Virus record (IMG/VR): IMGVR_UViG_3300035670_000475
Span: 1-42,329 of that record
DNA length: 42,329 nt
Strand: one strand, 5' to 3'
Source of the DNA: a virus
Positions 1 through 42,329 of the stretch are shown in pieces (within the stretch, counting starts at the first letter, position 1; each line of letters opens with the position of its first letter). The notes beneath the pieces are model-generated. The model saw nothing but the letters and a program-made list of their open reading frames with translations. It was not told where the DNA came from and did no database searches. The translations under genes and the position numbers were made by a program.

Positions 1-86
1 CCGTTATCCTGTCTGTTGTGATCTTCGTCATCCTGATGTGGGGTGGTTGGGAGTTGTTCTCTTTCTGTCGCAAGTACGGGTGTTGA
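1..86 (+). CDS. Partial C-terminus of a membrane protein
   Basis: This is the last 27 codons of a gene cut by the window start, ending with TGA at 84-86. The peptide is a hydrophobic segment (VILSVVIFVILMWGGW) followed by a short Cys-containing tail. It is identical to the C-terminus of the complete 167-aa protein at 37896-38399, so the full gene should be a coiled-coil protein with one C-terminal transmembrane helix next to the lysis genes. Its truncation is an effect of the contig edge. Confidence 0.85.
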   Translation, partial: VILSVVIFVILMWGGWELFSFCRKYGC

Positions 87-240
87 GATGTGTGGAAACT
101 TCTCAAGTGGTTTGACGTTGGCACAGATTGGAAACTTGGGTTTGACAGGTTTCTCCAGTTCTGCTGTGGAGCCATCATCGCTCACCACTTGCTGGACATC
201 CTCTATGTCTTGCCGGTTGAGGATTCCCAGTCCATCATTG
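1..240. repeat. Near-identical direct duplicate of 38314-38553
   Basis: Positions 1-240 match 38314-38553 at a constant offset of 38,313. I see only two differences, T/C at 128 and T/C at 224, and both are silent in the 61-62 aa gene they cross. After about 240 the copies diverge through the last codons of that gene and then lead to unrelated downstream genes. The window starts inside this repeat, so its true left border is not visible. It is most simply an assembly overlap at the closing point of a circular or permuted genome, with strain variation on one side. Confidence 0.93.
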
Positions 241-275
241 AGTTTTTAAAATCTAGTTTATCTTTGGGGGAATGA
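90..275 (+). CDS. Conserved 61-aa lysis-region protein (copy 1)
   Basis: A small protein starting at GTG, 3 nt after the upstream stop, which suggests translational coupling. It is rich in Trp, Phe and Cys, with a moderately hydrophobic centre (FLQFCCGAIIAHHLLDILYV) and an acidic C-terminal third. The copy at 38403-38591 matches it over about the first 51 residues; the last ten then drift (FLKSSLSLGE against FIKSNIPFGGQ). That drift looks like ordinary divergence of homologues, so the two downstream branches derive from related phages. Function unknown; position suggests a lysis accessory or membrane-associated protein. Confidence 0.7.
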   Translation: MWKLLKWFDVGTDWKLGFDRFLQFCCGAIIAHHLLDILYVLPVEDSQSIIEFLKSSLSLGE

Positions 276-276
276 A

Positions 277-801
277 ATGCTTTCTTTAATTTCAACACTC
301 GGTGGCTTGCTGATCTCCGGCTTGCCCAAACTGCTGGAATACTTCCAGAATAAAGCCGATCAAAAGCACGAGTTGGCGCTGGCCCAAGTGCAGACCGAGC
401 GCGAGCTGGCGCTGGCTGCTGCTGGTTTTGCCGCTCAAGCCAAGATCGAAGAAATCCGCACCGAGCAGGTGGCAATGCAGACCAACGCGCAGATGGCTGA
501 GGCAGAGGCTGAGATGACCAAGGGTGCCCAAGAGCACGACAAGGCTGTCCTTGCCAAGGCATCCACATGGGTGGCCAACTACATCGGCACCGTGCGCCCA
601 ACCATCACCTACATTTTTGTGATTGAGCTCACCCTGATCAACGCATGGCTGGCTTGGTATGTCTGGTACAACGAGAAGCTGATTAACAGCCTCGACGACT
701 TGGTGCGGTTCAGCGACATTATTTTTAGCCCCGACGAAATGTCTATGCTGGGCGGCATCATCGGTTTCTGGTTCGGTTCACGCAACTGGTCTAAGAAATG
801 A
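277..801 (+). CDS. Holin, GTA/3TM type
   Basis: A 174-aa protein placed directly before, and overlapping by 4 nt, the lysozyme gene. It has a short hydrophobic N-terminus, a long charged Ala/Glu/Gln-rich coiled-coil stretch (about residues 25-90), a strong transmembrane region (about 100-130) and a C-terminal GGIIGFWFGSR segment typical of the GTA_holin_3TM family. The expected role is forming inner-membrane lesions that release the endolysin. A GGGGGAA Shine-Dalgarno sequence lies just upstream. The right-hand branch after the duplicated segment has no homologue of it and encodes different membrane proteins instead. Confidence 0.78.
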   Translation: MLSLISTLGGLLISGLPKLLEYFQNKADQKHELALAQVQTERELALAAAGFAAQAKIEEIRTEQVAMQTNAQMAEAEAEMTKGAQEHDKAVLAKASTWVANYIGTVRPTITYIFVIELTLINAWLAWYVWYNEKLINSLDDLVRFSDIIFSPDEMSMLGGIIGFWFGSRNWSKK

Positions 802-1319
802 AACTCTCCAAAGCTGGCGCAGATTTGATGCACCGCTTTGAGGGGTGCAGAAACAAGCCGTACCTTTGCCCCGCGCACATCTGGACGATCGGATACGGCC
901 ATGTGCTGTATCAAGAGCAGATCAAACTGCCGATGGTGCGGGTTGAGGGTAAACAAATCCCCATGATCCGCAAAGAGATGCCGCTTAAACCGGAGGACAG
1001 CCGTGTCTGGAGCAAAGAAGAAATCGAAAAACTATTCGCTGATGACGTCGCGTCTTTTGAACGTGGTGTTCTACGACTTGTTCCCGGCGTTGCTGGCAGG
1101 CAAGGCGCTTTTGACGCTCTTGTCTCTATAAGTTTCAACTTCGGGCTGGGCAACCTGCAGCGCTCGACCATCCGCATGAAAGCCAACCGTGGTGATTGGG
1201 AGGGTGCTGCTGATGCCTTTATGGCTTGGACAAAGGGCGGTGGAAAAGTGCTACCCGGACTCGTCAAGCGGCGCGAGGCCGAGCGAGCACTGTTCCTTAG
1301 CGACGCTACTGACGATTAA
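798..1319 (+). CDS. Endolysin, GH24 (T4-type) lysozyme
   Basis: A 173-aa muramidase cleaving the MurNAc-GlcNAc bond of peptidoglycan. Glu15 (in RFEG), Cys24 and Thr30 (in TIGYGH) occupy the E-8-D/C-5-T catalytic spacing of phage lysozymes, with Cys in the place of the T4 Asp. A long insert (about residues 38-65) separates this from the rest of the fold, where SFNFGLGN and a late WTKGGGKVLPGLVKRREAE helix are typical of the family. No signal peptide or SAR anchor is evident, so release should depend on the holin at 277-801. Its stop codon overlaps the convergent gene at 1316. Confidence 0.93.
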   Translation: MKLSKAGADLMHRFEGCRNKPYLCPAHIWTIGYGHVLYQEQIKLPMVRVEGKQIPMIRKEMPLKPEDSRVWSKEEIEKLFADDVASFERGVLRLVPGVAGRQGAFDALVSISFNFGLGNLQRSTIRMKANRGDWEGAADAFMAWTKGGGKVLPGLVKRREAERALFLSDATDD

Positions 1320-1570
1320 CCCTTCACTCGCCTTTTGGCGTCTGGCCTGGGGCAGTGATCCGGGGGCACAACTACACACCAAATGGCGCTGGGCATCCCC
1401 GTGCCCCCGTAGTGTGTCCACCTGTCGATGTAGGCGTCCGGCATGGTCTTGAGAATGCGGCGCACATTGTGTGATTCGCGGTGAAGGTTGTTGGCAATGG
1501 TGCCGACATCCATGCCATCAGGGTTGGCCCTGAGCAGTGAGCGCACCGAGTGTGTGGCATTCGTTCTCAT
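1316..1570 (-). CDS. Small winged-helix-like protein, last gene of early operon
   Basis: An 84-aa protein. The segment SVRSLLRANPDGMDVGTIANNLHRESHNVRRILKTM reads like a winged helix-turn-helix unit that scores conditions or DNA, followed by a Trp/Pro-rich tail. The start overlaps the preceding stop as ATGA, as elsewhere in this operon. It is the promoter-distal gene of the left early operon and ends in a 4-nt convergent overlap with the lysozyme gene. A DNA-binding role is inferred from the predicted helices only. Confidence 0.6.
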   Translation of the reverse strand: MRTNATHSVRSLLRANPDGMDVGTIANNLHRESHNVRRILKTMPDAYIDRWTHYGGTGMPSAIWCVVVPPDHCPRPDAKRRVKG

Positions 1571-1779
1571 AACTCGTGTTTGTTCAATGTGGGCTTGGTC
1601 AAGGGGAAAGCGCGATTGGTGATGCTGAACTGCTTGTAAGCAATCAAGTTTTCCTCTTTCGTCAAACTCTCGTCAGTAGATTGGTTCTTTGGTCTGAAGG
1701 CAATATCTTGCGCGAAAATGCTCAGACGTGGAGTTTCCCTCCAGTGAAACGGTGAATTGGGGTGGCACTTGCACTTCAT
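1567..1779 (-). CDS. Hypothetical 70-aa protein
   Basis: No recognised domain. It begins MKCKCHPNSPFHW, with two Cys and a His that could bind metal, and continues with polar, moderately basic sequence. It overlaps both neighbours by 4 nt (ATGA-type junctions), which supports its being a real member of the early operon. Function unknown. Confidence 0.6.
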   Translation of the reverse strand: MKCKCHPNSPFHWRETPRLSIFAQDIAFRPKNQSTDESLTKEENLIAYKQFSITNRAFPLTKPTLNKHEL

Positions 1780-2165
1780 AGCGATCTCCTGATTTCTCTG
1801 ATTTTGTTTCTGGTCATGGCCAGGTTAAACACACTGTTTTGCCGCATGAACCTGTTGCGCTTGGCTTCGCTTCTGCGGCGGTTTTCTTGTATGTTTGGCT
1901 TGGGTTTTGGCTTGTCGGGTTTGTCACCGTCCTTGTACACGGCGCGTGGGTAACGCCTAGCATCGTCATACTCATAGGTCCATGCGGCAATGTGCAGTCG
2001 CTTCTCGCCAGCCTTGGTTCGTTTGATCATGCGATTGAGTACAGCGTGGGCGTCGTATCGCCCAATGTCGGCATAGTCGGCAAACTCTTGTGCCGTGATT
2101 TGGCCAAATATTTCAAGGGCTTCCCACACCTTGATGACGTGGGAGCCCGTATTGGTTGAAGCCAT
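1776..2165 (-). CDS. Hypothetical 129-aa protein with HTH-like N-terminus
   Basis: The N-terminal half (about residues 10-55, with VWEALEIFGQITAQEFADYA followed by DAHAVLNRMIKR) looks like a winged helix-turn-helix domain similar in layout to the one in the gene at 1316-1570. A very basic, Lys/Pro/Arg-rich C-terminal half could bind nucleic acid. The start ATG overlaps the previous stop as TAATG. Probably an early DNA-binding accessory protein; function unproven. Confidence 0.62.
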   Translation of the reverse strand: MASTNTGSHVIKVWEALEIFGQITAQEFADYADIGRYDAHAVLNRMIKRTKAGEKRLHIAAWTYEYDDARRYPRAVYKDGDKPDKPKPKPNIQENRRRSEAKRNRFMRQNSVFNLAMTRNKIREIRRSL

Positions 2166-2269
2166 TACAGCAGCGCCTCCCCGGCGTTCTCGCGCTGCTG
2201 GCGCTGGTACTCAGCTTGCTGCTGGGCTGTCCAAGGCACTGGGCCTGTTGCTGGTGGAAACGGCCACAT
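2165..2269 (-). CDS. 34-aa Pro/Gln-rich small protein
   Basis: A short gene encoding MWPFPPATGPVPW followed by a Gln/Glu-rich amphipathic helix and a short C-terminus. It starts in a TGATG overlap with the upstream 53-aa gene and ends in a TAATG overlap with the downstream 129-aa gene, so it fits exactly into a chain of coupled genes. No function can be assigned. Confidence 0.55.
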   Translation of the reverse strand: MWPFPPATGPVPWTAQQQAEYQRQQRENAGEALL

Positions 2270-2430
2270 CAGTTGACCTCCATCTTCTCGATGTTTTTGG
2301 CCAACAGCCAGCGGTCGCCAAGCAGCAAAACCGAGCGGACCCATGCTTTGCGGTTGTGTCGATCAAGGCGGGGATCGCCAGAATTCCACAGCTCGCTTGC
2401 ACGGACAAAAAGTTTGCGAAGATCTTTCAT
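2269..2430 (-). CDS. 53-aa conserved phage protein with RHN-WVRS-LGDRWLLA motif
   Basis: The ATG at 2430 follows a good Shine-Dalgarno (CTGGAG). The C-terminal half, from RHNRKAWVRS to LGDRWLLAKN, is clearly similar to the 50-aa protein at 42312-42160 in the right early arm (RHNCRQWVRS to LGDKWLLAKK). The pair is therefore homologous. The protein is basic and rich in Trp, with no known catalytic motif. Occurrence in both early arms supports a conserved early function, but none can be named. Confidence 0.7.
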   Translation of the reverse strand: MKDLRKLFVRASELWNSGDPRLDRHNRKAWVRSVLLLGDRWLLAKNIEKMEVN

Positions 2431-2445
2431 TACATTTACTCCAGT
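2428..2445 (-). promoter_or_regulatory. Repeated ribosome-binding cassette
   Basis: The 18 bp here, containing the ATG of the 53-aa gene and its CTGGAG Shine-Dalgarno, recur without mismatch at 7402-7419 before the DUF2815 ssDNA-binding gene. Two unrelated genes sharing an identical translation-initiation segment suggests gene-block shuffling or selection for matched expression. Confidence 0.6.
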
Positions 2446-2452
2446 GGTTGAT

Positions 2453-2471
2453 GTATCACAAGTGTATCACA
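2453..2471. promoter_or_regulatory. Tandem GTATCACA motif, possible operator
   Basis: GTATCACA occurs at 2453-2460 and 2464-2471, 11 bp apart, about one helical turn, across the helicase stop codon and just before the small downstream genes. The same octamer is at 9559-9566 in the divergent promoter region. On the minus strand the second copy also yields TGATACACT, whose TACACT could serve as a -10 box, but no convincing -35 accompanies it. Confidence 0.35.
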
Positions 2472-3873
2472 CATTTTTGGACATGCGATATTCTTTTATT
2501 GCGTTGCGCAATCCAGCCTGCGTGGTGGCCTTTTCGTCCAGCGCCAGCGCTTGTGCTTGGTCAAGTGTGGCTTGGCACATGATGCGGTGACAGATCACCG
2601 GCACCCCTTGACCCTGACGGCGCACACGGGCGTTGAACTGCTCGTACAGATCAAGCGACCAGTTGAGGCCGTACCAGACGAGAATGTGGCCGTTTTTCTG
2701 CAAGCCGTCAATACCGTGACCCATCGATGCCGGGTGGCCGATCATCAGGGCGCAGTCACCTGTCTTCCACCGACGCATGGCGTTTGTGAGAGACACCTCG
2801 CTCTTACACTCGGTCAGGTTGATTGGGTCAAGGTGTTTGAACTTCTCCATGATCCGTGCAGCGTCTGAGCGGTAAGCATAGGCACACAGCACAGGCGAGC
2901 CTTGGGCTTCGTCGAGGATCTCCTCAAGGGCTTCGAGCTTCAGGTCATGCACGGGCTCCCACAGCGGCATCCCGGCCACCGGGTACATGGCACCGTTGGA
3001 GAACTGGAGGCACTTGTTGGTCAGCGATGCTTGGTTAAACGCCTCGACCTCTTTGCCGCTGTCGAGCACCAAGAAGAACTCTTTTTCCATCTTGTCGTAC
3101 TTGGCCCTGAGATCATCGGGCATCTCGATCTCGATGTCGTTGACCATCAGGTCCGGCAGCGGGTTGTAGTCCTCTGCTGACATCTCCAGCGTGATGTCAC
3201 CGATCAGGTTTTTAATCGTGCTCTCGGTGTCGTCGTAGGGCACCTCTTTGTACGGACCTGCCTTGCGGTAAAACCGGGTGCGGAACGCTGTTTTGCTGGT
3301 GCCCAATCGTTGACCCTTGTCCACCACAAGGAACTGGCCGTGCAGGTCCTTGTAGCCATTGCTGGCCGGGGTGCCTGTCAAGCCTGTTGCCCAGTCGAAC
3401 TTGTCAGCGATCTTGCGAAACGCCTTGACCCGGTTCGTGGCGCTGTTTTTCATCTTGCTGATCTCGTCCCAGATGATCCCGTTGAAGGGCATGGGCTTGT
3501 CCTTCTTGACAAAGTAGGTCTGTAAGGTTTCCGAAAGCCAACCAAGGTTCTCGTAGTTGATCATGTAGACATCAGCAGGGCGCAGTAAAGCGCGGGTGCG
3601 CTGGTCCTTGGTGCCCGTGATCATGCTGAACCGCAGGTGCTTGGTGTGCTCCCACTTCACAGCCTCTTGTCGCCACACCAGACGGATGACCCGAATCGGG
3701 GCCACGATGATGACGCCCTTGAGAAACTGGCTGCGGATCAAGTGGGCAATGCTTGTCAGTGTGATGACGGTTTTACCCAATCCCATGTCCAGCCACAGCA
3801 TCGATTCTGGGTGGGTGCATTGGAAGTTGACAGCCTTTTGCTGGTAGCCGTGGAGCAGGTCAGGTGTCAGCAT
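2467..3873 (-). CDS. SNF2-type DEAD-like helicase/ATPase
   Basis: A 468-aa superfamily-2 ATPase of the phage SNF2 type. Visible motifs: Walker A LDMGLGKT (about residues 28-35), motif Ia region VIIVAP, the Walker B variant DEIS (136-139), motif III TGTPASN (166-172) and a C-terminal motif VI-like QFNARVRRQGQG preceded by VWYGLNWSLDLYEQ. It probably remodels or unwinds DNA during replication or recombination. It lies downstream of, and overlaps by 7 nt, the VRR-NUC gene; this VRR-NUC/SNF2 pairing with DNA polymerase, DUF2815 and DUF2800 is a recurring phage replication module. Confidence 0.92.
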   Translation of the reverse strand: MLTPDLLHGYQQKAVNFQCTHPESMLWLDMGLGKTVITLTSIAHLIRSQFLKGVIIVAPIRVIRLVWRQEAVKWEHTKHLRFSMITGTKDQRTRALLRPADVYMINYENLGWLSETLQTYFVKKDKPMPFNGIIWDEISKMKNSATNRVKAFRKIADKFDWATGLTGTPASNGYKDLHGQFLVVDKGQRLGTSKTAFRTRFYRKAGPYKEVPYDDTESTIKNLIGDITLEMSAEDYNPLPDLMVNDIEIEMPDDLRAKYDKMEKEFFLVLDSGKEVEAFNQASLTNKCLQFSNGAMYPVAGMPLWEPVHDLKLEALEEILDEAQGSPVLCAYAYRSDAARIMEKFKHLDPINLTECKSEVSLTNAMRRWKTGDCALMIGHPASMGHGIDGLQKNGHILVWYGLNWSLDLYEQFNARVRRQGQGVPVICHRIMCQATLDQAQALALDEKATTQAGLRNAIKEYRMSKNV

Positions 3874-4151
3874 CCCATCACCATCATGTCGATCATTGCT
3901 TTACCGTGCTCCACGTTGTCCACAACAAACACGGGCACCTTGTGGCCGCGCAGCCGGTTGTGTTCACGCTCCTGCGCTTCAGTTGGTTTTTGGCCACCGC
4001 GCTTAAACTCGCAAAAGAACACTAAGCCGTCGGCGCGGATGAACATGCGATCAGGCACAGCGGCGCGAGCGGGGCTTGTGAACTTGTACGCCAGCACGTT
4101 CTTTGACTTGGCGTATTCGCAGACTTTTGCTTCAATCTGTTTTTCCAGCAT
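3867..4151 (-). CDS. VRR-NUC domain nuclease
   Basis: A 94-aa protein made up almost wholly of a VRR-NUC domain of the PD-(D/E)XK superfamily. The catalytic set is PDR (D in VPDRMF), then E and K in FCEFKRGGQKPTEAQ. Such phage enzymes are thought to be structure-specific (Holliday-junction-type) nucleases. I choose the ATG at 4151 because TTGGAG lies 8 nt upstream; an in-frame ATG at 4169 has no comparable site. It overlaps the upstream DUF3310 gene and the downstream SNF2 gene. Confidence 0.9.
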   Translation of the reverse strand: MLEKQIEAKVCEYAKSKNVLAYKFTSPARAAVPDRMFIRADGLVFFCEFKRGGQKPTEAQEREHNRLRGHKVPVFVVDNVEHGKAMIDMMVMGC

Positions 4152-4362
4152 TTCGCGTCTCCAAGTCAATCAACAATTCGATGTAATGTTTGGCCTTCTC
4201 GAGATCAGCAAGGCCGTTTTTCTTGCGCCAGCGGGAAACGTACTTGATCACGTTACCCTCAAAATAACCAATCGCGTTGGCGTAGATGTATTCGACTGGC
4301 TGGATCGGTAAATCTTTGTAGTGGGTTCCCGCCACTTGTTTGTTCAGGCTAGACTCAGACAT
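4132..4362 (-). CDS. DUF3310 protein (T7 gp1.7-like)
   Basis: A 76-aa protein with the DUF3310 signature: GTHY, then QPVEYIYAN, then EGNVIKYVSRWRKKNG-DLEKAKHYIE. T7 gp1.7, of this family, has been linked to nucleotide kinase activity and dideoxythymidine sensitivity, so a nucleotide-metabolism role is likely. TGGAG precedes the ATG. It lies between the polymerase (18-nt overlap) and the VRR-NUC gene. Confidence 0.9.
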   Translation of the reverse strand: MSESSLNKQVAGTHYKDLPIQPVEYIYANAIGYFEGNVIKYVSRWRKKNGLADLEKAKHYIELLIDLETRNAGKTD

Positions 4363-6203
4363 AGTTTCTCCACTTCTCTCACGTAATAGTCAAAATCGAC
4401 TGGCAGCTTGCCAGCATCCTTGATGTCGTTGCAGACCTGCACACCCCAGCCAGACTCGACACCTATCTTGCGCCACTCACCGGGCTTCTTGGCAAGCGGT
4501 GGCATCCACTTGAACAAATGGCCACCGCCTTGAGCGATGTAGTAGCGCGTTGTGTTTTGGATCTTCTGTGGCTGCTGACCCGGGTACTCGATGGCCAAGT
4601 GGCTTGACCGGGGCACCTTGGTGCGCAGCATGAAGTCCATAATGTCGGGCCAGTTTTCAATGGTCTCACGGATGGGTGCACCCTCGACCAACACCTTCTC
4701 GGCCACCTTGGCAATCACCAAGCCACCGTGGTTCTTTTCCCACCCAAGGTTCCACTCGTAGGCACCCTTGCGCTTGACTGAGCCGTTCACATTGACAGCG
4801 ATGTAGCTGTTGACATCGCGGATCATCATCGAGGTGTAAACCGCCTCATCCAGCTGCAGCCCGGTGCGCGACTCCCATGCTGCCCGAGCCGCATCCAACA
4901 GCCACTTGTTGGCCCGTGGCACCCGCACCGTCAGGCCGTCGGTGTTCACTTGGATCAGTTTCAGGCCGTCGATGTGCATCAGCCCCTCGGCCAACACGCA
5001 CAGCAGCAGTTGACCGTTGAGCGTGATCGTCATGGTGTACAGCGGGTCGTAGAACACAGAGAACTGGTTGTTGCTGTCACCGTAGACGCCGTTGAGTGCC
5101 AGCTTAAGCATGGCGCTCTCAGCAGACTTCTTGGGGTACGACTTGCGCTGCTCGTACAGGTTCTTGTAGATGTGGCAAAACGACTTGCCCAAGTGAGCAG
5201 GGTAAAAGCCGTTGGCGATTGCCAGGTTCGGGTAGTACGAGGCAACGTCAAGGTCAACAATGACAAACTCGTCATCGGACTCGATCACCTCAGACTCCAC
5301 CGAGCCGTGGATACCACCAAGACCAAAGACAAAGTCAAACCCATTGACCCGGGCGATGACATCTTCAAACACGCCCTTGGTCTCGGTGATCGTTTGGTCT
5401 TTGAGCCAGTTGAGAACTCGGGTCAACTCGGCATTCTCAAACGCGATCCACGGCAAGATGGCTTCTTTCAGATGGATCACTGGGCGCTTGGTTTGCCGTG
5501 GCACTCGGCCAGCGGGTCCGAAGTCGTACAGTGACACACCGGCTTCCTCGAGCTTGAGCGAAAAAAATTCTTTGCCGATCTTGGTGTCGTTGAAGTTGAG
5601 CCAGTCCTTGCCGGGGTACATGGCGCACATCTTCTCGCGGAAGGCAATCATGTCGATGGTGTGCTGGTAGAACACCTTGGTCTGCGCCACATCGTGCGCG
5701 TTGTAGCGCTTGAGCACCTCGATCTGTTCAGCGTTCAGCGTGGTGCCCACGGGGAACGGCAAGTCTTCGATGCTGTCGGAGCGCATGTTGAACTCGAGCA
5801 CCTTCAAACTGGTGGCGCGAGCCTTGTTGTCAAAGTGATGAATCTTGAACAAGTCGACCTGCTCAACGTATCTGTCTGTCGGCTTAACCTGGTGCATCCA
5901 TCGACTCTCGTCACCGTCTTGCGAGTTGATGATGGCCATTGCCTTTTGGTAAAGGGTACCCGCATCAGAGGCACCCATGCGCATCAGCGTATGCAGGACG
6001 GGGTAGTCGAACCCCAAGTTGTTGAACCCGACCATGCGGGCACGCGTATCCGCGAGATAGCGTAAAAACTCAATGATTTCTTTGGAGTCGTTGCGTTTGT
6101 CGCTGATTTCAAACATAAGTTTGATTGGTGCATCAGCGTGTTCAAATGCGAGTGTAAACACATTTGGAAATGTTTCTGCGTCATAAATCCAATCATTAGT
6201 CAT
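4344..6203 (-). CDS. DNA polymerase, family-B-like, with 3'-5' exonuclease
   Basis: A 619-aa replicative polymerase. Proofreading exonuclease: Exo I D8-A-E10, Exo II FNNLGFD (60-66), Exo III YNAHD (168-172). Polymerase palm: motif A DLDVASYYP (317-325), motif B KLALNGVYG (367-375) and motif C VNTDG (419-423). The SYYP, NGVYG and TD patterns fit family B rather than family A. It is shorter than cellular B enzymes and has no visible terminal-protein region. I place the start at 6203, where GGAG is 8 nt upstream; an upstream in-frame ATG would read through the HNH gene. Confidence 0.85.
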   Translation of the reverse strand: MTNDWIYDAETFPNVFTLAFEHADAPIKLMFEISDKRNDSKEIIEFLRYLADTRARMVGFNNLGFDYPVLHTLMRMGASDAGTLYQKAMAIINSQDGDESRWMHQVKPTDRYVEQVDLFKIHHFDNKARATSLKVLEFNMRSDSIEDLPFPVGTTLNAEQIEVLKRYNAHDVAQTKVFYQHTIDMIAFREKMCAMYPGKDWLNFNDTKIGKEFFSLKLEEAGVSLYDFGPAGRVPRQTKRPVIHLKEAILPWIAFENAELTRVLNWLKDQTITETKGVFEDVIARVNGFDFVFGLGGIHGSVESEVIESDDEFVIVDLDVASYYPNLAIANGFYPAHLGKSFCHIYKNLYEQRKSYPKKSAESAMLKLALNGVYGDSNNQFSVFYDPLYTMTITLNGQLLLCVLAEGLMHIDGLKLIQVNTDGLTVRVPRANKWLLDAARAAWESRTGLQLDEAVYTSMMIRDVNSYIAVNVNGSVKRKGAYEWNLGWEKNHGGLVIAKVAEKVLVEGAPIRETIENWPDIMDFMLRTKVPRSSHLAIEYPGQQPQKIQNTTRYYIAQGGGHLFKWMPPLAKKPGEWRKIGVESGWGVQVCNDIKDAGKLPVDFDYYVREVEKLCLSLA

Positions 6204-6642
6204 ACTTTTTCTCCGACCAACAATTTGGTTTCGGAGGGTATGTGTAACCACCATCAGTGCGCCCTTCGCACCATGCTTTGACACGATTGGCGGTAACGCC
6301 TACCGCAGCAGCGGTCTCACTCAGACTGGCGTAACGTGTGCCATCAATGACCCACCATTTGCTAAGTCGCGTGTTTTGCATTTGTGGTTTCTTTTCAACC
6401 CAACGGCAGTTCTCTTTCGAGTAACCCTTGGTGTTGTCGCGCCGATCAAGTTGATGCTTCGCGCTTGGTCGCAGCCCCATGTCTGCAACAAATCGAGTGG
6501 GGTCATCCCACTCATTACAAATGGTAAGGTGTTCGTAATACGTGGCGTTGTAGTCACTGGGATTGTTGCAACGCTGTCGCATGTTGATCCATGCTGCATA
6601 CTCAGGGGTGTATCTCAACCCGTGCTTAAAACCTTTTGTCAT
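6196..6642 (-). CDS. HNH homing-type endonuclease
   Basis: A 148-aa free-standing endonuclease. RCNNP (about 25-29), ICNEW (41-45), the DMGLRP...LDRRDNTKGY segment (54-74) and NCRWV (78-82) form the HNH-type core often annotated in phages. A C-terminal region (about 97-140) looks like a DNA-binding helix-turn-helix (ASLSETAAAVGV). The second ATG, at 6642, is preferred because AAGGGG then lies 8 nt upstream instead of 2. It separates the ssDNA-binding gene from the polymerase gene and overlaps the polymerase start, as expected for a mobile insertion. The structured element at 6664-6728 lies directly in front of it. Confidence 0.85.
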   Translation of the reverse strand: MTKGFKHGLRYTPEYAAWINMRQRCNNPSDYNATYYEHLTICNEWDDPTRFVADMGLRPSAKHQLDRRDNTKGYSKENCRWVEKKPQMQNTRLSKWWVIDGTRYASLSETAAAVGVTANRVKAWCEGRTDGGYTYPPKPNCWSEKKYD

Positions 6643-6663
6643 TACCATTACCCCTTACAAGGT

Positions 6664-6728
6664 GGGGCCTACTCGCTGCGTCTGTGGCTAGATCGCTAAT
6701 CGCTGCCACAGCATCCGCTTTCAGCCCC
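6664..6728 (-). ncRNA. Candidate structured RNA element, copy 1 (riboswitch-like)
   Basis: It begins 7 nt after the DUF2815 stop. On the minus strand an outer helix GGGGCU/GGCCCC (P1) encloses an invariant 5' strand GAAAGCGGAUG, an inner helix CUGUGGC/GCCACAG (P2, 6705-6711 with 6682-6688) and a 3' strand ACGCAGCGAGUA. Copy 2 (41085-41173) has the same core and P1 with a differently sequenced but still paired P2. Downstream, CCCC of P1 could instead pair with the GGGG of the next gene's ribosome-binding site, so a translation switch is possible. I do not recognise the class. Confidence 0.6.
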
Positions 6729-6735
6729 GATTCAA

Positions 6736-7404
6736 TTACTGCCCTGTCATGAACGGTGGCAGGCCAAACGGTGCTGCGGGCATAGCAACAGGGGCAGCAG
6801 CAAAGCCACCGCTACCTGTAACCGCACCAAACAGGTTCGACGCGTCAACAGCACCTTCACCGAAGGGTGCATCATCGCCAGCAAACTGGACAGCGATCAA
6901 ATCGCAGCGGATGCCACGGCCATGCTTGTTGTCTTGAATCCAAGGCTTGACTGCAGCGTTGACTCGGCAACCACCGTACATCTTGCGGGCCAGCTGCTGG
7001 TAAGCCATCGAGTTGGCGGGATCAACAGGTGAGCCGTCGGCTTGGATCATTTGAGGGGCGCTGTCGCGGCCAGCAGTGATAAACACAGCACCTGCGTCGC
7101 CGTAGCCGTCATAGGGCTTAAAGGTCTTCTTGTTGACCTTCTCAGTGCCCACGCCGTAGCAGCGGGTCTTGCGATCGTTTTGGATCATGCCCATGACGGT
7201 CTGTGCGTGCTCTTTCCACTTCTCCAGTGCCATGGCACCGTAGCGCTGCATGAACTGCTGAAAACCAGCGTGGTCCTGCTGCATGATGAACTCAGCGTTG
7301 TAGCTGATGCGAGTGGCACCCGTGGCTTCATTTACCTGCTTTTGTGGTTCAGCCAGGTGTGGGAAAGACAATCGGACATTTGACAAAAAGATGATTTCAG
7401 ACAT
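6736..7404 (-). CDS. DUF2815 ssDNA-binding protein
   Basis: A 222-aa protein with the DUF2815 pattern: VRLSFPHLAEPQ at the N-terminus, KTRCYGVGTEK in the middle, and the KMYGGCRVNAAVKPW then GIRCDLIAVQFAGDDAPFG block typical of the family. Members are OB-fold phage single-stranded-DNA-binding proteins. A Gly/Ala/Pro-rich C-terminal tail (about 185-222) resembles the flexible tails of SSBs. Next to DUF2800 upstream and polymerase downstream it is part of the replication module. Translation starts from the CTGGAG cassette also seen at 2428-2445. Confidence 0.93.
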   Translation of the reverse strand: MSEIIFLSNVRLSFPHLAEPQKQVNEATGATRISYNAEFIMQQDHAGFQQFMQRYGAMALEKWKEHAQTVMGMIQNDRKTRCYGVGTEKVNKKTFKPYDGYGDAGAVFITAGRDSAPQMIQADGSPVDPANSMAYQQLARKMYGGCRVNAAVKPWIQDNKHGRGIRCDLIAVQFAGDDAPFGEGAVDASNLFGAVTGSGGFAAAPVAMPAAPFGLPPFMTGQ

Positions 7405-7419
7405 TACATTTACTCCAGT
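7402..7419 (-). promoter_or_regulatory. Repeated ribosome-binding cassette, second copy
   Basis: An exact 18-bp match to 2428-2445, containing the ATG of the DUF2815 gene and its CTGGAG Shine-Dalgarno. See the entry at 2428. Confidence 0.6.
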
Positions 7420-8730
7420 TTAAGAAAGCCACGAGGGCAAGGATTCGGCAGCGGGTGCTGCCTCTACTGCGCTGAACAGCGGCGCAGCATTGGTGATGAC
7501 AGCGGGGCGGCTGTCAGATTCGGGAACCACGGTGAGCTTGCCAGCCATCTTGACCACGTACTCTTGCTCCATGCGCTTGAGTTGGCGATCGGTCAGGGTG
7601 ACCTTGGTGCCGTCTTTCTTCTCCCATGTCAGCTTCTCAGCTTTGGCGGGAGACACGAGTTTGGTCTCATAGACTGCGGTCTTGGGGATGCCCATTTTCA
7701 CGAGCTTCTCGGCCATCTCGGCTTCGGGCAACGCCCATGCACGAGAGCCACGACCATTGACCAGCTTGATGCCGGGGATGGTCTGACCAGCTTGCAGGCG
7801 GCGCAGTGCTTCAGCTTCGACACCTTCGAGCAACTGACGCATCAGGGGAGCAGCTTCCATGATCTGAGCGATCTGGGCATCGTCCATCGTGGACGGGTCT
7901 TTATCGGCACTTTGCTGTGCGACATCGAGTGTTTGCGTTACAACTGGCTGGAACATGATTCCTACCTCTTTCATTACATTGTTTGCCAGCGCAGAGCATG
8001 AACCCTTTGCACGGCAGAATTTACATTGACTTTCACCCGGTACAAGCGGTGCATCTGGTTTGTCAGTTGCAGCAGCTTGCGAGATGATTGTACCCATGTT
8101 TGCCAGCAGGTCATGCACCGACACATCATGCGATGTGATGGGTGCCATGCCACGCAGGGCCAGCTTGGGTTGAATAATCGTCATGCGAACAGTCTTGAAC
8201 GGGTAGTCACCGTTAACGGGCAACTTGTAGCCAGCCAATACACCATAGGCATACTGTTCAAGCTGCAAGTTGCCTTCGGCGCTAACGATTCCCATACCGT
8301 CTTTGTAGTCGATCAACTCAAGGGTTTCGTACCCTTGAATCTGCACGTCCACAGTGCCAGACAAGTCGTCACGACCGAGCAGGTGCGCGGGGTCAACACG
8401 AGTCTCGCTGATCACTTTGGGGATCAGAAACGGTGTGGACTCCTCGGCCACTCGACTTTTGATGTATTCAAGGGCGGTCTGCACACGAGCTGCACGGTGA
8501 GCGTCAACGATAAACTCACCCTCGTGATCGTTCATCTTTTCACCAATGAAATGATCTGCGTTACCAATTGACTGATTTAAGCAAACCTCAAGCAACGTGT
8601 GCGAGTGTGTCCCGTCAACAGCAGCAGGGCCGCTGTCTTGCTCGGGGTACTTGGCCTCCTCTCGAATGCTACCGGGGCACAAGGCCCAACGGTTGCGCTT
8701 CGAGGGGGACAATTGGGCGTGGGTGCTCAT
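7420..8730 (-). CDS. DUF2800 protein, Cas4/RecB-like Fe-S nuclease
   Basis: A 436-aa PD-(D/E)XK nuclease of the DUF2800 family. His residues in GTHSHTLLE (about 40-48), GTVDVQ (Asp128), ELIDYKDG (Asp141, Lys143) and QLEQY (156-160) form the RecB-like active site. Cys19 with Cys236, Cys239 and Cys245 (CKFCRAKGSC) match the four-Cys iron-sulfur arrangement of Cas4/AddB enzymes. It probably acts as a DNA exonuclease in replication-coupled recombination together with the neighbouring ssDNA-binding protein. ATGA overlap with the upstream 71-aa gene. Confidence 0.9.
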   Translation of the reverse strand: MSTHAQLSPSKRNRWALCPGSIREEAKYPEQDSGPAAVDGTHSHTLLEVCLNQSIGNADHFIGEKMNDHEGEFIVDAHRAARVQTALEYIKSRVAEESTPFLIPKVISETRVDPAHLLGRDDLSGTVDVQIQGYETLELIDYKDGMGIVSAEGNLQLEQYAYGVLAGYKLPVNGDYPFKTVRMTIIQPKLALRGMAPITSHDVSVHDLLANMGTIISQAAATDKPDAPLVPGESQCKFCRAKGSCSALANNVMKEVGIMFQPVVTQTLDVAQQSADKDPSTMDDAQIAQIMEAAPLMRQLLEGVEAEALRRLQAGQTIPGIKLVNGRGSRAWALPEAEMAEKLVKMGIPKTAVYETKLVSPAKAEKLTWEKKDGTKVTLTDRQLKRMEQEYVVKMAGKLTVVPESDSRPAVITNAAPLFSAVEAAPAAESLPSWLS

Positions 8731-8942
8731 TCTTCCCTCGCTTTCAGCATGGCATCTGCCATTGCGTAAGAGGCAAAAGCGTAGGTCAGATTGGTGGTTT
8801 CATTGCCCTCGCCAAAAGGCGTTCCATGTGGCGCTGTACGGATCAATGACTGCATCGCCTTGGCCGCAAAGTAGTCACGCAGGGTCATGTCTTGCGCGCA
8901 TTCAGCGAGTGGGTGCCAACTGGGTAACGGTCTTGTGTTCAC
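8727..8942 (-). CDS. 71-aa conserved phage hypothetical protein
   Basis: Contains MTLRDYFAAKAMQSL and a C-terminal YAFASYAMADAMLKAREE helix, a pair of motifs common in small proteins of proteobacterial phages. No known function. It overlaps both neighbours by 4 nt in the early operon. Confidence 0.75.
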   Translation of the reverse strand: MNTRPLPSWHPLAECAQDMTLRDYFAAKAMQSLIRTAPHGTPFGEGNETTNLTYAFASYAMADAMLKAREE

Positions 8943-9349
8943 TTGAGTGCTTCCACACCAGTGAACAAAGCACCGTAGTGCTCGGGCTTCACGTCGTTAA
9001 TGTTTTGGTAACCCAGACCAGTCAAGACGCCTTGGATCATGGCACCTTTTTGTGGGCCGAGAGCCTTGTATGCGCCCATGACGTACTGCATCATGCCGTT
9101 GGCGTCAGAGAAGGGCGCAGCCGATGGTGCAGGTGCTGCCACTGGCGCAGGTGCTGCAACAACTGGGGCGGTAAAAGCAGGGGGCGCTGGCATCGCTGGG
9201 GCAGCAGCCACAGGTGCGGGAGCGGCTTGTACCACAGGGGCGGGTGCTGGTGCAACAGGTGCAGCGGGTGCTACATTGCTCGACTCAAGTTTGGCAGTCA
9301 GTGCAATTACGGCTTGGGTCAGAGCTTCAATTTTAGTTTCGAGTGACAT
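8939..9349 (-). CDS. Ala/Pro-rich linker protein with conserved ends
   Basis: A 136-aa protein with three parts: an N-terminal coiled-coil-like helix (MSLETKIEALTQAVIALTAKLE), a low-complexity Ala/Pro/Val linker (about residues 25-80) and a globular C-terminal third (GMMQYVMGAYKALGPQKGA to EHYGALFTGVEAL). The layout suggests an oligomerising tether presenting a small domain. It lies between the ribbon-helix-helix gene (17-nt overlap) and the DUF2800 operon. Function unknown. Confidence 0.7.
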   Translation of the reverse strand: MSLETKIEALTQAVIALTAKLESSNVAPAAPVAPAPAPVVQAAPAPVAAAPAMPAPPAFTAPVVAAPAPVAAPAPSAAPFSDANGMMQYVMGAYKALGPQKGAMIQGVLTGLGYQNINDVKPEHYGALFTGVEALK

Positions 9350-9530
9350 ACAGGGTTTCCTTGGGATTTACAGGTGGTTGAATTGCCAAACGGTCTTCGA
9401 GGAACGCTTGGATGATTTCACGCAAGATCTCTGACGGTTGCCCGTACTTCTTGATCTTGCAGTGAAATTTCTTGTGGTCGTCGGGTGTGACCCGGACAAC
9501 CAAAAACTTGGATTTGGATTTGATGGACAT
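9333..9530 (-). CDS. Ribbon-helix-helix-like DNA-binding protein
   Basis: A 65-aa basic protein. KFLVVRVTPDDHKKF would form the DNA-contacting beta strand and first turn, and SEILREIIQAFLEDR the second helix of a ribbon-helix-helix dimer. It is the first gene of the left early operon, with its start 21 nt from the palindromic, overlapping divergent promoters at 9551-9585. This placement suggests autoregulation of both operons. Assignment rests on pattern and position. Confidence 0.62.
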   Translation of the reverse strand: MSIKSKSKFLVVRVTPDDHKKFHCKIKKYGQPSEILREIIQAFLEDRLAIQPPVNPKETLYVTRN

Positions 9531-9550
9531 GAAATATTTCCGTTTGATGG

Positions 9551-9579
9551 TTGTGATCGTATCACAGATCGATTACACT
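9551..9579 (+). promoter_or_regulatory. Sigma70-type promoter, rightward early operon
   Basis: TTGTGA (9551-9556), 17-bp spacer, TACACT (9574-9579). A start site near 9586-9587 would coincide with the ATG at 9587. The palindrome GTGAT-CGT-ATCAC (9553-9565) covers the -35 end of the promoter, and a second inverted repeat, CACAG-N10-CTGTG (9563-9582), covers the -10 box. Confidence 0.65.
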
Positions 9580-9585
9580 GTGCAA
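9556..9585 (-). promoter_or_regulatory. Sigma70-type promoter, leftward early operon
   Basis: On the minus strand TTGCAC (9585-9580), 18-bp spacer, TACGAT (9561-9556), reading into the ribbon-helix-helix gene. Its -35 and -10 are interleaved with those of the rightward promoter, so one polymerase or one repressor would exclude the other. Confidence 0.58.
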
Positions 9586-9586
9586 C

Positions 9587-9706
9587 ATGAAACGTAAAAA
9601 TATTTCAAAAAAGAAAGCCCCGGGTCTTGCGGACCCGAGGCTAAAAGGAGAAACCCTGATGGCAAAACCGGTTGCTGCTACACCCCCGGTCATGGACATT
9701 TTATGA
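9587..9706 (+). CDS. 39-aa leader peptide (or 15-aa from 9659) before primase
   Basis: An open frame from ATG 9587 to TGA 9706, whose stop overlaps the primase start as ATGA. The first ATG has no Shine-Dalgarno and lies 8 nt after the -10 box, so it would have to be leaderless. An internal ATG at 9659 has an excellent AAAGGAG 8 nt upstream and gives MAKPVAATPPVMDIL. Either way, ribosomes ending here would re-start on the primase gene. The 39-aa version is very basic (MKRKNISKKK). I favour the 15-aa start. Confidence 0.5.
   Translation: MKRKNISKKKAPGLADPRLKGETLMAKPVAATPPVMDIL
9617..9641. other. 5'-leader hairpin between promoter and primase
   Basis: Inverted repeat GCCCCGGGT/ACCCGAGGC with a 7-nt loop and one mismatch, just before the AAAGGAG site. 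On the minus strand it is followed by a T-rich run and looks like an intrinsic terminator; no gene reads into it from that side, so it may protect the mRNA end or shape the leader. Confidence 0.5.
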
Positions 9707-12195
9707 CAGCTCTTCCACAATTTCAACAACATCCTGCATCTGTTGATGCCTATATTCGCCATGGCTGGTCACTTGTGCCCATCCCAGCTGGCACCAAGGG
9801 TCCACGTGCAGTGGGCTGGAACCAGCGCCACAACGCCATCAAGAACCAAAGTGAGCTGCCAACTGGCCACGGTATTGGTTTGGCCCACGCCTACAGCGGC
9901 ACCATGGCTTTGGACATTGACAACTGGGAAGCCACCACAGCGCTGCTTGCCGAGCACAACATCGATTTGCAGGCGTTGTATGATGCGCCAGATGCTGTCG
10001 TTGTCGACTCGGGCAGGGCTGGTCACGGCAAGCTGCTGTACAAGATGCCCTTGGGCATGGCCCTGCCATCCAAAAAGATCATCAGCCAAGGCATCACGGC
10101 ATACGAGCTGCGCTGCGCCACGGCCAACGGTCTCACGGTGCAAGATGTCTTGCCACCGAGCATCCACCCATCAACCAACATGCCCTATCGATGGGCAGGT
10201 CGTGGCCACTGGTCACGACTGCCAGAGCTGCCCTCGGGCTTGTTCGATCTGTGGCAGTCCATGCTCACGCAAGACCGCGTCAGGGTGCTGGGCACCGGTG
10301 AGGGCGTTGACGCCAGCTGGGAAGAGATTCGCTCGGCCCTTGAGACCATCAGCCCTGACTGCTCCCGCGAGGAGTGGGTCAACTGCGGCATGGCGCTGCA
10401 CTGGGCGGGCTCGCAGACAGGTCAGGTGGACCAAGCGCTGGCGCTGTGGAACGAGTGGAGCATGCCCTCGGCCAAATACCCCGGGGATCGTCAGATACTG
10501 ACTCAGTGGGCCAGCTTCAAGACAGACAAAGCCACAGCGGTCACCTTGGGCACCTTGTTCCACTATGCCCGCAAAGCCGGGTGGAGCCGCCCTGCACCTG
10601 ATGTGACCGAGTTGTTCAAAGCCGTCTCGCAGGCACCGGTCAACCCAGTCAAGCTCACAGCGACGCTGCGCCCTTCGCCACCAGACCTTGACATCACACT
10701 GTTCCCAAAGATCCTGCACACCCGGGCCAATGAGATCGGCGACTCGGTGGGCTGTGACCCACTGGTGCCCTTGTTCTCTGGCTTGGCCGCTGTCTGCGGT
10801 GCCATCGATGCACGCACCCGCCTTGAGCTGATGCCGGGGTTCAAGGTGCCACCGGTCATCTGGATCATGACGATCGGTGAGCCCGCTGACAAGAAGTCGC
10901 CAGGCAGCAGGCCCATGTTTGGCATCTTGAAGCAAATCGAAGCGGAAGACCGTGCACGCTACAGCAAAGAGCAGCTTGACTTTGAGGCCAATGAGGCGCG
11001 GTACGTGACGTCCAAGAAGGCCTTCATTGAGCACATGCAGTCGGCCGATGCGCTCTTGGACAACACGGTGCCACCAGCGGTGCCTGCGCCGCCCAAGGCA
11101 CCCACAGCGCTCAAGATCACGGTGCAGGACATCACGTCTCAGAAACTCGTGCGTCAAGCTGCTGATCGCCCTCGGGGCTTGTTGTGCTACTTGGACGAGA
11201 TGAACAGCTGGGTTGAGAAGATCACCGACAGTCGCAGCGGTGAAGACCGCTCGGCATGGGTGGTGGCCTATGAGAGTGAGTGGTACGAGATGGACCGGGT
11301 TGGCGCGGGCACGATCCACTGCGAGAACTTTGCCGTCAGCATCTTTGGCAACATCCAGCCACGCGTGTTCCAAGGCAACGTTGAGGCGTTGTCCAAGGAC
11401 GGCTTGGTTCAGCGGTTTATCCCCGTGGTGCTGCGCTCTGACAAGACGAAGTTGGGCAACCCAGTGCCTGACTACATGACGTGCCGTGCGCAGTATGAGC
11501 AGATGATCCGGGTTATCTACGGCTTGCCCGCGCTCACCTACCAGTTGAGTGACGATGCCTTGGCGGTTTATCGTTCGTTTCAGGAGTGGTATGAGCAGGC
11601 CAAGCGGGACGAGCGCACCGTGCGCAGCAGCGACACCTTCATGACAGCGTTCGGTAAGCTCGAGGGGTTGGTGGGTCGACTGGCGCTCGTGTTCCATGTG
11701 ATCGAAGACCCGTACAGCCTGTCGGTGTCTGCGGCGCTGATGCAGCGCACGATCTCGTTTGTCAAGACCTACGTGATCCCGACTCTGCGCTACACGCACG
11801 ATGGTGATCTGGGTGGCGTCTCATCGTTCGACTTGTGGCTGGCCGATCACGTGATCCACAATGCAGACAAGCAAATGCTGACGCTGTCGGACATCAAGCA
11901 CAGTGCTCGCAGGCAGCTCAAGGGCTCCAACACATGGTCAGCTGATCAAATGGTGCTGGGCGGCATGATGACATTGGAGCAGGCTGGCTGGGTGATTCGC
12001 ATGGACGACAGAACCCAAGAGCACCGCCACATTGCGCAGTGGGGCATCAACCCTGACCTGTTGCGCGAGTTTGCAGCGCACCGGGAGGCTGTGATGAAGG
12101 CCAAGCAGCGCCAGCTTGACGAGATTTACAAGTTGTCGACAAAAGAAAAACCAAGGATCAGGGGCATTGATGAATTAACCGGAGAAATCACATGA
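9703..12195 (+). CDS. Primase-helicase (Prim-Pol + PriCT-2 + DUF3987)
   Basis: An 830-aa multi-domain replication protein. The N-terminal bifunctional primase/polymerase domain (about 10-190) has ALDIDNW (DID 71-73) and SGRAGHGKLLYK (103-114). PriCT-2 follows (about 205-293, EEIRSALETISPDCSREEWVNCGMALHW). The C-terminal DUF3987 helicase-like part has a Walker A-like GEPADKKSPG (392-401), Walker B LLCYLDEM (493-500) and IFGNIQP (548-553). It should prime and unwind DNA at the fork for the polymerase at 4344-6203. Translation appears coupled to the leader peptide by an ATGA overlap. Confidence 0.93.
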   Translation: MTALPQFQQHPASVDAYIRHGWSLVPIPAGTKGPRAVGWNQRHNAIKNQSELPTGHGIGLAHAYSGTMALDIDNWEATTALLAEHNIDLQALYDAPDAVVVDSGRAGHGKLLYKMPLGMALPSKKIISQGITAYELRCATANGLTVQDVLPPSIHPSTNMPYRWAGRGHWSRLPELPSGLFDLWQSMLTQDRVRVLGTGEGVDASWEEIRSALETISPDCSREEWVNCGMALHWAGSQTGQVDQALALWNEWSMPSAKYPGDRQILTQWASFKTDKATAVTLGTLFHYARKAGWSRPAPDVTELFKAVSQAPVNPVKLTATLRPSPPDLDITLFPKILHTRANEIGDSVGCDPLVPLFSGLAAVCGAIDARTRLELMPGFKVPPVIWIMTIGEPADKKSPGSRPMFGILKQIEAEDRARYSKEQLDFEANEARYVTSKKAFIEHMQSADALLDNTVPPAVPAPPKAPTALKITVQDITSQKLVRQAADRPRGLLCYLDEMNSWVEKITDSRSGEDRSAWVVAYESEWYEMDRVGAGTIHCENFAVSIFGNIQPRVFQGNVEALSKDGLVQRFIPVVLRSDKTKLGNPVPDYMTCRAQYEQMIRVIYGLPALTYQLSDDALAVYRSFQEWYEQAKRDERTVRSSDTFMTAFGKLEGLVGRLALVFHVIEDPYSLSVSAALMQRTISFVKTYVIPTLRYTHDGDLGGVSSFDLWLADHVIHNADKQMLTLSDIKHSARRQLKGSNTWSADQMVLGGMMTLEQAGWVIRMDDRTQEHRHIAQWGINPDLLREFAAHREAVMKAKQRQLDEIYKLSTKEKPRIRGIDELTGEIT

Positions 12196-12386
12196 GAAAC
12201 GTAAGCGGATACCTGACCGATGACGGCAGATTCTTTCAAGACAAGAAAGAAGCAGAAGCCCATGAGCGACTGCTTGGGGTGAACAAGCTGATTGAGCAGT
12301 TTGTCCAAATGAAGTGGGCCAAGGGCGATGACATTCAGGAGTCGCTACAGGCTTGGGAACGATACAAAGCGGAGATGGCTAAATGA
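12192..12386 (+). CDS. 64-aa hypothetical protein
   Basis: Starts in an ATGA overlap with the primase stop. The sequence opens MRNVSGYLTDDGRFFQDKKEAEAHE, a pattern seen in small phage proteins, and continues as a charged helix. No function known. Confidence 0.7.
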   Translation: MRNVSGYLTDDGRFFQDKKEAEAHERLLGVNKLIEQFVQMKWAKGDDIQESLQAWERYKAEMAK

Positions 12387-12589
12387 CCGATATGTTTTTG
12401 GTGATGGGGTGGCTGACTGCCATTTGTGCTGGTTGGATGTTGATTCTCTTGGCCTTGATTGCATTGTTACGAATGAGCAATTTCATTGCCGACAAGGTGA
12501 TGGAGAGATACGGTGGGTGGCAAAGCTACTACAAGTTTCGAGAGTGGTACTGGCAGCAACCAGAAAACAAGGTAAAAAACAATGACTAA
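12383..12589 (+). CDS. 68-aa single-pass membrane protein
   Basis: An N-terminal transmembrane helix (about residues 5-29, FLVMGWLTAICAGWMLILLALIALL) is followed by an aromatic, charged cytoplasmic segment (ERYGGWQSYYKFREWYW). ATGA overlap with the previous gene. An early membrane protein could act in superinfection exclusion or anchor replication; neither is shown. Confidence 0.68.
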   Translation: MTDMFLVMGWLTAICAGWMLILLALIALLRMSNFIADKVMERYGGWQSYYKFREWYWQQPENKVKNND

Positions 12590-13406
12590 AGACGAAGCAT
12601 TGGCCTTTGACTTGGCGCTGGAGGCGTTGGAAGTAAACAATCAAGCATGGAAATCATTGGCTGACTCTGGTGATGCTGGCTTTTGGGAAGCGGAAGAACA
12701 ACCATTTTACGAACTGAGTGTTAAAGCCATAACCGCCATCAAGCAAGCCCGTGCCCTCGACAAGATGGCAGAAAACGCCAGAGAGTTGGGGCTGGACTAT
12801 GAGCCTGTGGCTTATCCAGAAGGGTGGAGGCTGGTTCCGCTGGAGCCAACACAAAAAATGATTGACGCAGTGCCAACAAAACCACACCCAACAAGACCGA
12901 ATGGTTGGGGCGATAGAAACGCCGCGATATATCAAACAATGGTATTGGCGGCAACCGCCCCACCAGCACAGCCAACACCTTTGCAAGAGCCGCCACCAGA
13001 GTGCCGAACAGAGGCCGAGAAACGTGCTTATGCGTTTGGGTGGTGGAAGGCACTGGAGGCCAACAGAGCAGCACCTGTGCAAGAGCCGAGCAGAACGCAA
13101 ACAAAGCAGATTGTTGATGGCTTGCAGCGCTGCCATCATCCTGATAGTCAGCACGAGTTTCTTCGGACATGGGTTCGCGACTGGACAATCCACAAAACAG
13201 CACAGCGGCCTTTTGTTGGGCTGACGGATGAGGAGATCATGTCTGTTGCGTATCGGGCTGGGTTTGAGATTCACGAAGATTACGATACCCCAGACGCAGA
13301 CCCAAACGAATTGCACTGGTGGTCGCCAGACTATGAACGATGTGATGACGCGCTATTCAAGTTGCGTGACTTAATCGAAGCCAAACTCAAGGAGAAGAAC
13401 ACATGA
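12582..13406 (+). CDS. 274-aa phage hypothetical protein with repeated modules
   Basis: Composed of segments common in proteobacterial phage proteins: an N-terminal MTKDEALAFDLALEALE helix and AITAIKQARALD, a PEGWRLVPLEPTQKMIDAV block, a Pro-rich linker (about 125-145), and a PFVGLTDEEI block near residue 208 followed by an acidic Trp-rich stretch. The modules often appear in different combinations in phages, as if shuffled. No enzymatic motif is visible and the function is unknown. Confidence 0.7.
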   Translation: MTKDEALAFDLALEALEVNNQAWKSLADSGDAGFWEAEEQPFYELSVKAITAIKQARALDKMAENARELGLDYEPVAYPEGWRLVPLEPTQKMIDAVPTKPHPTRPNGWGDRNAAIYQTMVLAATAPPAQPTPLQEPPPECRTEAEKRAYAFGWWKALEANRAAPVQEPSRTQTKQIVDGLQRCHHPDSQHEFLRTWVRDWTIHKTAQRPFVGLTDEEIMSVAYRAGFEIHEDYDTPDADPNELHWWSPDYERCDDALFKLRDLIEAKLKEKNT

Positions 13407-13639
13407 ATGTCGTTGTTTACACAAAGCACGGATGCCCGAACTGCGTGACGGCCAAGAACCTGCTGGCAAGCAAAGGGCTGGGGTACATCGAGATGCACGA
13501 CCAGACGGACGAGTTTGAGTTTGAGAAGATGCTCGAGGCTCACCCTGAAGTGCGGCAGATGCCACAGATTTTTATTGAAGGCCAGCGTGTCGGCGGCTTG
13601 GCTGGACTGCAAGCGGCATTGAAGGAGATGGGGTTATGA
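13403..13639 (+). CDS. Glutaredoxin
   Basis: A 78-aa thioredoxin-fold protein with the CPNC redox site (residues 11-14), the cis-Pro loop QMPQIFI (about 52-58) and the GG turn (RVGGLAGL). Phage glutaredoxins supply electrons to ribonucleotide reductase or reset redox state in infected cells; no reductase gene is seen here, so a host enzyme would be the partner. ATGA overlaps on both sides. Confidence 0.93.
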   Translation: MNVVVYTKHGCPNCVTAKNLLASKGLGYIEMHDQTDEFEFEKMLEAHPEVRQMPQIFIEGQRVGGLAGLQAALKEMGL

Positions 13640-13842
13640 CCAGAGAAGACATCATCCGCATGGCGCGGGAGGCTGAAATTGACGAACTAATGCAAATGAT
13701 GCCTCGGGTTTCTCAAAAGATTCAACGCTTCGCCGCCCTTGTCGCCGCAGCAGAGCGTGAGGCGTGTGCGCTCATTGGCGATGGTTATCACGATGACGAG
13801 GCGAACTGTGGTGACGCCATCCGAGCAAGGGGACAAGCATGA
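13636..13842 (+). CDS. 68-aa conserved phage hypothetical protein
   Basis: Pattern MTREDIIRMAREA, then FAALVAAAEREACALIGD and a C-terminal GDAIRARGQA, a family I associate with Burkholderiales phages. Helical, with no enzymatic motif. Overlaps its neighbours by ATGA junctions. Confidence 0.75.
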   Translation: MTREDIIRMAREAEIDELMQMMPRVSQKIQRFAALVAAAEREACALIGDGYHDDEANCGDAIRARGQA

Positions 13843-13976
13843 CCGCGCACGCATTTATGCTGTGCGACAAGTGCGAGCGGTCCAAGCCACCCGAGGGTGG
13901 TGTGCAGATGAGCTCTGGTCGGTGGTACTGTCAAAAGTGTTGGCACTCGTTGTTCGCCAAACTCGTTCGCCAGTAA
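13839..13976 (+). CDS. 45-aa zinc-ribbon protein
   Basis: A short gene with CDKC (residues 9-12) and CQKC (31-34), the two knuckles of a zinc ribbon, plus WHSLFAKLVRQ at the end. It starts in an ATGA overlap with the previous stop and is the last gene before a strong terminator. Such small zinc-ribbon phage proteins often bind nucleic acid or a host protein; the partner is unknown. Confidence 0.72.
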   Translation: MTAHAFMLCDKCERSKPPEGGVQMSSGRWYCQKCWHSLFAKLVRQ

Positions 13977-13998
13977 ATCCACCGAATGGAAAAACGAA

Positions 13999-14035
13999 AC
14001 CCCCAGCCCTTGCAAGAGGGTGGGGGTCTTTTTTT
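13999..14035 (+). terminator. Rho-independent terminator of the rightward early operon
   Basis: Stem ACCCCCA-CCCT/AGGG-TGGGGGT (13999-14010 with 14017-14027) followed by CTTTTTTTT. It ends the 9587-13976 transcript. On the other strand the stem is followed by a T-rich run, so it may also stop leftward transcription from the 14133-16942 block. Confidence 0.9.
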
Positions 14036-14091
14036 GCCCGGGCTTTAATTTTCCGGACTTTGAAATTGGCTGGGGAAATGCAAAAGGGTAC

Positions 14092-14103
14092 AGGGTTTAC
14101 CCT
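14092..14103. other. 12-bp palindrome between convergent operons
   Basis: AGGGT-TT-ACCCT lies in the 97-bp gap between the terminator and the end of the HTH gene. It may be an operator or simply part of a second stop signal; nothing decides between these. Confidence 0.3.
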
Positions 14104-14132
14104 ATAGGGCTACGGCTGGCAAAAAGCCCATC

Positions 14133-14417
14133 TCATACCTGCTTGGGGGGTCGGCCACGGCGCGGCGCAGCGTCGGCCACGGGCATCAGCGCAGCGTGTA
14201 CCGCCGGGGCCAGCGCTTCGATGGTGCCCAGCACGTGCACCAGGTAGGCCACGGCTGCAGGGGGTACGCGCTTGCCCGTGGTCCACTTGCGCACCGTGGT
14301 GACCGGTGCGCCCAGGTATCGGGCCAGGCCGTCAACCGATAGGCCCAGCCGGGCGCGTAGGGCTTCGAAATCGGCGGGCGATGGGGTAGGGTAGGGGGCA
14401 GGGGTTTTTGTGTTCAT
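14133..14417 (-). CDS. Helix-turn-helix regulator
   Basis: A 94-aa protein. Residues about 16-60 (DFEALRARLGLSVDGLARYLGAPVTTVRKWTTGKRVPPAAVAYLV) form a classic Cro/C1-type HTH: LSVDGLARYLGAPVTTVRKW contains both helices. The C-terminus is Ala-rich and ends in RRGRPPKQV, an AT-hook-like basic tail. It is the last gene of the leftward GC-rich block, separated from the genes before it by a terminator-like hairpin, so it may be expressed by readthrough or its own weak promoter. Candidate repressor of the phage's own promoters. Confidence 0.82.
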   Translation of the reverse strand: MNTKTPAPYPTPSPADFEALRARLGLSVDGLARYLGAPVTTVRKWTTGKRVPPAAVAYLVHVLGTIEALAPAVHAALMPVADAAPRRGRPPKQV

Positions 14418-14439
14418 GGGGTCATTTTCCAGGGGGTTA

Positions 14440-14466
14440 AAAAGCCCCCGGGGTTAACCGGGGGCG
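14440..14466 (-). terminator. Intrinsic terminator upstream of the HTH gene
   Basis: On the minus strand GCCCCCGG-TTAACC-CCGGGGGC (14466-14445) followed by TTTTT. It sits between the 72-aa gene and the HTH gene and would attenuate transcription of the latter. Confidence 0.8.
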
Positions 14467-14492
14467 CGGGTGGCCACGGTGGCCGGGGGTTA

Positions 14493-14711
14493 CTAGGCGC
14501 GGGAAATAGTGTTCACGCGCTCCAGGCGGTCCATGCATTCGTCGCCCGTGGGCGGCGTGTCGGGGTTGATTTCCGATAATTGGGCGATGGTGGCCAGTTG
14601 GGCCCGGCGCTCGGCCAGGCGCTCAGATACCATGCGCAAAAACGGGTTTTCGGTGGCATCAGCGGCGCGGGTCAATTCCGCGTCGGTCATGGAATGATGA
14701 AAAAATGTCAT
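14493..14711 (-). CDS. 72-aa hypothetical protein
   Basis: Begins MTFFHHSMTDAELTRAADATENPFL and continues as a charged helix (RMVSERLAERRAQLATIAQL). The ATG at 14711 is chosen because it forms an ATGA overlap with the preceding stop; Met8 is an alternative start. Function unknown. Confidence 0.65.
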   Translation of the reverse strand: MTFFHHSMTDAELTRAADATENPFLRMVSERLAERRAQLATIAQLSEINPDTPPTGDECMDRLERVNTISRA

Positions 14712-14953
14712 CGGGCGCTATCCTCCACGTAGAACAAGTCGAAATTTTGCCCAATGATGGCCAGGGTTTTATTTGCGGTCCCCCGGGCGTGTTTGGCTTC
14801 GCGCATGTCAGCGATTGACTGCAGCGCGGCCACGGATTGACCCAGGGCATAGTGCAGCGCATCGATGCGCCCATAAAGCTCGGCGGTTGCAGTATCGCCG
14901 GCCATATAGGCCAGGCGCTCGGATTCGGTAGCAGTCAGTTTTTGGGTTTTCAT
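14708..14953 (-). CDS. 81-aa helical hypothetical protein
   Basis: Mostly alpha-helical by composition (LTATESERLAYMAGDTATAELYGRIDALHYAL), without a known motif. It follows the 113-aa gene at a 4-nt gap. Function unknown. Confidence 0.65.
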   Translation of the reverse strand: MKTQKLTATESERLAYMAGDTATAELYGRIDALHYALGQSVAALQSIADMREAKHARGTANKTLAIIGQNFDLFYVEDSAR

Positions 14954-14957
14954 GGCG

Positions 14958-15299
14958 TCAGGCTTTCAGTTTTTGAGCTTCGTTTAATACTTTGGAAAAT
15001 CGGTCTAATCCGATTCGGTCAACGGTTGAATCTAGGTCCGCTAGTGCAGCGGCCCGGGCTTGGGTGACAGTCAGCGTGCGCGATGATACGGGCATGCCCT
15101 TATAAGTGGCGGTTACCCGGCAAACCCGGTAACCGCCTACGGGGTCAGAAATAACCCAGTCACCACGGCCAGCGGCCACCGGTTCCCGGTGTAACGCTAA
15201 CCGCCAAGCTTCGGACCCGCGCATAAAAACGATGGGGTAATAATCGACGGGTTCCACAATACCATTAGCCCGGATCATTTGGAAAATTTGTTTTCTCAT
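14958..15299 (-). CDS. 113-aa hypothetical protein
   Basis: Contains MRKQIFQMIRANG, a beta-rich middle (DWVISDPVGGYRVCRVTATYKGM) and a helical C-terminus. It ends in -LKA and an adjoining GTCAGGCTTTCA-type sequence also present at the end of the next gene upstream, a local repeat. Function unknown. Confidence 0.65.
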   Translation of the reverse strand: MRKQIFQMIRANGIVEPVDYYPIVFMRGSEAWRLALHREPVAAGRGDWVISDPVGGYRVCRVTATYKGMPVSSRTLTVTQARAAALADLDSTVDRIGLDRFSKVLNEAQKLKA

Positions 15300-15303
15300 A
15301 ACG

Positions 15304-15984
15304 TCAGGCTTTCAAAATTGGAATTACTCGGCGGGCTTTGGCATCAGTCACCCGGGCGCGGGATCCGTGGGCGCGAAAACCCACGATAACGCGGCGGTCA
15401 GCGCGTGCGCATAGCCCGCATGTTTCGCAGGTTACGTCATCGCGGGTTTGCGCCGGGCAAACGATAATTGTCTGGCCGTCGGGGGTTTGGGTTTTCTCGG
15501 GCGTATCGATGGGGACAATGCACGTCAGGGGCAGCGATGAGACAGCGGCTAGCGCGTCAGCGTCGCCCGCGTCATCAGCCGATAGATTGACAGTAAACCC
15601 CCATTCGGTGGCGCATTGGGCCCAATGCAGCGCGTCAGCGCTTTTTTTGTGGGTATACGTAAAACCACGGCGCCCAATATTTGCCCGGACAATTTGACCC
15701 AGAGCGACGGGGTCCACGGCTTCGCCGGTGCCCGGTAAGTCCCCGGCCACATTGTGGCGCCATAGTTGACCCGGGGGCAGCGCGTCGATGGCTGCACAAA
15801 GCGCGGCCAGGTCACCCCCGCGCTCGGGCACTTTGTCCCAGGCCATACGGGTGTAGAAATCTTCAGCATAACAGTCGGCGCGGTAATGCGGGCAGGATTC
15901 GGGGCAGGTGGCCCGCTCGGAATATGTGACGGGGATTTTGCCGGTTTTGCTGTTCCCGCTCGAGCGGATGAAATGGTATTTCAT
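15304..15984 (-). CDS. GP88/DUF7227-like Cys-rich phage protein
   Basis: A 226-aa protein with two Cys clusters: CPESCPHYRADC (about 28-39) and CETCGLC (about 186-192), plus a conserved-looking WRHNVAGDLPG centre and a VIVGFRAHG end. This arrangement recalls the mycobacteriophage gene-product-88 family (GP88/DUF7227), whose biochemical role I do not know. The Cys clusters suggest metal or Fe-S binding. Largest gene of the GC-rich leftward block; overlaps its upstream neighbour by 4 nt. Confidence 0.7.
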   Translation of the reverse strand: MKYHFIRSSGNSKTGKIPVTYSERATCPESCPHYRADCYAEDFYTRMAWDKVPERGGDLAALCAAIDALPPGQLWRHNVAGDLPGTGEAVDPVALGQIVRANIGRRGFTYTHKKSADALHWAQCATEWGFTVNLSADDAGDADALAAVSSLPLTCIVPIDTPEKTQTPDGQTIIVCPAQTRDDVTCETCGLCARADRRVIVGFRAHGSRARVTDAKARRVIPILKA

Positions 15985-16265
15985 GCGGCCCCCTTATCGC
16001 GCAGTAATTGATTGATGCCGGCAACAAGTGAATCTAAATCACGCGCCCAGCGGTTCACGCCCCCGGTGTAGTCTTTCAAATGCTGCGCGGTTCGGTACAT
16101 GTAACCCAGCGAGCCGCAGGGTTCGGTGTTGACATAAACGATACGGTCGCCCAGCGAGATAAACCCGCTGCAGCCCCGTTTATTGTCGTTTACTCGAATG
16201 TTTTTCAAGTGCACATGGTGCACTGACGTAAACCGGTTTTTTAGTTTTGTGGAAAGAATCAGCAT
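15981..16265 (-). CDS. 94-aa hypothetical protein
   Basis: A basic N-terminal half with paired Cys (RGCSGFI, EPCGSLGYMYR) and a helical C-terminus. It is next to the GP88-like gene with an ATGA overlap, so the two are probably translated together. Function unknown. Confidence 0.65.
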   Translation of the reverse strand: MLILSTKLKNRFTSVHHVHLKNIRVNDNKRGCSGFISLGDRIVYVNTEPCGSLGYMYRTAQHLKDYTGGVNRWARDLDSLVAGINQLLRDKGAA

Positions 16266-16266
16266 T

Positions 16267-16572
16267 TCAAACCCCCTTGCGAGCGCTCACGCGCACGGTT
16301 GAATAAGGGACGCCGGTTTCGGTGAATTCATCTACTAGCGCGGGTGTTGCGCCCAGGTGCTCGGCGAGCGCTCGCCAGTTGACGATCACGCGCCCGGGGC
16401 AGTGACTGACAGCGGCGCGAAACTTGTCACCCTCCACGGCTTCGGCGCCGGAGAGAATCAGCGCTCCTTTGAAAATCTCGGCTTCGGTTTCTAGGTCCGC
16501 GATACTCGCTTTAATCGCGCCCAGGCGGTCAGCGGCAAATTTAAGGTCGATAGTTGGGTTCGGTGTTTTCAT
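16267..16572 (-). CDS. 101-aa phage hypothetical protein
   Basis: Residues about 10-45 form a coiled-coil-like helix (RLGAIKASIADLETEAEIFKGALI), then a beta-rich unit (GDKFRAAVSHCPGRVIVNWRALAEHL) ending TVRVSARKGV. This layout, helix then D-fold-like beta with VRVSARKG, is frequent in phages. Function unknown. Confidence 0.7.
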   Translation of the reverse strand: MKTPNPTIDLKFAADRLGAIKASIADLETEAEIFKGALILSGAEAVEGDKFRAAVSHCPGRVIVNWRALAEHLGATPALVDEFTETGVPYSTVRVSARKGV

Positions 16573-16604
16573 GGTGATTTGCTCCAGGTTTACAGATTAC
16601 GGGG

Positions 16605-16703
16605 TTACAAGGGAAAGAGGGCACCCAGCGAGTGCAGCAAGAGGGCAGCGAGTGCGAGCCCAATGGCCACGGCCAGGGCGATATCGGTGAAAGTGGATTT
16701 CAT
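16605..16703 (-). CDS. 32-aa single-TM micro-protein
   Basis: ATG at 16703 with AAAGG upstream gives MKSTFTDIALAVAIGLALAA and a further hydrophobic stretch, ending GALFPL. Almost the whole peptide is one transmembrane helix. The upstream initiation region (16701-16722) repeats that of the next gene (16940-16961) with one mismatch, which supports translation. Role unknown. Confidence 0.6.
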   Translation of the reverse strand: MKSTFTDIALAVAIGLALAALLLHSLGALFPL

Positions 16704-16753
16704 GGTGAATTACCTTTACGTGTGGCCCCCGGCTTACCGGGGACCGGGGTTGA

Positions 16754-16942
16754 TTAGCAGATGAATTCGGGGTGGCCAGTGACACCGAAAATGTCGGCGT
16801 ACTCACGAAGCGCGGCGGCGCTTTTTTTGGTACGGGCTGCGCGAATCAGTGCAGAGAGTGCACGGGCCACGAAATCAGGGCCTAACCCGGCGGCGCGGTA
16901 TTGTGCGATTTTGGTCACTTCGCGGATTTCTGATTTGTTCAT
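16754..16942 (-). CDS. 62-aa hypothetical protein, first gene of the leftward block
   Basis: Helical, opening MNKSEIREVTKIAQYRAAGLG and ending GVTGHPEFIC. It follows the extended -10 promoter at 16992-17022 by about 50 nt and so is the first gene read. Its ribosome-binding region is shared with the 32-aa gene. Function unknown. Confidence 0.68.
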   Translation of the reverse strand: MNKSEIREVTKIAQYRAAGLGPDFVARALSALIRAARTKKSAAALREYADIFGVTGHPEFIC

Positions 16943-16961
16943 GATGAATTACCTTTACGTG
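16940..16961 (-). repeat. Repeated initiation region (pair with 16701-16722)
   Basis: The 22-bp segments at 16701-16722 and 16940-16961 match at 21 positions and each contains an ATG and the ACGTAAAGG Shine-Dalgarno region of a small gene. A recent local duplication or a portable expression cassette is likely. Confidence 0.75.
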
Positions 16962-16991
16962 TTAGCCGGCCCAATTTGTGGCCGTGGGTGA

Positions 16992-17022
16992 ATTGTAGCA
17001 CAATGTTGGGCCATTGGGTCAA
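16992..17022 (-). promoter_or_regulatory. Extended -10 promoter of the leftward GC-rich block
   Basis: On the minus strand TTGACC (17022-17017), 19-bp spacer, TGC-TACAAT (-10 at 16997-16992). The long spacer is offset by the TGN extension. The -35 lies inside CCATTGGGTCA (17011-17021), the same core that is repeated as iterons farther right, so a protein binding that core would block this promoter. Confidence 0.6.
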
Positions 17023-17159
17023 GAATTATTTACTAGGTGTTTTCCCGGGGGTGTTCGATGTTGTTCATGTTGGCCATTGTGGGCCCAGGTGTTCACAGTG
17101 GCCATTGTTCCCAGCTTGGGCCATTGGGGCCATTGGGTTACCCAGTTTCTAGGGGTGCT

Positions 17160-17250
17160 CATTTTTTAAGCAACCAGTGACAAACGCACTCAAAATGTAC
17201 ATATGTAAATTTCAAAAAGACCATTTTTAAAAAATCGTAAATTCTCGTCT
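17160..17250. other. AT-rich stretch beside the iteron-like array
   Basis: About 90 bp far richer in A and T than the surroundings, with runs ATTTTTT, CATTTTTAAAAAATCG and the 10-bp palindrome TACATATGTA (17198-17207). It ends at GTCTC-GCGGGCGCG-GAGAC, an inverted repeat (17247-17265). Easily melted DNA next to repeats is the usual layout of a replication origin, but no initiator gene or experiment supports it here. Confidence 0.4.
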
Positions 17251-17306
17251 CGCGGGCGCGGAGACAGTTTGGGAGACTTTGCCTCTTTTTTAAGCAGCGC
17301 CCGGGG

Positions 17307-17495
17307 CCATTGGGTCAGGATTCAATAAACCCGCTCCCAATGGGTCAGAATTCAATAAACCCCGGCCCAATGGGTTAATCACCCAATGGCCCCCAATTGT
17401 CCAATGGGTCAGGATTCAATAAACCCCGGGCCATTGGGTCACCGGGTGACATGGTGGCCATTGGGTCACCCAGTAAACCCCGGGCCATTGGGTCA
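17307..17495. repeat. Iteron-like direct repeat array, core CCA(T/A)TGGGTCA
   Basis: Core starts at 17307, 17337, 17367 (variant ending TTA), 17401, 17431, 17458 and 17485, spaced 30, 30, 34, 30, 27 and 27 bp. Three units also share AGGATTCAATAAACCC or a one-base variant. Outlying copies: 17011-17021 (in the promoter), 17130-17140 and 17700-17710 (variants). A degenerate tail of TGGCCATGGATACCCGG follows at 17501 and 17526. No ORF in this region looks coding. Interpretation: binding array for a phage replication initiator or regulator. Confidence 0.75.
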
Positions 17496-17751
17496 CCCGG
17501 TGGCCATGGATACCCGGGCCCATGGTGGCCATGGATACCCGGCCCCCGTGGCCCCCGGTGGCCGGGGCTGCAGCGCTTCCCCCGGTGCCCGGGCCCGGTG
17601 GCCCGCCGGGCCGGAGGGGGGTGGGGCCCCAGAGCCGGCGGCGGCAGTAGACAAGGGTGGTCACCCAGACACCGCGAATCAAAAATCAAATTAAAAAACC
17701 CAATGGGTACAGGAACACTTTGGATACCGTGAACACCTTGGACACAAGGGA

Positions 17752-17766
17752 GTGAGTTCAACTCAC
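17752..17766. promoter_or_regulatory. Perfect palindrome upstream of late genes
   Basis: GTGAGTT-C-AACTCAC, a 7-bp perfect inverted repeat, 58 bp before the small terminase ATG. It has the form of an operator or activator site for late transcription. A TACACT (17812-17817) lies 8 nt before the ATG, the same geometry as the 9574-9587 pair, but no good -35 is present. Confidence 0.5.
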
Positions 17767-17824
17767 ATCCCCTGAAAAAATTAAAAATTTTTCCAAAATC
17801 CAAAATCGTCGTACACTCGGGCAC

Positions 17825-18406
17825 ATGACAAACACTCCCCTTCATCAGGGTGATCTGCCCAACTGGCTGATCCCCGAAGACAAGGATGTTGACCCCGACC
17901 AACCGGACAACGTTCACCCACTTGCCAAGCAGGACCATGCACAACTCGTTGCTGAGGGAGAACGGGCGAGGCGCGAGCTCGAGCTGGTGGCCTATGAGGC
18001 CGTGTTCGAGCGTGCGCTCTTAGACATCGCCGCTGGCCAGCCCCTCACGACCACGATCGAGAAGGACTACCGGGACATCAGCTACCAGCGCATGCTCGCT
18101 TGGATACACAAGGACGAGAATCGCAAAACCCGGTACTACGAGGCCCAAGAGATTGGCGCTGAGGTGGTGGCCTCGCAGATGCTCACCATCGCCGATGCCG
18201 ATGACCTGCTCGAAGACGTGGCCCGTAGCACCTTGCGCATCAACACGCGCAAGTGGCTCTTGGGCGTGTGGAACAGAAAACGGTTTGGCGAGGTCAAGCA
18301 GATCGAGCAGAACGTCACTGTCGATCTGAGCCAAGCGATGCTTGCGGCCCAGCAGCGAGCCGATGCCCGGGTGATCGACGTTGCCTCGAGAGTGATCAAT
18401 GAGTAA
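17825..18406 (+). CDS. Terminase small subunit
   Basis: A 193-aa protein placed 8 nt before the large terminase, overlapping its start. The N-terminus is Pro/Asp-rich; the middle has LTTTIEKDYRDISYQRMLAWIHKDENRKTRYYEAQEIGAE, a DNA-binding HTH as in phage TerS; then DDLLEDVARSTLRINTRKWLLGVWNRKRFGEVKQ. It should recognise the packaging site and regulate the large subunit. No Shine-Dalgarno precedes the ATG, so translation may be leaderless. Confidence 0.85.
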   Translation: MTNTPLHQGDLPNWLIPEDKDVDPDQPDNVHPLAKQDHAQLVAEGERARRELELVAYEAVFERALLDIAAGQPLTTTIEKDYRDISYQRMLAWIHKDENRKTRYYEAQEIGAEVVASQMLTIADADDLLEDVARSTLRINTRKWLLGVWNRKRFGEVKQIEQNVTVDLSQAMLAAQQRADARVIDVASRVINE

Positions 18407-19937
18407 AGCCGGACCAACGCAGAACGAGCAGCAGCTCATCGAGAACTTGCTGCAGTACAAGTACGACCCACTGGGCTTTGCGCTGTATGCGTTCCCTTGG
18501 GGCGTCAAGGGCACCCCACTGGCCCAGATCGATGGCCCGCGCACATGGCAGCGCGGTGAGTTCGAGCGCATCGGGGAGCACCTGATGCTTGACAGGCAGA
18601 AGGCCCAGATCGGCCTGCCCCCGTCACCCATCTACCTGTCGATCTCGTCTGGCCGGGGGATCGGTAAGAGCGCGTGGCTGTCCATGCTGGACATGTGGGT
18701 CATGAGCTGCTGGCTCGGGGCCACTACGATCGTCACCGCTAACACCGAGAAGCAGCTGGTCTCGCGTACCATGGCCGAGCTGGGCAAGTGGCACACCATG
18801 AGCATCAACTCGCACTGGTTCGACAAGAGCAGCACCGCGCTGCGCCCGACCAAGTGGTTCGGCGAGCTGCTGCAAAGCCAGCTCAAGATGGACACGCAGT
18901 ACTACTACGTCGACGCACAGTCGTGGAGCGAGGAGAACCCCGATGCGTTCGCCGGTGCCCACAGCCAGATCGGCATGATGGTCCAGTTCGACGAGGCCTC
19001 GGGCATCCCAGACCCCATCTGGCAGGTGACCGAGGGGTTCTTTACAGACTTGGCCCCGCTGCGCCTGTGGCTGGCCATCAGTAACCCACGTCGCAACACC
19101 GGCCGGTTCTTCGAGACGTTCCACAAAGACCGTGCGTTTTGGAGCACCCGGTACGTCGACTCGCGCACCGTCGAGGGCGTGGACGGTGGGGTCTACCAGC
19201 GCATCGCGGACAAGTACGGCGAAGACCACGACGTCACCCGAGTCGAGGTCAAGGGTCAGTTCCCACGCACCGGCTCGAACCAGTTCATCGGGCGCGACAC
19301 CGCAGAAGCCGCGGCCACCCGTGAGATCACCGAGGACAGCGGCGCACCGCTGCTCATGGGCGTTGACGTCGCCCGCTTCGGCGACGACGAGAGCGTGATC
19401 CGCTGGCGCAGAGGCCGTGACGCCCGTACCCTGCCAGCGAGTAAGTTCAAAGGCATGGACACCATGGAGCTCGCCGCCACGGTGGCCGCACTGATCGACA
19501 AGCACAACCCCGACGCCGTGTTCGTTGACGGCGGTGGCGTTGGCGGTGGCGTGGTCGACCGTCTCAAGCAGCTCGGTTACCGGGTGATCGAGGTGCAGTC
19601 AGGCGAGAAGGCCGACGACAGCGACAAGTATTTGAACAAGCGCGGGGAGATGTGGGGCGAGATGCGCGAGTGGATGAGTCACGGGTGCATCGACAACGAT
19701 GACTCACTCATTGACGACTTGACCGGGCCGGAGTACAGTATCCACCTGAAGGGCCAGATCAAGCTGGAGACCAAGGACTCCATGAAGAAGCGAGGTCTTG
19801 CCTCACCAGACGACGCCGATGCACTGGCGCTCACGTTTGCGGTCCCCATCGCACGGCGTGACATCAACCTCACGACACGCCTGGGGCGCATGGCGGGACG
19901 GGTCGCCCAGAGCGACTATGATATATTTTCGACATGA
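18399..19937 (+). CDS. Terminase large subunit
   Basis: A 512-aa DNA-packaging motor. ATPase: SGRGIGKS (84-91, Walker A), MMVQFDEA (193-200, Walker B). Nuclease: GVDVARFGDDES (Asp323), AVFVDGGGVGGG (Asp377) and SPDDADALALTF (Asp472/474) give the RNase H-like metal site. It translocates and cuts concatemers together with the small subunit. The packaging type (headful or site-specific) cannot be read from sequence, though the closing overlap argues for circular permutation. Confidence 0.96.
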   Translation: MSKAGPTQNEQQLIENLLQYKYDPLGFALYAFPWGVKGTPLAQIDGPRTWQRGEFERIGEHLMLDRQKAQIGLPPSPIYLSISSGRGIGKSAWLSMLDMWVMSCWLGATTIVTANTEKQLVSRTMAELGKWHTMSINSHWFDKSSTALRPTKWFGELLQSQLKMDTQYYYVDAQSWSEENPDAFAGAHSQIGMMVQFDEASGIPDPIWQVTEGFFTDLAPLRLWLAISNPRRNTGRFFETFHKDRAFWSTRYVDSRTVEGVDGGVYQRIADKYGEDHDVTRVEVKGQFPRTGSNQFIGRDTAEAAATREITEDSGAPLLMGVDVARFGDDESVIRWRRGRDARTLPASKFKGMDTMELAATVAALIDKHNPDAVFVDGGGVGGGVVDRLKQLGYRVIEVQSGEKADDSDKYLNKRGEMWGEMREWMSHGCIDNDDSLIDDLTGPEYSIHLKGQIKLETKDSMKKRGLASPDDADALALTFAVPIARRDINLTTRLGRMAGRVAQSDYDIFST

Positions 19938-19953
19938 TCTAAGGGAGAATCCC

Positions 19954-20271
19954 ATGTCTTTTGTAGGTAAAGCCTTCACTGCGATCGGCAACGCGCTTGG
20001 CGGTAAACCCAAGGCAACACCCGCCGCACTGCCAGCACCGGCAGCATCTGCGGCAACTTCTGCGGCAGCTGCCCCCTCTATGGCCACACCCGCTGTTCAA
20101 GCCGCTGCTGACTCGGCCCGCTTGCGTGAGCGTGCAGCCACAGGCCGTGCCGCCACCATGCTGACAGCGCAGTCCGACAGCGCATCGCTCACGCCTACCA
20201 CTGCCCGCGCAAAACTCGGTGGTAAGCTCACCGATGAGCAGCGCATGGGTGCCAGATTGTTAGGCCGCTGA
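19954..20271 (+). CDS. 105-aa Ala-rich hypothetical protein
   Basis: ATG at 19954 with AAGGGAG 7 nt upstream. Sequence: MSFVGKAFTAIGNALGG, a long Ala/Pro/Thr-rich linker (about 20-60), then RLRERAATGRAATMLT and a conserved-looking GGKLTDEQRMGARLLGR tail. A small protein of this kind is often found between terminase and portal in podophages; function unknown. Confidence 0.75.
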   Translation: MSFVGKAFTAIGNALGGKPKATPAALPAPAASAATSAAAAPSMATPAVQAAADSARLRERAATGRAATMLTAQSDSASLTPTTARAKLGGKLTDEQRMGARLLGR

Positions 20272-21038
20272 TGATCGATCGCCACTGGCTGCAGCAGTAT
20301 CTCAAGGTTGACTCCTATGAGAACGAGGTCGCCCGTGGCAACGTGCGCACGGCTTACCCCATCGCAGCCTACGGCCGACTGATCGCTGGCTCGGGTGTCA
20401 CATCAACGCTAATTCGTGACCAAGACGGCGCATCGCTTGATGTGCCCCAAAGCGTTCAGCTCACAGTCGTGAGCTCCAGCGCAGACGACACAGCTGCTGG
20501 CACCGGTGCGCGAACACTCGTGATCGAATACCTCAACGGTACACTGGACCTGTCCATCGAGCTGATTGCCCTAAGCGGCACAACACCCGTGACCACCGTG
20601 GCCCTTGATGTGCGCTGGGTGCAGGCGGTTTACGTGGCCACCGCTGGCAGCGGAAAAGTGGCAGCGGGTAACATCGACATCAAGCACAACAGCACGATCT
20701 ACGCACGCATCTCAACGGGTCAGCGCACCACACACTCGTCGTTCCGTCGAGTGCCCCGTGGCAAGAAGCTGTACATCAGCAGCATGTACGCTGGCTCGTC
20801 CAGCGGCACAGCGGCCACCAGCACCATTGTGGAGCTGGTGAGCACCCAGATTGACGGCTTGAACCAACAGGAAACGGGGCTGTTTTATCCCCAAGCAGGT
20901 GTCGCCCTCCAAGACACCTCGGTCACCTTGTCGCAACGCATGGCGTTGCCGGTAGACGAGGGGCACATTGTCGGGTTTGTTGCAACTTGCGATAAGGGTG
21001 CGACAATTACGGCTGGATTTACAGGATGGGTGGAATAA
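20271..21038 (+). CDS. 255-aa putative virion beta-rich protein
   Basis: Starts in an ATGA overlap. Rich in Thr, Ser, Val and Ala with beta-strand periodicity (TLVIEYLNGTLDLSIELIALSGTTPVTTVALDVRWVQ), resembling structural or decoration proteins between terminase and portal genes in podophages. No catalytic motif or named family is recognised. Probably a virion component. Confidence 0.7.
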   Translation: MIDRHWLQQYLKVDSYENEVARGNVRTAYPIAAYGRLIAGSGVTSTLIRDQDGASLDVPQSVQLTVVSSSADDTAAGTGARTLVIEYLNGTLDLSIELIALSGTTPVTTVALDVRWVQAVYVATAGSGKVAAGNIDIKHNSTIYARISTGQRTTHSSFRRVPRGKKLYISSMYAGSSSGTAATSTIVELVSTQIDGLNQQETGLFYPQAGVALQDTSVTLSQRMALPVDEGHIVGFVATCDKGATITAGFTGWVE

Positions 21039-21040
21039 AT

Positions 21041-22678
21041 ATGTCCAAAATCGAAGATATTCTCCAGCGGTACAAGGCTCTCAAAGGTAATCGGGGCAAT
21101 TGGGAAACCCATTGGGAAGAAGTTGCGGAGCGTGTGCTTCCGCGCCAAATGGGTTTCTTGGGTGCTCGCACTGACGGTGAAAAGCGCACCCAAAAGATCT
21201 TTGACTCCAAGCCCATGGTGGCGTTAGAGCGCTTTGCATCGGTCATGGACTCGATGTTGACCCCGCGCCAGCAGAAATGGCATAACTTGCGCACAACTGA
21301 CGAGGCGCTTAACCGCGACTTCGAGGTGCAGGACTGGTTCTACAAGGTCAACAACATCTTGTACCAAGCCCGCTACAGCCCAAAAGCCAACTTTGCAGGC
21401 CAAAACCACGAGCGTTGGACATCAGTTGGTGCGTTTGGCACCGGTGCGTTGTTCACTGACTTTGAGCCAGGTGTGGGTTTGCGCTATCGCTGCATCAACT
21501 TGCGCGATATTTACCTGCTGGAGAACCACCAAGGCATGGTAGATACCGTTTACCGCTGCTTCCAATACACTGCGCGTCAGGCCGCGCAGCGCTTCGGTGA
21601 GAAAAACCTGCCTGAGCGCATCATGAAAGCGCTTGAGAACCCAACTCGTCACAACGACAAGTTCGAGTTCATTCATGTGGTTGCACCCCGCGAAGACTAC
21701 GACGCTTCACGCGCAGATGCCCGAGGCAAACCCTTTGCTTCGTACTACATTGCCGTGGACGACAAGGTCATGGTGGCCCCAGAAGGCGGTTACACCAGCT
21801 TCCCATACTCCGTCAGCCGATACGTGACTGCTCCTGACGAGATTTATGGGCGTTCCCCTGCGATGATGGCGTTGCCAGACATCAAAATGCTCAACGAAAT
21901 GGCCAAGACCGACATTCGGGCTGTCCACAAGTTGATTGACCCACCAATCTTGCTGCACGATGACGGCATTTTGGGTGGCGGTGCCATGACGGTCAACATG
22001 AAGCCCGGTGGCCTGAACGTGGGTGGTGTCAACCGCAACGGTCAAGCCATGATGCAGCCGTTTGGCACTGGTGCTCGCGTTGACATCAACGAAGCCAAGA
22101 TGCAACAGCGCCGTGACAGCATCGACGATGCGTTCTTGGTGACCCTGTTCCAAATTCTCGTTGAAACACCCCGCATGACGGCCACTGAGGCGCTCATTCG
22201 CGCTCAAGAAAAGGGCATGCTGCTCACCCCAACAATGGGTCGTCAGCAGTCCGAGGCACTTGGTCCGCTGATCGAGCGTGAGTTGGACTTGCTGTCCTTC
22301 CACCGCATGCTGCCCCCAATGCCAGACATCTTGCGCGAAGCCGGTGGCGACTACGACATCGTGTACGACTCGCCAATGAGCCGTATGCAACGTGCCGAAG
22401 AGCTTGTCGGTGTGCAGCGCACCATGGAGTTGCTGGCACCATTCGCTCAGATGGACCCTTCCGTGCTGGATGTGTTCGACAAGGACGAGTTGGCTCGCTT
22501 GACAGCAGAAGTCTCCGGTGTACCAACACCGATCCTGCGCAGCCCAGACGCGGTGGCCGAGATCCGCGCACAACGTGCCCAGCAAGAGCAGGACATGATG
22601 GCTGTGCAGGCCGCACAGCCGTTGGCCGGTGCCATGAAGGACGCTGCACAAGCCCAAGCCCTACTCCAAGGACAATAA
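21041..22678 (+). CDS. Portal (head-to-tail connector) protein
   Basis: A 545-aa portal of the T7-like head-to-tail connector family. The family pattern is visible: LKGNRGNWETHWEEVAERVLPR near the N-terminus, GTGALFTDF, INLRDIYLLEN, YGRSPAMMALPDIKMLNEM and TATEALIRAQEKGMLLTP-GRQQSE. It forms the dodecameric channel for DNA entry. The Met at 21041 is preferred over 21026 because GGTGGA precedes it at normal spacing. Confidence 0.95.
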   Translation: MSKIEDILQRYKALKGNRGNWETHWEEVAERVLPRQMGFLGARTDGEKRTQKIFDSKPMVALERFASVMDSMLTPRQQKWHNLRTTDEALNRDFEVQDWFYKVNNILYQARYSPKANFAGQNHERWTSVGAFGTGALFTDFEPGVGLRYRCINLRDIYLLENHQGMVDTVYRCFQYTARQAAQRFGEKNLPERIMKALENPTRHNDKFEFIHVVAPREDYDASRADARGKPFASYYIAVDDKVMVAPEGGYTSFPYSVSRYVTAPDEIYGRSPAMMALPDIKMLNEMAKTDIRAVHKLIDPPILLHDDGILGGGAMTVNMKPGGLNVGGVNRNGQAMMQPFGTGARVDINEAKMQQRRDSIDDAFLVTLFQILVETPRMTATEALIRAQEKGMLLTPTMGRQQSEALGPLIERELDLLSFHRMLPPMPDILREAGGDYDIVYDSPMSRMQRAEELVGVQRTMELLAPFAQMDPSVLDVFDKDELARLTAEVSGVPTPILRSPDAVAEIRAQRAQQEQDMMAVQAAQPLAGAMKDAAQAQALLQGQ

Positions 22679-22930
22679 TTGACATTTAACCCACTGACTC
22701 TGATTCGACGCCGTGCCTACAAGGCGGCGTTCAACAATCCAGAAGGCCGCAAAGTCCTGGCCGACCTTCGGAGATTCTGCCGGGCAACCCTGCCCACCGC
22801 AGACATCAACAATGTCCAGGCAACGTACCTCCTTGAAGGTCGACGGGAGGTCTGGTGCCGCATTCAGGCCCACCTCCAGCTGACCGAAGAGGATGTGTAC
22901 ACTCTCATCGAGGAATATCCAAATGAGTGA
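22679..22930 (+). CDS. Bbp19-like phage protein (TTG start)
   Basis: An 83-aa protein of the Bbp19 family (named after Bordetella phage BPP-1): RRRAYKAAFNNPEGRKVLADLRRFC and YLLEGRREVWCRIQAHLQLTEEDVY. It begins with TTG directly after the portal stop, with AAGGA upstream. The role is unknown but it is conserved beside scaffold genes. Confidence 0.82.
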   Translation: MTFNPLTLIRRRAYKAAFNNPEGRKVLADLRRFCRATLPTADINNVQATYLLEGRREVWCRIQAHLQLTEEDVYTLIEEYPNE

Positions 22931-23741
22931 AGCTACTGCCGCCTTGACTGGCGATAACGGTGGCACCGGAGCCGGTGCTGCACAAGGTGCCGGAACCCCT
23001 GCACCATGGACCGAGGGTTTTGACCCCGACACCACTGCGTATGTGACCAACAAAGGTTGGCAAAACCCCGCTGACATCCTGAACAGCTACCGCAACCTTG
23101 AAAAGTTTGCAGGTGGCAGCAAAAACCTGCTGGAATTGCCAGGTGTTGATGCAGATCAGGCAGCGATGGACGCTTTTTATGCGAAACTGGGTCGCCCTGA
23201 CTCGCCAGACAAGTACGGGTTGAAAGTTCCCGATGGTGGTGACGCCGCGTTGGCCGACTGGTTTAAACAAACCGCCCACAAAACCGGTTTGAGCGAAAAG
23301 CAGGCAGCATCCTTGTTTGATGCATGGAACGAAATGAGCGGCTCGCGTTTGCAAGCGATGCAGCAAGAATCTCAGGCCCAATCCGAGCGTGCGATTGCTG
23401 AATTGAAGCGCGAATGGGGTCAAGGCTATGATGGCCAGATCGATGCTGGCAAACGTGCCGTGGCCGCACTGGGCTATGACGCTGCACAGCTTGACGCCAT
23501 TGAGGGCAAGCTCGGTACAGCTGAAATGCTCAAGCTGTTTGCCACCATTGGCTCCAAAATGGGCGAACCGTCGTTTGAAGGTGGTGAGCGCAGCGGTACA
23601 TCCTTTGGATTGACCCCAGCCTCGGCCAAACAGCAGATTGCTGACCTGAAAATGGACAAAAACTTCATGTCTGAGTATCTGAGTGGCAACCAAGATGCTG
23701 TCGGCAAGATGAAGCGCCTGATGGAGTTTGCACATGGATAA
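22923..23741 (+). CDS. Scaffolding protein
   Basis: A 272-aa protein between portal and capsid. It has an N-terminal Gly/Ala-rich unstructured part, a WTEGFDPDTTAYVTNKGWQNPADILNSYRNLEKFAG block, a KYGLKVPDG centre, coiled-coil helices (about 135-170) and a LKMDKNFMSEYLSGNQDAVGKMKRLMEFAHG end. This order and composition match T7-like and BPP-1-like scaffolds, which direct procapsid assembly and then leave. Confidence 0.9.
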   Translation: MSEATAALTGDNGGTGAGAAQGAGTPAPWTEGFDPDTTAYVTNKGWQNPADILNSYRNLEKFAGGSKNLLELPGVDADQAAMDAFYAKLGRPDSPDKYGLKVPDGGDAALADWFKQTAHKTGLSEKQAASLFDAWNEMSGSRLQAMQQESQAQSERAIAELKREWGQGYDGQIDAGKRAVAALGYDAAQLDAIEGKLGTAEMLKLFATIGSKMGEPSFEGGERSGTSFGLTPASAKQQIADLKMDKNFMSEYLSGNQDAVGKMKRLMEFAHG

Positions 23742-24000
23742 GCACGACATCAGACTGCGTCTGCTGGAGGCAGTTTTGCCTCAAGCGACCCGGGTTGGCT
23801 TAGGCGAACCCGACCACATCGTTAAAGTTTGCACAGTTCTTGAACAATATGTGCTAGACTTTAATGAAGGTGAGAAATTACCGGACTCACCACCCAAACG
23901 CGCAACGGTTCGGTCCAAACGGGCAACCGAAAACGATGCGTCTGGAACAATTGACCCCACTCATGGTGGACAAGTCGAATCAGCCGACCGGTTATCTTGA
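23734..24000 (+). CDS. 88-aa hypothetical protein before capsid gene
   Basis: N-terminal helix (MDKHDIRLRLLEAVLPQATRVG), a VCTVLEQYVL helix, then a basic, low-complexity C-terminus. Overlaps the scaffold stop. A minor virion or assembly factor is possible but unproven. The start is the ATG at 23734; an ATG six bases upstream is a poorer choice. Confidence 0.65.
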   Translation: MDKHDIRLRLLEAVLPQATRVGLGEPDHIVKVCTVLEQYVLDFNEGEKLPDSPPKRATVRSKRATENDASGTIDPTHGGQVESADRLS

Positions 24001-24024
24001 TTCAACTTTTTTGGAGTATTCACC

Positions 24025-24900
24025 ATGAGTGACCAAATTTCTACTGCATTTGTGCAGCAGTACACGACTAACGTCGGTCTGTTGCTTCAGCAGCGTGGCT
24101 CGAAGCTGCGTGACGCTGTTACCGTCGGTTCTTATTCCGGCAAGGCTGCAAAAGCCGTCGAGCAAATCGGCTCGGTGACTGCGCAAGCCCGTACCAGCCG
24201 TCACAGCGACACCCCGCTGATCTCTACACCTCACGACGCTCGCTGGGTTTTCCCAACGGACTACGAGTGGGCTGACCTGATCGACGATCAGGACAAGTTG
24301 CGTATGCTGATCGATCCGACCAGCCCCTACGCAATCAACGGTGCTTACGCACTGGGTCGCGCTATGGATAACTTGATCGTTTCCGCTGCTCTGGGCACTG
24401 CCAAGACTGGTGAAAACGGTACAACTAACACATCGTTCGCAACAGCTAGTCAACAAGTTGGCGTTGGCGGTACACCCGCTGGCCTGACTGTTTCCAAGCT
24501 GCGTTCTGCCAAAAAAATCTTGATGGCAAACGAAGTGGACGTCGAGCAAGATCCTTTGTACATCGCCGTGACCGCCAAGCAATTGGACGATCTGTTGGGC
24601 ACCACCGAAGTGACTTCTTCTGACTACAACACCGTGAAAGCACTGGTGCAAGGTCAAGTTGACACCTTCATGGGCTTCAAGTTCATTCACACTGAACTGT
24701 TGGGCGTGGATGGTTCTAGCTATCGCCGAGTGATCGCTTGGGCTAAGTCTGGTTTGCATTTGGGCATGTGGAATGACATCAATTCCCGCATCGACCAACG
24801 CGCCGACAAGTCGTATTCGACTCAGGTGTACGTCAAGGGTACCTTCGGTGCCACACGTACCGAAGAGAAGAAGGTTGTCGAAATCTTGTGCGCTGAGTAA
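24025..24900 (+). CDS. Major capsid protein, BPP-1-like
   Basis: A 291-aa capsid protein placed after scaffold and before cement. It has the phage capsid pattern MSDQISTAFVQQYTTNVGLLLQQRGSKLRDAV, an internal LIDDQDKLRMLIDPTSPYAINGAYALGRAMDNLIVSAA helix block, and a C-terminal RVIAWAKSGLHLGMW. Similar to the HK97-fold capsid of Bordetella phage BPP-1. A TTGGAG site precedes it. Confidence 0.92.
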   Translation: MSDQISTAFVQQYTTNVGLLLQQRGSKLRDAVTVGSYSGKAAKAVEQIGSVTAQARTSRHSDTPLISTPHDARWVFPTDYEWADLIDDQDKLRMLIDPTSPYAINGAYALGRAMDNLIVSAALGTAKTGENGTTNTSFATASQQVGVGGTPAGLTVSKLRSAKKILMANEVDVEQDPLYIAVTAKQLDDLLGTTEVTSSDYNTVKALVQGQVDTFMGFKFIHTELLGVDGSSYRRVIAWAKSGLHLGMWNDINSRIDQRADKSYSTQVYVKGTFGATRTEEKKVVEILCAE

Positions 24901-24912
24901 TAGGAGCAAATC

Positions 24913-25338
24913 ATGGCTGAAACTTACGCAAGTGAAATCTCTGGTCAGTCGACCATTCCTACTACTATGGCAAACGGTGGTGTTGTCGGTGGCCGTCTGC
25001 GCCGCTTCCGCGCCACTATCACCTTGGCGTCTCAAGCCTCTGGTGACACTGTTGTGTTGGCAAAGATCCCTGCGGGTCATGCCTTCGCTTACGGTGTGAT
25101 CAACGCTTCTGCGACCTTGGGTGGCACTGCCACTGTGGCAATTGGTACCGCCGCTTCGGCTGGTAAGTACCGCGCTGCTGCCATCTTCACTGCCGCCGCC
25201 CCAACATTGTTTGGTGTGTCGACAGCTGTGGATGACAGCGCATTGACCGAGGAAGAAACAGTGATCATGACTGTTGGCGCCGCAGCTCTTCCCAGCTCCG
25301 GTACAGCAATCGTGGACCTGTACTTCTCGGCTCCCTAA
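24913..25338 (+). CDS. Head decoration (cement) protein, Bbp16-like
   Basis: A 141-aa beta-rich protein immediately after the capsid gene: GGVVGGRLRRFRATITLASQASGDTVVLAKIPAGHAFAYGVINASATLGGTATVAIGT, ending in AIVDLYFSAP. Length and composition fit the BPP-1 cement protein that clamps capsomers. A strong terminator follows. Confidence 0.85.
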   Translation: MAETYASEISGQSTIPTTMANGGVVGGRLRRFRATITLASQASGDTVVLAKIPAGHAFAYGVINASATLGGTATVAIGTAASAGKYRAAAIFTAAAPTLFGVSTAVDDSALTEEETVIMTVGAAALPSSGTAIVDLYFSAP

Positions 25339-25350
25339 TTTTTAGGGTTC

Positions 25351-25385
25351 AAGCAGGGGGCTTCGGTCCCCTGCTTTTGATTTTT
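25351..25385 (+). terminator. Rho-independent terminator after head genes
   Basis: AAGCAGGGG/CCCCTGCTT stem (25351-25359 with 25368-25376) around GCTTCGGT, then TTGATTTTT. It allows the capsid and cement genes to be expressed more than the downstream tail genes. Confidence 0.9.
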
Positions 25386-25398
25386 AAGAGGTGCTCCA

Positions 25399-25959
25399 AT
25401 GCCAAGCGTCGTCGACATCTGTAACAAGGCTCTGGACAAACTGGGCCATGGTCCCATCACCAGTCTTGAAGATGGCACGAAAGCGGCCAACCTCTGCAAT
25501 CGAAATTGGGGCATGGTTCGTGACGAGGTCTTGAGAGACCACCCGTGGAACTTCGCAGTCAAGCGCACCACCTTGGCAGCATCCACAGAAGCACCCTCAT
25601 GGGGCTTCACCTACAAATTCCCCCTTCCCGCTGACAATCTGCGCCTTTTGGAGGTGCGTGACCTGTCAACGGCAGAGTACCAAGTCGAGTCCGGTAACAT
25701 TCTTGCCAACGACTCGGTGCTGTATATTCGGTACATCCGCAAGGTGACCGACCCTAACGAATACGACCACAGTTTCACAAACACCGTGGCCGTTCGCCTA
25801 GCGTTTGAGCTGTGCGAATCCTTGACCCAAAGCAGCACCAAAAAGGGCGAGCTTTGGGAAGAGTACAAGCAGGCCAAGATCGATGCCAAGGGCGTCGACG
25901 GGCAAGAAAACCCACCACAGCAGTTTGAAGAAGACGAGTGGATCTCGGTGAGGTACTGA
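25399..25959 (+). CDS. Tail tubular protein A (T7 gp11-like)
   Basis: A 186-aa adaptor. Family features: MPSVVDICNKALDKLGHGPITSLEDGTKAANLCNRNWGMVRDEVLRDHPWNFA at the N-terminus and RYIRKVTDPNEYDHSFTNTVAVRLAFELCESLTQS in the second half. It forms the ring joining portal and nozzle in short tails. Confidence 0.93.
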   Translation: MPSVVDICNKALDKLGHGPITSLEDGTKAANLCNRNWGMVRDEVLRDHPWNFAVKRTTLAASTEAPSWGFTYKFPLPADNLRLLEVRDLSTAEYQVESGNILANDSVLYIRYIRKVTDPNEYDHSFTNTVAVRLAFELCESLTQSSTKKGELWEEYKQAKIDAKGVDGQENPPQQFEEDEWISVRY

Positions 25960-25960
25960 C

Positions 25961-28120
25961 ATGGCAAAAGCATCCCCGATGCAAAATTCTTTCAACGCAG
26001 GGGAGTTGTCCCCTCAGTTGAAGGGCCGCGCAGACCTTGAAAAGTATCGCAATGGTTGCGATACCATGACCAACTTCTTTCCTCAGATTCACGGACCGGC
26101 ACGCAAACGCCCAGGCACCCGATTTGTCAATGAGGTCAAAGACTCGAGCAAGGCAGTGCGTCTGATCCCCTTCGAGTACAGCACCGACCAAGCCTACATC
26201 ATTGAGTTTGGTCACAACTACATCCGGTTTTACGCCAACGGCGGTGTGGTGCAAAGTGGTGGCTCGACCTACGAGATTTCCAGCCCCTACGCCAGCACAG
26301 AGCTGGCCGACTTGGACTATGCCCAATCGGCAGACGTCATCTACATCTCGCACCCGAGCTACCCGCCCTACAAGCTGGCGAGATTTGGTGCGACCAATTG
26401 GACAATGACCGCAGTCACATTCGACTGGCCACCGTTTACCGACGAAAACGTCAGCGCTGTGACCATGACTGCTTCTGCGGTCACCGGCAGCATCACGATC
26501 ACCGCATCGGCATCCACTTTTGTGTCGGGCGACGTTGGCTCGTATTTCAGATTTTCCGAAGTCATTGAGTCAAAGTACGATCAGTGGGTGACTGGCGCTT
26601 CGGTCAGCTCTGGCGCATTTCGTCATTACAACGGTAATTTGTACGAAGCAAGCAGCACTGGTACAACCGGCTCGCGTCCTCCGATCCACACAGAGGGAAC
26701 CGAGAGTGACGGCACTGTCAGTTGGGTGTTTCGTCACAGCGGTGAGGGCTATGCTCAAGTCACCGCATACACGAGCGCCACACAAGTCAGCGCAACGGTC
26801 ATTGACCGACTGCCCGCCAGCGCCACATCGGCCACCAAAAAGTGGGCAGAAGGTGCATGGTCCTCGCGCAGAGGTTACCCACGCTCGGTCACGTTCTACG
26901 AAGACCGTCTATGGTTTGGCGGCTCGGCATGGAAGCCTCAGACACTGTGGGCGTCGACCAGTGGTGACTACGAGAACCACCAGTACGGCACCAATGACGA
27001 CGATGCGCTGAACTACACCATCAACACCCAAGACATGAACACGATTCAGTGGTTGTGTCCAAGCAAAGTGTTGGCCATTGGCACATCCGCTGGCGAGTTC
27101 ACACTCAGCGCCAGCTCGATCAGCGATCCAGTCACGCCAACCAACGTCAAGATCACACCGCAAACCACATACGGCAACGCTGCCAATGTGCGCCCATTGC
27201 GCGTGGCCAGCTCGATCCTGTTTGTGCAGCGAGCAGGTCGCAAGCTGCGTGAATATGTCTACAACTTTGAGACCGACTCATTTGTCGCGCCCAACATGAA
27301 CGTGTTGGCCGAACACATAAGTGAGAGCGGCCTCATCGATCTGGCTTACCAGCAAGAACCCAACCAAATCGTCTGGGCACCTCGCACTGACGGCACCTTG
27401 GTCGGCATGACATATGAACGTGCCGAGGATGTGGTTGGCTGGCACGAGCAGGACATTGGTGGCGACGTTGAGTCGGTGGCAACTATCCCTCACTGGGACG
27501 GCGACCAAGACGTGTTGTTCATGGTTGTCAAGCGCACCGTGGACGGTGCCACCGTGCGATATGTTGAGTATTTGGAAAAATATTTGACCGGCGACGAGGC
27601 GTTTTATGTTGATTGCGGCCTGACTTATGACGGTGCCGCTGCGACAACAATCACTGGCCTCGATCACCTTGAGGGTGAGGAAGTCGCAGTTCTGGTGGAC
27701 GGTGCCGTGCACCCTAACCGCACCGTGGTGTCTGGTGAGATCGATTTGAACCGCGAGGGTTCTGTCGTGGTCGTTGGCTTGCCCTACACCGCCACCATCA
27801 AAACCATGCCGCTGGAAGCAGGTGCGCAAGATGGTGTGGCTCAAGGCAAAACCATGCGAATCCACAATTTGGTCTTGCGATTGTTTGAGACAGGTGCTGG
27901 CCTGTGGTACGGTCCAAGTGAGACCGTCATGGACGAATACCACCCTCGCCGCACCGGTGACTTGATGGATCAGGGCGTGCCCTTGTTTACGGGCGACACA
28001 TCGATCCTGCCATGGCCTGGCGAATATCAGAATTCACCCCAAATCACAATTCAGCATCGACTGCCGCTGCCGTGTACACTTGTCGCATTGATGCCACAGG
28101 TTCACACCTATGATCGTTAG
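25961..28120 (+). CDS. Tail tubular protein B / nozzle (T7 gp12-like)
   Basis: A 719-aa protein whose start MAKASPMQNSFNAGELSPQLKGRADLEKYRNGCDTMTNFFPQIHGPARKRPGTRFV is the hallmark of phage tail nozzle proteins, followed by a long beta-rich body with IPHWDGDQDVLFMVVKRTVDGATVRYVEYLEK. It builds the tail nozzle under the gp11-like adaptor. Confidence 0.93.
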   Translation: MAKASPMQNSFNAGELSPQLKGRADLEKYRNGCDTMTNFFPQIHGPARKRPGTRFVNEVKDSSKAVRLIPFEYSTDQAYIIEFGHNYIRFYANGGVVQSGGSTYEISSPYASTELADLDYAQSADVIYISHPSYPPYKLARFGATNWTMTAVTFDWPPFTDENVSAVTMTASAVTGSITITASASTFVSGDVGSYFRFSEVIESKYDQWVTGASVSSGAFRHYNGNLYEASSTGTTGSRPPIHTEGTESDGTVSWVFRHSGEGYAQVTAYTSATQVSATVIDRLPASATSATKKWAEGAWSSRRGYPRSVTFYEDRLWFGGSAWKPQTLWASTSGDYENHQYGTNDDDALNYTINTQDMNTIQWLCPSKVLAIGTSAGEFTLSASSISDPVTPTNVKITPQTTYGNAANVRPLRVASSILFVQRAGRKLREYVYNFETDSFVAPNMNVLAEHISESGLIDLAYQQEPNQIVWAPRTDGTLVGMTYERAEDVVGWHEQDIGGDVESVATIPHWDGDQDVLFMVVKRTVDGATVRYVEYLEKYLTGDEAFYVDCGLTYDGAAATTITGLDHLEGEEVAVLVDGAVHPNRTVVSGEIDLNREGSVVVVGLPYTATIKTMPLEAGAQDGVAQGKTMRIHNLVLRLFETGAGLWYGPSETVMDEYHPRRTGDLMDQGVPLFTGDTSILPWPGEYQNSPQITIQHRLPLPCTLVALMPQVHTYDR

Positions 28121-28535
28121 ACCTTGGGAAAAAGGTGACACCGAAAAGGTGAGAATCCAACAGGCTCAGTCCTACATGTATGGTGCGCCTGAGATCACGG
28201 CAGACTTGACCGAGTTGTCCACAGCGGGGCTGGCTTGGTCATTTGACGATAATGGTGAGATTTTGGGGATTGCCGTAGTTGCTCCACAGTGGGACAATCG
28301 GGCAATGGCGTTGGTTTTGATGTCAGAATCAGCGGGCAAGCATTTTCACAAAATCCACAGAGCTGTCAACAGGTTTTTGGACATCGCTGGGTTTCGCAGA
28401 GTCGAGGCCACTGTTGATGTCGGGTTTGAAGCTGGCGATCGGTGGATGCAAATGCTGGGGTTTGAATTTGAAGGGTTGATGCGAGCGTACCGTCCAGACG
28501 GGGCAGACATGAAACTCTATGCGAGGATCACATAA
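28110..28535 (+). CDS. GNAT-fold virion protein (T7 gp13-like)
   Basis: A 141-aa protein: MIVRPWEKGD N-terminus, ILGIAVVAPQWDNRAMALVLMSESAGKHFHKIHRAVNRFLD and GFRRVEATVDVGFEAGDRWMQMLGFEFEGLMRAYRPDG. This is the acetyltransferase-like fold of the T7 gp13 group, needed for assembly of the ejection proteins. Whether it acetylates anything is unknown. It overlaps the nozzle gene by 11 nt. Confidence 0.8.
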   Translation: MIVRPWEKGDTEKVRIQQAQSYMYGAPEITADLTELSTAGLAWSFDDNGEILGIAVVAPQWDNRAMALVLMSESAGKHFHKIHRAVNRFLDIAGFRRVEATVDVGFEAGDRWMQMLGFEFEGLMRAYRPDGADMKLYARIT

Positions 28536-29014
28536 TGGCTTTCTTAGCACCTTTAGCTTTTGGTACGGCGGCAACTGCTACAACGGCGGCTACAGCCGGG
28601 TTGTTCGGTTCGGCAGGGGCATTTGCACTGGCACCTACATTGGCGACAGTTGGTACGGGTCTGTCCGTGCTGGGTTCGATCAAAGCTGGCCAAGCCACTG
28701 CTGACGCTGCTGACTACAACGCTCAAACCTCGATGATTGAGGCGCAGGTTGAAGAGACACGCCGCCGCAATCAAGCCAGACAACAAATGGGCGCCTTGCG
28801 TGCCAGCATTGCCAAATCGGGTGCAACGTCCGAGGGTACACCTTTGCTGGCCATCACCGAATCAGCTGCCAACGCTGAAATTGATGCACTCAACGCACAA
28901 TGGTCTGGCAGTCGTCAAGCCCAAGCGATGCTCATGCGCGGCAAAGCTGCAAAAACCGAATCCTATCTCCGTGCCGGTACATCGCTGATGTCTGGCCTAA
29001 GCCGAGTCATGTAA
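28535..29014 (+). CDS. Internal virion protein (T7 gp14-like)
   Basis: A 159-aa protein with a hydrophobic Ala/Gly/Thr N-terminus (membrane-active) and a coiled-coil helix (NAQTSMIEAQVEETRRRNQARQQMGALRASIAKSGAT, about 68-105). The pattern SIAKSG-TSEGTPLL matches T7 gp14-like ejection proteins that enter the outer membrane. Confidence 0.87.
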   Translation: MAFLAPLAFGTAATATTAATAGLFGSAGAFALAPTLATVGTGLSVLGSIKAGQATADAADYNAQTSMIEAQVEETRRRNQARQQMGALRASIAKSGATSEGTPLLAITESAANAEIDALNAQWSGSRQAQAMLMRGKAAKTESYLRAGTSLMSGLSRVM

Positions 29015-29023
29015 GGACACACA

Positions 29024-30910
29024 ATGGCAAAACTCCCTATTTACGAAGTCCAATCGCGCCCACAGGGTGGACAAGTATCCCCCGAAGCAATGGGTGCTGG
29101 CATTGGTCAAGCAGCTGCAGACATGGGTGCAACACTGGCCGACATTGGCGTGGCATCAATGCGCCGTCAAGAGGTCATTGATCGCGTGCAGTTGCTCAAC
29201 TCGTTCGATCAAACTGCCATCTCCGACTTGGAAGCTGTGCAGGCTGACGGCAGCATTGCCAGTAAAGAGACTGTGGACAAATATTCCAGCGCCCTGCGCC
29301 AGCGAATGGATCAGACTCTTAATCAACACCGTGGTAGTTCTGCCAGCCGTGCTGAATTGCGTGCACAACTTGAAAACCAACTTGGTCAGTACACCAAGTC
29401 GGCCATGAGTAACCAGATTAAGGCCCAGTACACGATGATCGGCGAGGCTGCTGACAAAGCAGCCAACAAGTACGCCATGACCGCAGGCTTGGCCCCCGAT
29501 CAAATGAACAACGCATTTGCGTCATTTGAAGCTGATTTGAACAAACTCAGCGGTGCCATCAGCGTTGACCAGATGGACAAGTTCCGTCAAATCGGACGTT
29601 CTCGCATTGCCGATGGTGCTATTCGCGGACTGCTGCAGCGTGGTAATTACACCGAAGCTAAAAAGCTGCTGACCGACCCAGCCATTGGTGGCACATTGAG
29701 CGCAGACACCTCTCGTCAACTTACCATGGACGTGGCTGTTGACGAGTACAAGGCTGAAAAGCAGGTGAAAGAGCAAGAGCAAAACGTGGCTCAGTGGACC
29801 TCGATTCTCAAGCGCAATTTGTCACCCGAAGAGCAGATGCGCGTGCGCATGTTGCCCCAGAAGAAGGCCGAGTACACACTGGCCGACAAGCTGGTCGAGT
29901 TGGAATTGGTGCAGGGTAAGCCAGCAACCCCTAGCCAAGTGACCGAGCTGATGGGCTTGCAGGGCTCCAGCGGCATGTTTGGTAACAGCATGCAGGGCAT
30001 GGCCTTGAACTTTGTGACCACGAACGCTGTGGCCTATGCCAACGGCATGTTGCCGCCAGATCAAGCGCGTCAATTCGAGGCGTCTTTCAACGAGGCCTAT
30101 AAGCCAGTCGAGAAGCAAGACCCTGTGACAGGCCTGTGGACTCGTATTGCCCCAGCCGTTCCAGCGTTTGCCCAGCAAGCCATGCAGCGTGGTAGCAGAC
30201 TGTACGGCGGTGGCTTGGGTAATGCGATGCCACAACCCTCGATGAACCAAGCACCCGCAGTGACAGGTGCTGTGACATCACCCGCACCCCAGCCTGCAGC
30301 GCAACCCGCTGCCCAGCCTGCAGCACAACCTGCTGCCGGTGGCCAGCCTGCAGCCGCTGCTGCCGCGCAGCCTAGCCCGGCGCCTGCAGCCGATGGTCAA
30401 AGCATTTGGTCTCGCCGCTCGAACATTTCCGGCGTAGTCCCAAGTGTTGCGCAGACCGTGGGTCAGATGCCGTTTATCGGTGAAGCCGTGGGCGGTGGTG
30501 GCCAATACGCCACAGATCGTCAATACGCTGAAGCACAGGGTCGTGAGTTGATCCGCGCCTTGAGCCAGTCGGGTCGTTATCTGGCCAGCGAGATGCAATC
30601 GATCGAAAAAGAGGTTTCTCTTGCAGGTCAAACCTTCGACAACCCCGTGGCCTACGGTCAGCGTTTGATTGGTGTCGACGAGGCGTTGGCTAAACGTGTC
30701 GCCGATGCTCAAAAAGATCTAGGCAACCCCAGCATCAGCATTGAAAAACGCAGAGCGGCCAACGATGTGATTGCTACAATCACCAACTTCCGTCAGACAC
30801 TTGGTGTACCACCGCGCGTCAAAACAGAAGCCGAATATAAGAAATTAGCACCAGGTTCTGAATACATTGACCCAAATGGGGTGATCGGTAGAAAAGGAGC
30901 ATCTAAATAA
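29024..30910 (+). CDS. Internal virion protein (T7 gp15-like)
   Basis: A 628-aa protein in the gp15 position. Mostly alpha-helical, with a QPAAQPAAQPAAQPAAGG low-complexity segment (about 420-460) and a C-terminal helical domain. The DNA of that segment is repetitive. No lytic motif is visible. It probably forms the trans-periplasm channel with the gp16-like protein. Confidence 0.85.
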   Translation: MAKLPIYEVQSRPQGGQVSPEAMGAGIGQAAADMGATLADIGVASMRRQEVIDRVQLLNSFDQTAISDLEAVQADGSIASKETVDKYSSALRQRMDQTLNQHRGSSASRAELRAQLENQLGQYTKSAMSNQIKAQYTMIGEAADKAANKYAMTAGLAPDQMNNAFASFEADLNKLSGAISVDQMDKFRQIGRSRIADGAIRGLLQRGNYTEAKKLLTDPAIGGTLSADTSRQLTMDVAVDEYKAEKQVKEQEQNVAQWTSILKRNLSPEEQMRVRMLPQKKAEYTLADKLVELELVQGKPATPSQVTELMGLQGSSGMFGNSMQGMALNFVTTNAVAYANGMLPPDQARQFEASFNEAYKPVEKQDPVTGLWTRIAPAVPAFAQQAMQRGSRLYGGGLGNAMPQPSMNQAPAVTGAVTSPAPQPAAQPAAQPAAQPAAGGQPAAAAAAQPSPAPAADGQSIWSRRSNISGVVPSVAQTVGQMPFIGEAVGGGGQYATDRQYAEAQGRELIRALSQSGRYLASEMQSIEKEVSLAGQTFDNPVAYGQRLIGVDEALAKRVADAQKDLGNPSISIEKRRAANDVIATITNFRQTLGVPPRVKTEAEYKKLAPGSEYIDPNGVIGRKGASK

Positions 30911-33729
30911 TGGCAACTACATTATTCGGTGATCCTGTTTCTGGTCCTGAAGATTCAGCCAGTTCAGGTAACACCACTACATTTGGCGATGCGTCTATAA
31001 ACCAGACCCCGGACCTTCAGCAACAGGGTGCCATTGCTGCTGAAACAGGCGCTCGCGGCTTTATTGAGTCAACAGGCGTTATTGGCGGCACGATGCTGGG
31101 TGCAAAATTTGGCACCATGGCCGCACCATTCGCCGGCCCACTTGCACCCGCCATGCCTGTCATCGGTGGACTGGGTGGCGCGGTGTACGGTATGTTTGCC
31201 GGTCAACAGGCCAGCGAGGGTCTAGGCCTTCGCAGCCCCCAGCAATTGCCCCCAGAGCAACGACCTGCTGGTTATTTTGGTGAGTCTTTTGGTGGGTCGC
31301 TGTCCTTCGGTGCCGCGCCGTTTACCGCAGCTGCATCGGGGTACCGATTTGGTCAATCGATGGTTGGCAACTTCCTGAACGACATCATTCAGACCGCAAA
31401 AACATCCCCGATCAAGGTTGGACTGTCTGAGGCGTCTGCTGCTCTTTCGAGCGCCGGTGCTGCGTATGTGGCCGAAAGTCTTGCCCCTGGCGAACAGGGC
31501 AAGCGAGTTGTGGCCGAAACCGCCGGTGGTATCTTTAACCCATCTCGCTTGGCACTGGCTGCGACCGGGTATGTTTACAACACCGGCAAGCAGGCCGTGA
31601 TGTCTTTGTCGGGCGCTGCACAGCAAACCGCAGCGGCCAAAACACTGCAAGACCTGTTCCGAGTCACTGGCGAAGATCCTCAAATGATCGCCAAAATCCT
31701 GCGTGCGCAGGGTGTCGAGGGTGTGTCTGGCAATTTGACAGCTGCCCAAAAGACAGGTTCTGCCGGTTTGGCCGCACTTGAGGACTATTTGGCTAAAAGC
31801 AGCAGCAAATTTGGTGCTGAAGCTGCTCAATCGGCCCGTGACGGCATGGACGCCATTCGTGGCCAGATCACGCTACTGAGCAGCACAGGTGACCCACAAG
31901 CGCTTGCCGCTGCCGCTGAAGCTCGAACCGTTTACTTCCGCACCCTGATCCAAGGACGCTTGGATGCCGCTACTGACTTGGCTGCTGTGTTTGCCAGAGG
32001 CATCACCGCAGACACCCCATCAGCACGTGCGGAAATTAGCCAAAAAGCACGCGAGGCGCTCGACTTGGCCATCACTGAGTCGCGCAAAGCCGAAAGTGAC
32101 TTGTGGAGCAAGGTTGACGGCAAACGCACCGTTGGTTTTGAAAACCTGCAGCGCACGCTGGCCGACATCAAGTCGAACATTGCACCTGACGCCAAAAACG
32201 TCCAAGTGCCACCAGAAGCCCAGCAGTTCTTGGCCCGTATCAGCCAGCCCAAGCAGGGCGAGCAGTCGCTGATCATTCTGCCCGAGAACCTGAGCCGCAA
32301 CGCGCCTGTAGAGCCTGTGGGCACCGATGTGTTCATGATGCGCAAGATGCGCAGTGACTTCCTGACATCGGCCCGCAAAGAGGCCATTGCGGGCAACAAC
32401 GAGCAAGCCTCGTTCTACAGCCAGCTGGCTGAGGCGATCCTTGACGACATGGATGTGGCTTTCCGCGAAGTGGGTGACACCACCTATGACGCCGCCCGGT
32501 CCTTCTCGCGTGAGTTCAACGATGTGTTCACCCGCAGCTTCGCTGGCCGCGCTGTGGCCACTGGCCGCTACGGTGACCGCATGGCCCCTGAGATCATGCT
32601 GCGCAAGGCCTTGGCCACCGGCAAAGAAGCTGGCAGCTTGCAGCTCCAAGAGCTCGAGCAGGCCACCCGCTTTATGCAGGTGCGCGGCTTTGGTGACGAC
32701 ACTGCCGTGCGGGACATGCTGGAGTCGCAGGAGCGGTTTATTCGCTTGGCCGCTGCTGAAGTGGTTGACCCGCAAACTGGCTTGGCCGACCCCAAGAAAA
32801 TCGCCAAATTCGTGCGTGACAACGAGGTGCTGATGAAGCGCTTCCCAGAGGTCAAACGCGACCTGACTTCGGCATCCTTGTCTGAGCAGGCCCGTCAGCG
32901 TTTGCAAGATTTGGCCAAAAACCAGATCAACACCATCGAGAAGCAAAAGGCGTTTGGTCGCATGGTGGCGTCTGACCCAGTGACCATGGCCAGCCGCGCC
33001 CTGTTGTCCAACAATCAGGAAAAAGACCTGATTGACATGATCAACATTGCCAAACCGGGTTACAAGCCCCGTGGTGGTGTGCCCGGGGTTGACTCTGAAA
33101 CAGCGATTGCGGGCATGCGTGCCTCCATCTTTGACGCTGCCATTCGCCGCTCAACCGACAAGAACGGCGTGCTCAACATTGCCCAAGTTCGCGGTTTCCT
33201 GTTTACGCCAAGCGTACCGGGTCAAAAGTCTCCGATCCAAGTCATGCAGGAGCAGGGTGTCATTGACGCCGGTCAGGTCAAGGACATCAAAAAACTGTTC
33301 GACACTGCCGACAACATCGTGAGCTCTCAGACCGCCGGTACAGCCATTGACATCAACACCGGCTTCGGTGATGCTGCGCTGGCCACAATCAGCCGTATGG
33401 TGGGCTCTGGCATCGCTGGTGCTGGCGCACGGGCAATGGGCTCCAACACCCCGTCCCTGATCGTCCACGGTGCGGGCGCTCGGTTTGCCGAGACCGTGAT
33501 CACCAAACTGCCCGGTAAACGTGCAACCGTTTTCCTGATCGAGGCGATGAATGACCCTCAGATCATGGCCACACTGCTGGAGAAGGTTGATACCCCGGCA
33601 AAAGCCGCTCAACAAGCTCGCCAAATCCATGCGTGGCTTGTACAATCTGGACTGACAGGCACCCGTGAGGCTTTGGGCGTCAATGACCAACCCCAAGAAC
33701 GCCCAGAGTTCTTCAGCCGCCCGCAATAA
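30910..33729 (+). CDS. Internal virion protein (T7 gp16-like)
   Basis: A 939-aa ejection protein immediately after gp15-like, starting one base before its stop. The N-terminus contains Gly/Ala-rich membrane-seeking stretches (GARGFIESTGVIGGTMLGAKFGTMAAPFAGPLAPAMPVIGG, about 45-85), then long helical regions. No lysozyme or transglycosylase catalytic motif is found, unlike T7 gp16, so peptidoglycan cutting, if any, must come from elsewhere. Confidence 0.85.
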   Translation: MATTLFGDPVSGPEDSASSGNTTTFGDASINQTPDLQQQGAIAAETGARGFIESTGVIGGTMLGAKFGTMAAPFAGPLAPAMPVIGGLGGAVYGMFAGQQASEGLGLRSPQQLPPEQRPAGYFGESFGGSLSFGAAPFTAAASGYRFGQSMVGNFLNDIIQTAKTSPIKVGLSEASAALSSAGAAYVAESLAPGEQGKRVVAETAGGIFNPSRLALAATGYVYNTGKQAVMSLSGAAQQTAAAKTLQDLFRVTGEDPQMIAKILRAQGVEGVSGNLTAAQKTGSAGLAALEDYLAKSSSKFGAEAAQSARDGMDAIRGQITLLSSTGDPQALAAAAEARTVYFRTLIQGRLDAATDLAAVFARGITADTPSARAEISQKAREALDLAITESRKAESDLWSKVDGKRTVGFENLQRTLADIKSNIAPDAKNVQVPPEAQQFLARISQPKQGEQSLIILPENLSRNAPVEPVGTDVFMMRKMRSDFLTSARKEAIAGNNEQASFYSQLAEAILDDMDVAFREVGDTTYDAARSFSREFNDVFTRSFAGRAVATGRYGDRMAPEIMLRKALATGKEAGSLQLQELEQATRFMQVRGFGDDTAVRDMLESQERFIRLAAAEVVDPQTGLADPKKIAKFVRDNEVLMKRFPEVKRDLTSASLSEQARQRLQDLAKNQINTIEKQKAFGRMVASDPVTMASRALLSNNQEKDLIDMINIAKPGYKPRGGVPGVDSETAIAGMRASIFDAAIRRSTDKNGVLNIAQVRGFLFTPSVPGQKSPIQVMQEQGVIDAGQVKDIKKLFDTADNIVSSQTAGTAIDINTGFGDAALATISRMVGSGIAGAGARAMGSNTPSLIVHGAGARFAETVITKLPGKRATVFLIEAMNDPQIMATLLEKVDTPAKAAQQARQIHAWLVQSGLTGTREALGVNDQPQERPEFFSRPQ

Positions 33730-33739
33730 GGACTGATTC

Positions 33740-35938
33740 ATGACCATCAGCACCACAGCTTCCCGCATCTCGTACAACGGTAACGGTACGACCGTTGCCT
33801 TCAGCTTCCCCTACCGATTCCTGCAAAACGCCGATCTGGTCGTCATCCGAGTCGCCGCCAACGGCACAGAGACAACGCTGGCGCTGGGCACCGACTACAC
33901 CGTCACAGGTGCAGACGATGATGCTGGCGGTACTGTGACCTGCGTCTCGGCCCCTGCTTCGGGTGCCCGACTGGTGATCTACCGCTCGGTGGACATCACC
34001 CAAGAGGTTGATTACATCACCGGCGACTCGTTCCCCGCTGAGACACACGAGCGTGCTTTGGACCGCCTGACCATGGTTGCCCAGCAGCTGCAGGATGCCG
34101 TGGACCGCTCGGCCAAGTTGTCCGAGACCAGCACTGCGGACGCCGACACTTTGGTGGCCAACATCAACTCGTTGGCTGCGATTGAGGATGACATTGTTGC
34201 AGTGGTTGCAATTGAGGAAGATATAACCATTGTTGCCGACAATATTGCAGACATTCAGGATGCTGAAGAAAACGCAACCGCTGCCGCCAACTCTGCAACT
34301 GCTGCGTCAACCTCTGCAACCAATGCGGCCTCAAGCGCCAGCACAGCCAGCACTGCGGCCACAAACGCTGGCAACAGCGCAACCGCTGCGGCCTCGTCGG
34401 CTTCATCGGCCAGCAGCTCTGCAAGCGCGGCCAGCACATCGGCAAGCAATGCGTCCAGCTCTGCGTCTGCCGCGAGTACATCGGCCAGCAACGCCAGCAC
34501 ATCTGCGACCAACGCAGCGAGTTCTGCCAGTGCCGCCAGCACAAGCGCAAGTGGTGCCTCAACAAGCGCGACAAACGCAAGCAACTCTGCGACTGCTGCG
34601 GCCACCAGCGCCACCAACGCAGGCAACTCGGCAACAGCGGCTGCAAGCTCTGCGTCTGCCGCTGCGACAAGCGAGACCAACGCTGCGGCATCGGCTGCGG
34701 CTGCTGCCTCTGCGCTTGACAGTTTCGACGACCGCTACCTGGGCGCAAAGTCTTCAGACCCAACGGTGGACAACGACGGCAACGCGCTGGTGACTGGCGC
34801 GCTGTACTACAACACCACCACGCAGACCATGAAGGTCTACGATGGCGCGAACTGGATCGCGGCCACAGCAGCTGGCACATCGGCCATGTCTCGCTACCGC
34901 TACGTGGCGACCTCTGGCCAGACCACATTCTCTGGCTCTGACGCAAACAGCCTGACACTGAGCTACACCAGCGGCAACATTGTGGTGGCTCGCAACGGCG
35001 CAATGCTTGACCCCTCTGAGTACACCGCGAGCAACGGCACAAGCGTGGTGCTTGGCGTGGCCGCTGGCACTGGCGATGTCGTTGACATCGTGGCGTTCAA
35101 GTCATTCACCGTGGCTGACACGTACAGCATCGCTGGCGCTGATGCCGAGTTCTTGCGCAAAGCAGGCGAGGACGGCGTCACCGTTACTGGCGGTAACGTG
35201 GGTATTGGTACGAGTTCGCCTAATTCAAAACTTGAAATTTCTGGCAGCTCTACATTTATTCCAACAACAACCATCACAGCAGATAACGCCGTGACAGGTT
35301 GGCGAGTTCGTAGAACAGGCGGTACATATCCACGCGAATACTATATGGGGGTTCGTGAAAATAGCACTGCATTGGACTTTTACGACAATACCGCAGACGC
35401 ACTTCGCGCCCGTATCGACTCCAGCGGTAACTTGCTGGTGGGACAGACAGCTCTTAACGGTGCTGGCAAAGTCGAAGTGTCTTATGACCGCGCTTCCAGC
35501 TGGGGTATGCAAATCCGCAACACTACAGGAACAACTGCGGCCACTACGTACATTGCGTTTAAGTATGTAAACACAGAAACTGGATACATTTCTAGTTCTG
35601 GAACTACGACTGCTTATAACACAACCTCCGACTACCGCTTAAAGCACGACATCCAACCCATGACTGGTGCGCTTGCCAAAGTCGCTGCACTCAAGCCCGT
35701 CACCTACAAGTGGAACGTAGATAACAGCGATAGCCAAGGCTTCATTGCCCATGAGCTTCAAGCCATCGTTCCTGAATGTGTTGTTGGTGAGAAAGACGCT
35801 GTGGACGCTGATGGCAACCCTCAGTACCAAGGCATCGACACCAGCTTCTTAGTTGCCACTCTGACAGCAGCCATCCAAGAACAGCAAGCCATCATCACCG
35901 CTTTGACAGCCCGAGTCGCAGCACTGGAAGGAAACTAA
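33740..35938 (+). CDS. Tail fibre with T7 gp17-type N-terminus and S74 chaperone
   Basis: A 732-aa fibre in four parts: an N-terminal virion-attachment domain (about 1-130, T7 gp17-like), an Ala/Ser/Asn-repeat shaft (about 175-330), a receptor-proximal part, and a C-terminal intramolecular chaperone with the S74 Ser-Lys dyad (S630, K635 in SDYRLK) and GFIAHEL. The chaperone trimerises and cleaves itself off. Base composition shifts to AT-rich near 35190, marking a probable module swap. Confidence 0.93.
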   Translation: MTISTTASRISYNGNGTTVAFSFPYRFLQNADLVVIRVAANGTETTLALGTDYTVTGADDDAGGTVTCVSAPASGARLVIYRSVDITQEVDYITGDSFPAETHERALDRLTMVAQQLQDAVDRSAKLSETSTADADTLVANINSLAAIEDDIVAVVAIEEDITIVADNIADIQDAEENATAAANSATAASTSATNAASSASTASTAATNAGNSATAAASSASSASSSASAASTSASNASSSASAASTSASNASTSATNAASSASAASTSASGASTSATNASNSATAAATSATNAGNSATAAASSASAAATSETNAAASAAAAASALDSFDDRYLGAKSSDPTVDNDGNALVTGALYYNTTTQTMKVYDGANWIAATAAGTSAMSRYRYVATSGQTTFSGSDANSLTLSYTSGNIVVARNGAMLDPSEYTASNGTSVVLGVAAGTGDVVDIVAFKSFTVADTYSIAGADAEFLRKAGEDGVTVTGGNVGIGTSSPNSKLEISGSSTFIPTTTITADNAVTGWRVRRTGGTYPREYYMGVRENSTALDFYDNTADALRARIDSSGNLLVGQTALNGAGKVEVSYDRASSWGMQIRNTTGTTAATTYIAFKYVNTETGYISSSGTTTAYNTTSDYRLKHDIQPMTGALAKVAALKPVTYKWNVDNSDSQGFIAHELQAIVPECVVGEKDAVDADGNPQYQGIDTSFLVATLTAAIQEQQAIITALTARVAALEGN
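34270..34730 (+). repeat. Low-complexity repeats in the fibre shaft
   Basis: About 460 bp encode tandem Ala/Ser/Asn/Thr units (AASSASTAS-like) with recurring AACGC, GCCAGC and TCTGC words. Such repeats can change length by slippage or recombination, altering fibre length between strains. Confidence 0.85.
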
Positions 35939-35940
35939 TC

Positions 35941-36960
35941 ATGGGAAAAACTGCATCACTGGCCAGCCTGGGCAGCATCGCTGACACATCGCTTGGCTTT
36001 CGTAACCGCATCATCAACGGTGATATGCGGATTGACCAGAGGAACGCTGGTGCGAGTGTGACTCCTGCTGACTCAGCTTATACGCTTGATCGTTATCAAG
36101 TTCGTTTGACTCAATCCAGCAAATATTCCGTAACCAAAAGCTCGGTAGCACCTGCTGGATTTATCAATTCTCTGCTGGTCACTTCGCTTAGTGCTTTCTC
36201 TGTTGGCTCAACTGATTTCTTTCAGGTTCGCCAGCTTATTGAAGGGTACAACGTGTCTGACCTTGGCTGGGGAACGTCTTCAGCGCAGCCTGTAACAATT
36301 TCATTCTGGGCAAGATCATCACTCACTGGAACTTTCGGTGGCGTTCTTTCAAATGCTAACGGTGACCGTAGCTATCAGTTTTCATATTCGATTGCGGCTG
36401 CAAACACATGGGAGCAAAAGACGGTAACGATTGCTGGTGACACAACTGGCACATGGCCAACAGGCAACGTAGCTTCATTTGTGCTGGCTTTTGCGCTTGG
36501 TGCAGGGTCATCTGTAAGCGGCTCCACTGGGTCATGGGGTAGTACACTATATCGCTCGGTTACTGGCGCTGTTTCCGTAGTCGGCACATCCGGAGCCACC
36601 TTCTACATCACAGGCGTACAGCTTGAAGCTGGTAGTGTTGCTTCACCGTTTGAGCGCAGGGATTATGGGCGTGAATTGATCATGTGTAGCCGTTATTTTC
36701 AAGCATTTATTGCTTCAGGGTCGATAAATTACTGGGGCGGTACAGGACGACTCCGTTTTCAGCTTCCAGTTCAAATGCGAGCCGCCCCGACTTTTGCACT
36801 GACAGGCACTGGTGACGCTTCAGGTCTTACTACACTAAGCGGAGGTTCTTTCACAGAATCTTTTACTACTGCTGGTCGGTACGACAACACAACAAGCGCA
36901 CTAGCTAATTGGCAATCCGCATCGGCTTATATTCCCGTTAGTGCAGCAGCAGAACTATGA
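35941..36960 (+). CDS. Tail fibre/receptor-binding protein
   Basis: A 339-aa protein with FRNRIINGDMRIDQRNAG near the start, YTLDRYQVRL and the VQLEAGSVASPFERRDYGRELIMCSRYF motif, typical of phage receptor-binding tail proteins. The middle is beta-rich (lectin-like). With the S74 fibre it probably sets host range. Its codon use is AT-richer than the head genes. Confidence 0.85.
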   Translation: MGKTASLASLGSIADTSLGFRNRIINGDMRIDQRNAGASVTPADSAYTLDRYQVRLTQSSKYSVTKSSVAPAGFINSLLVTSLSAFSVGSTDFFQVRQLIEGYNVSDLGWGTSSAQPVTISFWARSSLTGTFGGVLSNANGDRSYQFSYSIAAANTWEQKTVTIAGDTTGTWPTGNVASFVLAFALGAGSSVSGSTGSWGSTLYRSVTGAVSVVGTSGATFYITGVQLEAGSVASPFERRDYGRELIMCSRYFQAFIASGSINYWGGTGRLRFQLPVQMRAAPTFALTGTGDASGLTTLSGGSFTESFTTAGRYDNTTSALANWQSASAYIPVSAAAEL

Positions 36961-37412
36961 ACATCCAACTAAGCCAACAAGACAAAGACCTACTCCAGCA
37001 CAACTGGACGGCGCTTGCGTCTAAGCACATCACATACGCCAAGGCTTCTATTGGTGGCAAGCAGGTTCTTCTTCATCGCCTTGTTGCCGAGCGTATGGGG
37101 CTTTCGTTAAACGGCGTGATTGACCACATCAACGGTGACGCGTTGGACTGTCGCAGAGAAAACCTGCAAGCGTGTACGCATCAGCAGAACATTATGAAGC
37201 AGCGGCATCAGACAACAGCACGAAGCCCGTACAAAGGTGTCATGCAGTTCCGAGACAAGTGGCGCTCACGCATCACAATCAATGGCAAGACAATGCACTT
37301 GGGTCTGTTCGCCAACGCTGTCGATGCCGCCCGTGCGTACAACGAGAAAGCCAAAGAACTGTTTGGCGACTTTGCAAATCTGAATGAGGTGAACCATGTA
37401 CCAACAAATTAA
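36957..37412 (+). CDS. HNH endonuclease with AP2 DNA-binding domain
   Basis: A 151-aa homing-type endonuclease. HNH core about 38-82 (LLHRLVAER, VIDHINGDALDCRRENLQACTHQQN), then an AP2 domain about 92-142 (YKGVMQFRDKWRSRITINGKTMHLGLFANAVDAARAYNEKA). It overlaps the fibre gene end by 4 nt. A mobile gene placed in a variable fibre locus. Confidence 0.92.
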   Translation: MNIQLSQQDKDLLQHNWTALASKHITYAKASIGGKQVLLHRLVAERMGLSLNGVIDHINGDALDCRRENLQACTHQQNIMKQRHQTTARSPYKGVMQFRDKWRSRITINGKTMHLGLFANAVDAARAYNEKAKELFGDFANLNEVNHVPTN

Positions 37413-37569
37413 CGACACCCTAACAGGCCAACCCGCGCAGTGTATTAAACGCATTGCTGACAACGCTTTCATTCCTTTTGATGACGCGAACACTGATTTC
37501 GCTGAATACAAGAAGTGGCTTGCGGCCGGGAACACTCCACTGCCAGCAGACGAGGTAAGCAATGGATAA
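37396..37569 (+). CDS. 57-aa small protein
   Basis: ATG at 37396, overlapping the endonuclease end, followed by the 78-aa membrane gene. It carries FIPFDDANTDFAEYKKWLAAGNTPLPAD, a motif common in small phage tail-associated proteins (tail-fibre assembly or XkdW-like). Function unknown. Confidence 0.68.
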   Translation: MYQQINDTLTGQPAQCIKRIADNAFIPFDDANTDFAEYKKWLAAGNTPLPADEVSNG

Positions 37570-37798
37570 CCAACAACTCTTTAACCTTGTCGTATCGGTT
37601 GCAGGGTTTCTTGCTGTATTCGTGTTCTATCAAGTCATGCAACGCTTGCAACGCCTTGAAGACAATCTGAGCGCACTTGAAAAGCAACTGCCTCACGACT
37701 ATGTGACCAAGGATGACTATCGCGCTGACATTAAAGAAGTCAAAGACATTCTGCGACAAATCTTTGATAAGTTAGACGGTAAGGCAGACAAATCATGA
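37562..37798 (+). CDS. 78-aa membrane protein with coiled coil
   Basis: One N-terminal transmembrane helix (about 8-24), then a coiled-coil (MQRLQRLEDNLSALEKQL) and a charged helix (DYRADIKEVKDILRQIFDKLDGKADKS). The pattern resembles holin-associated or XhlA-like lysis accessory proteins. Overlaps the 57-aa gene by 8 nt. Confidence 0.7.
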   Translation: MDNQQLFNLVVSVAGFLAVFVFYQVMQRLQRLEDNLSALEKQLPHDYVTKDDYRADIKEVKDILRQIFDKLDGKADKS

Positions 37799-37899
37799 AA
37801 GATTGGGCAATAGCTTTCGTAGCTGCTGCCCTTGTTTCTTGTTTGTGTATTTGGGCTGCTTTTTCAATTATGCCGATTCTTCAGTGGGTGCTTAGATGA
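37795..37899 (+). CDS. 34-aa single-TM micro-protein
   Basis: MKDWAIAFVAAALVSCLCIW and a further hydrophobic run, ending MPILQWVLR. It overlaps both neighbours as ATGA. Almost all of the peptide is one membrane helix. A pinholin-like or antiholin-like role is possible but unproven. Confidence 0.6.
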   Translation: MKDWAIAFVAAALVSCLCIWAAFSIMPILQWVLR

Positions 37900-38399
37900 T
37901 TGGTATGCTGCTTGATCCAGAAGCCGCGCTCGACGCGGTTAATAAGGCGGTGTCTCTGGTCAAAAAGGCCAGTGCTACAGCGCAGAGTGTGGAGTCTCTG
38001 GCTCCAATGCTTGGCAAGTATTTTGATGCGAAGGCTAATGCTATTGCGTCTGCTGAAGCTGCTAAAGCAGGGACGTTTGGCGGCTCGTCCATGGGCAAGG
38101 CTCTGGAGATTGAGCTTGCCATTGACTCACAAAAAGAGTTTGAAGAAGACCTGAAACGATTGTTCTGGAACGCCAACAAGATGGACGTGTGGCAGAAGAT
38201 CAAGGCTCGCGCCACAGTGATGGAGGCCGAGGCTGCCAAGGCTGCTGGAAAGGCCAAGGAAGACGCTCGGCGCAAGAAGCAAAAGGATCAGGAAGACCTT
38301 GAAACAGCGATCGCCGTTATCCTGTCTGTTGTGATCTTCGTCATCCTGATGTGGGGTGGTTGGGAGTTGTTCTCTTTCTGTCGCAAGTACGGGTGTTGA
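37896..38399 (+). CDS. 167-aa coiled-coil membrane protein
   Basis: Long Ala/Lys/Glu-rich helices (about 15-135) and a C-terminal transmembrane helix (AIAVILSVVIFVILMWGGW, about 138-158). Its last codons are duplicated at 1-86, where the gene is cut by the contig edge. The location next to lysis genes suggests a holin-like or spanin-like role; no family is recognised. Confidence 0.75.
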   Translation: MIGMLLDPEAALDAVNKAVSLVKKASATAQSVESLAPMLGKYFDAKANAIASAEAAKAGTFGGSSMGKALEIELAIDSQKEFEEDLKRLFWNANKMDVWQKIKARATVMEAEAAKAAGKAKEDARRKKQKDQEDLETAIAVILSVVIFVILMWGGWELFSFCRKYGC

Positions 38400-38553
38400 G
38401 ATGTGTGGAAACTTCTCAAGTGGTTTGACGTTGGCACAGACTGGAAACTTGGGTTTGACAGGTTTCTCCAGTTCTGCTGTGGAGCCATCATCGCTCACCA
38501 CTTGCTGGACATCCTCTATGTCTTGCCGGTTGAGGACTCCCAGTCCATCATTG
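38314..38553. repeat. Right copy of the contig-end duplication
   Basis: This is the second copy of the segment at 1-240. Here it sits in full context: the 3' end of the 167-aa membrane protein gene (37896-38399) and most of the 62-aa gene (38403-38591). The complete upstream gene indicates that this is the intact copy, and that the left copy is cut off by the contig edge. Confidence 0.93.
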
Positions 38554-38591
38554 AGTTCATAAAGTCCAACATCCCATTTGGAGGCCAATGA
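38403..38591 (+). CDS. 62-aa lysis-region protein (copy 2)
   Basis: Homologue of the 61-aa protein at 90-275, identical over its first 51 residues, then different in the C-terminal tail (FIKSNIPFGGQ). GTG start. The stop overlaps the ATG of the lipoprotein as ATGA. Function unknown. Confidence 0.7.
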   Translation: MWKLLKWFDVGTDWKLGFDRFLQFCCGAIIAHHLLDILYVLPVEDSQSIIEFIKSNIPFGGQ

Positions 38592-38806
38592 AAGTCCTGA
38601 AAATCTTAATGCTGTGTTTGGTTCTTACTGCTTGTGAAGACCAGTACCGCTATTTCTGCCAAAACCCTGACAACTTCTACAAAGAGCAATGTCAGAAGCC
38701 ACGCTGCCAGTTCACGCAGACCTGCCCCGAGTATCTTGTCGCACCCATTTTGGAGAAGCAAATTGAGCAAACCAGACCAGCCTCAGAGCCAACACCTGTC
38801 CGCTGA
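38588..38806 (+). CDS. Small lipoprotein
   Basis: A 72-aa protein with a signal peptide and lipobox LTAC (Cys16) and four more Cys residues in the mature part. A GGAGG site precedes it. It may be an outer-membrane lysis or exclusion factor; it is separate from the nested Rz1 downstream, and the GH24 branch at the left end has nothing similar. Confidence 0.75.
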   Translation: MKVLKILMLCLVLTACEDQYRYFCQNPDNFYKEQCQKPRCQFTQTCPEYLVAPILEKQIEQTRPASEPTPVR

Positions 38807-39251
38807 AGAAATTGAGGTCAGGATATGGGGTTTCGTAGTCATCATGATTACGATCATTCTGACATTCATTGTCTTTGCATTGCTGTATTCGGTAACGTTT
38901 GTTACGCAACCGATAAAGGCAATGGCTCCGATTGACCAAGCCTATACAAAGATGCTGAACGACATTGTTCTGTTGATTGTTGGTGGTATCGGTGGGGTTG
39001 TGGGTAAACGAGCAGTGGGGGCGGCAACGCAAACATTCTCCCCAAAGCCACCAGCGGCTGCGGTTCCTGCGCCACAGCCGCAAAACCCGACCAACCAGTC
39101 AAGCCTTCCTGACTTCAACTGGATGGGATTTAAAAACCCTGAGTTGGATGAATCATGGACTCCCGGCCCACCACCTACAACACCGCCAGATCATCTTGAA
39201 GATGATGACGAGCGCCAAGTAATTGCCGCCGCACGACTTGAGGACAAATGA
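38763..39251 (+). CDS. Two-TM holin-like protein (TTG start)
   Basis: A 162-aa protein starting at TTG 38763 with GGAG 8 nt upstream. Transmembrane helices about 22-48 (IWGFVVIMITIILTFIVFALLY) and 70-92 (MLNDIVLLIVGGIGGVVGKRAVG), then a Pro-rich and acidic C-terminal tail. Two TM helices directly before spanins and an endolysin point to a holin. The start overlaps the lipoprotein gene. Confidence 0.7.
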   Translation: MSKPDQPQSQHLSAEEIEVRIWGFVVIMITIILTFIVFALLYSVTFVTQPIKAMAPIDQAYTKMLNDIVLLIVGGIGGVVGKRAVGAATQTFSPKPPAAAVPAPQPQNPTNQSSLPDFNWMGFKNPELDESWTPGPPPTTPPDHLEDDDERQVIAAARLEDK

Positions 39252-39751
39252 TGTTTGGCATACCACTTTCTTGGGTTATCGGTGGCGCGGCAATCCTTGT
39301 TGTCTCTACCTACTTCACAGGCCATCACAAAGGCTGGACACAGCGCGATGCTGAGATGCAAGTAGAGATTGCTAAGAAGAATGAGGAATCTCGCGCCAAA
39401 GAGCAAGAGATGGTTCTTGCTGTCAATCAGAAAGATGAAGAATTAAGAAAGGCTAACGATGTTGTCAACAAAAAACAAACTGATATTAATCGCCTCATTG
39501 CTACTGGCAGGATGCGGCTCCCGACCACAAGTTGTGTACAAGCCCCCGCAAGTACCCCCGTTGCCGCCGGAAATAGCGCAGAAGAAAGAGCCAAACCTGA
39601 CGAACAGGTTAATCAACCTTCTGACTCCGAGCGAGAAACCCTCCAACTCATTGCCCAAATCGCCGCAGACGGAGACAAGGCAATCAACCAACTCAACGCC
39701 TGTATCGACTCCTACAACGAAATGAGGGAAATCGTAAATGGTCAACGCTGA
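39248..39751 (+). CDS. Rz: i-spanin (Rz-like)
   Basis: A 167-aa inner-membrane protein: an N-terminal TM helix (about 7-23, VIGGAAILVVSTYF), then a coiled coil (about 34-80, RDAEMQVEIAKKNEESRAKEQEMV) and a Cys-containing C-terminal part. Together with the nested o-spanin it spans the periplasm and fuses the membranes in the last lysis step. Confidence 0.87.
   Translation: MMFGIPLSWVIGGAAILVVSTYFTGHHKGWTQRDAEMQVEIAKKNEESRAKEQEMVLAVNQKDEELRKANDVVNKKQTDINRLIATGRMRLPTTSCVQAPASTPVAAGNSAEERAKPDEQVNQPSDSERETLQLIAQIAADGDKAINQLNACIDSYNEMREIVNGQR
39459..39725 (+). CDS. Rz1: o-spanin (Rz1-like) nested in Rz
   Basis: An 88-aa lipoprotein in another reading frame wholly inside the Rz gene. Signal peptide with lipobox LLAGC (Cys19), then a Pro-rich mature part (YKPPQVPPLPPEIAQKK). 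This is the classic embedded Rz1 architecture and it confirms the spanin pair. Confidence 0.85.
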   Translation: MLSTKNKLILIASLLLAGCGSRPQVVYKPPQVPPLPPEIAQKKEPNLTNRLINLLTPSEKPSNSLPKSPQTETRQSTNSTPVSTPTTK

Positions 39752-40337
39752 ACAACTCAAGGCATTGCATATTGACTCTAAGTGGGTTGATCCGCTGAAC
39801 GAAACATTCAAGCGTTTTGATATTGCTACGCCCCGTCAGCAAGCCGCATTTATCGGGCAGTGTGGTCACGAATGTGGTCACTTCAAGATGCTGGAAGAAA
39901 ACCTGAACTATCGTGCTGAAACCCTGATGAAGCTGTGGCCCAAACGGTTTCCTACTCTTGAGTTTGCTAAACAGTACGAGCGTAATCCTAAGAAGATTGC
40001 TAACTCTGTCTATGCCAACCGAATGGGAAACCGAGATGAAGCCTCTGGTGACGGTTATCGCTTCCGTGGTCGTGGCTGTATCCAATTGACAGGATCAGCT
40101 AACTACTTTCATGCTGGCAAGGCTTTGGGGGTTGATTTTGTGATGCAGCCTGATCTTGTTGCTACGCCTCAGTACGCAGCACTAACCGCTGGCTTCTTTT
40201 GGAACACACAGCGATTAAATGCTTTGGCTGAAGTATTGAATCACACAGCACTGACCAAGAAGATCAATGGCGGGACTATCGGTCTTGATGACCGTATCAA
40301 GCACACTAACCATGCCTTGGCAGTTCTAGGCGGCTAA
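39738..40337 (+). CDS. Endolysin, GH19 chitinase-type
   Basis: A 199-aa peptidoglycan hydrolase of the GH19 family. QCGHECGHFKMLEENLNY (41-58) carries the catalytic Glu45 and second Glu54, YRFRGRGCIQLTGSANY (107-123) is the substrate-binding core, and TKKINGGTIGLDDR follows. It starts inside the Rz gene end. The left branch has a GH24 enzyme in the same lysis position instead. Confidence 0.94.
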   Translation: MVNAEQLKALHIDSKWVDPLNETFKRFDIATPRQQAAFIGQCGHECGHFKMLEENLNYRAETLMKLWPKRFPTLEFAKQYERNPKKIANSVYANRMGNRDEASGDGYRFRGRGCIQLTGSANYFHAGKALGVDFVMQPDLVATPQYAALTAGFFWNTQRLNALAEVLNHTALTKKINGGTIGLDDRIKHTNHALAVLGG

Positions 40338-40497
40338 TCGGCACATAACAACAAGCCTCAGAAGCACTTGTCTCAACTAACACGACAGGTGTTCTTGGCC
40401 CCATTGTTTGTTTTGGGTGATTGATATACAGCTTGCAATTATTACAATAGTGATCCGGGTGTTCTGGATCGCATCGCGTAATGTCAAACGGCATCAT
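40306..40497 (-). CDS. 63-aa Cys-rich small protein
   Basis: Contains CDPEHPDHYCNNCKLY, a His/Cys cluster, and a later ASEACCY pair, so metal binding is likely. It is the last gene of the right early operon; its end overlaps the GH19 gene's end by 32 bp, convergently. Function unknown. Confidence 0.62.
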   Translation of the reverse strand: MMPFDITRCDPEHPDHYCNNCKLYINHPKQTMGPRTPVVLVETSASEACCYVPISRLELPRHG

Positions 40498-40766
40498 CGT
40501 TCATTACCTTGTAGTCTGTCTGCAACCAGTTGAGCATATCCAGCAATGTCAATCCAACTGTCAGCATAGTTTGGATCGCCATTAAGAATACGAGCAATCT
40601 TGTGGCAAATCATATCTAAGGCTTCTGTTTGATCGTCTTCAAACTCAGCGCAACGAACGCTTATCGCATCATGGACAACATACTTCAGTCTCTGAGCGAT
40701 TAACGCATGGTCTTTAAACTTGCCATAACGCTTGCCTCGTTCTTGAAGGATTTCTGTAATCATCAC
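40494..40766 (-). CDS. DUF6378-like protein
   Basis: A 90-aa protein with RGKRYGKFKDHALIAQRLKYVV, QTEALDMICHKIARILNGDPNYADSWIDIAGYAQLV, the DUF6378 signature. Its role is not established, but it often neighbours MazG-like genes. ATGA overlaps on both sides. Confidence 0.85.
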   Translation of the reverse strand: MMITEILQERGKRYGKFKDHALIAQRLKYVVHDAISVRCAEFEDDQTEALDMICHKIARILNGDPNYADSWIDIAGYAQLVADRLQGNER

Positions 40767-41068
40767 GCCTCCTTAACAAAGATGCCTTCTGGTGTCAGAT
40801 AGCCCTTGCGGTCTTTAATCTGGTCATAGGCGTGATTAAAACAAGTCACAAGGTCAAGATCAGCAGTGGCGCAACCCATGACAAGGGTAACGAGAATATC
40901 GCCGTATGCGTCAATCATGGCTTCTCTGTCGTTTGCTTCAATCGCGTCAAACAACTCTTGTAGTTCTTCTTGGGTCTTCTTGGCTTGTGCTTTAGGGTTG
41001 CTGTTCTGAACAATCCCTCTAGCCTCACCCCATTGAACGACCTTCATTTCAGTTTGTGCGTAACTCAT
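40763..41068 (-). CDS. MazG-like nucleotide pyrophosphohydrolase
   Basis: A 101-aa all-alpha NTP pyrophosphohydrolase: EELQE (34-38) and DAYGDILV (53-60) provide the metal-binding acidic residues, and the C-terminal DRKGYLTPEGIFVKEA is typical. It would hydrolyse NTPs or ppGpp-like alarmones in the infected cell. The structured element copy 2 lies directly upstream. Confidence 0.9.
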   Translation of the reverse strand: MSYAQTEMKVVQWGEARGIVQNSNPKAQAKKTQEELQELFDAIEANDREAMIDAYGDILVTLVMGCATADLDLVTCFNHAYDQIKDRKGYLTPEGIFVKEA

Positions 41069-41084
41069 TTTCTTCCTTGTAGGT

Positions 41085-41173
41085 GGGGCTTACTCGCTAC
41101 GTCTGTCAGGGCCGCACCGCATGAACTAAATCACTTGGCTGGGCGTTATCTAACAGCATCCGCTTTCAGCCCC
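41085..41173 (-). ncRNA. Candidate structured RNA element, copy 2
   Basis: Starts 5 nt after the stop of the SSB-like gene and ends 17 nt before the MazG-like ATG. Outer helix GGGGCU/AGCCCC, then the invariant core strands GAAAGCGGAUG and ACGUAGCGAGUA. The inner helix is CUGUUAG/CUGACAG (41156-41150 with 41109-41103), different from copy 1's CUGUGGC/GCCACAG yet still paired. The loop is longer here (40 nt against 16). CCACCU follows and could pair with the downstream AAGGA. Confidence 0.6.
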
Positions 41174-41178
41174 GTTAA

Positions 41179-41430
41179 TCAAAATGGCGCGTCATCCATG
41201 TCATCAAACCCGCTAGAAGGCTTAGAAGCCTTTTTAACGGGCGCTGAGTCCTTGGGCTTGACTGACAGGCTCAAAAACTTTTTACCCGTCTTCTCGCTCG
41301 TTTTAAGCCATCCTGATACCCACAAGTCAACGCCATTGACATTGAGGCTACCTTTATAGTCGGGATGGTTGTCTTGTTGCTTATCATCATTCTTGAAGAT
41401 AGCACCTCGATTGCTGTTGTCGTATTGCAT
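41179..41430 (-). CDS. SSB-like / DUF736-like protein
   Basis: An 83-aa protein. GAIFKNDDKQQDNHPDYKGSLNVNGVDLWVSGWLKTSEKTGKKFLSLSVKPK forms a small beta domain, and the acidic tail GFDDMDDAPF resembles the partner-binding tip of single-stranded-DNA-binding proteins. It likely coats ssDNA for the ERF protein upstream in the operon. Confidence 0.7.
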   Translation of the reverse strand: MQYDNSNRGAIFKNDDKQQDNHPDYKGSLNVNGVDLWVSGWLKTSEKTGKKFLSLSVKPKDSAPVKKASKPSSGFDDMDDAPF

Positions 41431-41432
41431 GA

Positions 41433-42047
41433 TTATTCCTTTGCTTTCTTAATTGCACTGCGCGTTTTGCTGTCTAACAGCGTCCACAACGCTACTTTTT
41501 GATCTGCCTCTAGGTTCTCCCCTTCAAGCCTTGCCAAAGCCTTCTTAGGATCGCCCTCGGACACATTAGCGGTCAAATCTTCCGCTAATTCCTTTAGATA
41601 TTCCATTTCCTCCGCTGGCAAGCTGTCTGCAATGCCTTGTGCTGGAGTGATGATTACCTTCTTTTCTTCAACTGGCTTGGATGAATCAATAGCATCATGC
41701 TCAATGATTTCCAAGGCCGCAACCCACAAATATCGGCGCAAGTATGTCTGAACAGCACCAAGGTTCTGAACAGCGTGACAGCCCTTCAGATTGGCTTCAG
41801 ACATTGGGCTTGTGATAACGATTGTCTCTGATGGCTCGTCAATGTTAATGATGGTCATTGTGGCAACATCGTGGCAAAAGCTGATGACGCTGACAAGACG
41901 CACACGACTAAACACTTCAAGAGCCGGGACAACAAAGTCTGCCAGTTCAAAGTATTTGTAACCAGCAAACTTGTTGTGGCCTGATTTCTTCAACTCAATC
42001 TTGTGAAACTCGCTACGAGCCATGTTGAGTTTTTGGTAGACATTCAT
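41433..42047 (-). CDS. ERF-family single-strand annealing protein
   Basis: A 204-aa recombinase of the ERF superfamily. KIELKKSGHNKFAGYKYFELADFVVPALEVF (about 17-48) and QNLGAVQTYLRRYLWVAALEI (about 95-115) are the hallmarks. It anneals ssDNA in homologous recombination. The left arm has no ERF but a DUF2800/DUF2815 pair instead. Confidence 0.9.
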   Translation of the reverse strand: MNVYQKLNMARSEFHKIELKKSGHNKFAGYKYFELADFVVPALEVFSRVRLVSVISFCHDVATMTIINIDEPSETIVITSPMSEANLKGCHAVQNLGAVQTYLRRYLWVAALEIIEHDAIDSSKPVEEKKVIITPAQGIADSLPAEEMEYLKELAEDLTANVSEGDPKKALARLEGENLEADQKVALWTLLDSKTRSAIKKAKE

Positions 42048-42163
42048 TTTGATTCCTTAAATTGTGGTGGGTATGGGATGTTAAACGCTTTGCAAAGTTC
42101 TTCCATCTTTGCCCAAGCTGTCGGGCTTTCCATGCCCATCGCGTACAGATCGTTTTCGGTCAT
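42044..42163 (-). CDS. 39-aa small protein
   Basis: ATG 42163 overlaps the stop of the 50-aa gene as ATGA, and the stop (42046-42044) overlaps the ERF start in the same way. Sequence MTENDLYAMGMESPTAWAKM and on to PPQFKESK. An earlier in-frame ATG at 42193 has TTGGAG upstream and gives 49 aa. Function unknown. Confidence 0.55.
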   Translation of the reverse strand: MTENDLYAMGMESPTAWAKMEELCKAFNIPYPPQFKESK

Positions 42164-42312
42164 TGCTTGCACACTTTCTTTGCCAACAGCCATTTGTCTC
42201 CAAGGAAACGAATTGACCTAACCCACTGGCGGCAATTGTGTCGCTGTGTGCTAACTGGCACTCCGTCAACGCAGAACAGGCTGCGTACTTGTTTCAAGGC
42301 TTGTGTGTTCAT
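42160..42312 (-). CDS. 50-aa homologue of the 53-aa left-arm protein
   Basis: ATG 42312 with AGGAG upstream. The C-terminal half, from RHNCRQWVRS to LGDKWLLAKK, is homologous to RHNRKAWVRS to LGDRWLLAKN in the protein at 2269-2430. It is the most promoter-proximal gene visible in this arm, which is cut by the window end. Function unknown. Confidence 0.68.
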   Translation of the reverse strand: MNTQALKQVRSLFCVDGVPVSTQRHNCRQWVRSIRFLGDKWLLAKKVCKQ

Positions 42313-42329
42313 CGAACGCTCCTAAGTTG

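Follow-up and report, generated by a model that had tools for sequence, protein, structure and literature searches.

The intergenic region upstream of terS

The DNA analyzed here, which we call the window, is the whole 42,329-bp length of an IMG/VR virus record with a podovirus-type gene set, including genes for a primase-polymerase/DUF3987 helicase, a DNA polymerase, an exonuclease, an ssDNA-binding protein, a terminase, a portal protein, and a capsid protein. A gene-free interval of 882 bp (positions 16943 to 17824), which a first-pass annotation of the sequence had put at about 880 bp, lies between a cluster of small leftward genes and the cluster that starts with terS (Table 1). We treat the leftward genes as one operon on the basis of their orientation and spacing. 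The last of them encodes HTH94, a small helix-turn-helix (HTH) protein; among its cluster neighbors, searches of Pfam, PHROGs, NCBIfam, and PADLOC recognized no function. One neighbor, at 15304 to 15984, is a DUF7227 protein (E value of 1.3e-72) that is 78% identical in the relative DSL-LC05, though TerL identity is just 45%.

Table 1. Coordinates of genes, repeats, and other sequence features in and around the gene-free interval of the window
Feature	Position	Strand	Remarks
HTH94, 94-aa Xre-type HTH protein (PF13560)	14133..14417	-	Candidate binder and putative autorepressor; its gene ends the leftward cluster
Other leftward-cluster genes (72, 81, 113, 226 [DUF7227], 94, 101, and 62 aa)	14493..16942	-	Control proposed
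Predicted leftward promoter	16992..17022	-	-35 TTGACC at 17017-17022, 19-bp spacer, -10 TACAAT at 16992-16997; 10/12 consensus matches
Gene-proximal putative operator TGGGCCATTGGGTCA	17007..17021	.	Overlaps both the -35 region and the spacer of the predicted leftward promoter
Isolated dyad-type site GGGGCCATTGGGTTA	17126..17140	.	Further weak repeat at 17117
AT-rich segment	17160..17250	.	Highest AT content of any 91-bp stretch in the record
Dense portion of the array with eight dyad-type cores (17305, 17335, 17365, 17381 [reversed], 17399, 17429, 17456, 17483)	17305..17495	+	
GC-rich block with G-run, 19.9% AT	17510..17660	.	Belongs to the conserved element upstream of terS
Conserved element GGGTGGTCACCCAGACACCGCGAATCAAAAATCAAA	17655..17690	+	Flanked by the G-run and the terS-proximal dyad
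Single perfect core ACCCAATGGGT near terS	17698..17708	.	At a near-fixed distance from the conserved element in relatives
terS, Sf6-like terminase small subunit (PF20901)	17825..18406	+	Heads the rightward cluster

The first-pass annotation had described seven cores in this interval at 27- to 34-bp spacing, and we recovered all of them: CCAWTGGGTYA starts at 17307, 17337, 17367, 17401, 17431, 17458, and 17485, at distances of 30, 30, 34, 30, 27, and 27 bp. Two more cores start at 17011 and 17130, and all nine matches found in the 42,329 bp searched are confined to 17011 to 17495, against a chance expectation of 0.08 on average and 1 at most in 100 dinucleotide shuffles of the whole record. The core makes up half of a dyad, TGACCCAnTGGGTCA. 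It had been taken for a direct repeat because in the window, as in the related loci L009 and L012, one half has decayed at most sites, the window copies mostly combining a perfect half-site (TGGGTCA) with a degraded one. Once degenerate copies are counted (ACCCAnTGGGT with two mismatches at most), the number of sites rises to 11, at 17009 to 17708, and a reversed copy at 17381 to 17391 sits inside the 34-bp gap. The AT-rich stretch noted beside the array is likewise real: with 71.4% AT compared to 45% for the genome, it ranks among the top 0.01% of windows of 91 bp. On the terS side, the RNA structure predicted for the GC-rich block is no more stable than that of shuffled sequences (z scores of 0.15 and 1.37). 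Many relatives carry an extended -10-like sequence, GTGATACACT, a few bases 5' of the terS start codon (in the window, GTCGTACACT, within 17800 to 17824), a position that suggests a very short or absent leader.

Conservation of the array and its surroundings in relatives

We compared the window with 80 loci from viral contigs chosen as TerL relatives; these are metagenomic contigs and are related to one another. In these relatives, the gap upstream of terS holds arrays of ACCCAnTGGGT in both orientations, often as the full 15-bp TGACCCAnTGGGTCA, with exact dyad cores in 10 of the 17 records searched and perfect or near-perfect dyads at the position of the window array in L010, L052, and L064. 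DSL-LC05, for which the family Luchaoviridae has been proposed (PMC10611076), is among the relatives with a dyad array upstream of terS. A de novo palindrome scan recovered the same core in many relatives, while the palindrome expectation-maximization runs were partly uninformative, with low-complexity motifs winning. Searching for the exact 26-base unit gave L009 as the sole match, and a DNA similarity search of a phage collection with the array region gave none. No array was found in P26218, BA3, and VvAW1, nor in the ends of the phages AF, UFJF_PfDIW6, and Tr60_Ab31, in which genes stand close upstream of terS.

Most of the 17 loci that we profiled share one layout, which runs from one to three gene-proximal sites through an AT-rich peak, a dense cluster of sites, a GC-rich stretch, one isolated site, and an AT-rich leader to terS; L016, L044, and L053 fit it poorly. 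In an alignment of 19 leaders, the G-run, the element GGTGGTCACCC...CACC.CGAA, and the isolated site keep near-constant spacing. The G-run and the GGTGGTCACCC...CACC element, which lie at 17611 to 17690 of the window directly upstream of terS and are kept in relatives, are candidates for a pac or cos site or for a leader element. A related G-run followed by a different downstream sequence is found in a sister clade, upstream of another type of terS. Just to the left of the G-run, the sister-clade gaps of L143, L149, and L133 carry short satellites and repeat motifs that change fast beside near-identical terS genes.

The dyad itself is confined in a similar way across genomes: in 11 records, each genome has a single cluster of matches, and nearly all matches outside it fall in coding DNA. 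The arrays of L021, L027, L030, and L034 are built from other motifs, and there the isolated site likewise departs from ACCCAnTGGGT in its base pattern. Scanning viral contigs for two dyads returned 16 stretches, among them six new arrays (L215, L218, and L223 to L226); four of these six contigs encode a TerL that is 67 to 70% identical to sister-clade TerL. Pairs of dyad cores 37 bp apart, outside any array, occur in L216, L217, L219, L221, L222, L227, and L228.

Promoter overlap, helical phasing, and the origin reading

The gene-proximal dyad of the window lies within a predicted promoter of the leftward cluster, and this arrangement recurs. Among leftward σ70-like sites that fit the consensus at 10 or more of its 12 positions in 18 genomes, a dyad center lies in 10 of 13 (2.39 expected; P = 0.0005), and at 11 or more positions in all six (1.04 expected); on the plus strand, the one such site also holds a dyad (P = 0.22). 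This test used circular shifts within the 1.5 kb upstream of terS and the Escherichia coli consensus, which may not be that of the host; L015, which is close to L016, and L035, whose upstream stretch is short, were excluded. In the six contigs found by the dyad pair alone, the dyad occupies all four strong leftward promoters and neither of the two rightward ones. In L013, L026, L027, L033, L036, and L091, a separate -35 TTGACA is followed by a 16- to 17-bp spacer filled by the dyad; the window, L012, and L052, with a 19-bp spacer and a -35 TTGACC that shares bases with the dyad, are a weaker case. By eye, L044 (2811 to 2860) and L061 (3650 to 3735) have a second putative operator inside the promoter of another leftward gene (TTGCAT-16/17-TATACT or TACATT). 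When no promoter threshold is applied, dyads show no excess in promoter-like spans (33 of 196 sites compared to 28.2 expected), so that promoter overlap explains the gene-proximal site and not the whole array. A promoter scanning tool restricted to spacers of 16 to 18 bp reported no promoter or terminator in 16900 to 17860.

The sites are also helically phased. When the gaps between adjacent sites of 22 genomes are pooled, the period that fits them best is 10.25 bp (r = 0.33, n = 91, P = 0.001), and counting each gap length once per genome changes this little (r = 0.31, n = 79, P = 0.0012); these P values are optimistic because gaps are partly inherited. Such phasing would place bound dimers on the same side of the helix, suggesting contacts between them, and it bears out the earlier proposal that the regular spacing marks a protein-binding array on one face of the DNA.

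The same proposal took the array for a candidate replication origin. In such a reading, the dyads would be iterons, and an initiator, HTH94 or another phage protein, would melt the AT-rich segment and load the phage primase-helicase. Helical phasing and the restriction of the sites to one region fit this idea, as does the adjoining AT-rich segment: in each of 11 records, the 60-bp window of the region with the highest AT content ranks in the top 1.1% of its own genome, yet intergenic DNA is often AT-rich. The lambda origin is located inside the O gene. Several dimer-bound-type sites beside an AT-rich tract, as described for the O-dimer iterons of lambda-type origins (PMC7466680), are a likeness to the window, whose dyads differ in that they overlap predicted promoters and in that no O-like initiator is recognized. 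Indeed, profile searches found no known initiator among the small genes of the window, in line with the earlier remark that no initiator of known type is encoded nearby. In the sister clade, small proteins with DnaA domain IV are encoded in the leftward clusters (PF08299 in 13 of 50 records searched), but PF08299 has no match in the window or in any HTH94 genome searched, and L131 and L133 combine a near-identical DnaA-like protein with different repeat motifs, which also contradicts DnaA-like proteins as the determinants of sister-clade motifs. The domain IV of these proteins stands at the C-terminal end, for instance in L090, L131, L137, L193, L199, L201, and L203. Cumulative GC skew is inconsistent and lends the origin no support, with a maximum near the array in three of eight records, a minimum in one, and neither in four. 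Together with the gene-proximal dyads inside leftward promoters of many relatives, which is the anatomy of an operator, these results lead us away from the origin assignment, which we now regard as unlikely.

Dense dyads at a single locus also resemble partition sites, and the array could be a parS-type, centromere-like site or a structural repeat expansion that binds no protein; repeats do expand in this place, since sister-clade arrays by the G-run include short satellites (L143 and L149). Yet ParB_N (PF02195) is present in none of 25 records and a phage integrase in 1 of 25, which leaves a plasmid or lysogenic state without support, and both the conservation of the dyad across diverged genomes and its phasing speak against passive expansion. 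We consider this explanation highly improbable.

HTH94 as the proposed binder of the dyads

The first-pass annotation had suggested that a protein binding the repeats might be found among the small genes at 14133 to 16942. This part of its proposal finds support, with HTH94 as the best candidate by its association with motif and array, while the role in origin binding that came with it does not. HTH94 matches PF13560 above the cutoff and is syntenic in relatives. When one locus per contig and loci of at least 9 kb were retained (74 of 170), array and HTH94 occurred together in 13, the array alone in 2, HTH94 alone in 6, and neither in 53 (Fisher's exact test, P = 2e-8); the two array records lacking HTH94 (L009 and L015) both end before the place of its gene. 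The contigs L223, L224, and L226, which were found by motif, encode HTH94 homologs at 78 to 85 bits. In six bacterial contigs with dyad pairs, the retrieved stretch contains no HTH94 match.

The association extends to a single residue. In the structural model of HTH94, helix 3 comprises residues 39 to 47 (mean pLDDT of 87.7), which places Lys44 on the recognition helix. Across the 20 genomes with both the gene and the region, at least two dyads are present in 14 of 15 genomes with Lys44 and in none of the 5 others (Fisher's exact test, P = 0.0004), or in 12 of 13 compared to 0 of 5 when L016 and L026 are removed (P = 0.0007); these P values are optimistic, given that Lys44 was chosen after inspection and that the genomes are related, with the close pairs L016/L052, L025/L026, and L033/L036 kept in the counts. 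The exception is L012, one of the Lys44-family records that have few dyads or none; it has no dyad and only half-sites. The three HTH94 homologs found by motif all carry Lys44. It counts against HTH94 as the binder that the recognition helix varies at positions other than Lys44 while the dyad core stays constant. L037 and L025 are 70% identical in the HTH domain and 87% identical in TerL, but L037 has RGW instead of KKW in the helix, and its array motif has nothing in common with that of L025.

The array lies directly 5' of terS, and an alternative is that TerS binds the dyads at a pac or cos site and that packaging starts at the G-run element. The near-constant spacing between this element and one dyad in the 19 aligned leaders would agree with such a role, as would the related G-run that precedes another terS type in the sister clade, and window-type terS homologs co-occur with the array as well. 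In the 20 genomes, however, motif similarity correlates more strongly with HTH94 identity (r = 0.56) than with that of TerS (r = 0.42) or TerL (r = 0.35), and in partial Mantel tests, each protein being controlled for the other, the HTH domain retains an association (r = 0.31, P = 0.038) that TerS does not match (r = 0.16, P = 0.14). In the sister clade, near-identical TerS N termini go with different motifs (L131/L133; L143, L149, L156, and L158), and recognition by TerS would leave the dyads in leftward promoters unexplained. We therefore hold it to be very unlikely.

HigA2 and MqsA autoregulate their own operons, and repressors of the Aca and HigA kind accumulate, occupy their operator, and block their own promoter. 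The folds nearest to the HTH94 model come from these proteins, with HigA2 (5jaa) at a Z score of 9.5 over 70 residues, Aca10 (7xi5) at 8.1 over 57 residues, and MqsA (3fmy) at 8.1; Aca10, Aca2, and Aca1 are among the best fold matches, and among PDB sequences, too, Aca10 matches the HTH94 profile best (E value of 0.00025). HTH94 shares with HigA2 and MqsA the HTH fold but differs from them in that no toxin partner is recognized, and no antitoxin model scores above its cutoff for HTH94. Aca10 offers more likenesses: HTH94 is a small Xre-type HTH protein whose gene stands at the end of its proposed target cluster, and the window site, like the Aca10 operator AATACGCTCATTGAGCGTATT as it is described in PMC9410881 (a 21-bp inverted repeat that overlaps the -35 and -10 elements), is an odd-length dyad with a CA-n-TG center within a promoter, which for the window is a predicted one. 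The differences are the weak sequence similarity (25% over 57 residues) and the number of sites, about 11 over 700 bp in the window compared to one or two; moreover, the four libraries named above, which may lack acr models, recognized no anti-CRISPR gene in the cluster. Looser parallels are the CI repressor of phage 186, for which a wheel, distal sites, and possible higher-order complexes are described in PMC8053113, and the mycobacteriophage stoperators, where one phage repressor is likewise served by many sites. Those are lysogeny repressors, however, and stoperators are described as spread over the genome, whereas window-type sites are clustered, with outside matches mostly in coding DNA.

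Based on the dyads in promoters, the co-occurrence of array and gene, the tracking of Lys44, and the HigA/MqsA/Aca-type folds, we infer with a probability of roughly two in three that the repeats are dyad-symmetric operators of HTH94, a putative autorepressor of the leftward cluster. HTH94 would be made from the leftward promoter and then accumulate, with one dimer binding per dyad of consensus TGACCCAnTGGGTCA. Binding to the gene-proximal site would block RNA polymerase and turn its own cluster off in a negative feedback, whereas the phased distal sites would probably support cooperative dimer-dimer contacts and an extended complex in the gap that separates the leftward cluster from terS; the lone site of the terS leader may link this complex to the late genes. 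It counts against this operator reading that a simple repressor needs no array of about 11 sites and that several of our tests were framed after inspection of the sequences. The number of evenly phased sites is the unusual feature, and it is without close precedent among the systems compared here. A bolder version, which we find tentative and on the whole rather unlikely, is that the array forms a single nucleoprotein switch in which HTH94 on some ten dyads shuts the early promoter and gates late functions (terS expression, packaging, or replication) via the fixed dyad by the G-run, with dyad and recognition helix as an exchangeable module of coevolving specificity within the phage group.

If the repeats are operators of HTH94, an apparent origin becomes a switch for early genes that can be tested, with a named candidate binder and a matching site, in a group of freshwater podoviruses that is largely uncultured. 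The small early genes of the cluster, being under the proposed control of an Aca-like repressor, would be candidates for antidefense functions. A phased array of about ten sites paired with a 94-aa repressor would also make a good system in which to study how repressors cooperate and how their DNA specificity evolves.

Follow-up and report, generated by a model that had tools for sequence, protein, structure and literature searches.

Gene content of the window

The DNA analysed here, referred to as the window, is the full 42,329 nucleotides of the IMG/VR virus record IMGVR_UViG_3300035670_000475. On the plus strand, lysis cassette A (277–1319) comprises a holin-like gene (277–801) and a GH24 endolysin gene (798–1319), the latter identified by PF00959 (E 2.6e-37, 128.4 bits against a cut-off of 22.3). 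Early arm A (1316–12195, both strands) follows, whereby profile matches revealed genes for an SNF2 helicase, PolB, an HNH protein, an Enc34-type SSB (6736–7404; PF10991, present name Enc34_ssDNA-bd), a DUF2800 exonuclease (minus strand; PF10926, E 3.5e-69) and a primase-helicase (plus strand). A podophage-type structural block, X, occupies 17825–36960 on the plus strand and was assigned by profile matches to a terminase, a head–tail connector (PF12236), a capsid protein (PF19821), and tail and fibre genes, including that of a nozzle-type tail protein. Two HNH genes are present in the window (6196–6648 and 36957–37412); the first sits between the Enc34-type SSB gene and PolB, at a place where DSL-LC05 (see below) has a short gap.

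Lysis cassette B (38588–40337, plus strand) starts with a lipoprotein gene (38588–38806), which is the first gene beyond position 38566, and continues with a holin-like gene. The Rz gene (39248–39751, a match to phrog_1327) encloses, in another frame, an Rz1-like lipoprotein gene (39459–39725) whose product begins MLSTKNKLILIASLLLAGC; a lipoprotein gene that lies, in a different frame, within the gene of an Rz-type inner-membrane protein is the arrangement of an Rz/Rz1 spanin pair. The cassette ends with a GH19 endolysin gene (39738–40337; PF00182, E 4e-11, 43.6 bits against a cut-off of 25.5), and the MazG (PF03819), SSB and ERF (PF04404) genes of early arm B are found beyond it on the minus strand (40494–42047, profile matches). 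The initial annotation had described a divergence into a GH24 set and a GH19/Rz/Rz1 set, with DUF2800 in one early arm and ERF and MazG in the other, and the Pfam and phrog matches agree with it.

Both cassettes are preceded by the same sequence. When the window was aligned to itself by BLAST, positions 1–253 matched 38314–38566 at 98% identity, with five mismatches and no gaps. This pair is the sole long repeat of the window, and all 104 repeated 60-mers belong to it. Counted from base 1, the match is exact for 127 bases (1–127 and 38314–38440). Between 1–240 and 38314–38553 the copies differ at positions 128 and 224 only, each a silent T/C change between GAT and GAC (Asp); the near-identity with two silent changes that had been noted earlier was thus reproduced base by base. 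Copy A (1–253, plus strand) holds the end of a gene and a small transmembrane gene (90–275). As had also been noted, the gene truncated at 1–86 is complete only at 37896–38399, where it encodes 167 amino acids.

The full anchor tract (37562–38591, plus strand) contains three small genes, at 37562–37798, 37896–38399 and 38403–38591, and is common to phages with unrelated structural blocks, across which the 167-aa protein is mostly 79–98% identical. This protein has a predicted membrane segment at its end. Searches of the three anchor proteins against Pfam returned no match above the cut-off, and a search of bacterial genomes with the anchor protein found no relative and hence no host or prophage evidence. 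The 167-aa protein may have a role in lysis.

Separately, a structured RNA element was recognised by a 22-bp repeat (6708–6729 and 41153–41174); it occupies 6656–6732 and 41077–41177 of the minus strand and has the consensus CGGGGCUGAAAGCGGAUGCUG – variable hairpin – GCAGCGAGUARGCCCCACCU. It was also seen in L004, L126, L150, L151 and other loci, and a search of the second set of loci with a covariance model gave 45 matches, of which 38 were distinct. In the model-fitted alignment 93.8% of cells pair, and two-sided changes were counted at seven pairs against 1.7 in shuffles; because the alignment was fitted to the structure, these counts are biased in its favour. The element is often located 1–4 nt downstream of an SSB-type gene; in those cases in which a next gene was identified, its start is mostly 5–16 nt further on. 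Comparison with Rfam within the window gave no family match. The element is possibly a new cis-acting phage RNA, as predicted from its sequence; it is not part of the contig fusion discussed below and may merit a study of its own.

Assembly forks and a probable circular genome

In a SPAdes graph, neighbouring pieces overlap by exactly K. The largest K reported for JGI metaSPAdes assemblies is 127 (PMC7171226), and of the exact overlaps between the examined contig ends, those of 127 bases were the most frequent. The opening 127-mer of the window recurs at 38314–38440, and its last 127 bases (42203–42329) are identical to the end of L018 (3300035670_005078), a contig of metagenome 3300035670, the probable source of the window. 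Both ends of the window are therefore graph forks. At the first, the 127-mer opens branch A (base 128, T) as well as branch B (base 38441, C).

Within the viral collection, a 43-mer of this node was found elsewhere only in 3300035670_001596 (L302), which terminates 50 bases into the node, and a further contig of that metagenome, L301, opens with the final 75 bases of the window. These overlaps of 50 and 75 bases, rather than 127, count against the fork explanation. From the 127-base overlaps and the presence of the 43-mer in L302, it follows that the node has at least two exits, A and B, and probably two routes of entry, X and L302. When a 35-mer specific to the junction with A was searched in other contigs, no second contig was found to carry it.

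No 127-bp circular overlap was found in the literature searched. The closest description is that of inter-strain ambiguity in de Bruijn graph assemblies (PMC11443906), in which, as here, where one contig runs through it, a shared stretch longer than K hides which downstream piece fits which upstream piece. In the window, however, the genomes concerned would be two of unlike morphotype with the short anchor tract alone in common.

The identity of 1–127 and 38314–38440 would close positions 1–38313 into a circle of 38,313 bases, but the same node also has a second exit. An A-type PolB and an X-type connector were found in a single record in six cases (G054, G057, G060, G061, G062 and G064; 36.6–41.2 kb), and complete reading of four of them (G054, G057, G060 and G064) showed the early arm and the connector-type block once each, in the circular order of the window. 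The end repeat of G064 is exactly 127 bases long, and that of G060 is 123 bases. Relatives in which block X and arm A closely resemble those of the window had no GH24 gene, so the join of X to this GH24 cassette is seen in no second contig, which also counts against the fork explanation. A phage recorded as circular and complete, DSL-LC05 (OR003940, 37,569 bases; PMC10611076), has the same circular plan as the window at about 38 kb and the same early arm, with protein identities of 77% for PolB, 88% for SNF2, 82% for DUF2800 and 85% for SSB, but differs in its lysis genes and structural block, the TerL proteins being only 45% identical.

Exchange of lysis cassettes and early arms among relatives

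Across 67 other records, GH24 was found in 17, GH19 in 19 and both in none. These counts agree with the other evidence but are no strict test, since the set includes many partial records and many that had been retrieved with one of the two markers. In loci fetched with the anchor protein, all four combinations of cassette and arm were observed: GH24 followed by arm A (L030, L035, L037 and L038), GH24 followed by arm B (L009, L013, L026, L046 and L051), GH19 followed by arm B (L004, L006, L007, L008, L018, L020, L043 and L044) and GH19 followed by arm A (L014 and L041). L014 shares the anchor and arm A (98%) with the window and has GH19 in place of GH24, i.e. alternative cassettes between homologous flanks. 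Because its GH19 alignment ends, and its arm-A alignment starts, no more than seven bases apart, this join was not made by a 127-base shared stretch. Identity also shifts at the anchor, from 77% before to 86% after in L047 and from 90% to 73% in L013. L041 has an X-like tail, then GH19 and then arm A. Of the 31 other records with the anchor, only one contained the connector of X, with 30% identity.

Given the four combinations, the join in L014 and the shifts of identity at the anchor, the anchor tract is, as read from these sequences, a border for lysis-cassette exchange common to phages with unrelated structural blocks. The exchanged cassette, GH24 or GH19/Rz/Rz1, would extend from the anchor border to where the endolysin gene ends, and the early arms would be exchanged in the wider population as well. 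By the same comparison, the alternative cassettes are real in that population, and the exchange is of a known kind. Natural exchange of endolysins and lysis cassettes by homologous recombination has been described in lactococcal phages (PMC9371310), where the holin–endolysin region is likewise swapped between phages with homologous flanks; the present case differs in that it is drawn from sequences of uncultured phages and lies between unrelated structural blocks. The HNH gene at 36957–37412 was considered as a driver of cassette exchange but is not supported in that role, having weak relatives only, in none of which it is placed beside the anchor. A tandem pair of GH19 genes, 87% and 44% identical to that of the window, was observed in G005 (3300043444_000209, 35889–37122).

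Origin of the contig

Base composition was compared between the parts of the window and its partner contigs. Early arm A has a GC content of 55.5% and block X 57.0%, against 47.5% for the B branch (38441–42329), and positions 1–38313 together have 56%. The partner contigs resemble the B branch (L302, 47.3%; L301, 46.1%; L018, 44.9%). The tract at 35941–38313 has a GC content of 49.7%, so that low GC sets in upstream of the fork; a similar dip is present in L041. L302 carries a siphophage-type block (TerL, portal, major head protein, tape measure, distal tail and J-like fibre proteins), and its seven large proteins gave no match when compared with the window. Its tail-end genes are similar to those of L006 and L008, both of which have GH19 and MazG, and L301, an early-arm contig, has sequence in common with the arm-B contig L009. 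On the basis of GC, block types, the sequence shared by L301 and L009, and the likeness of L302 to L006 and L008, we infer that X naturally joins A and that L302 joins B.

A virion protein of L302 (16101–17702) has a 59% relative in the podophage-type genome G057 (L292, 12726–14102), and that gene lies just before the G057 counterpart of the first anchor gene (37562). This likeness suggests that tail genes move along with the anchor tract.

The window is very probably the circular podophage-type map of 38,313 bases with about 3.9 kb from a second, siphophage-type phage attached to it, its two lysis sets being an effect of assembly. The assembly path would have made one turn of the podophage-type genome (1–38313), left the circle at a 127-base node common to a second phage of the sample, and then continued into the siphophage-type genome (38441–42329), with its own lysis cassette and early arm. 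The right neighbour of base 38313 would be base 1, leading into branch A with its GH24 lysis genes, and branch B most likely has L302 to its left. The shared node would exist because the anchor tract has moved by recombination between podophage-type and siphophage-type phages. The initial annotation had proposed a genome of about 38.3 kb, circular or permuted, with the contig continuing into a sibling variant. Such a genome (38,313 bases), with a contig that continues into another phage rather than a single molecule with two lysis sets, is supported; the sibling variant is not, because the GC content (47.5% against 55–57%), the partner contigs L302 and L301, and the relatives point to a phage of another morphotype that has the anchor tract alone in common.

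It is also conceivable, though unlikely, that the sample contains, beside the GH24 form, a true recombinant in which X is joined to the GH19 cassette and MazG/ERF arm. The occurrence of all four lysis-by-arm combinations in relatives favours such a phage, and the X-like tail followed by GH19 in L041 makes an X–GH19 phage possible in principle, but the arm that follows in L041 is A, not B, and the same node is where a siphophage-type block whose GC content matches that of B comes to its end. That a single molecule should carry the two lysis cassettes together with the two early arms, as a genome of at least 42 kb or a cointegrate, is highly improbable: the assembler did join the pieces in one contig, but base 1 and the last base lie at 127-base forks, both endolysins occur together in none of the 67 other records searched, GC drops from 57% to 47.5%, and relatives close as circles with one arm. 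A further reading, that 1–253 and 38314–38566 are a genuine terminal repeat or a duplicated gene end in a linear phage genome, would fit the near-identity of two sequences lying at or close to the two ends, but can practically be dismissed: the second copy is internal with 3.8 kb of unrelated sequence beyond it, the stretch of exact identity has the length K, the first copy is truncated within a gene, and no such duplication is found in relatives.

If the window is a complete podophage-type circle run on into another phage, the exact 127-base overlap of its start with an inner site is the flag for this, and the gene lists of the record should therefore be split at 38313. A broader possibility, which we consider improbable, is that the anchor tract acts as a hub passing lysis cassettes and early arms between morphotypes, and that a true recombinant with podophage virion genes and a GH19/ERF arm would be present beside its parents in the sample. 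The loci compared here would also provide a clean example from nature of phages that have unrelated structural blocks and exchange their lysis cassettes at a fixed border.
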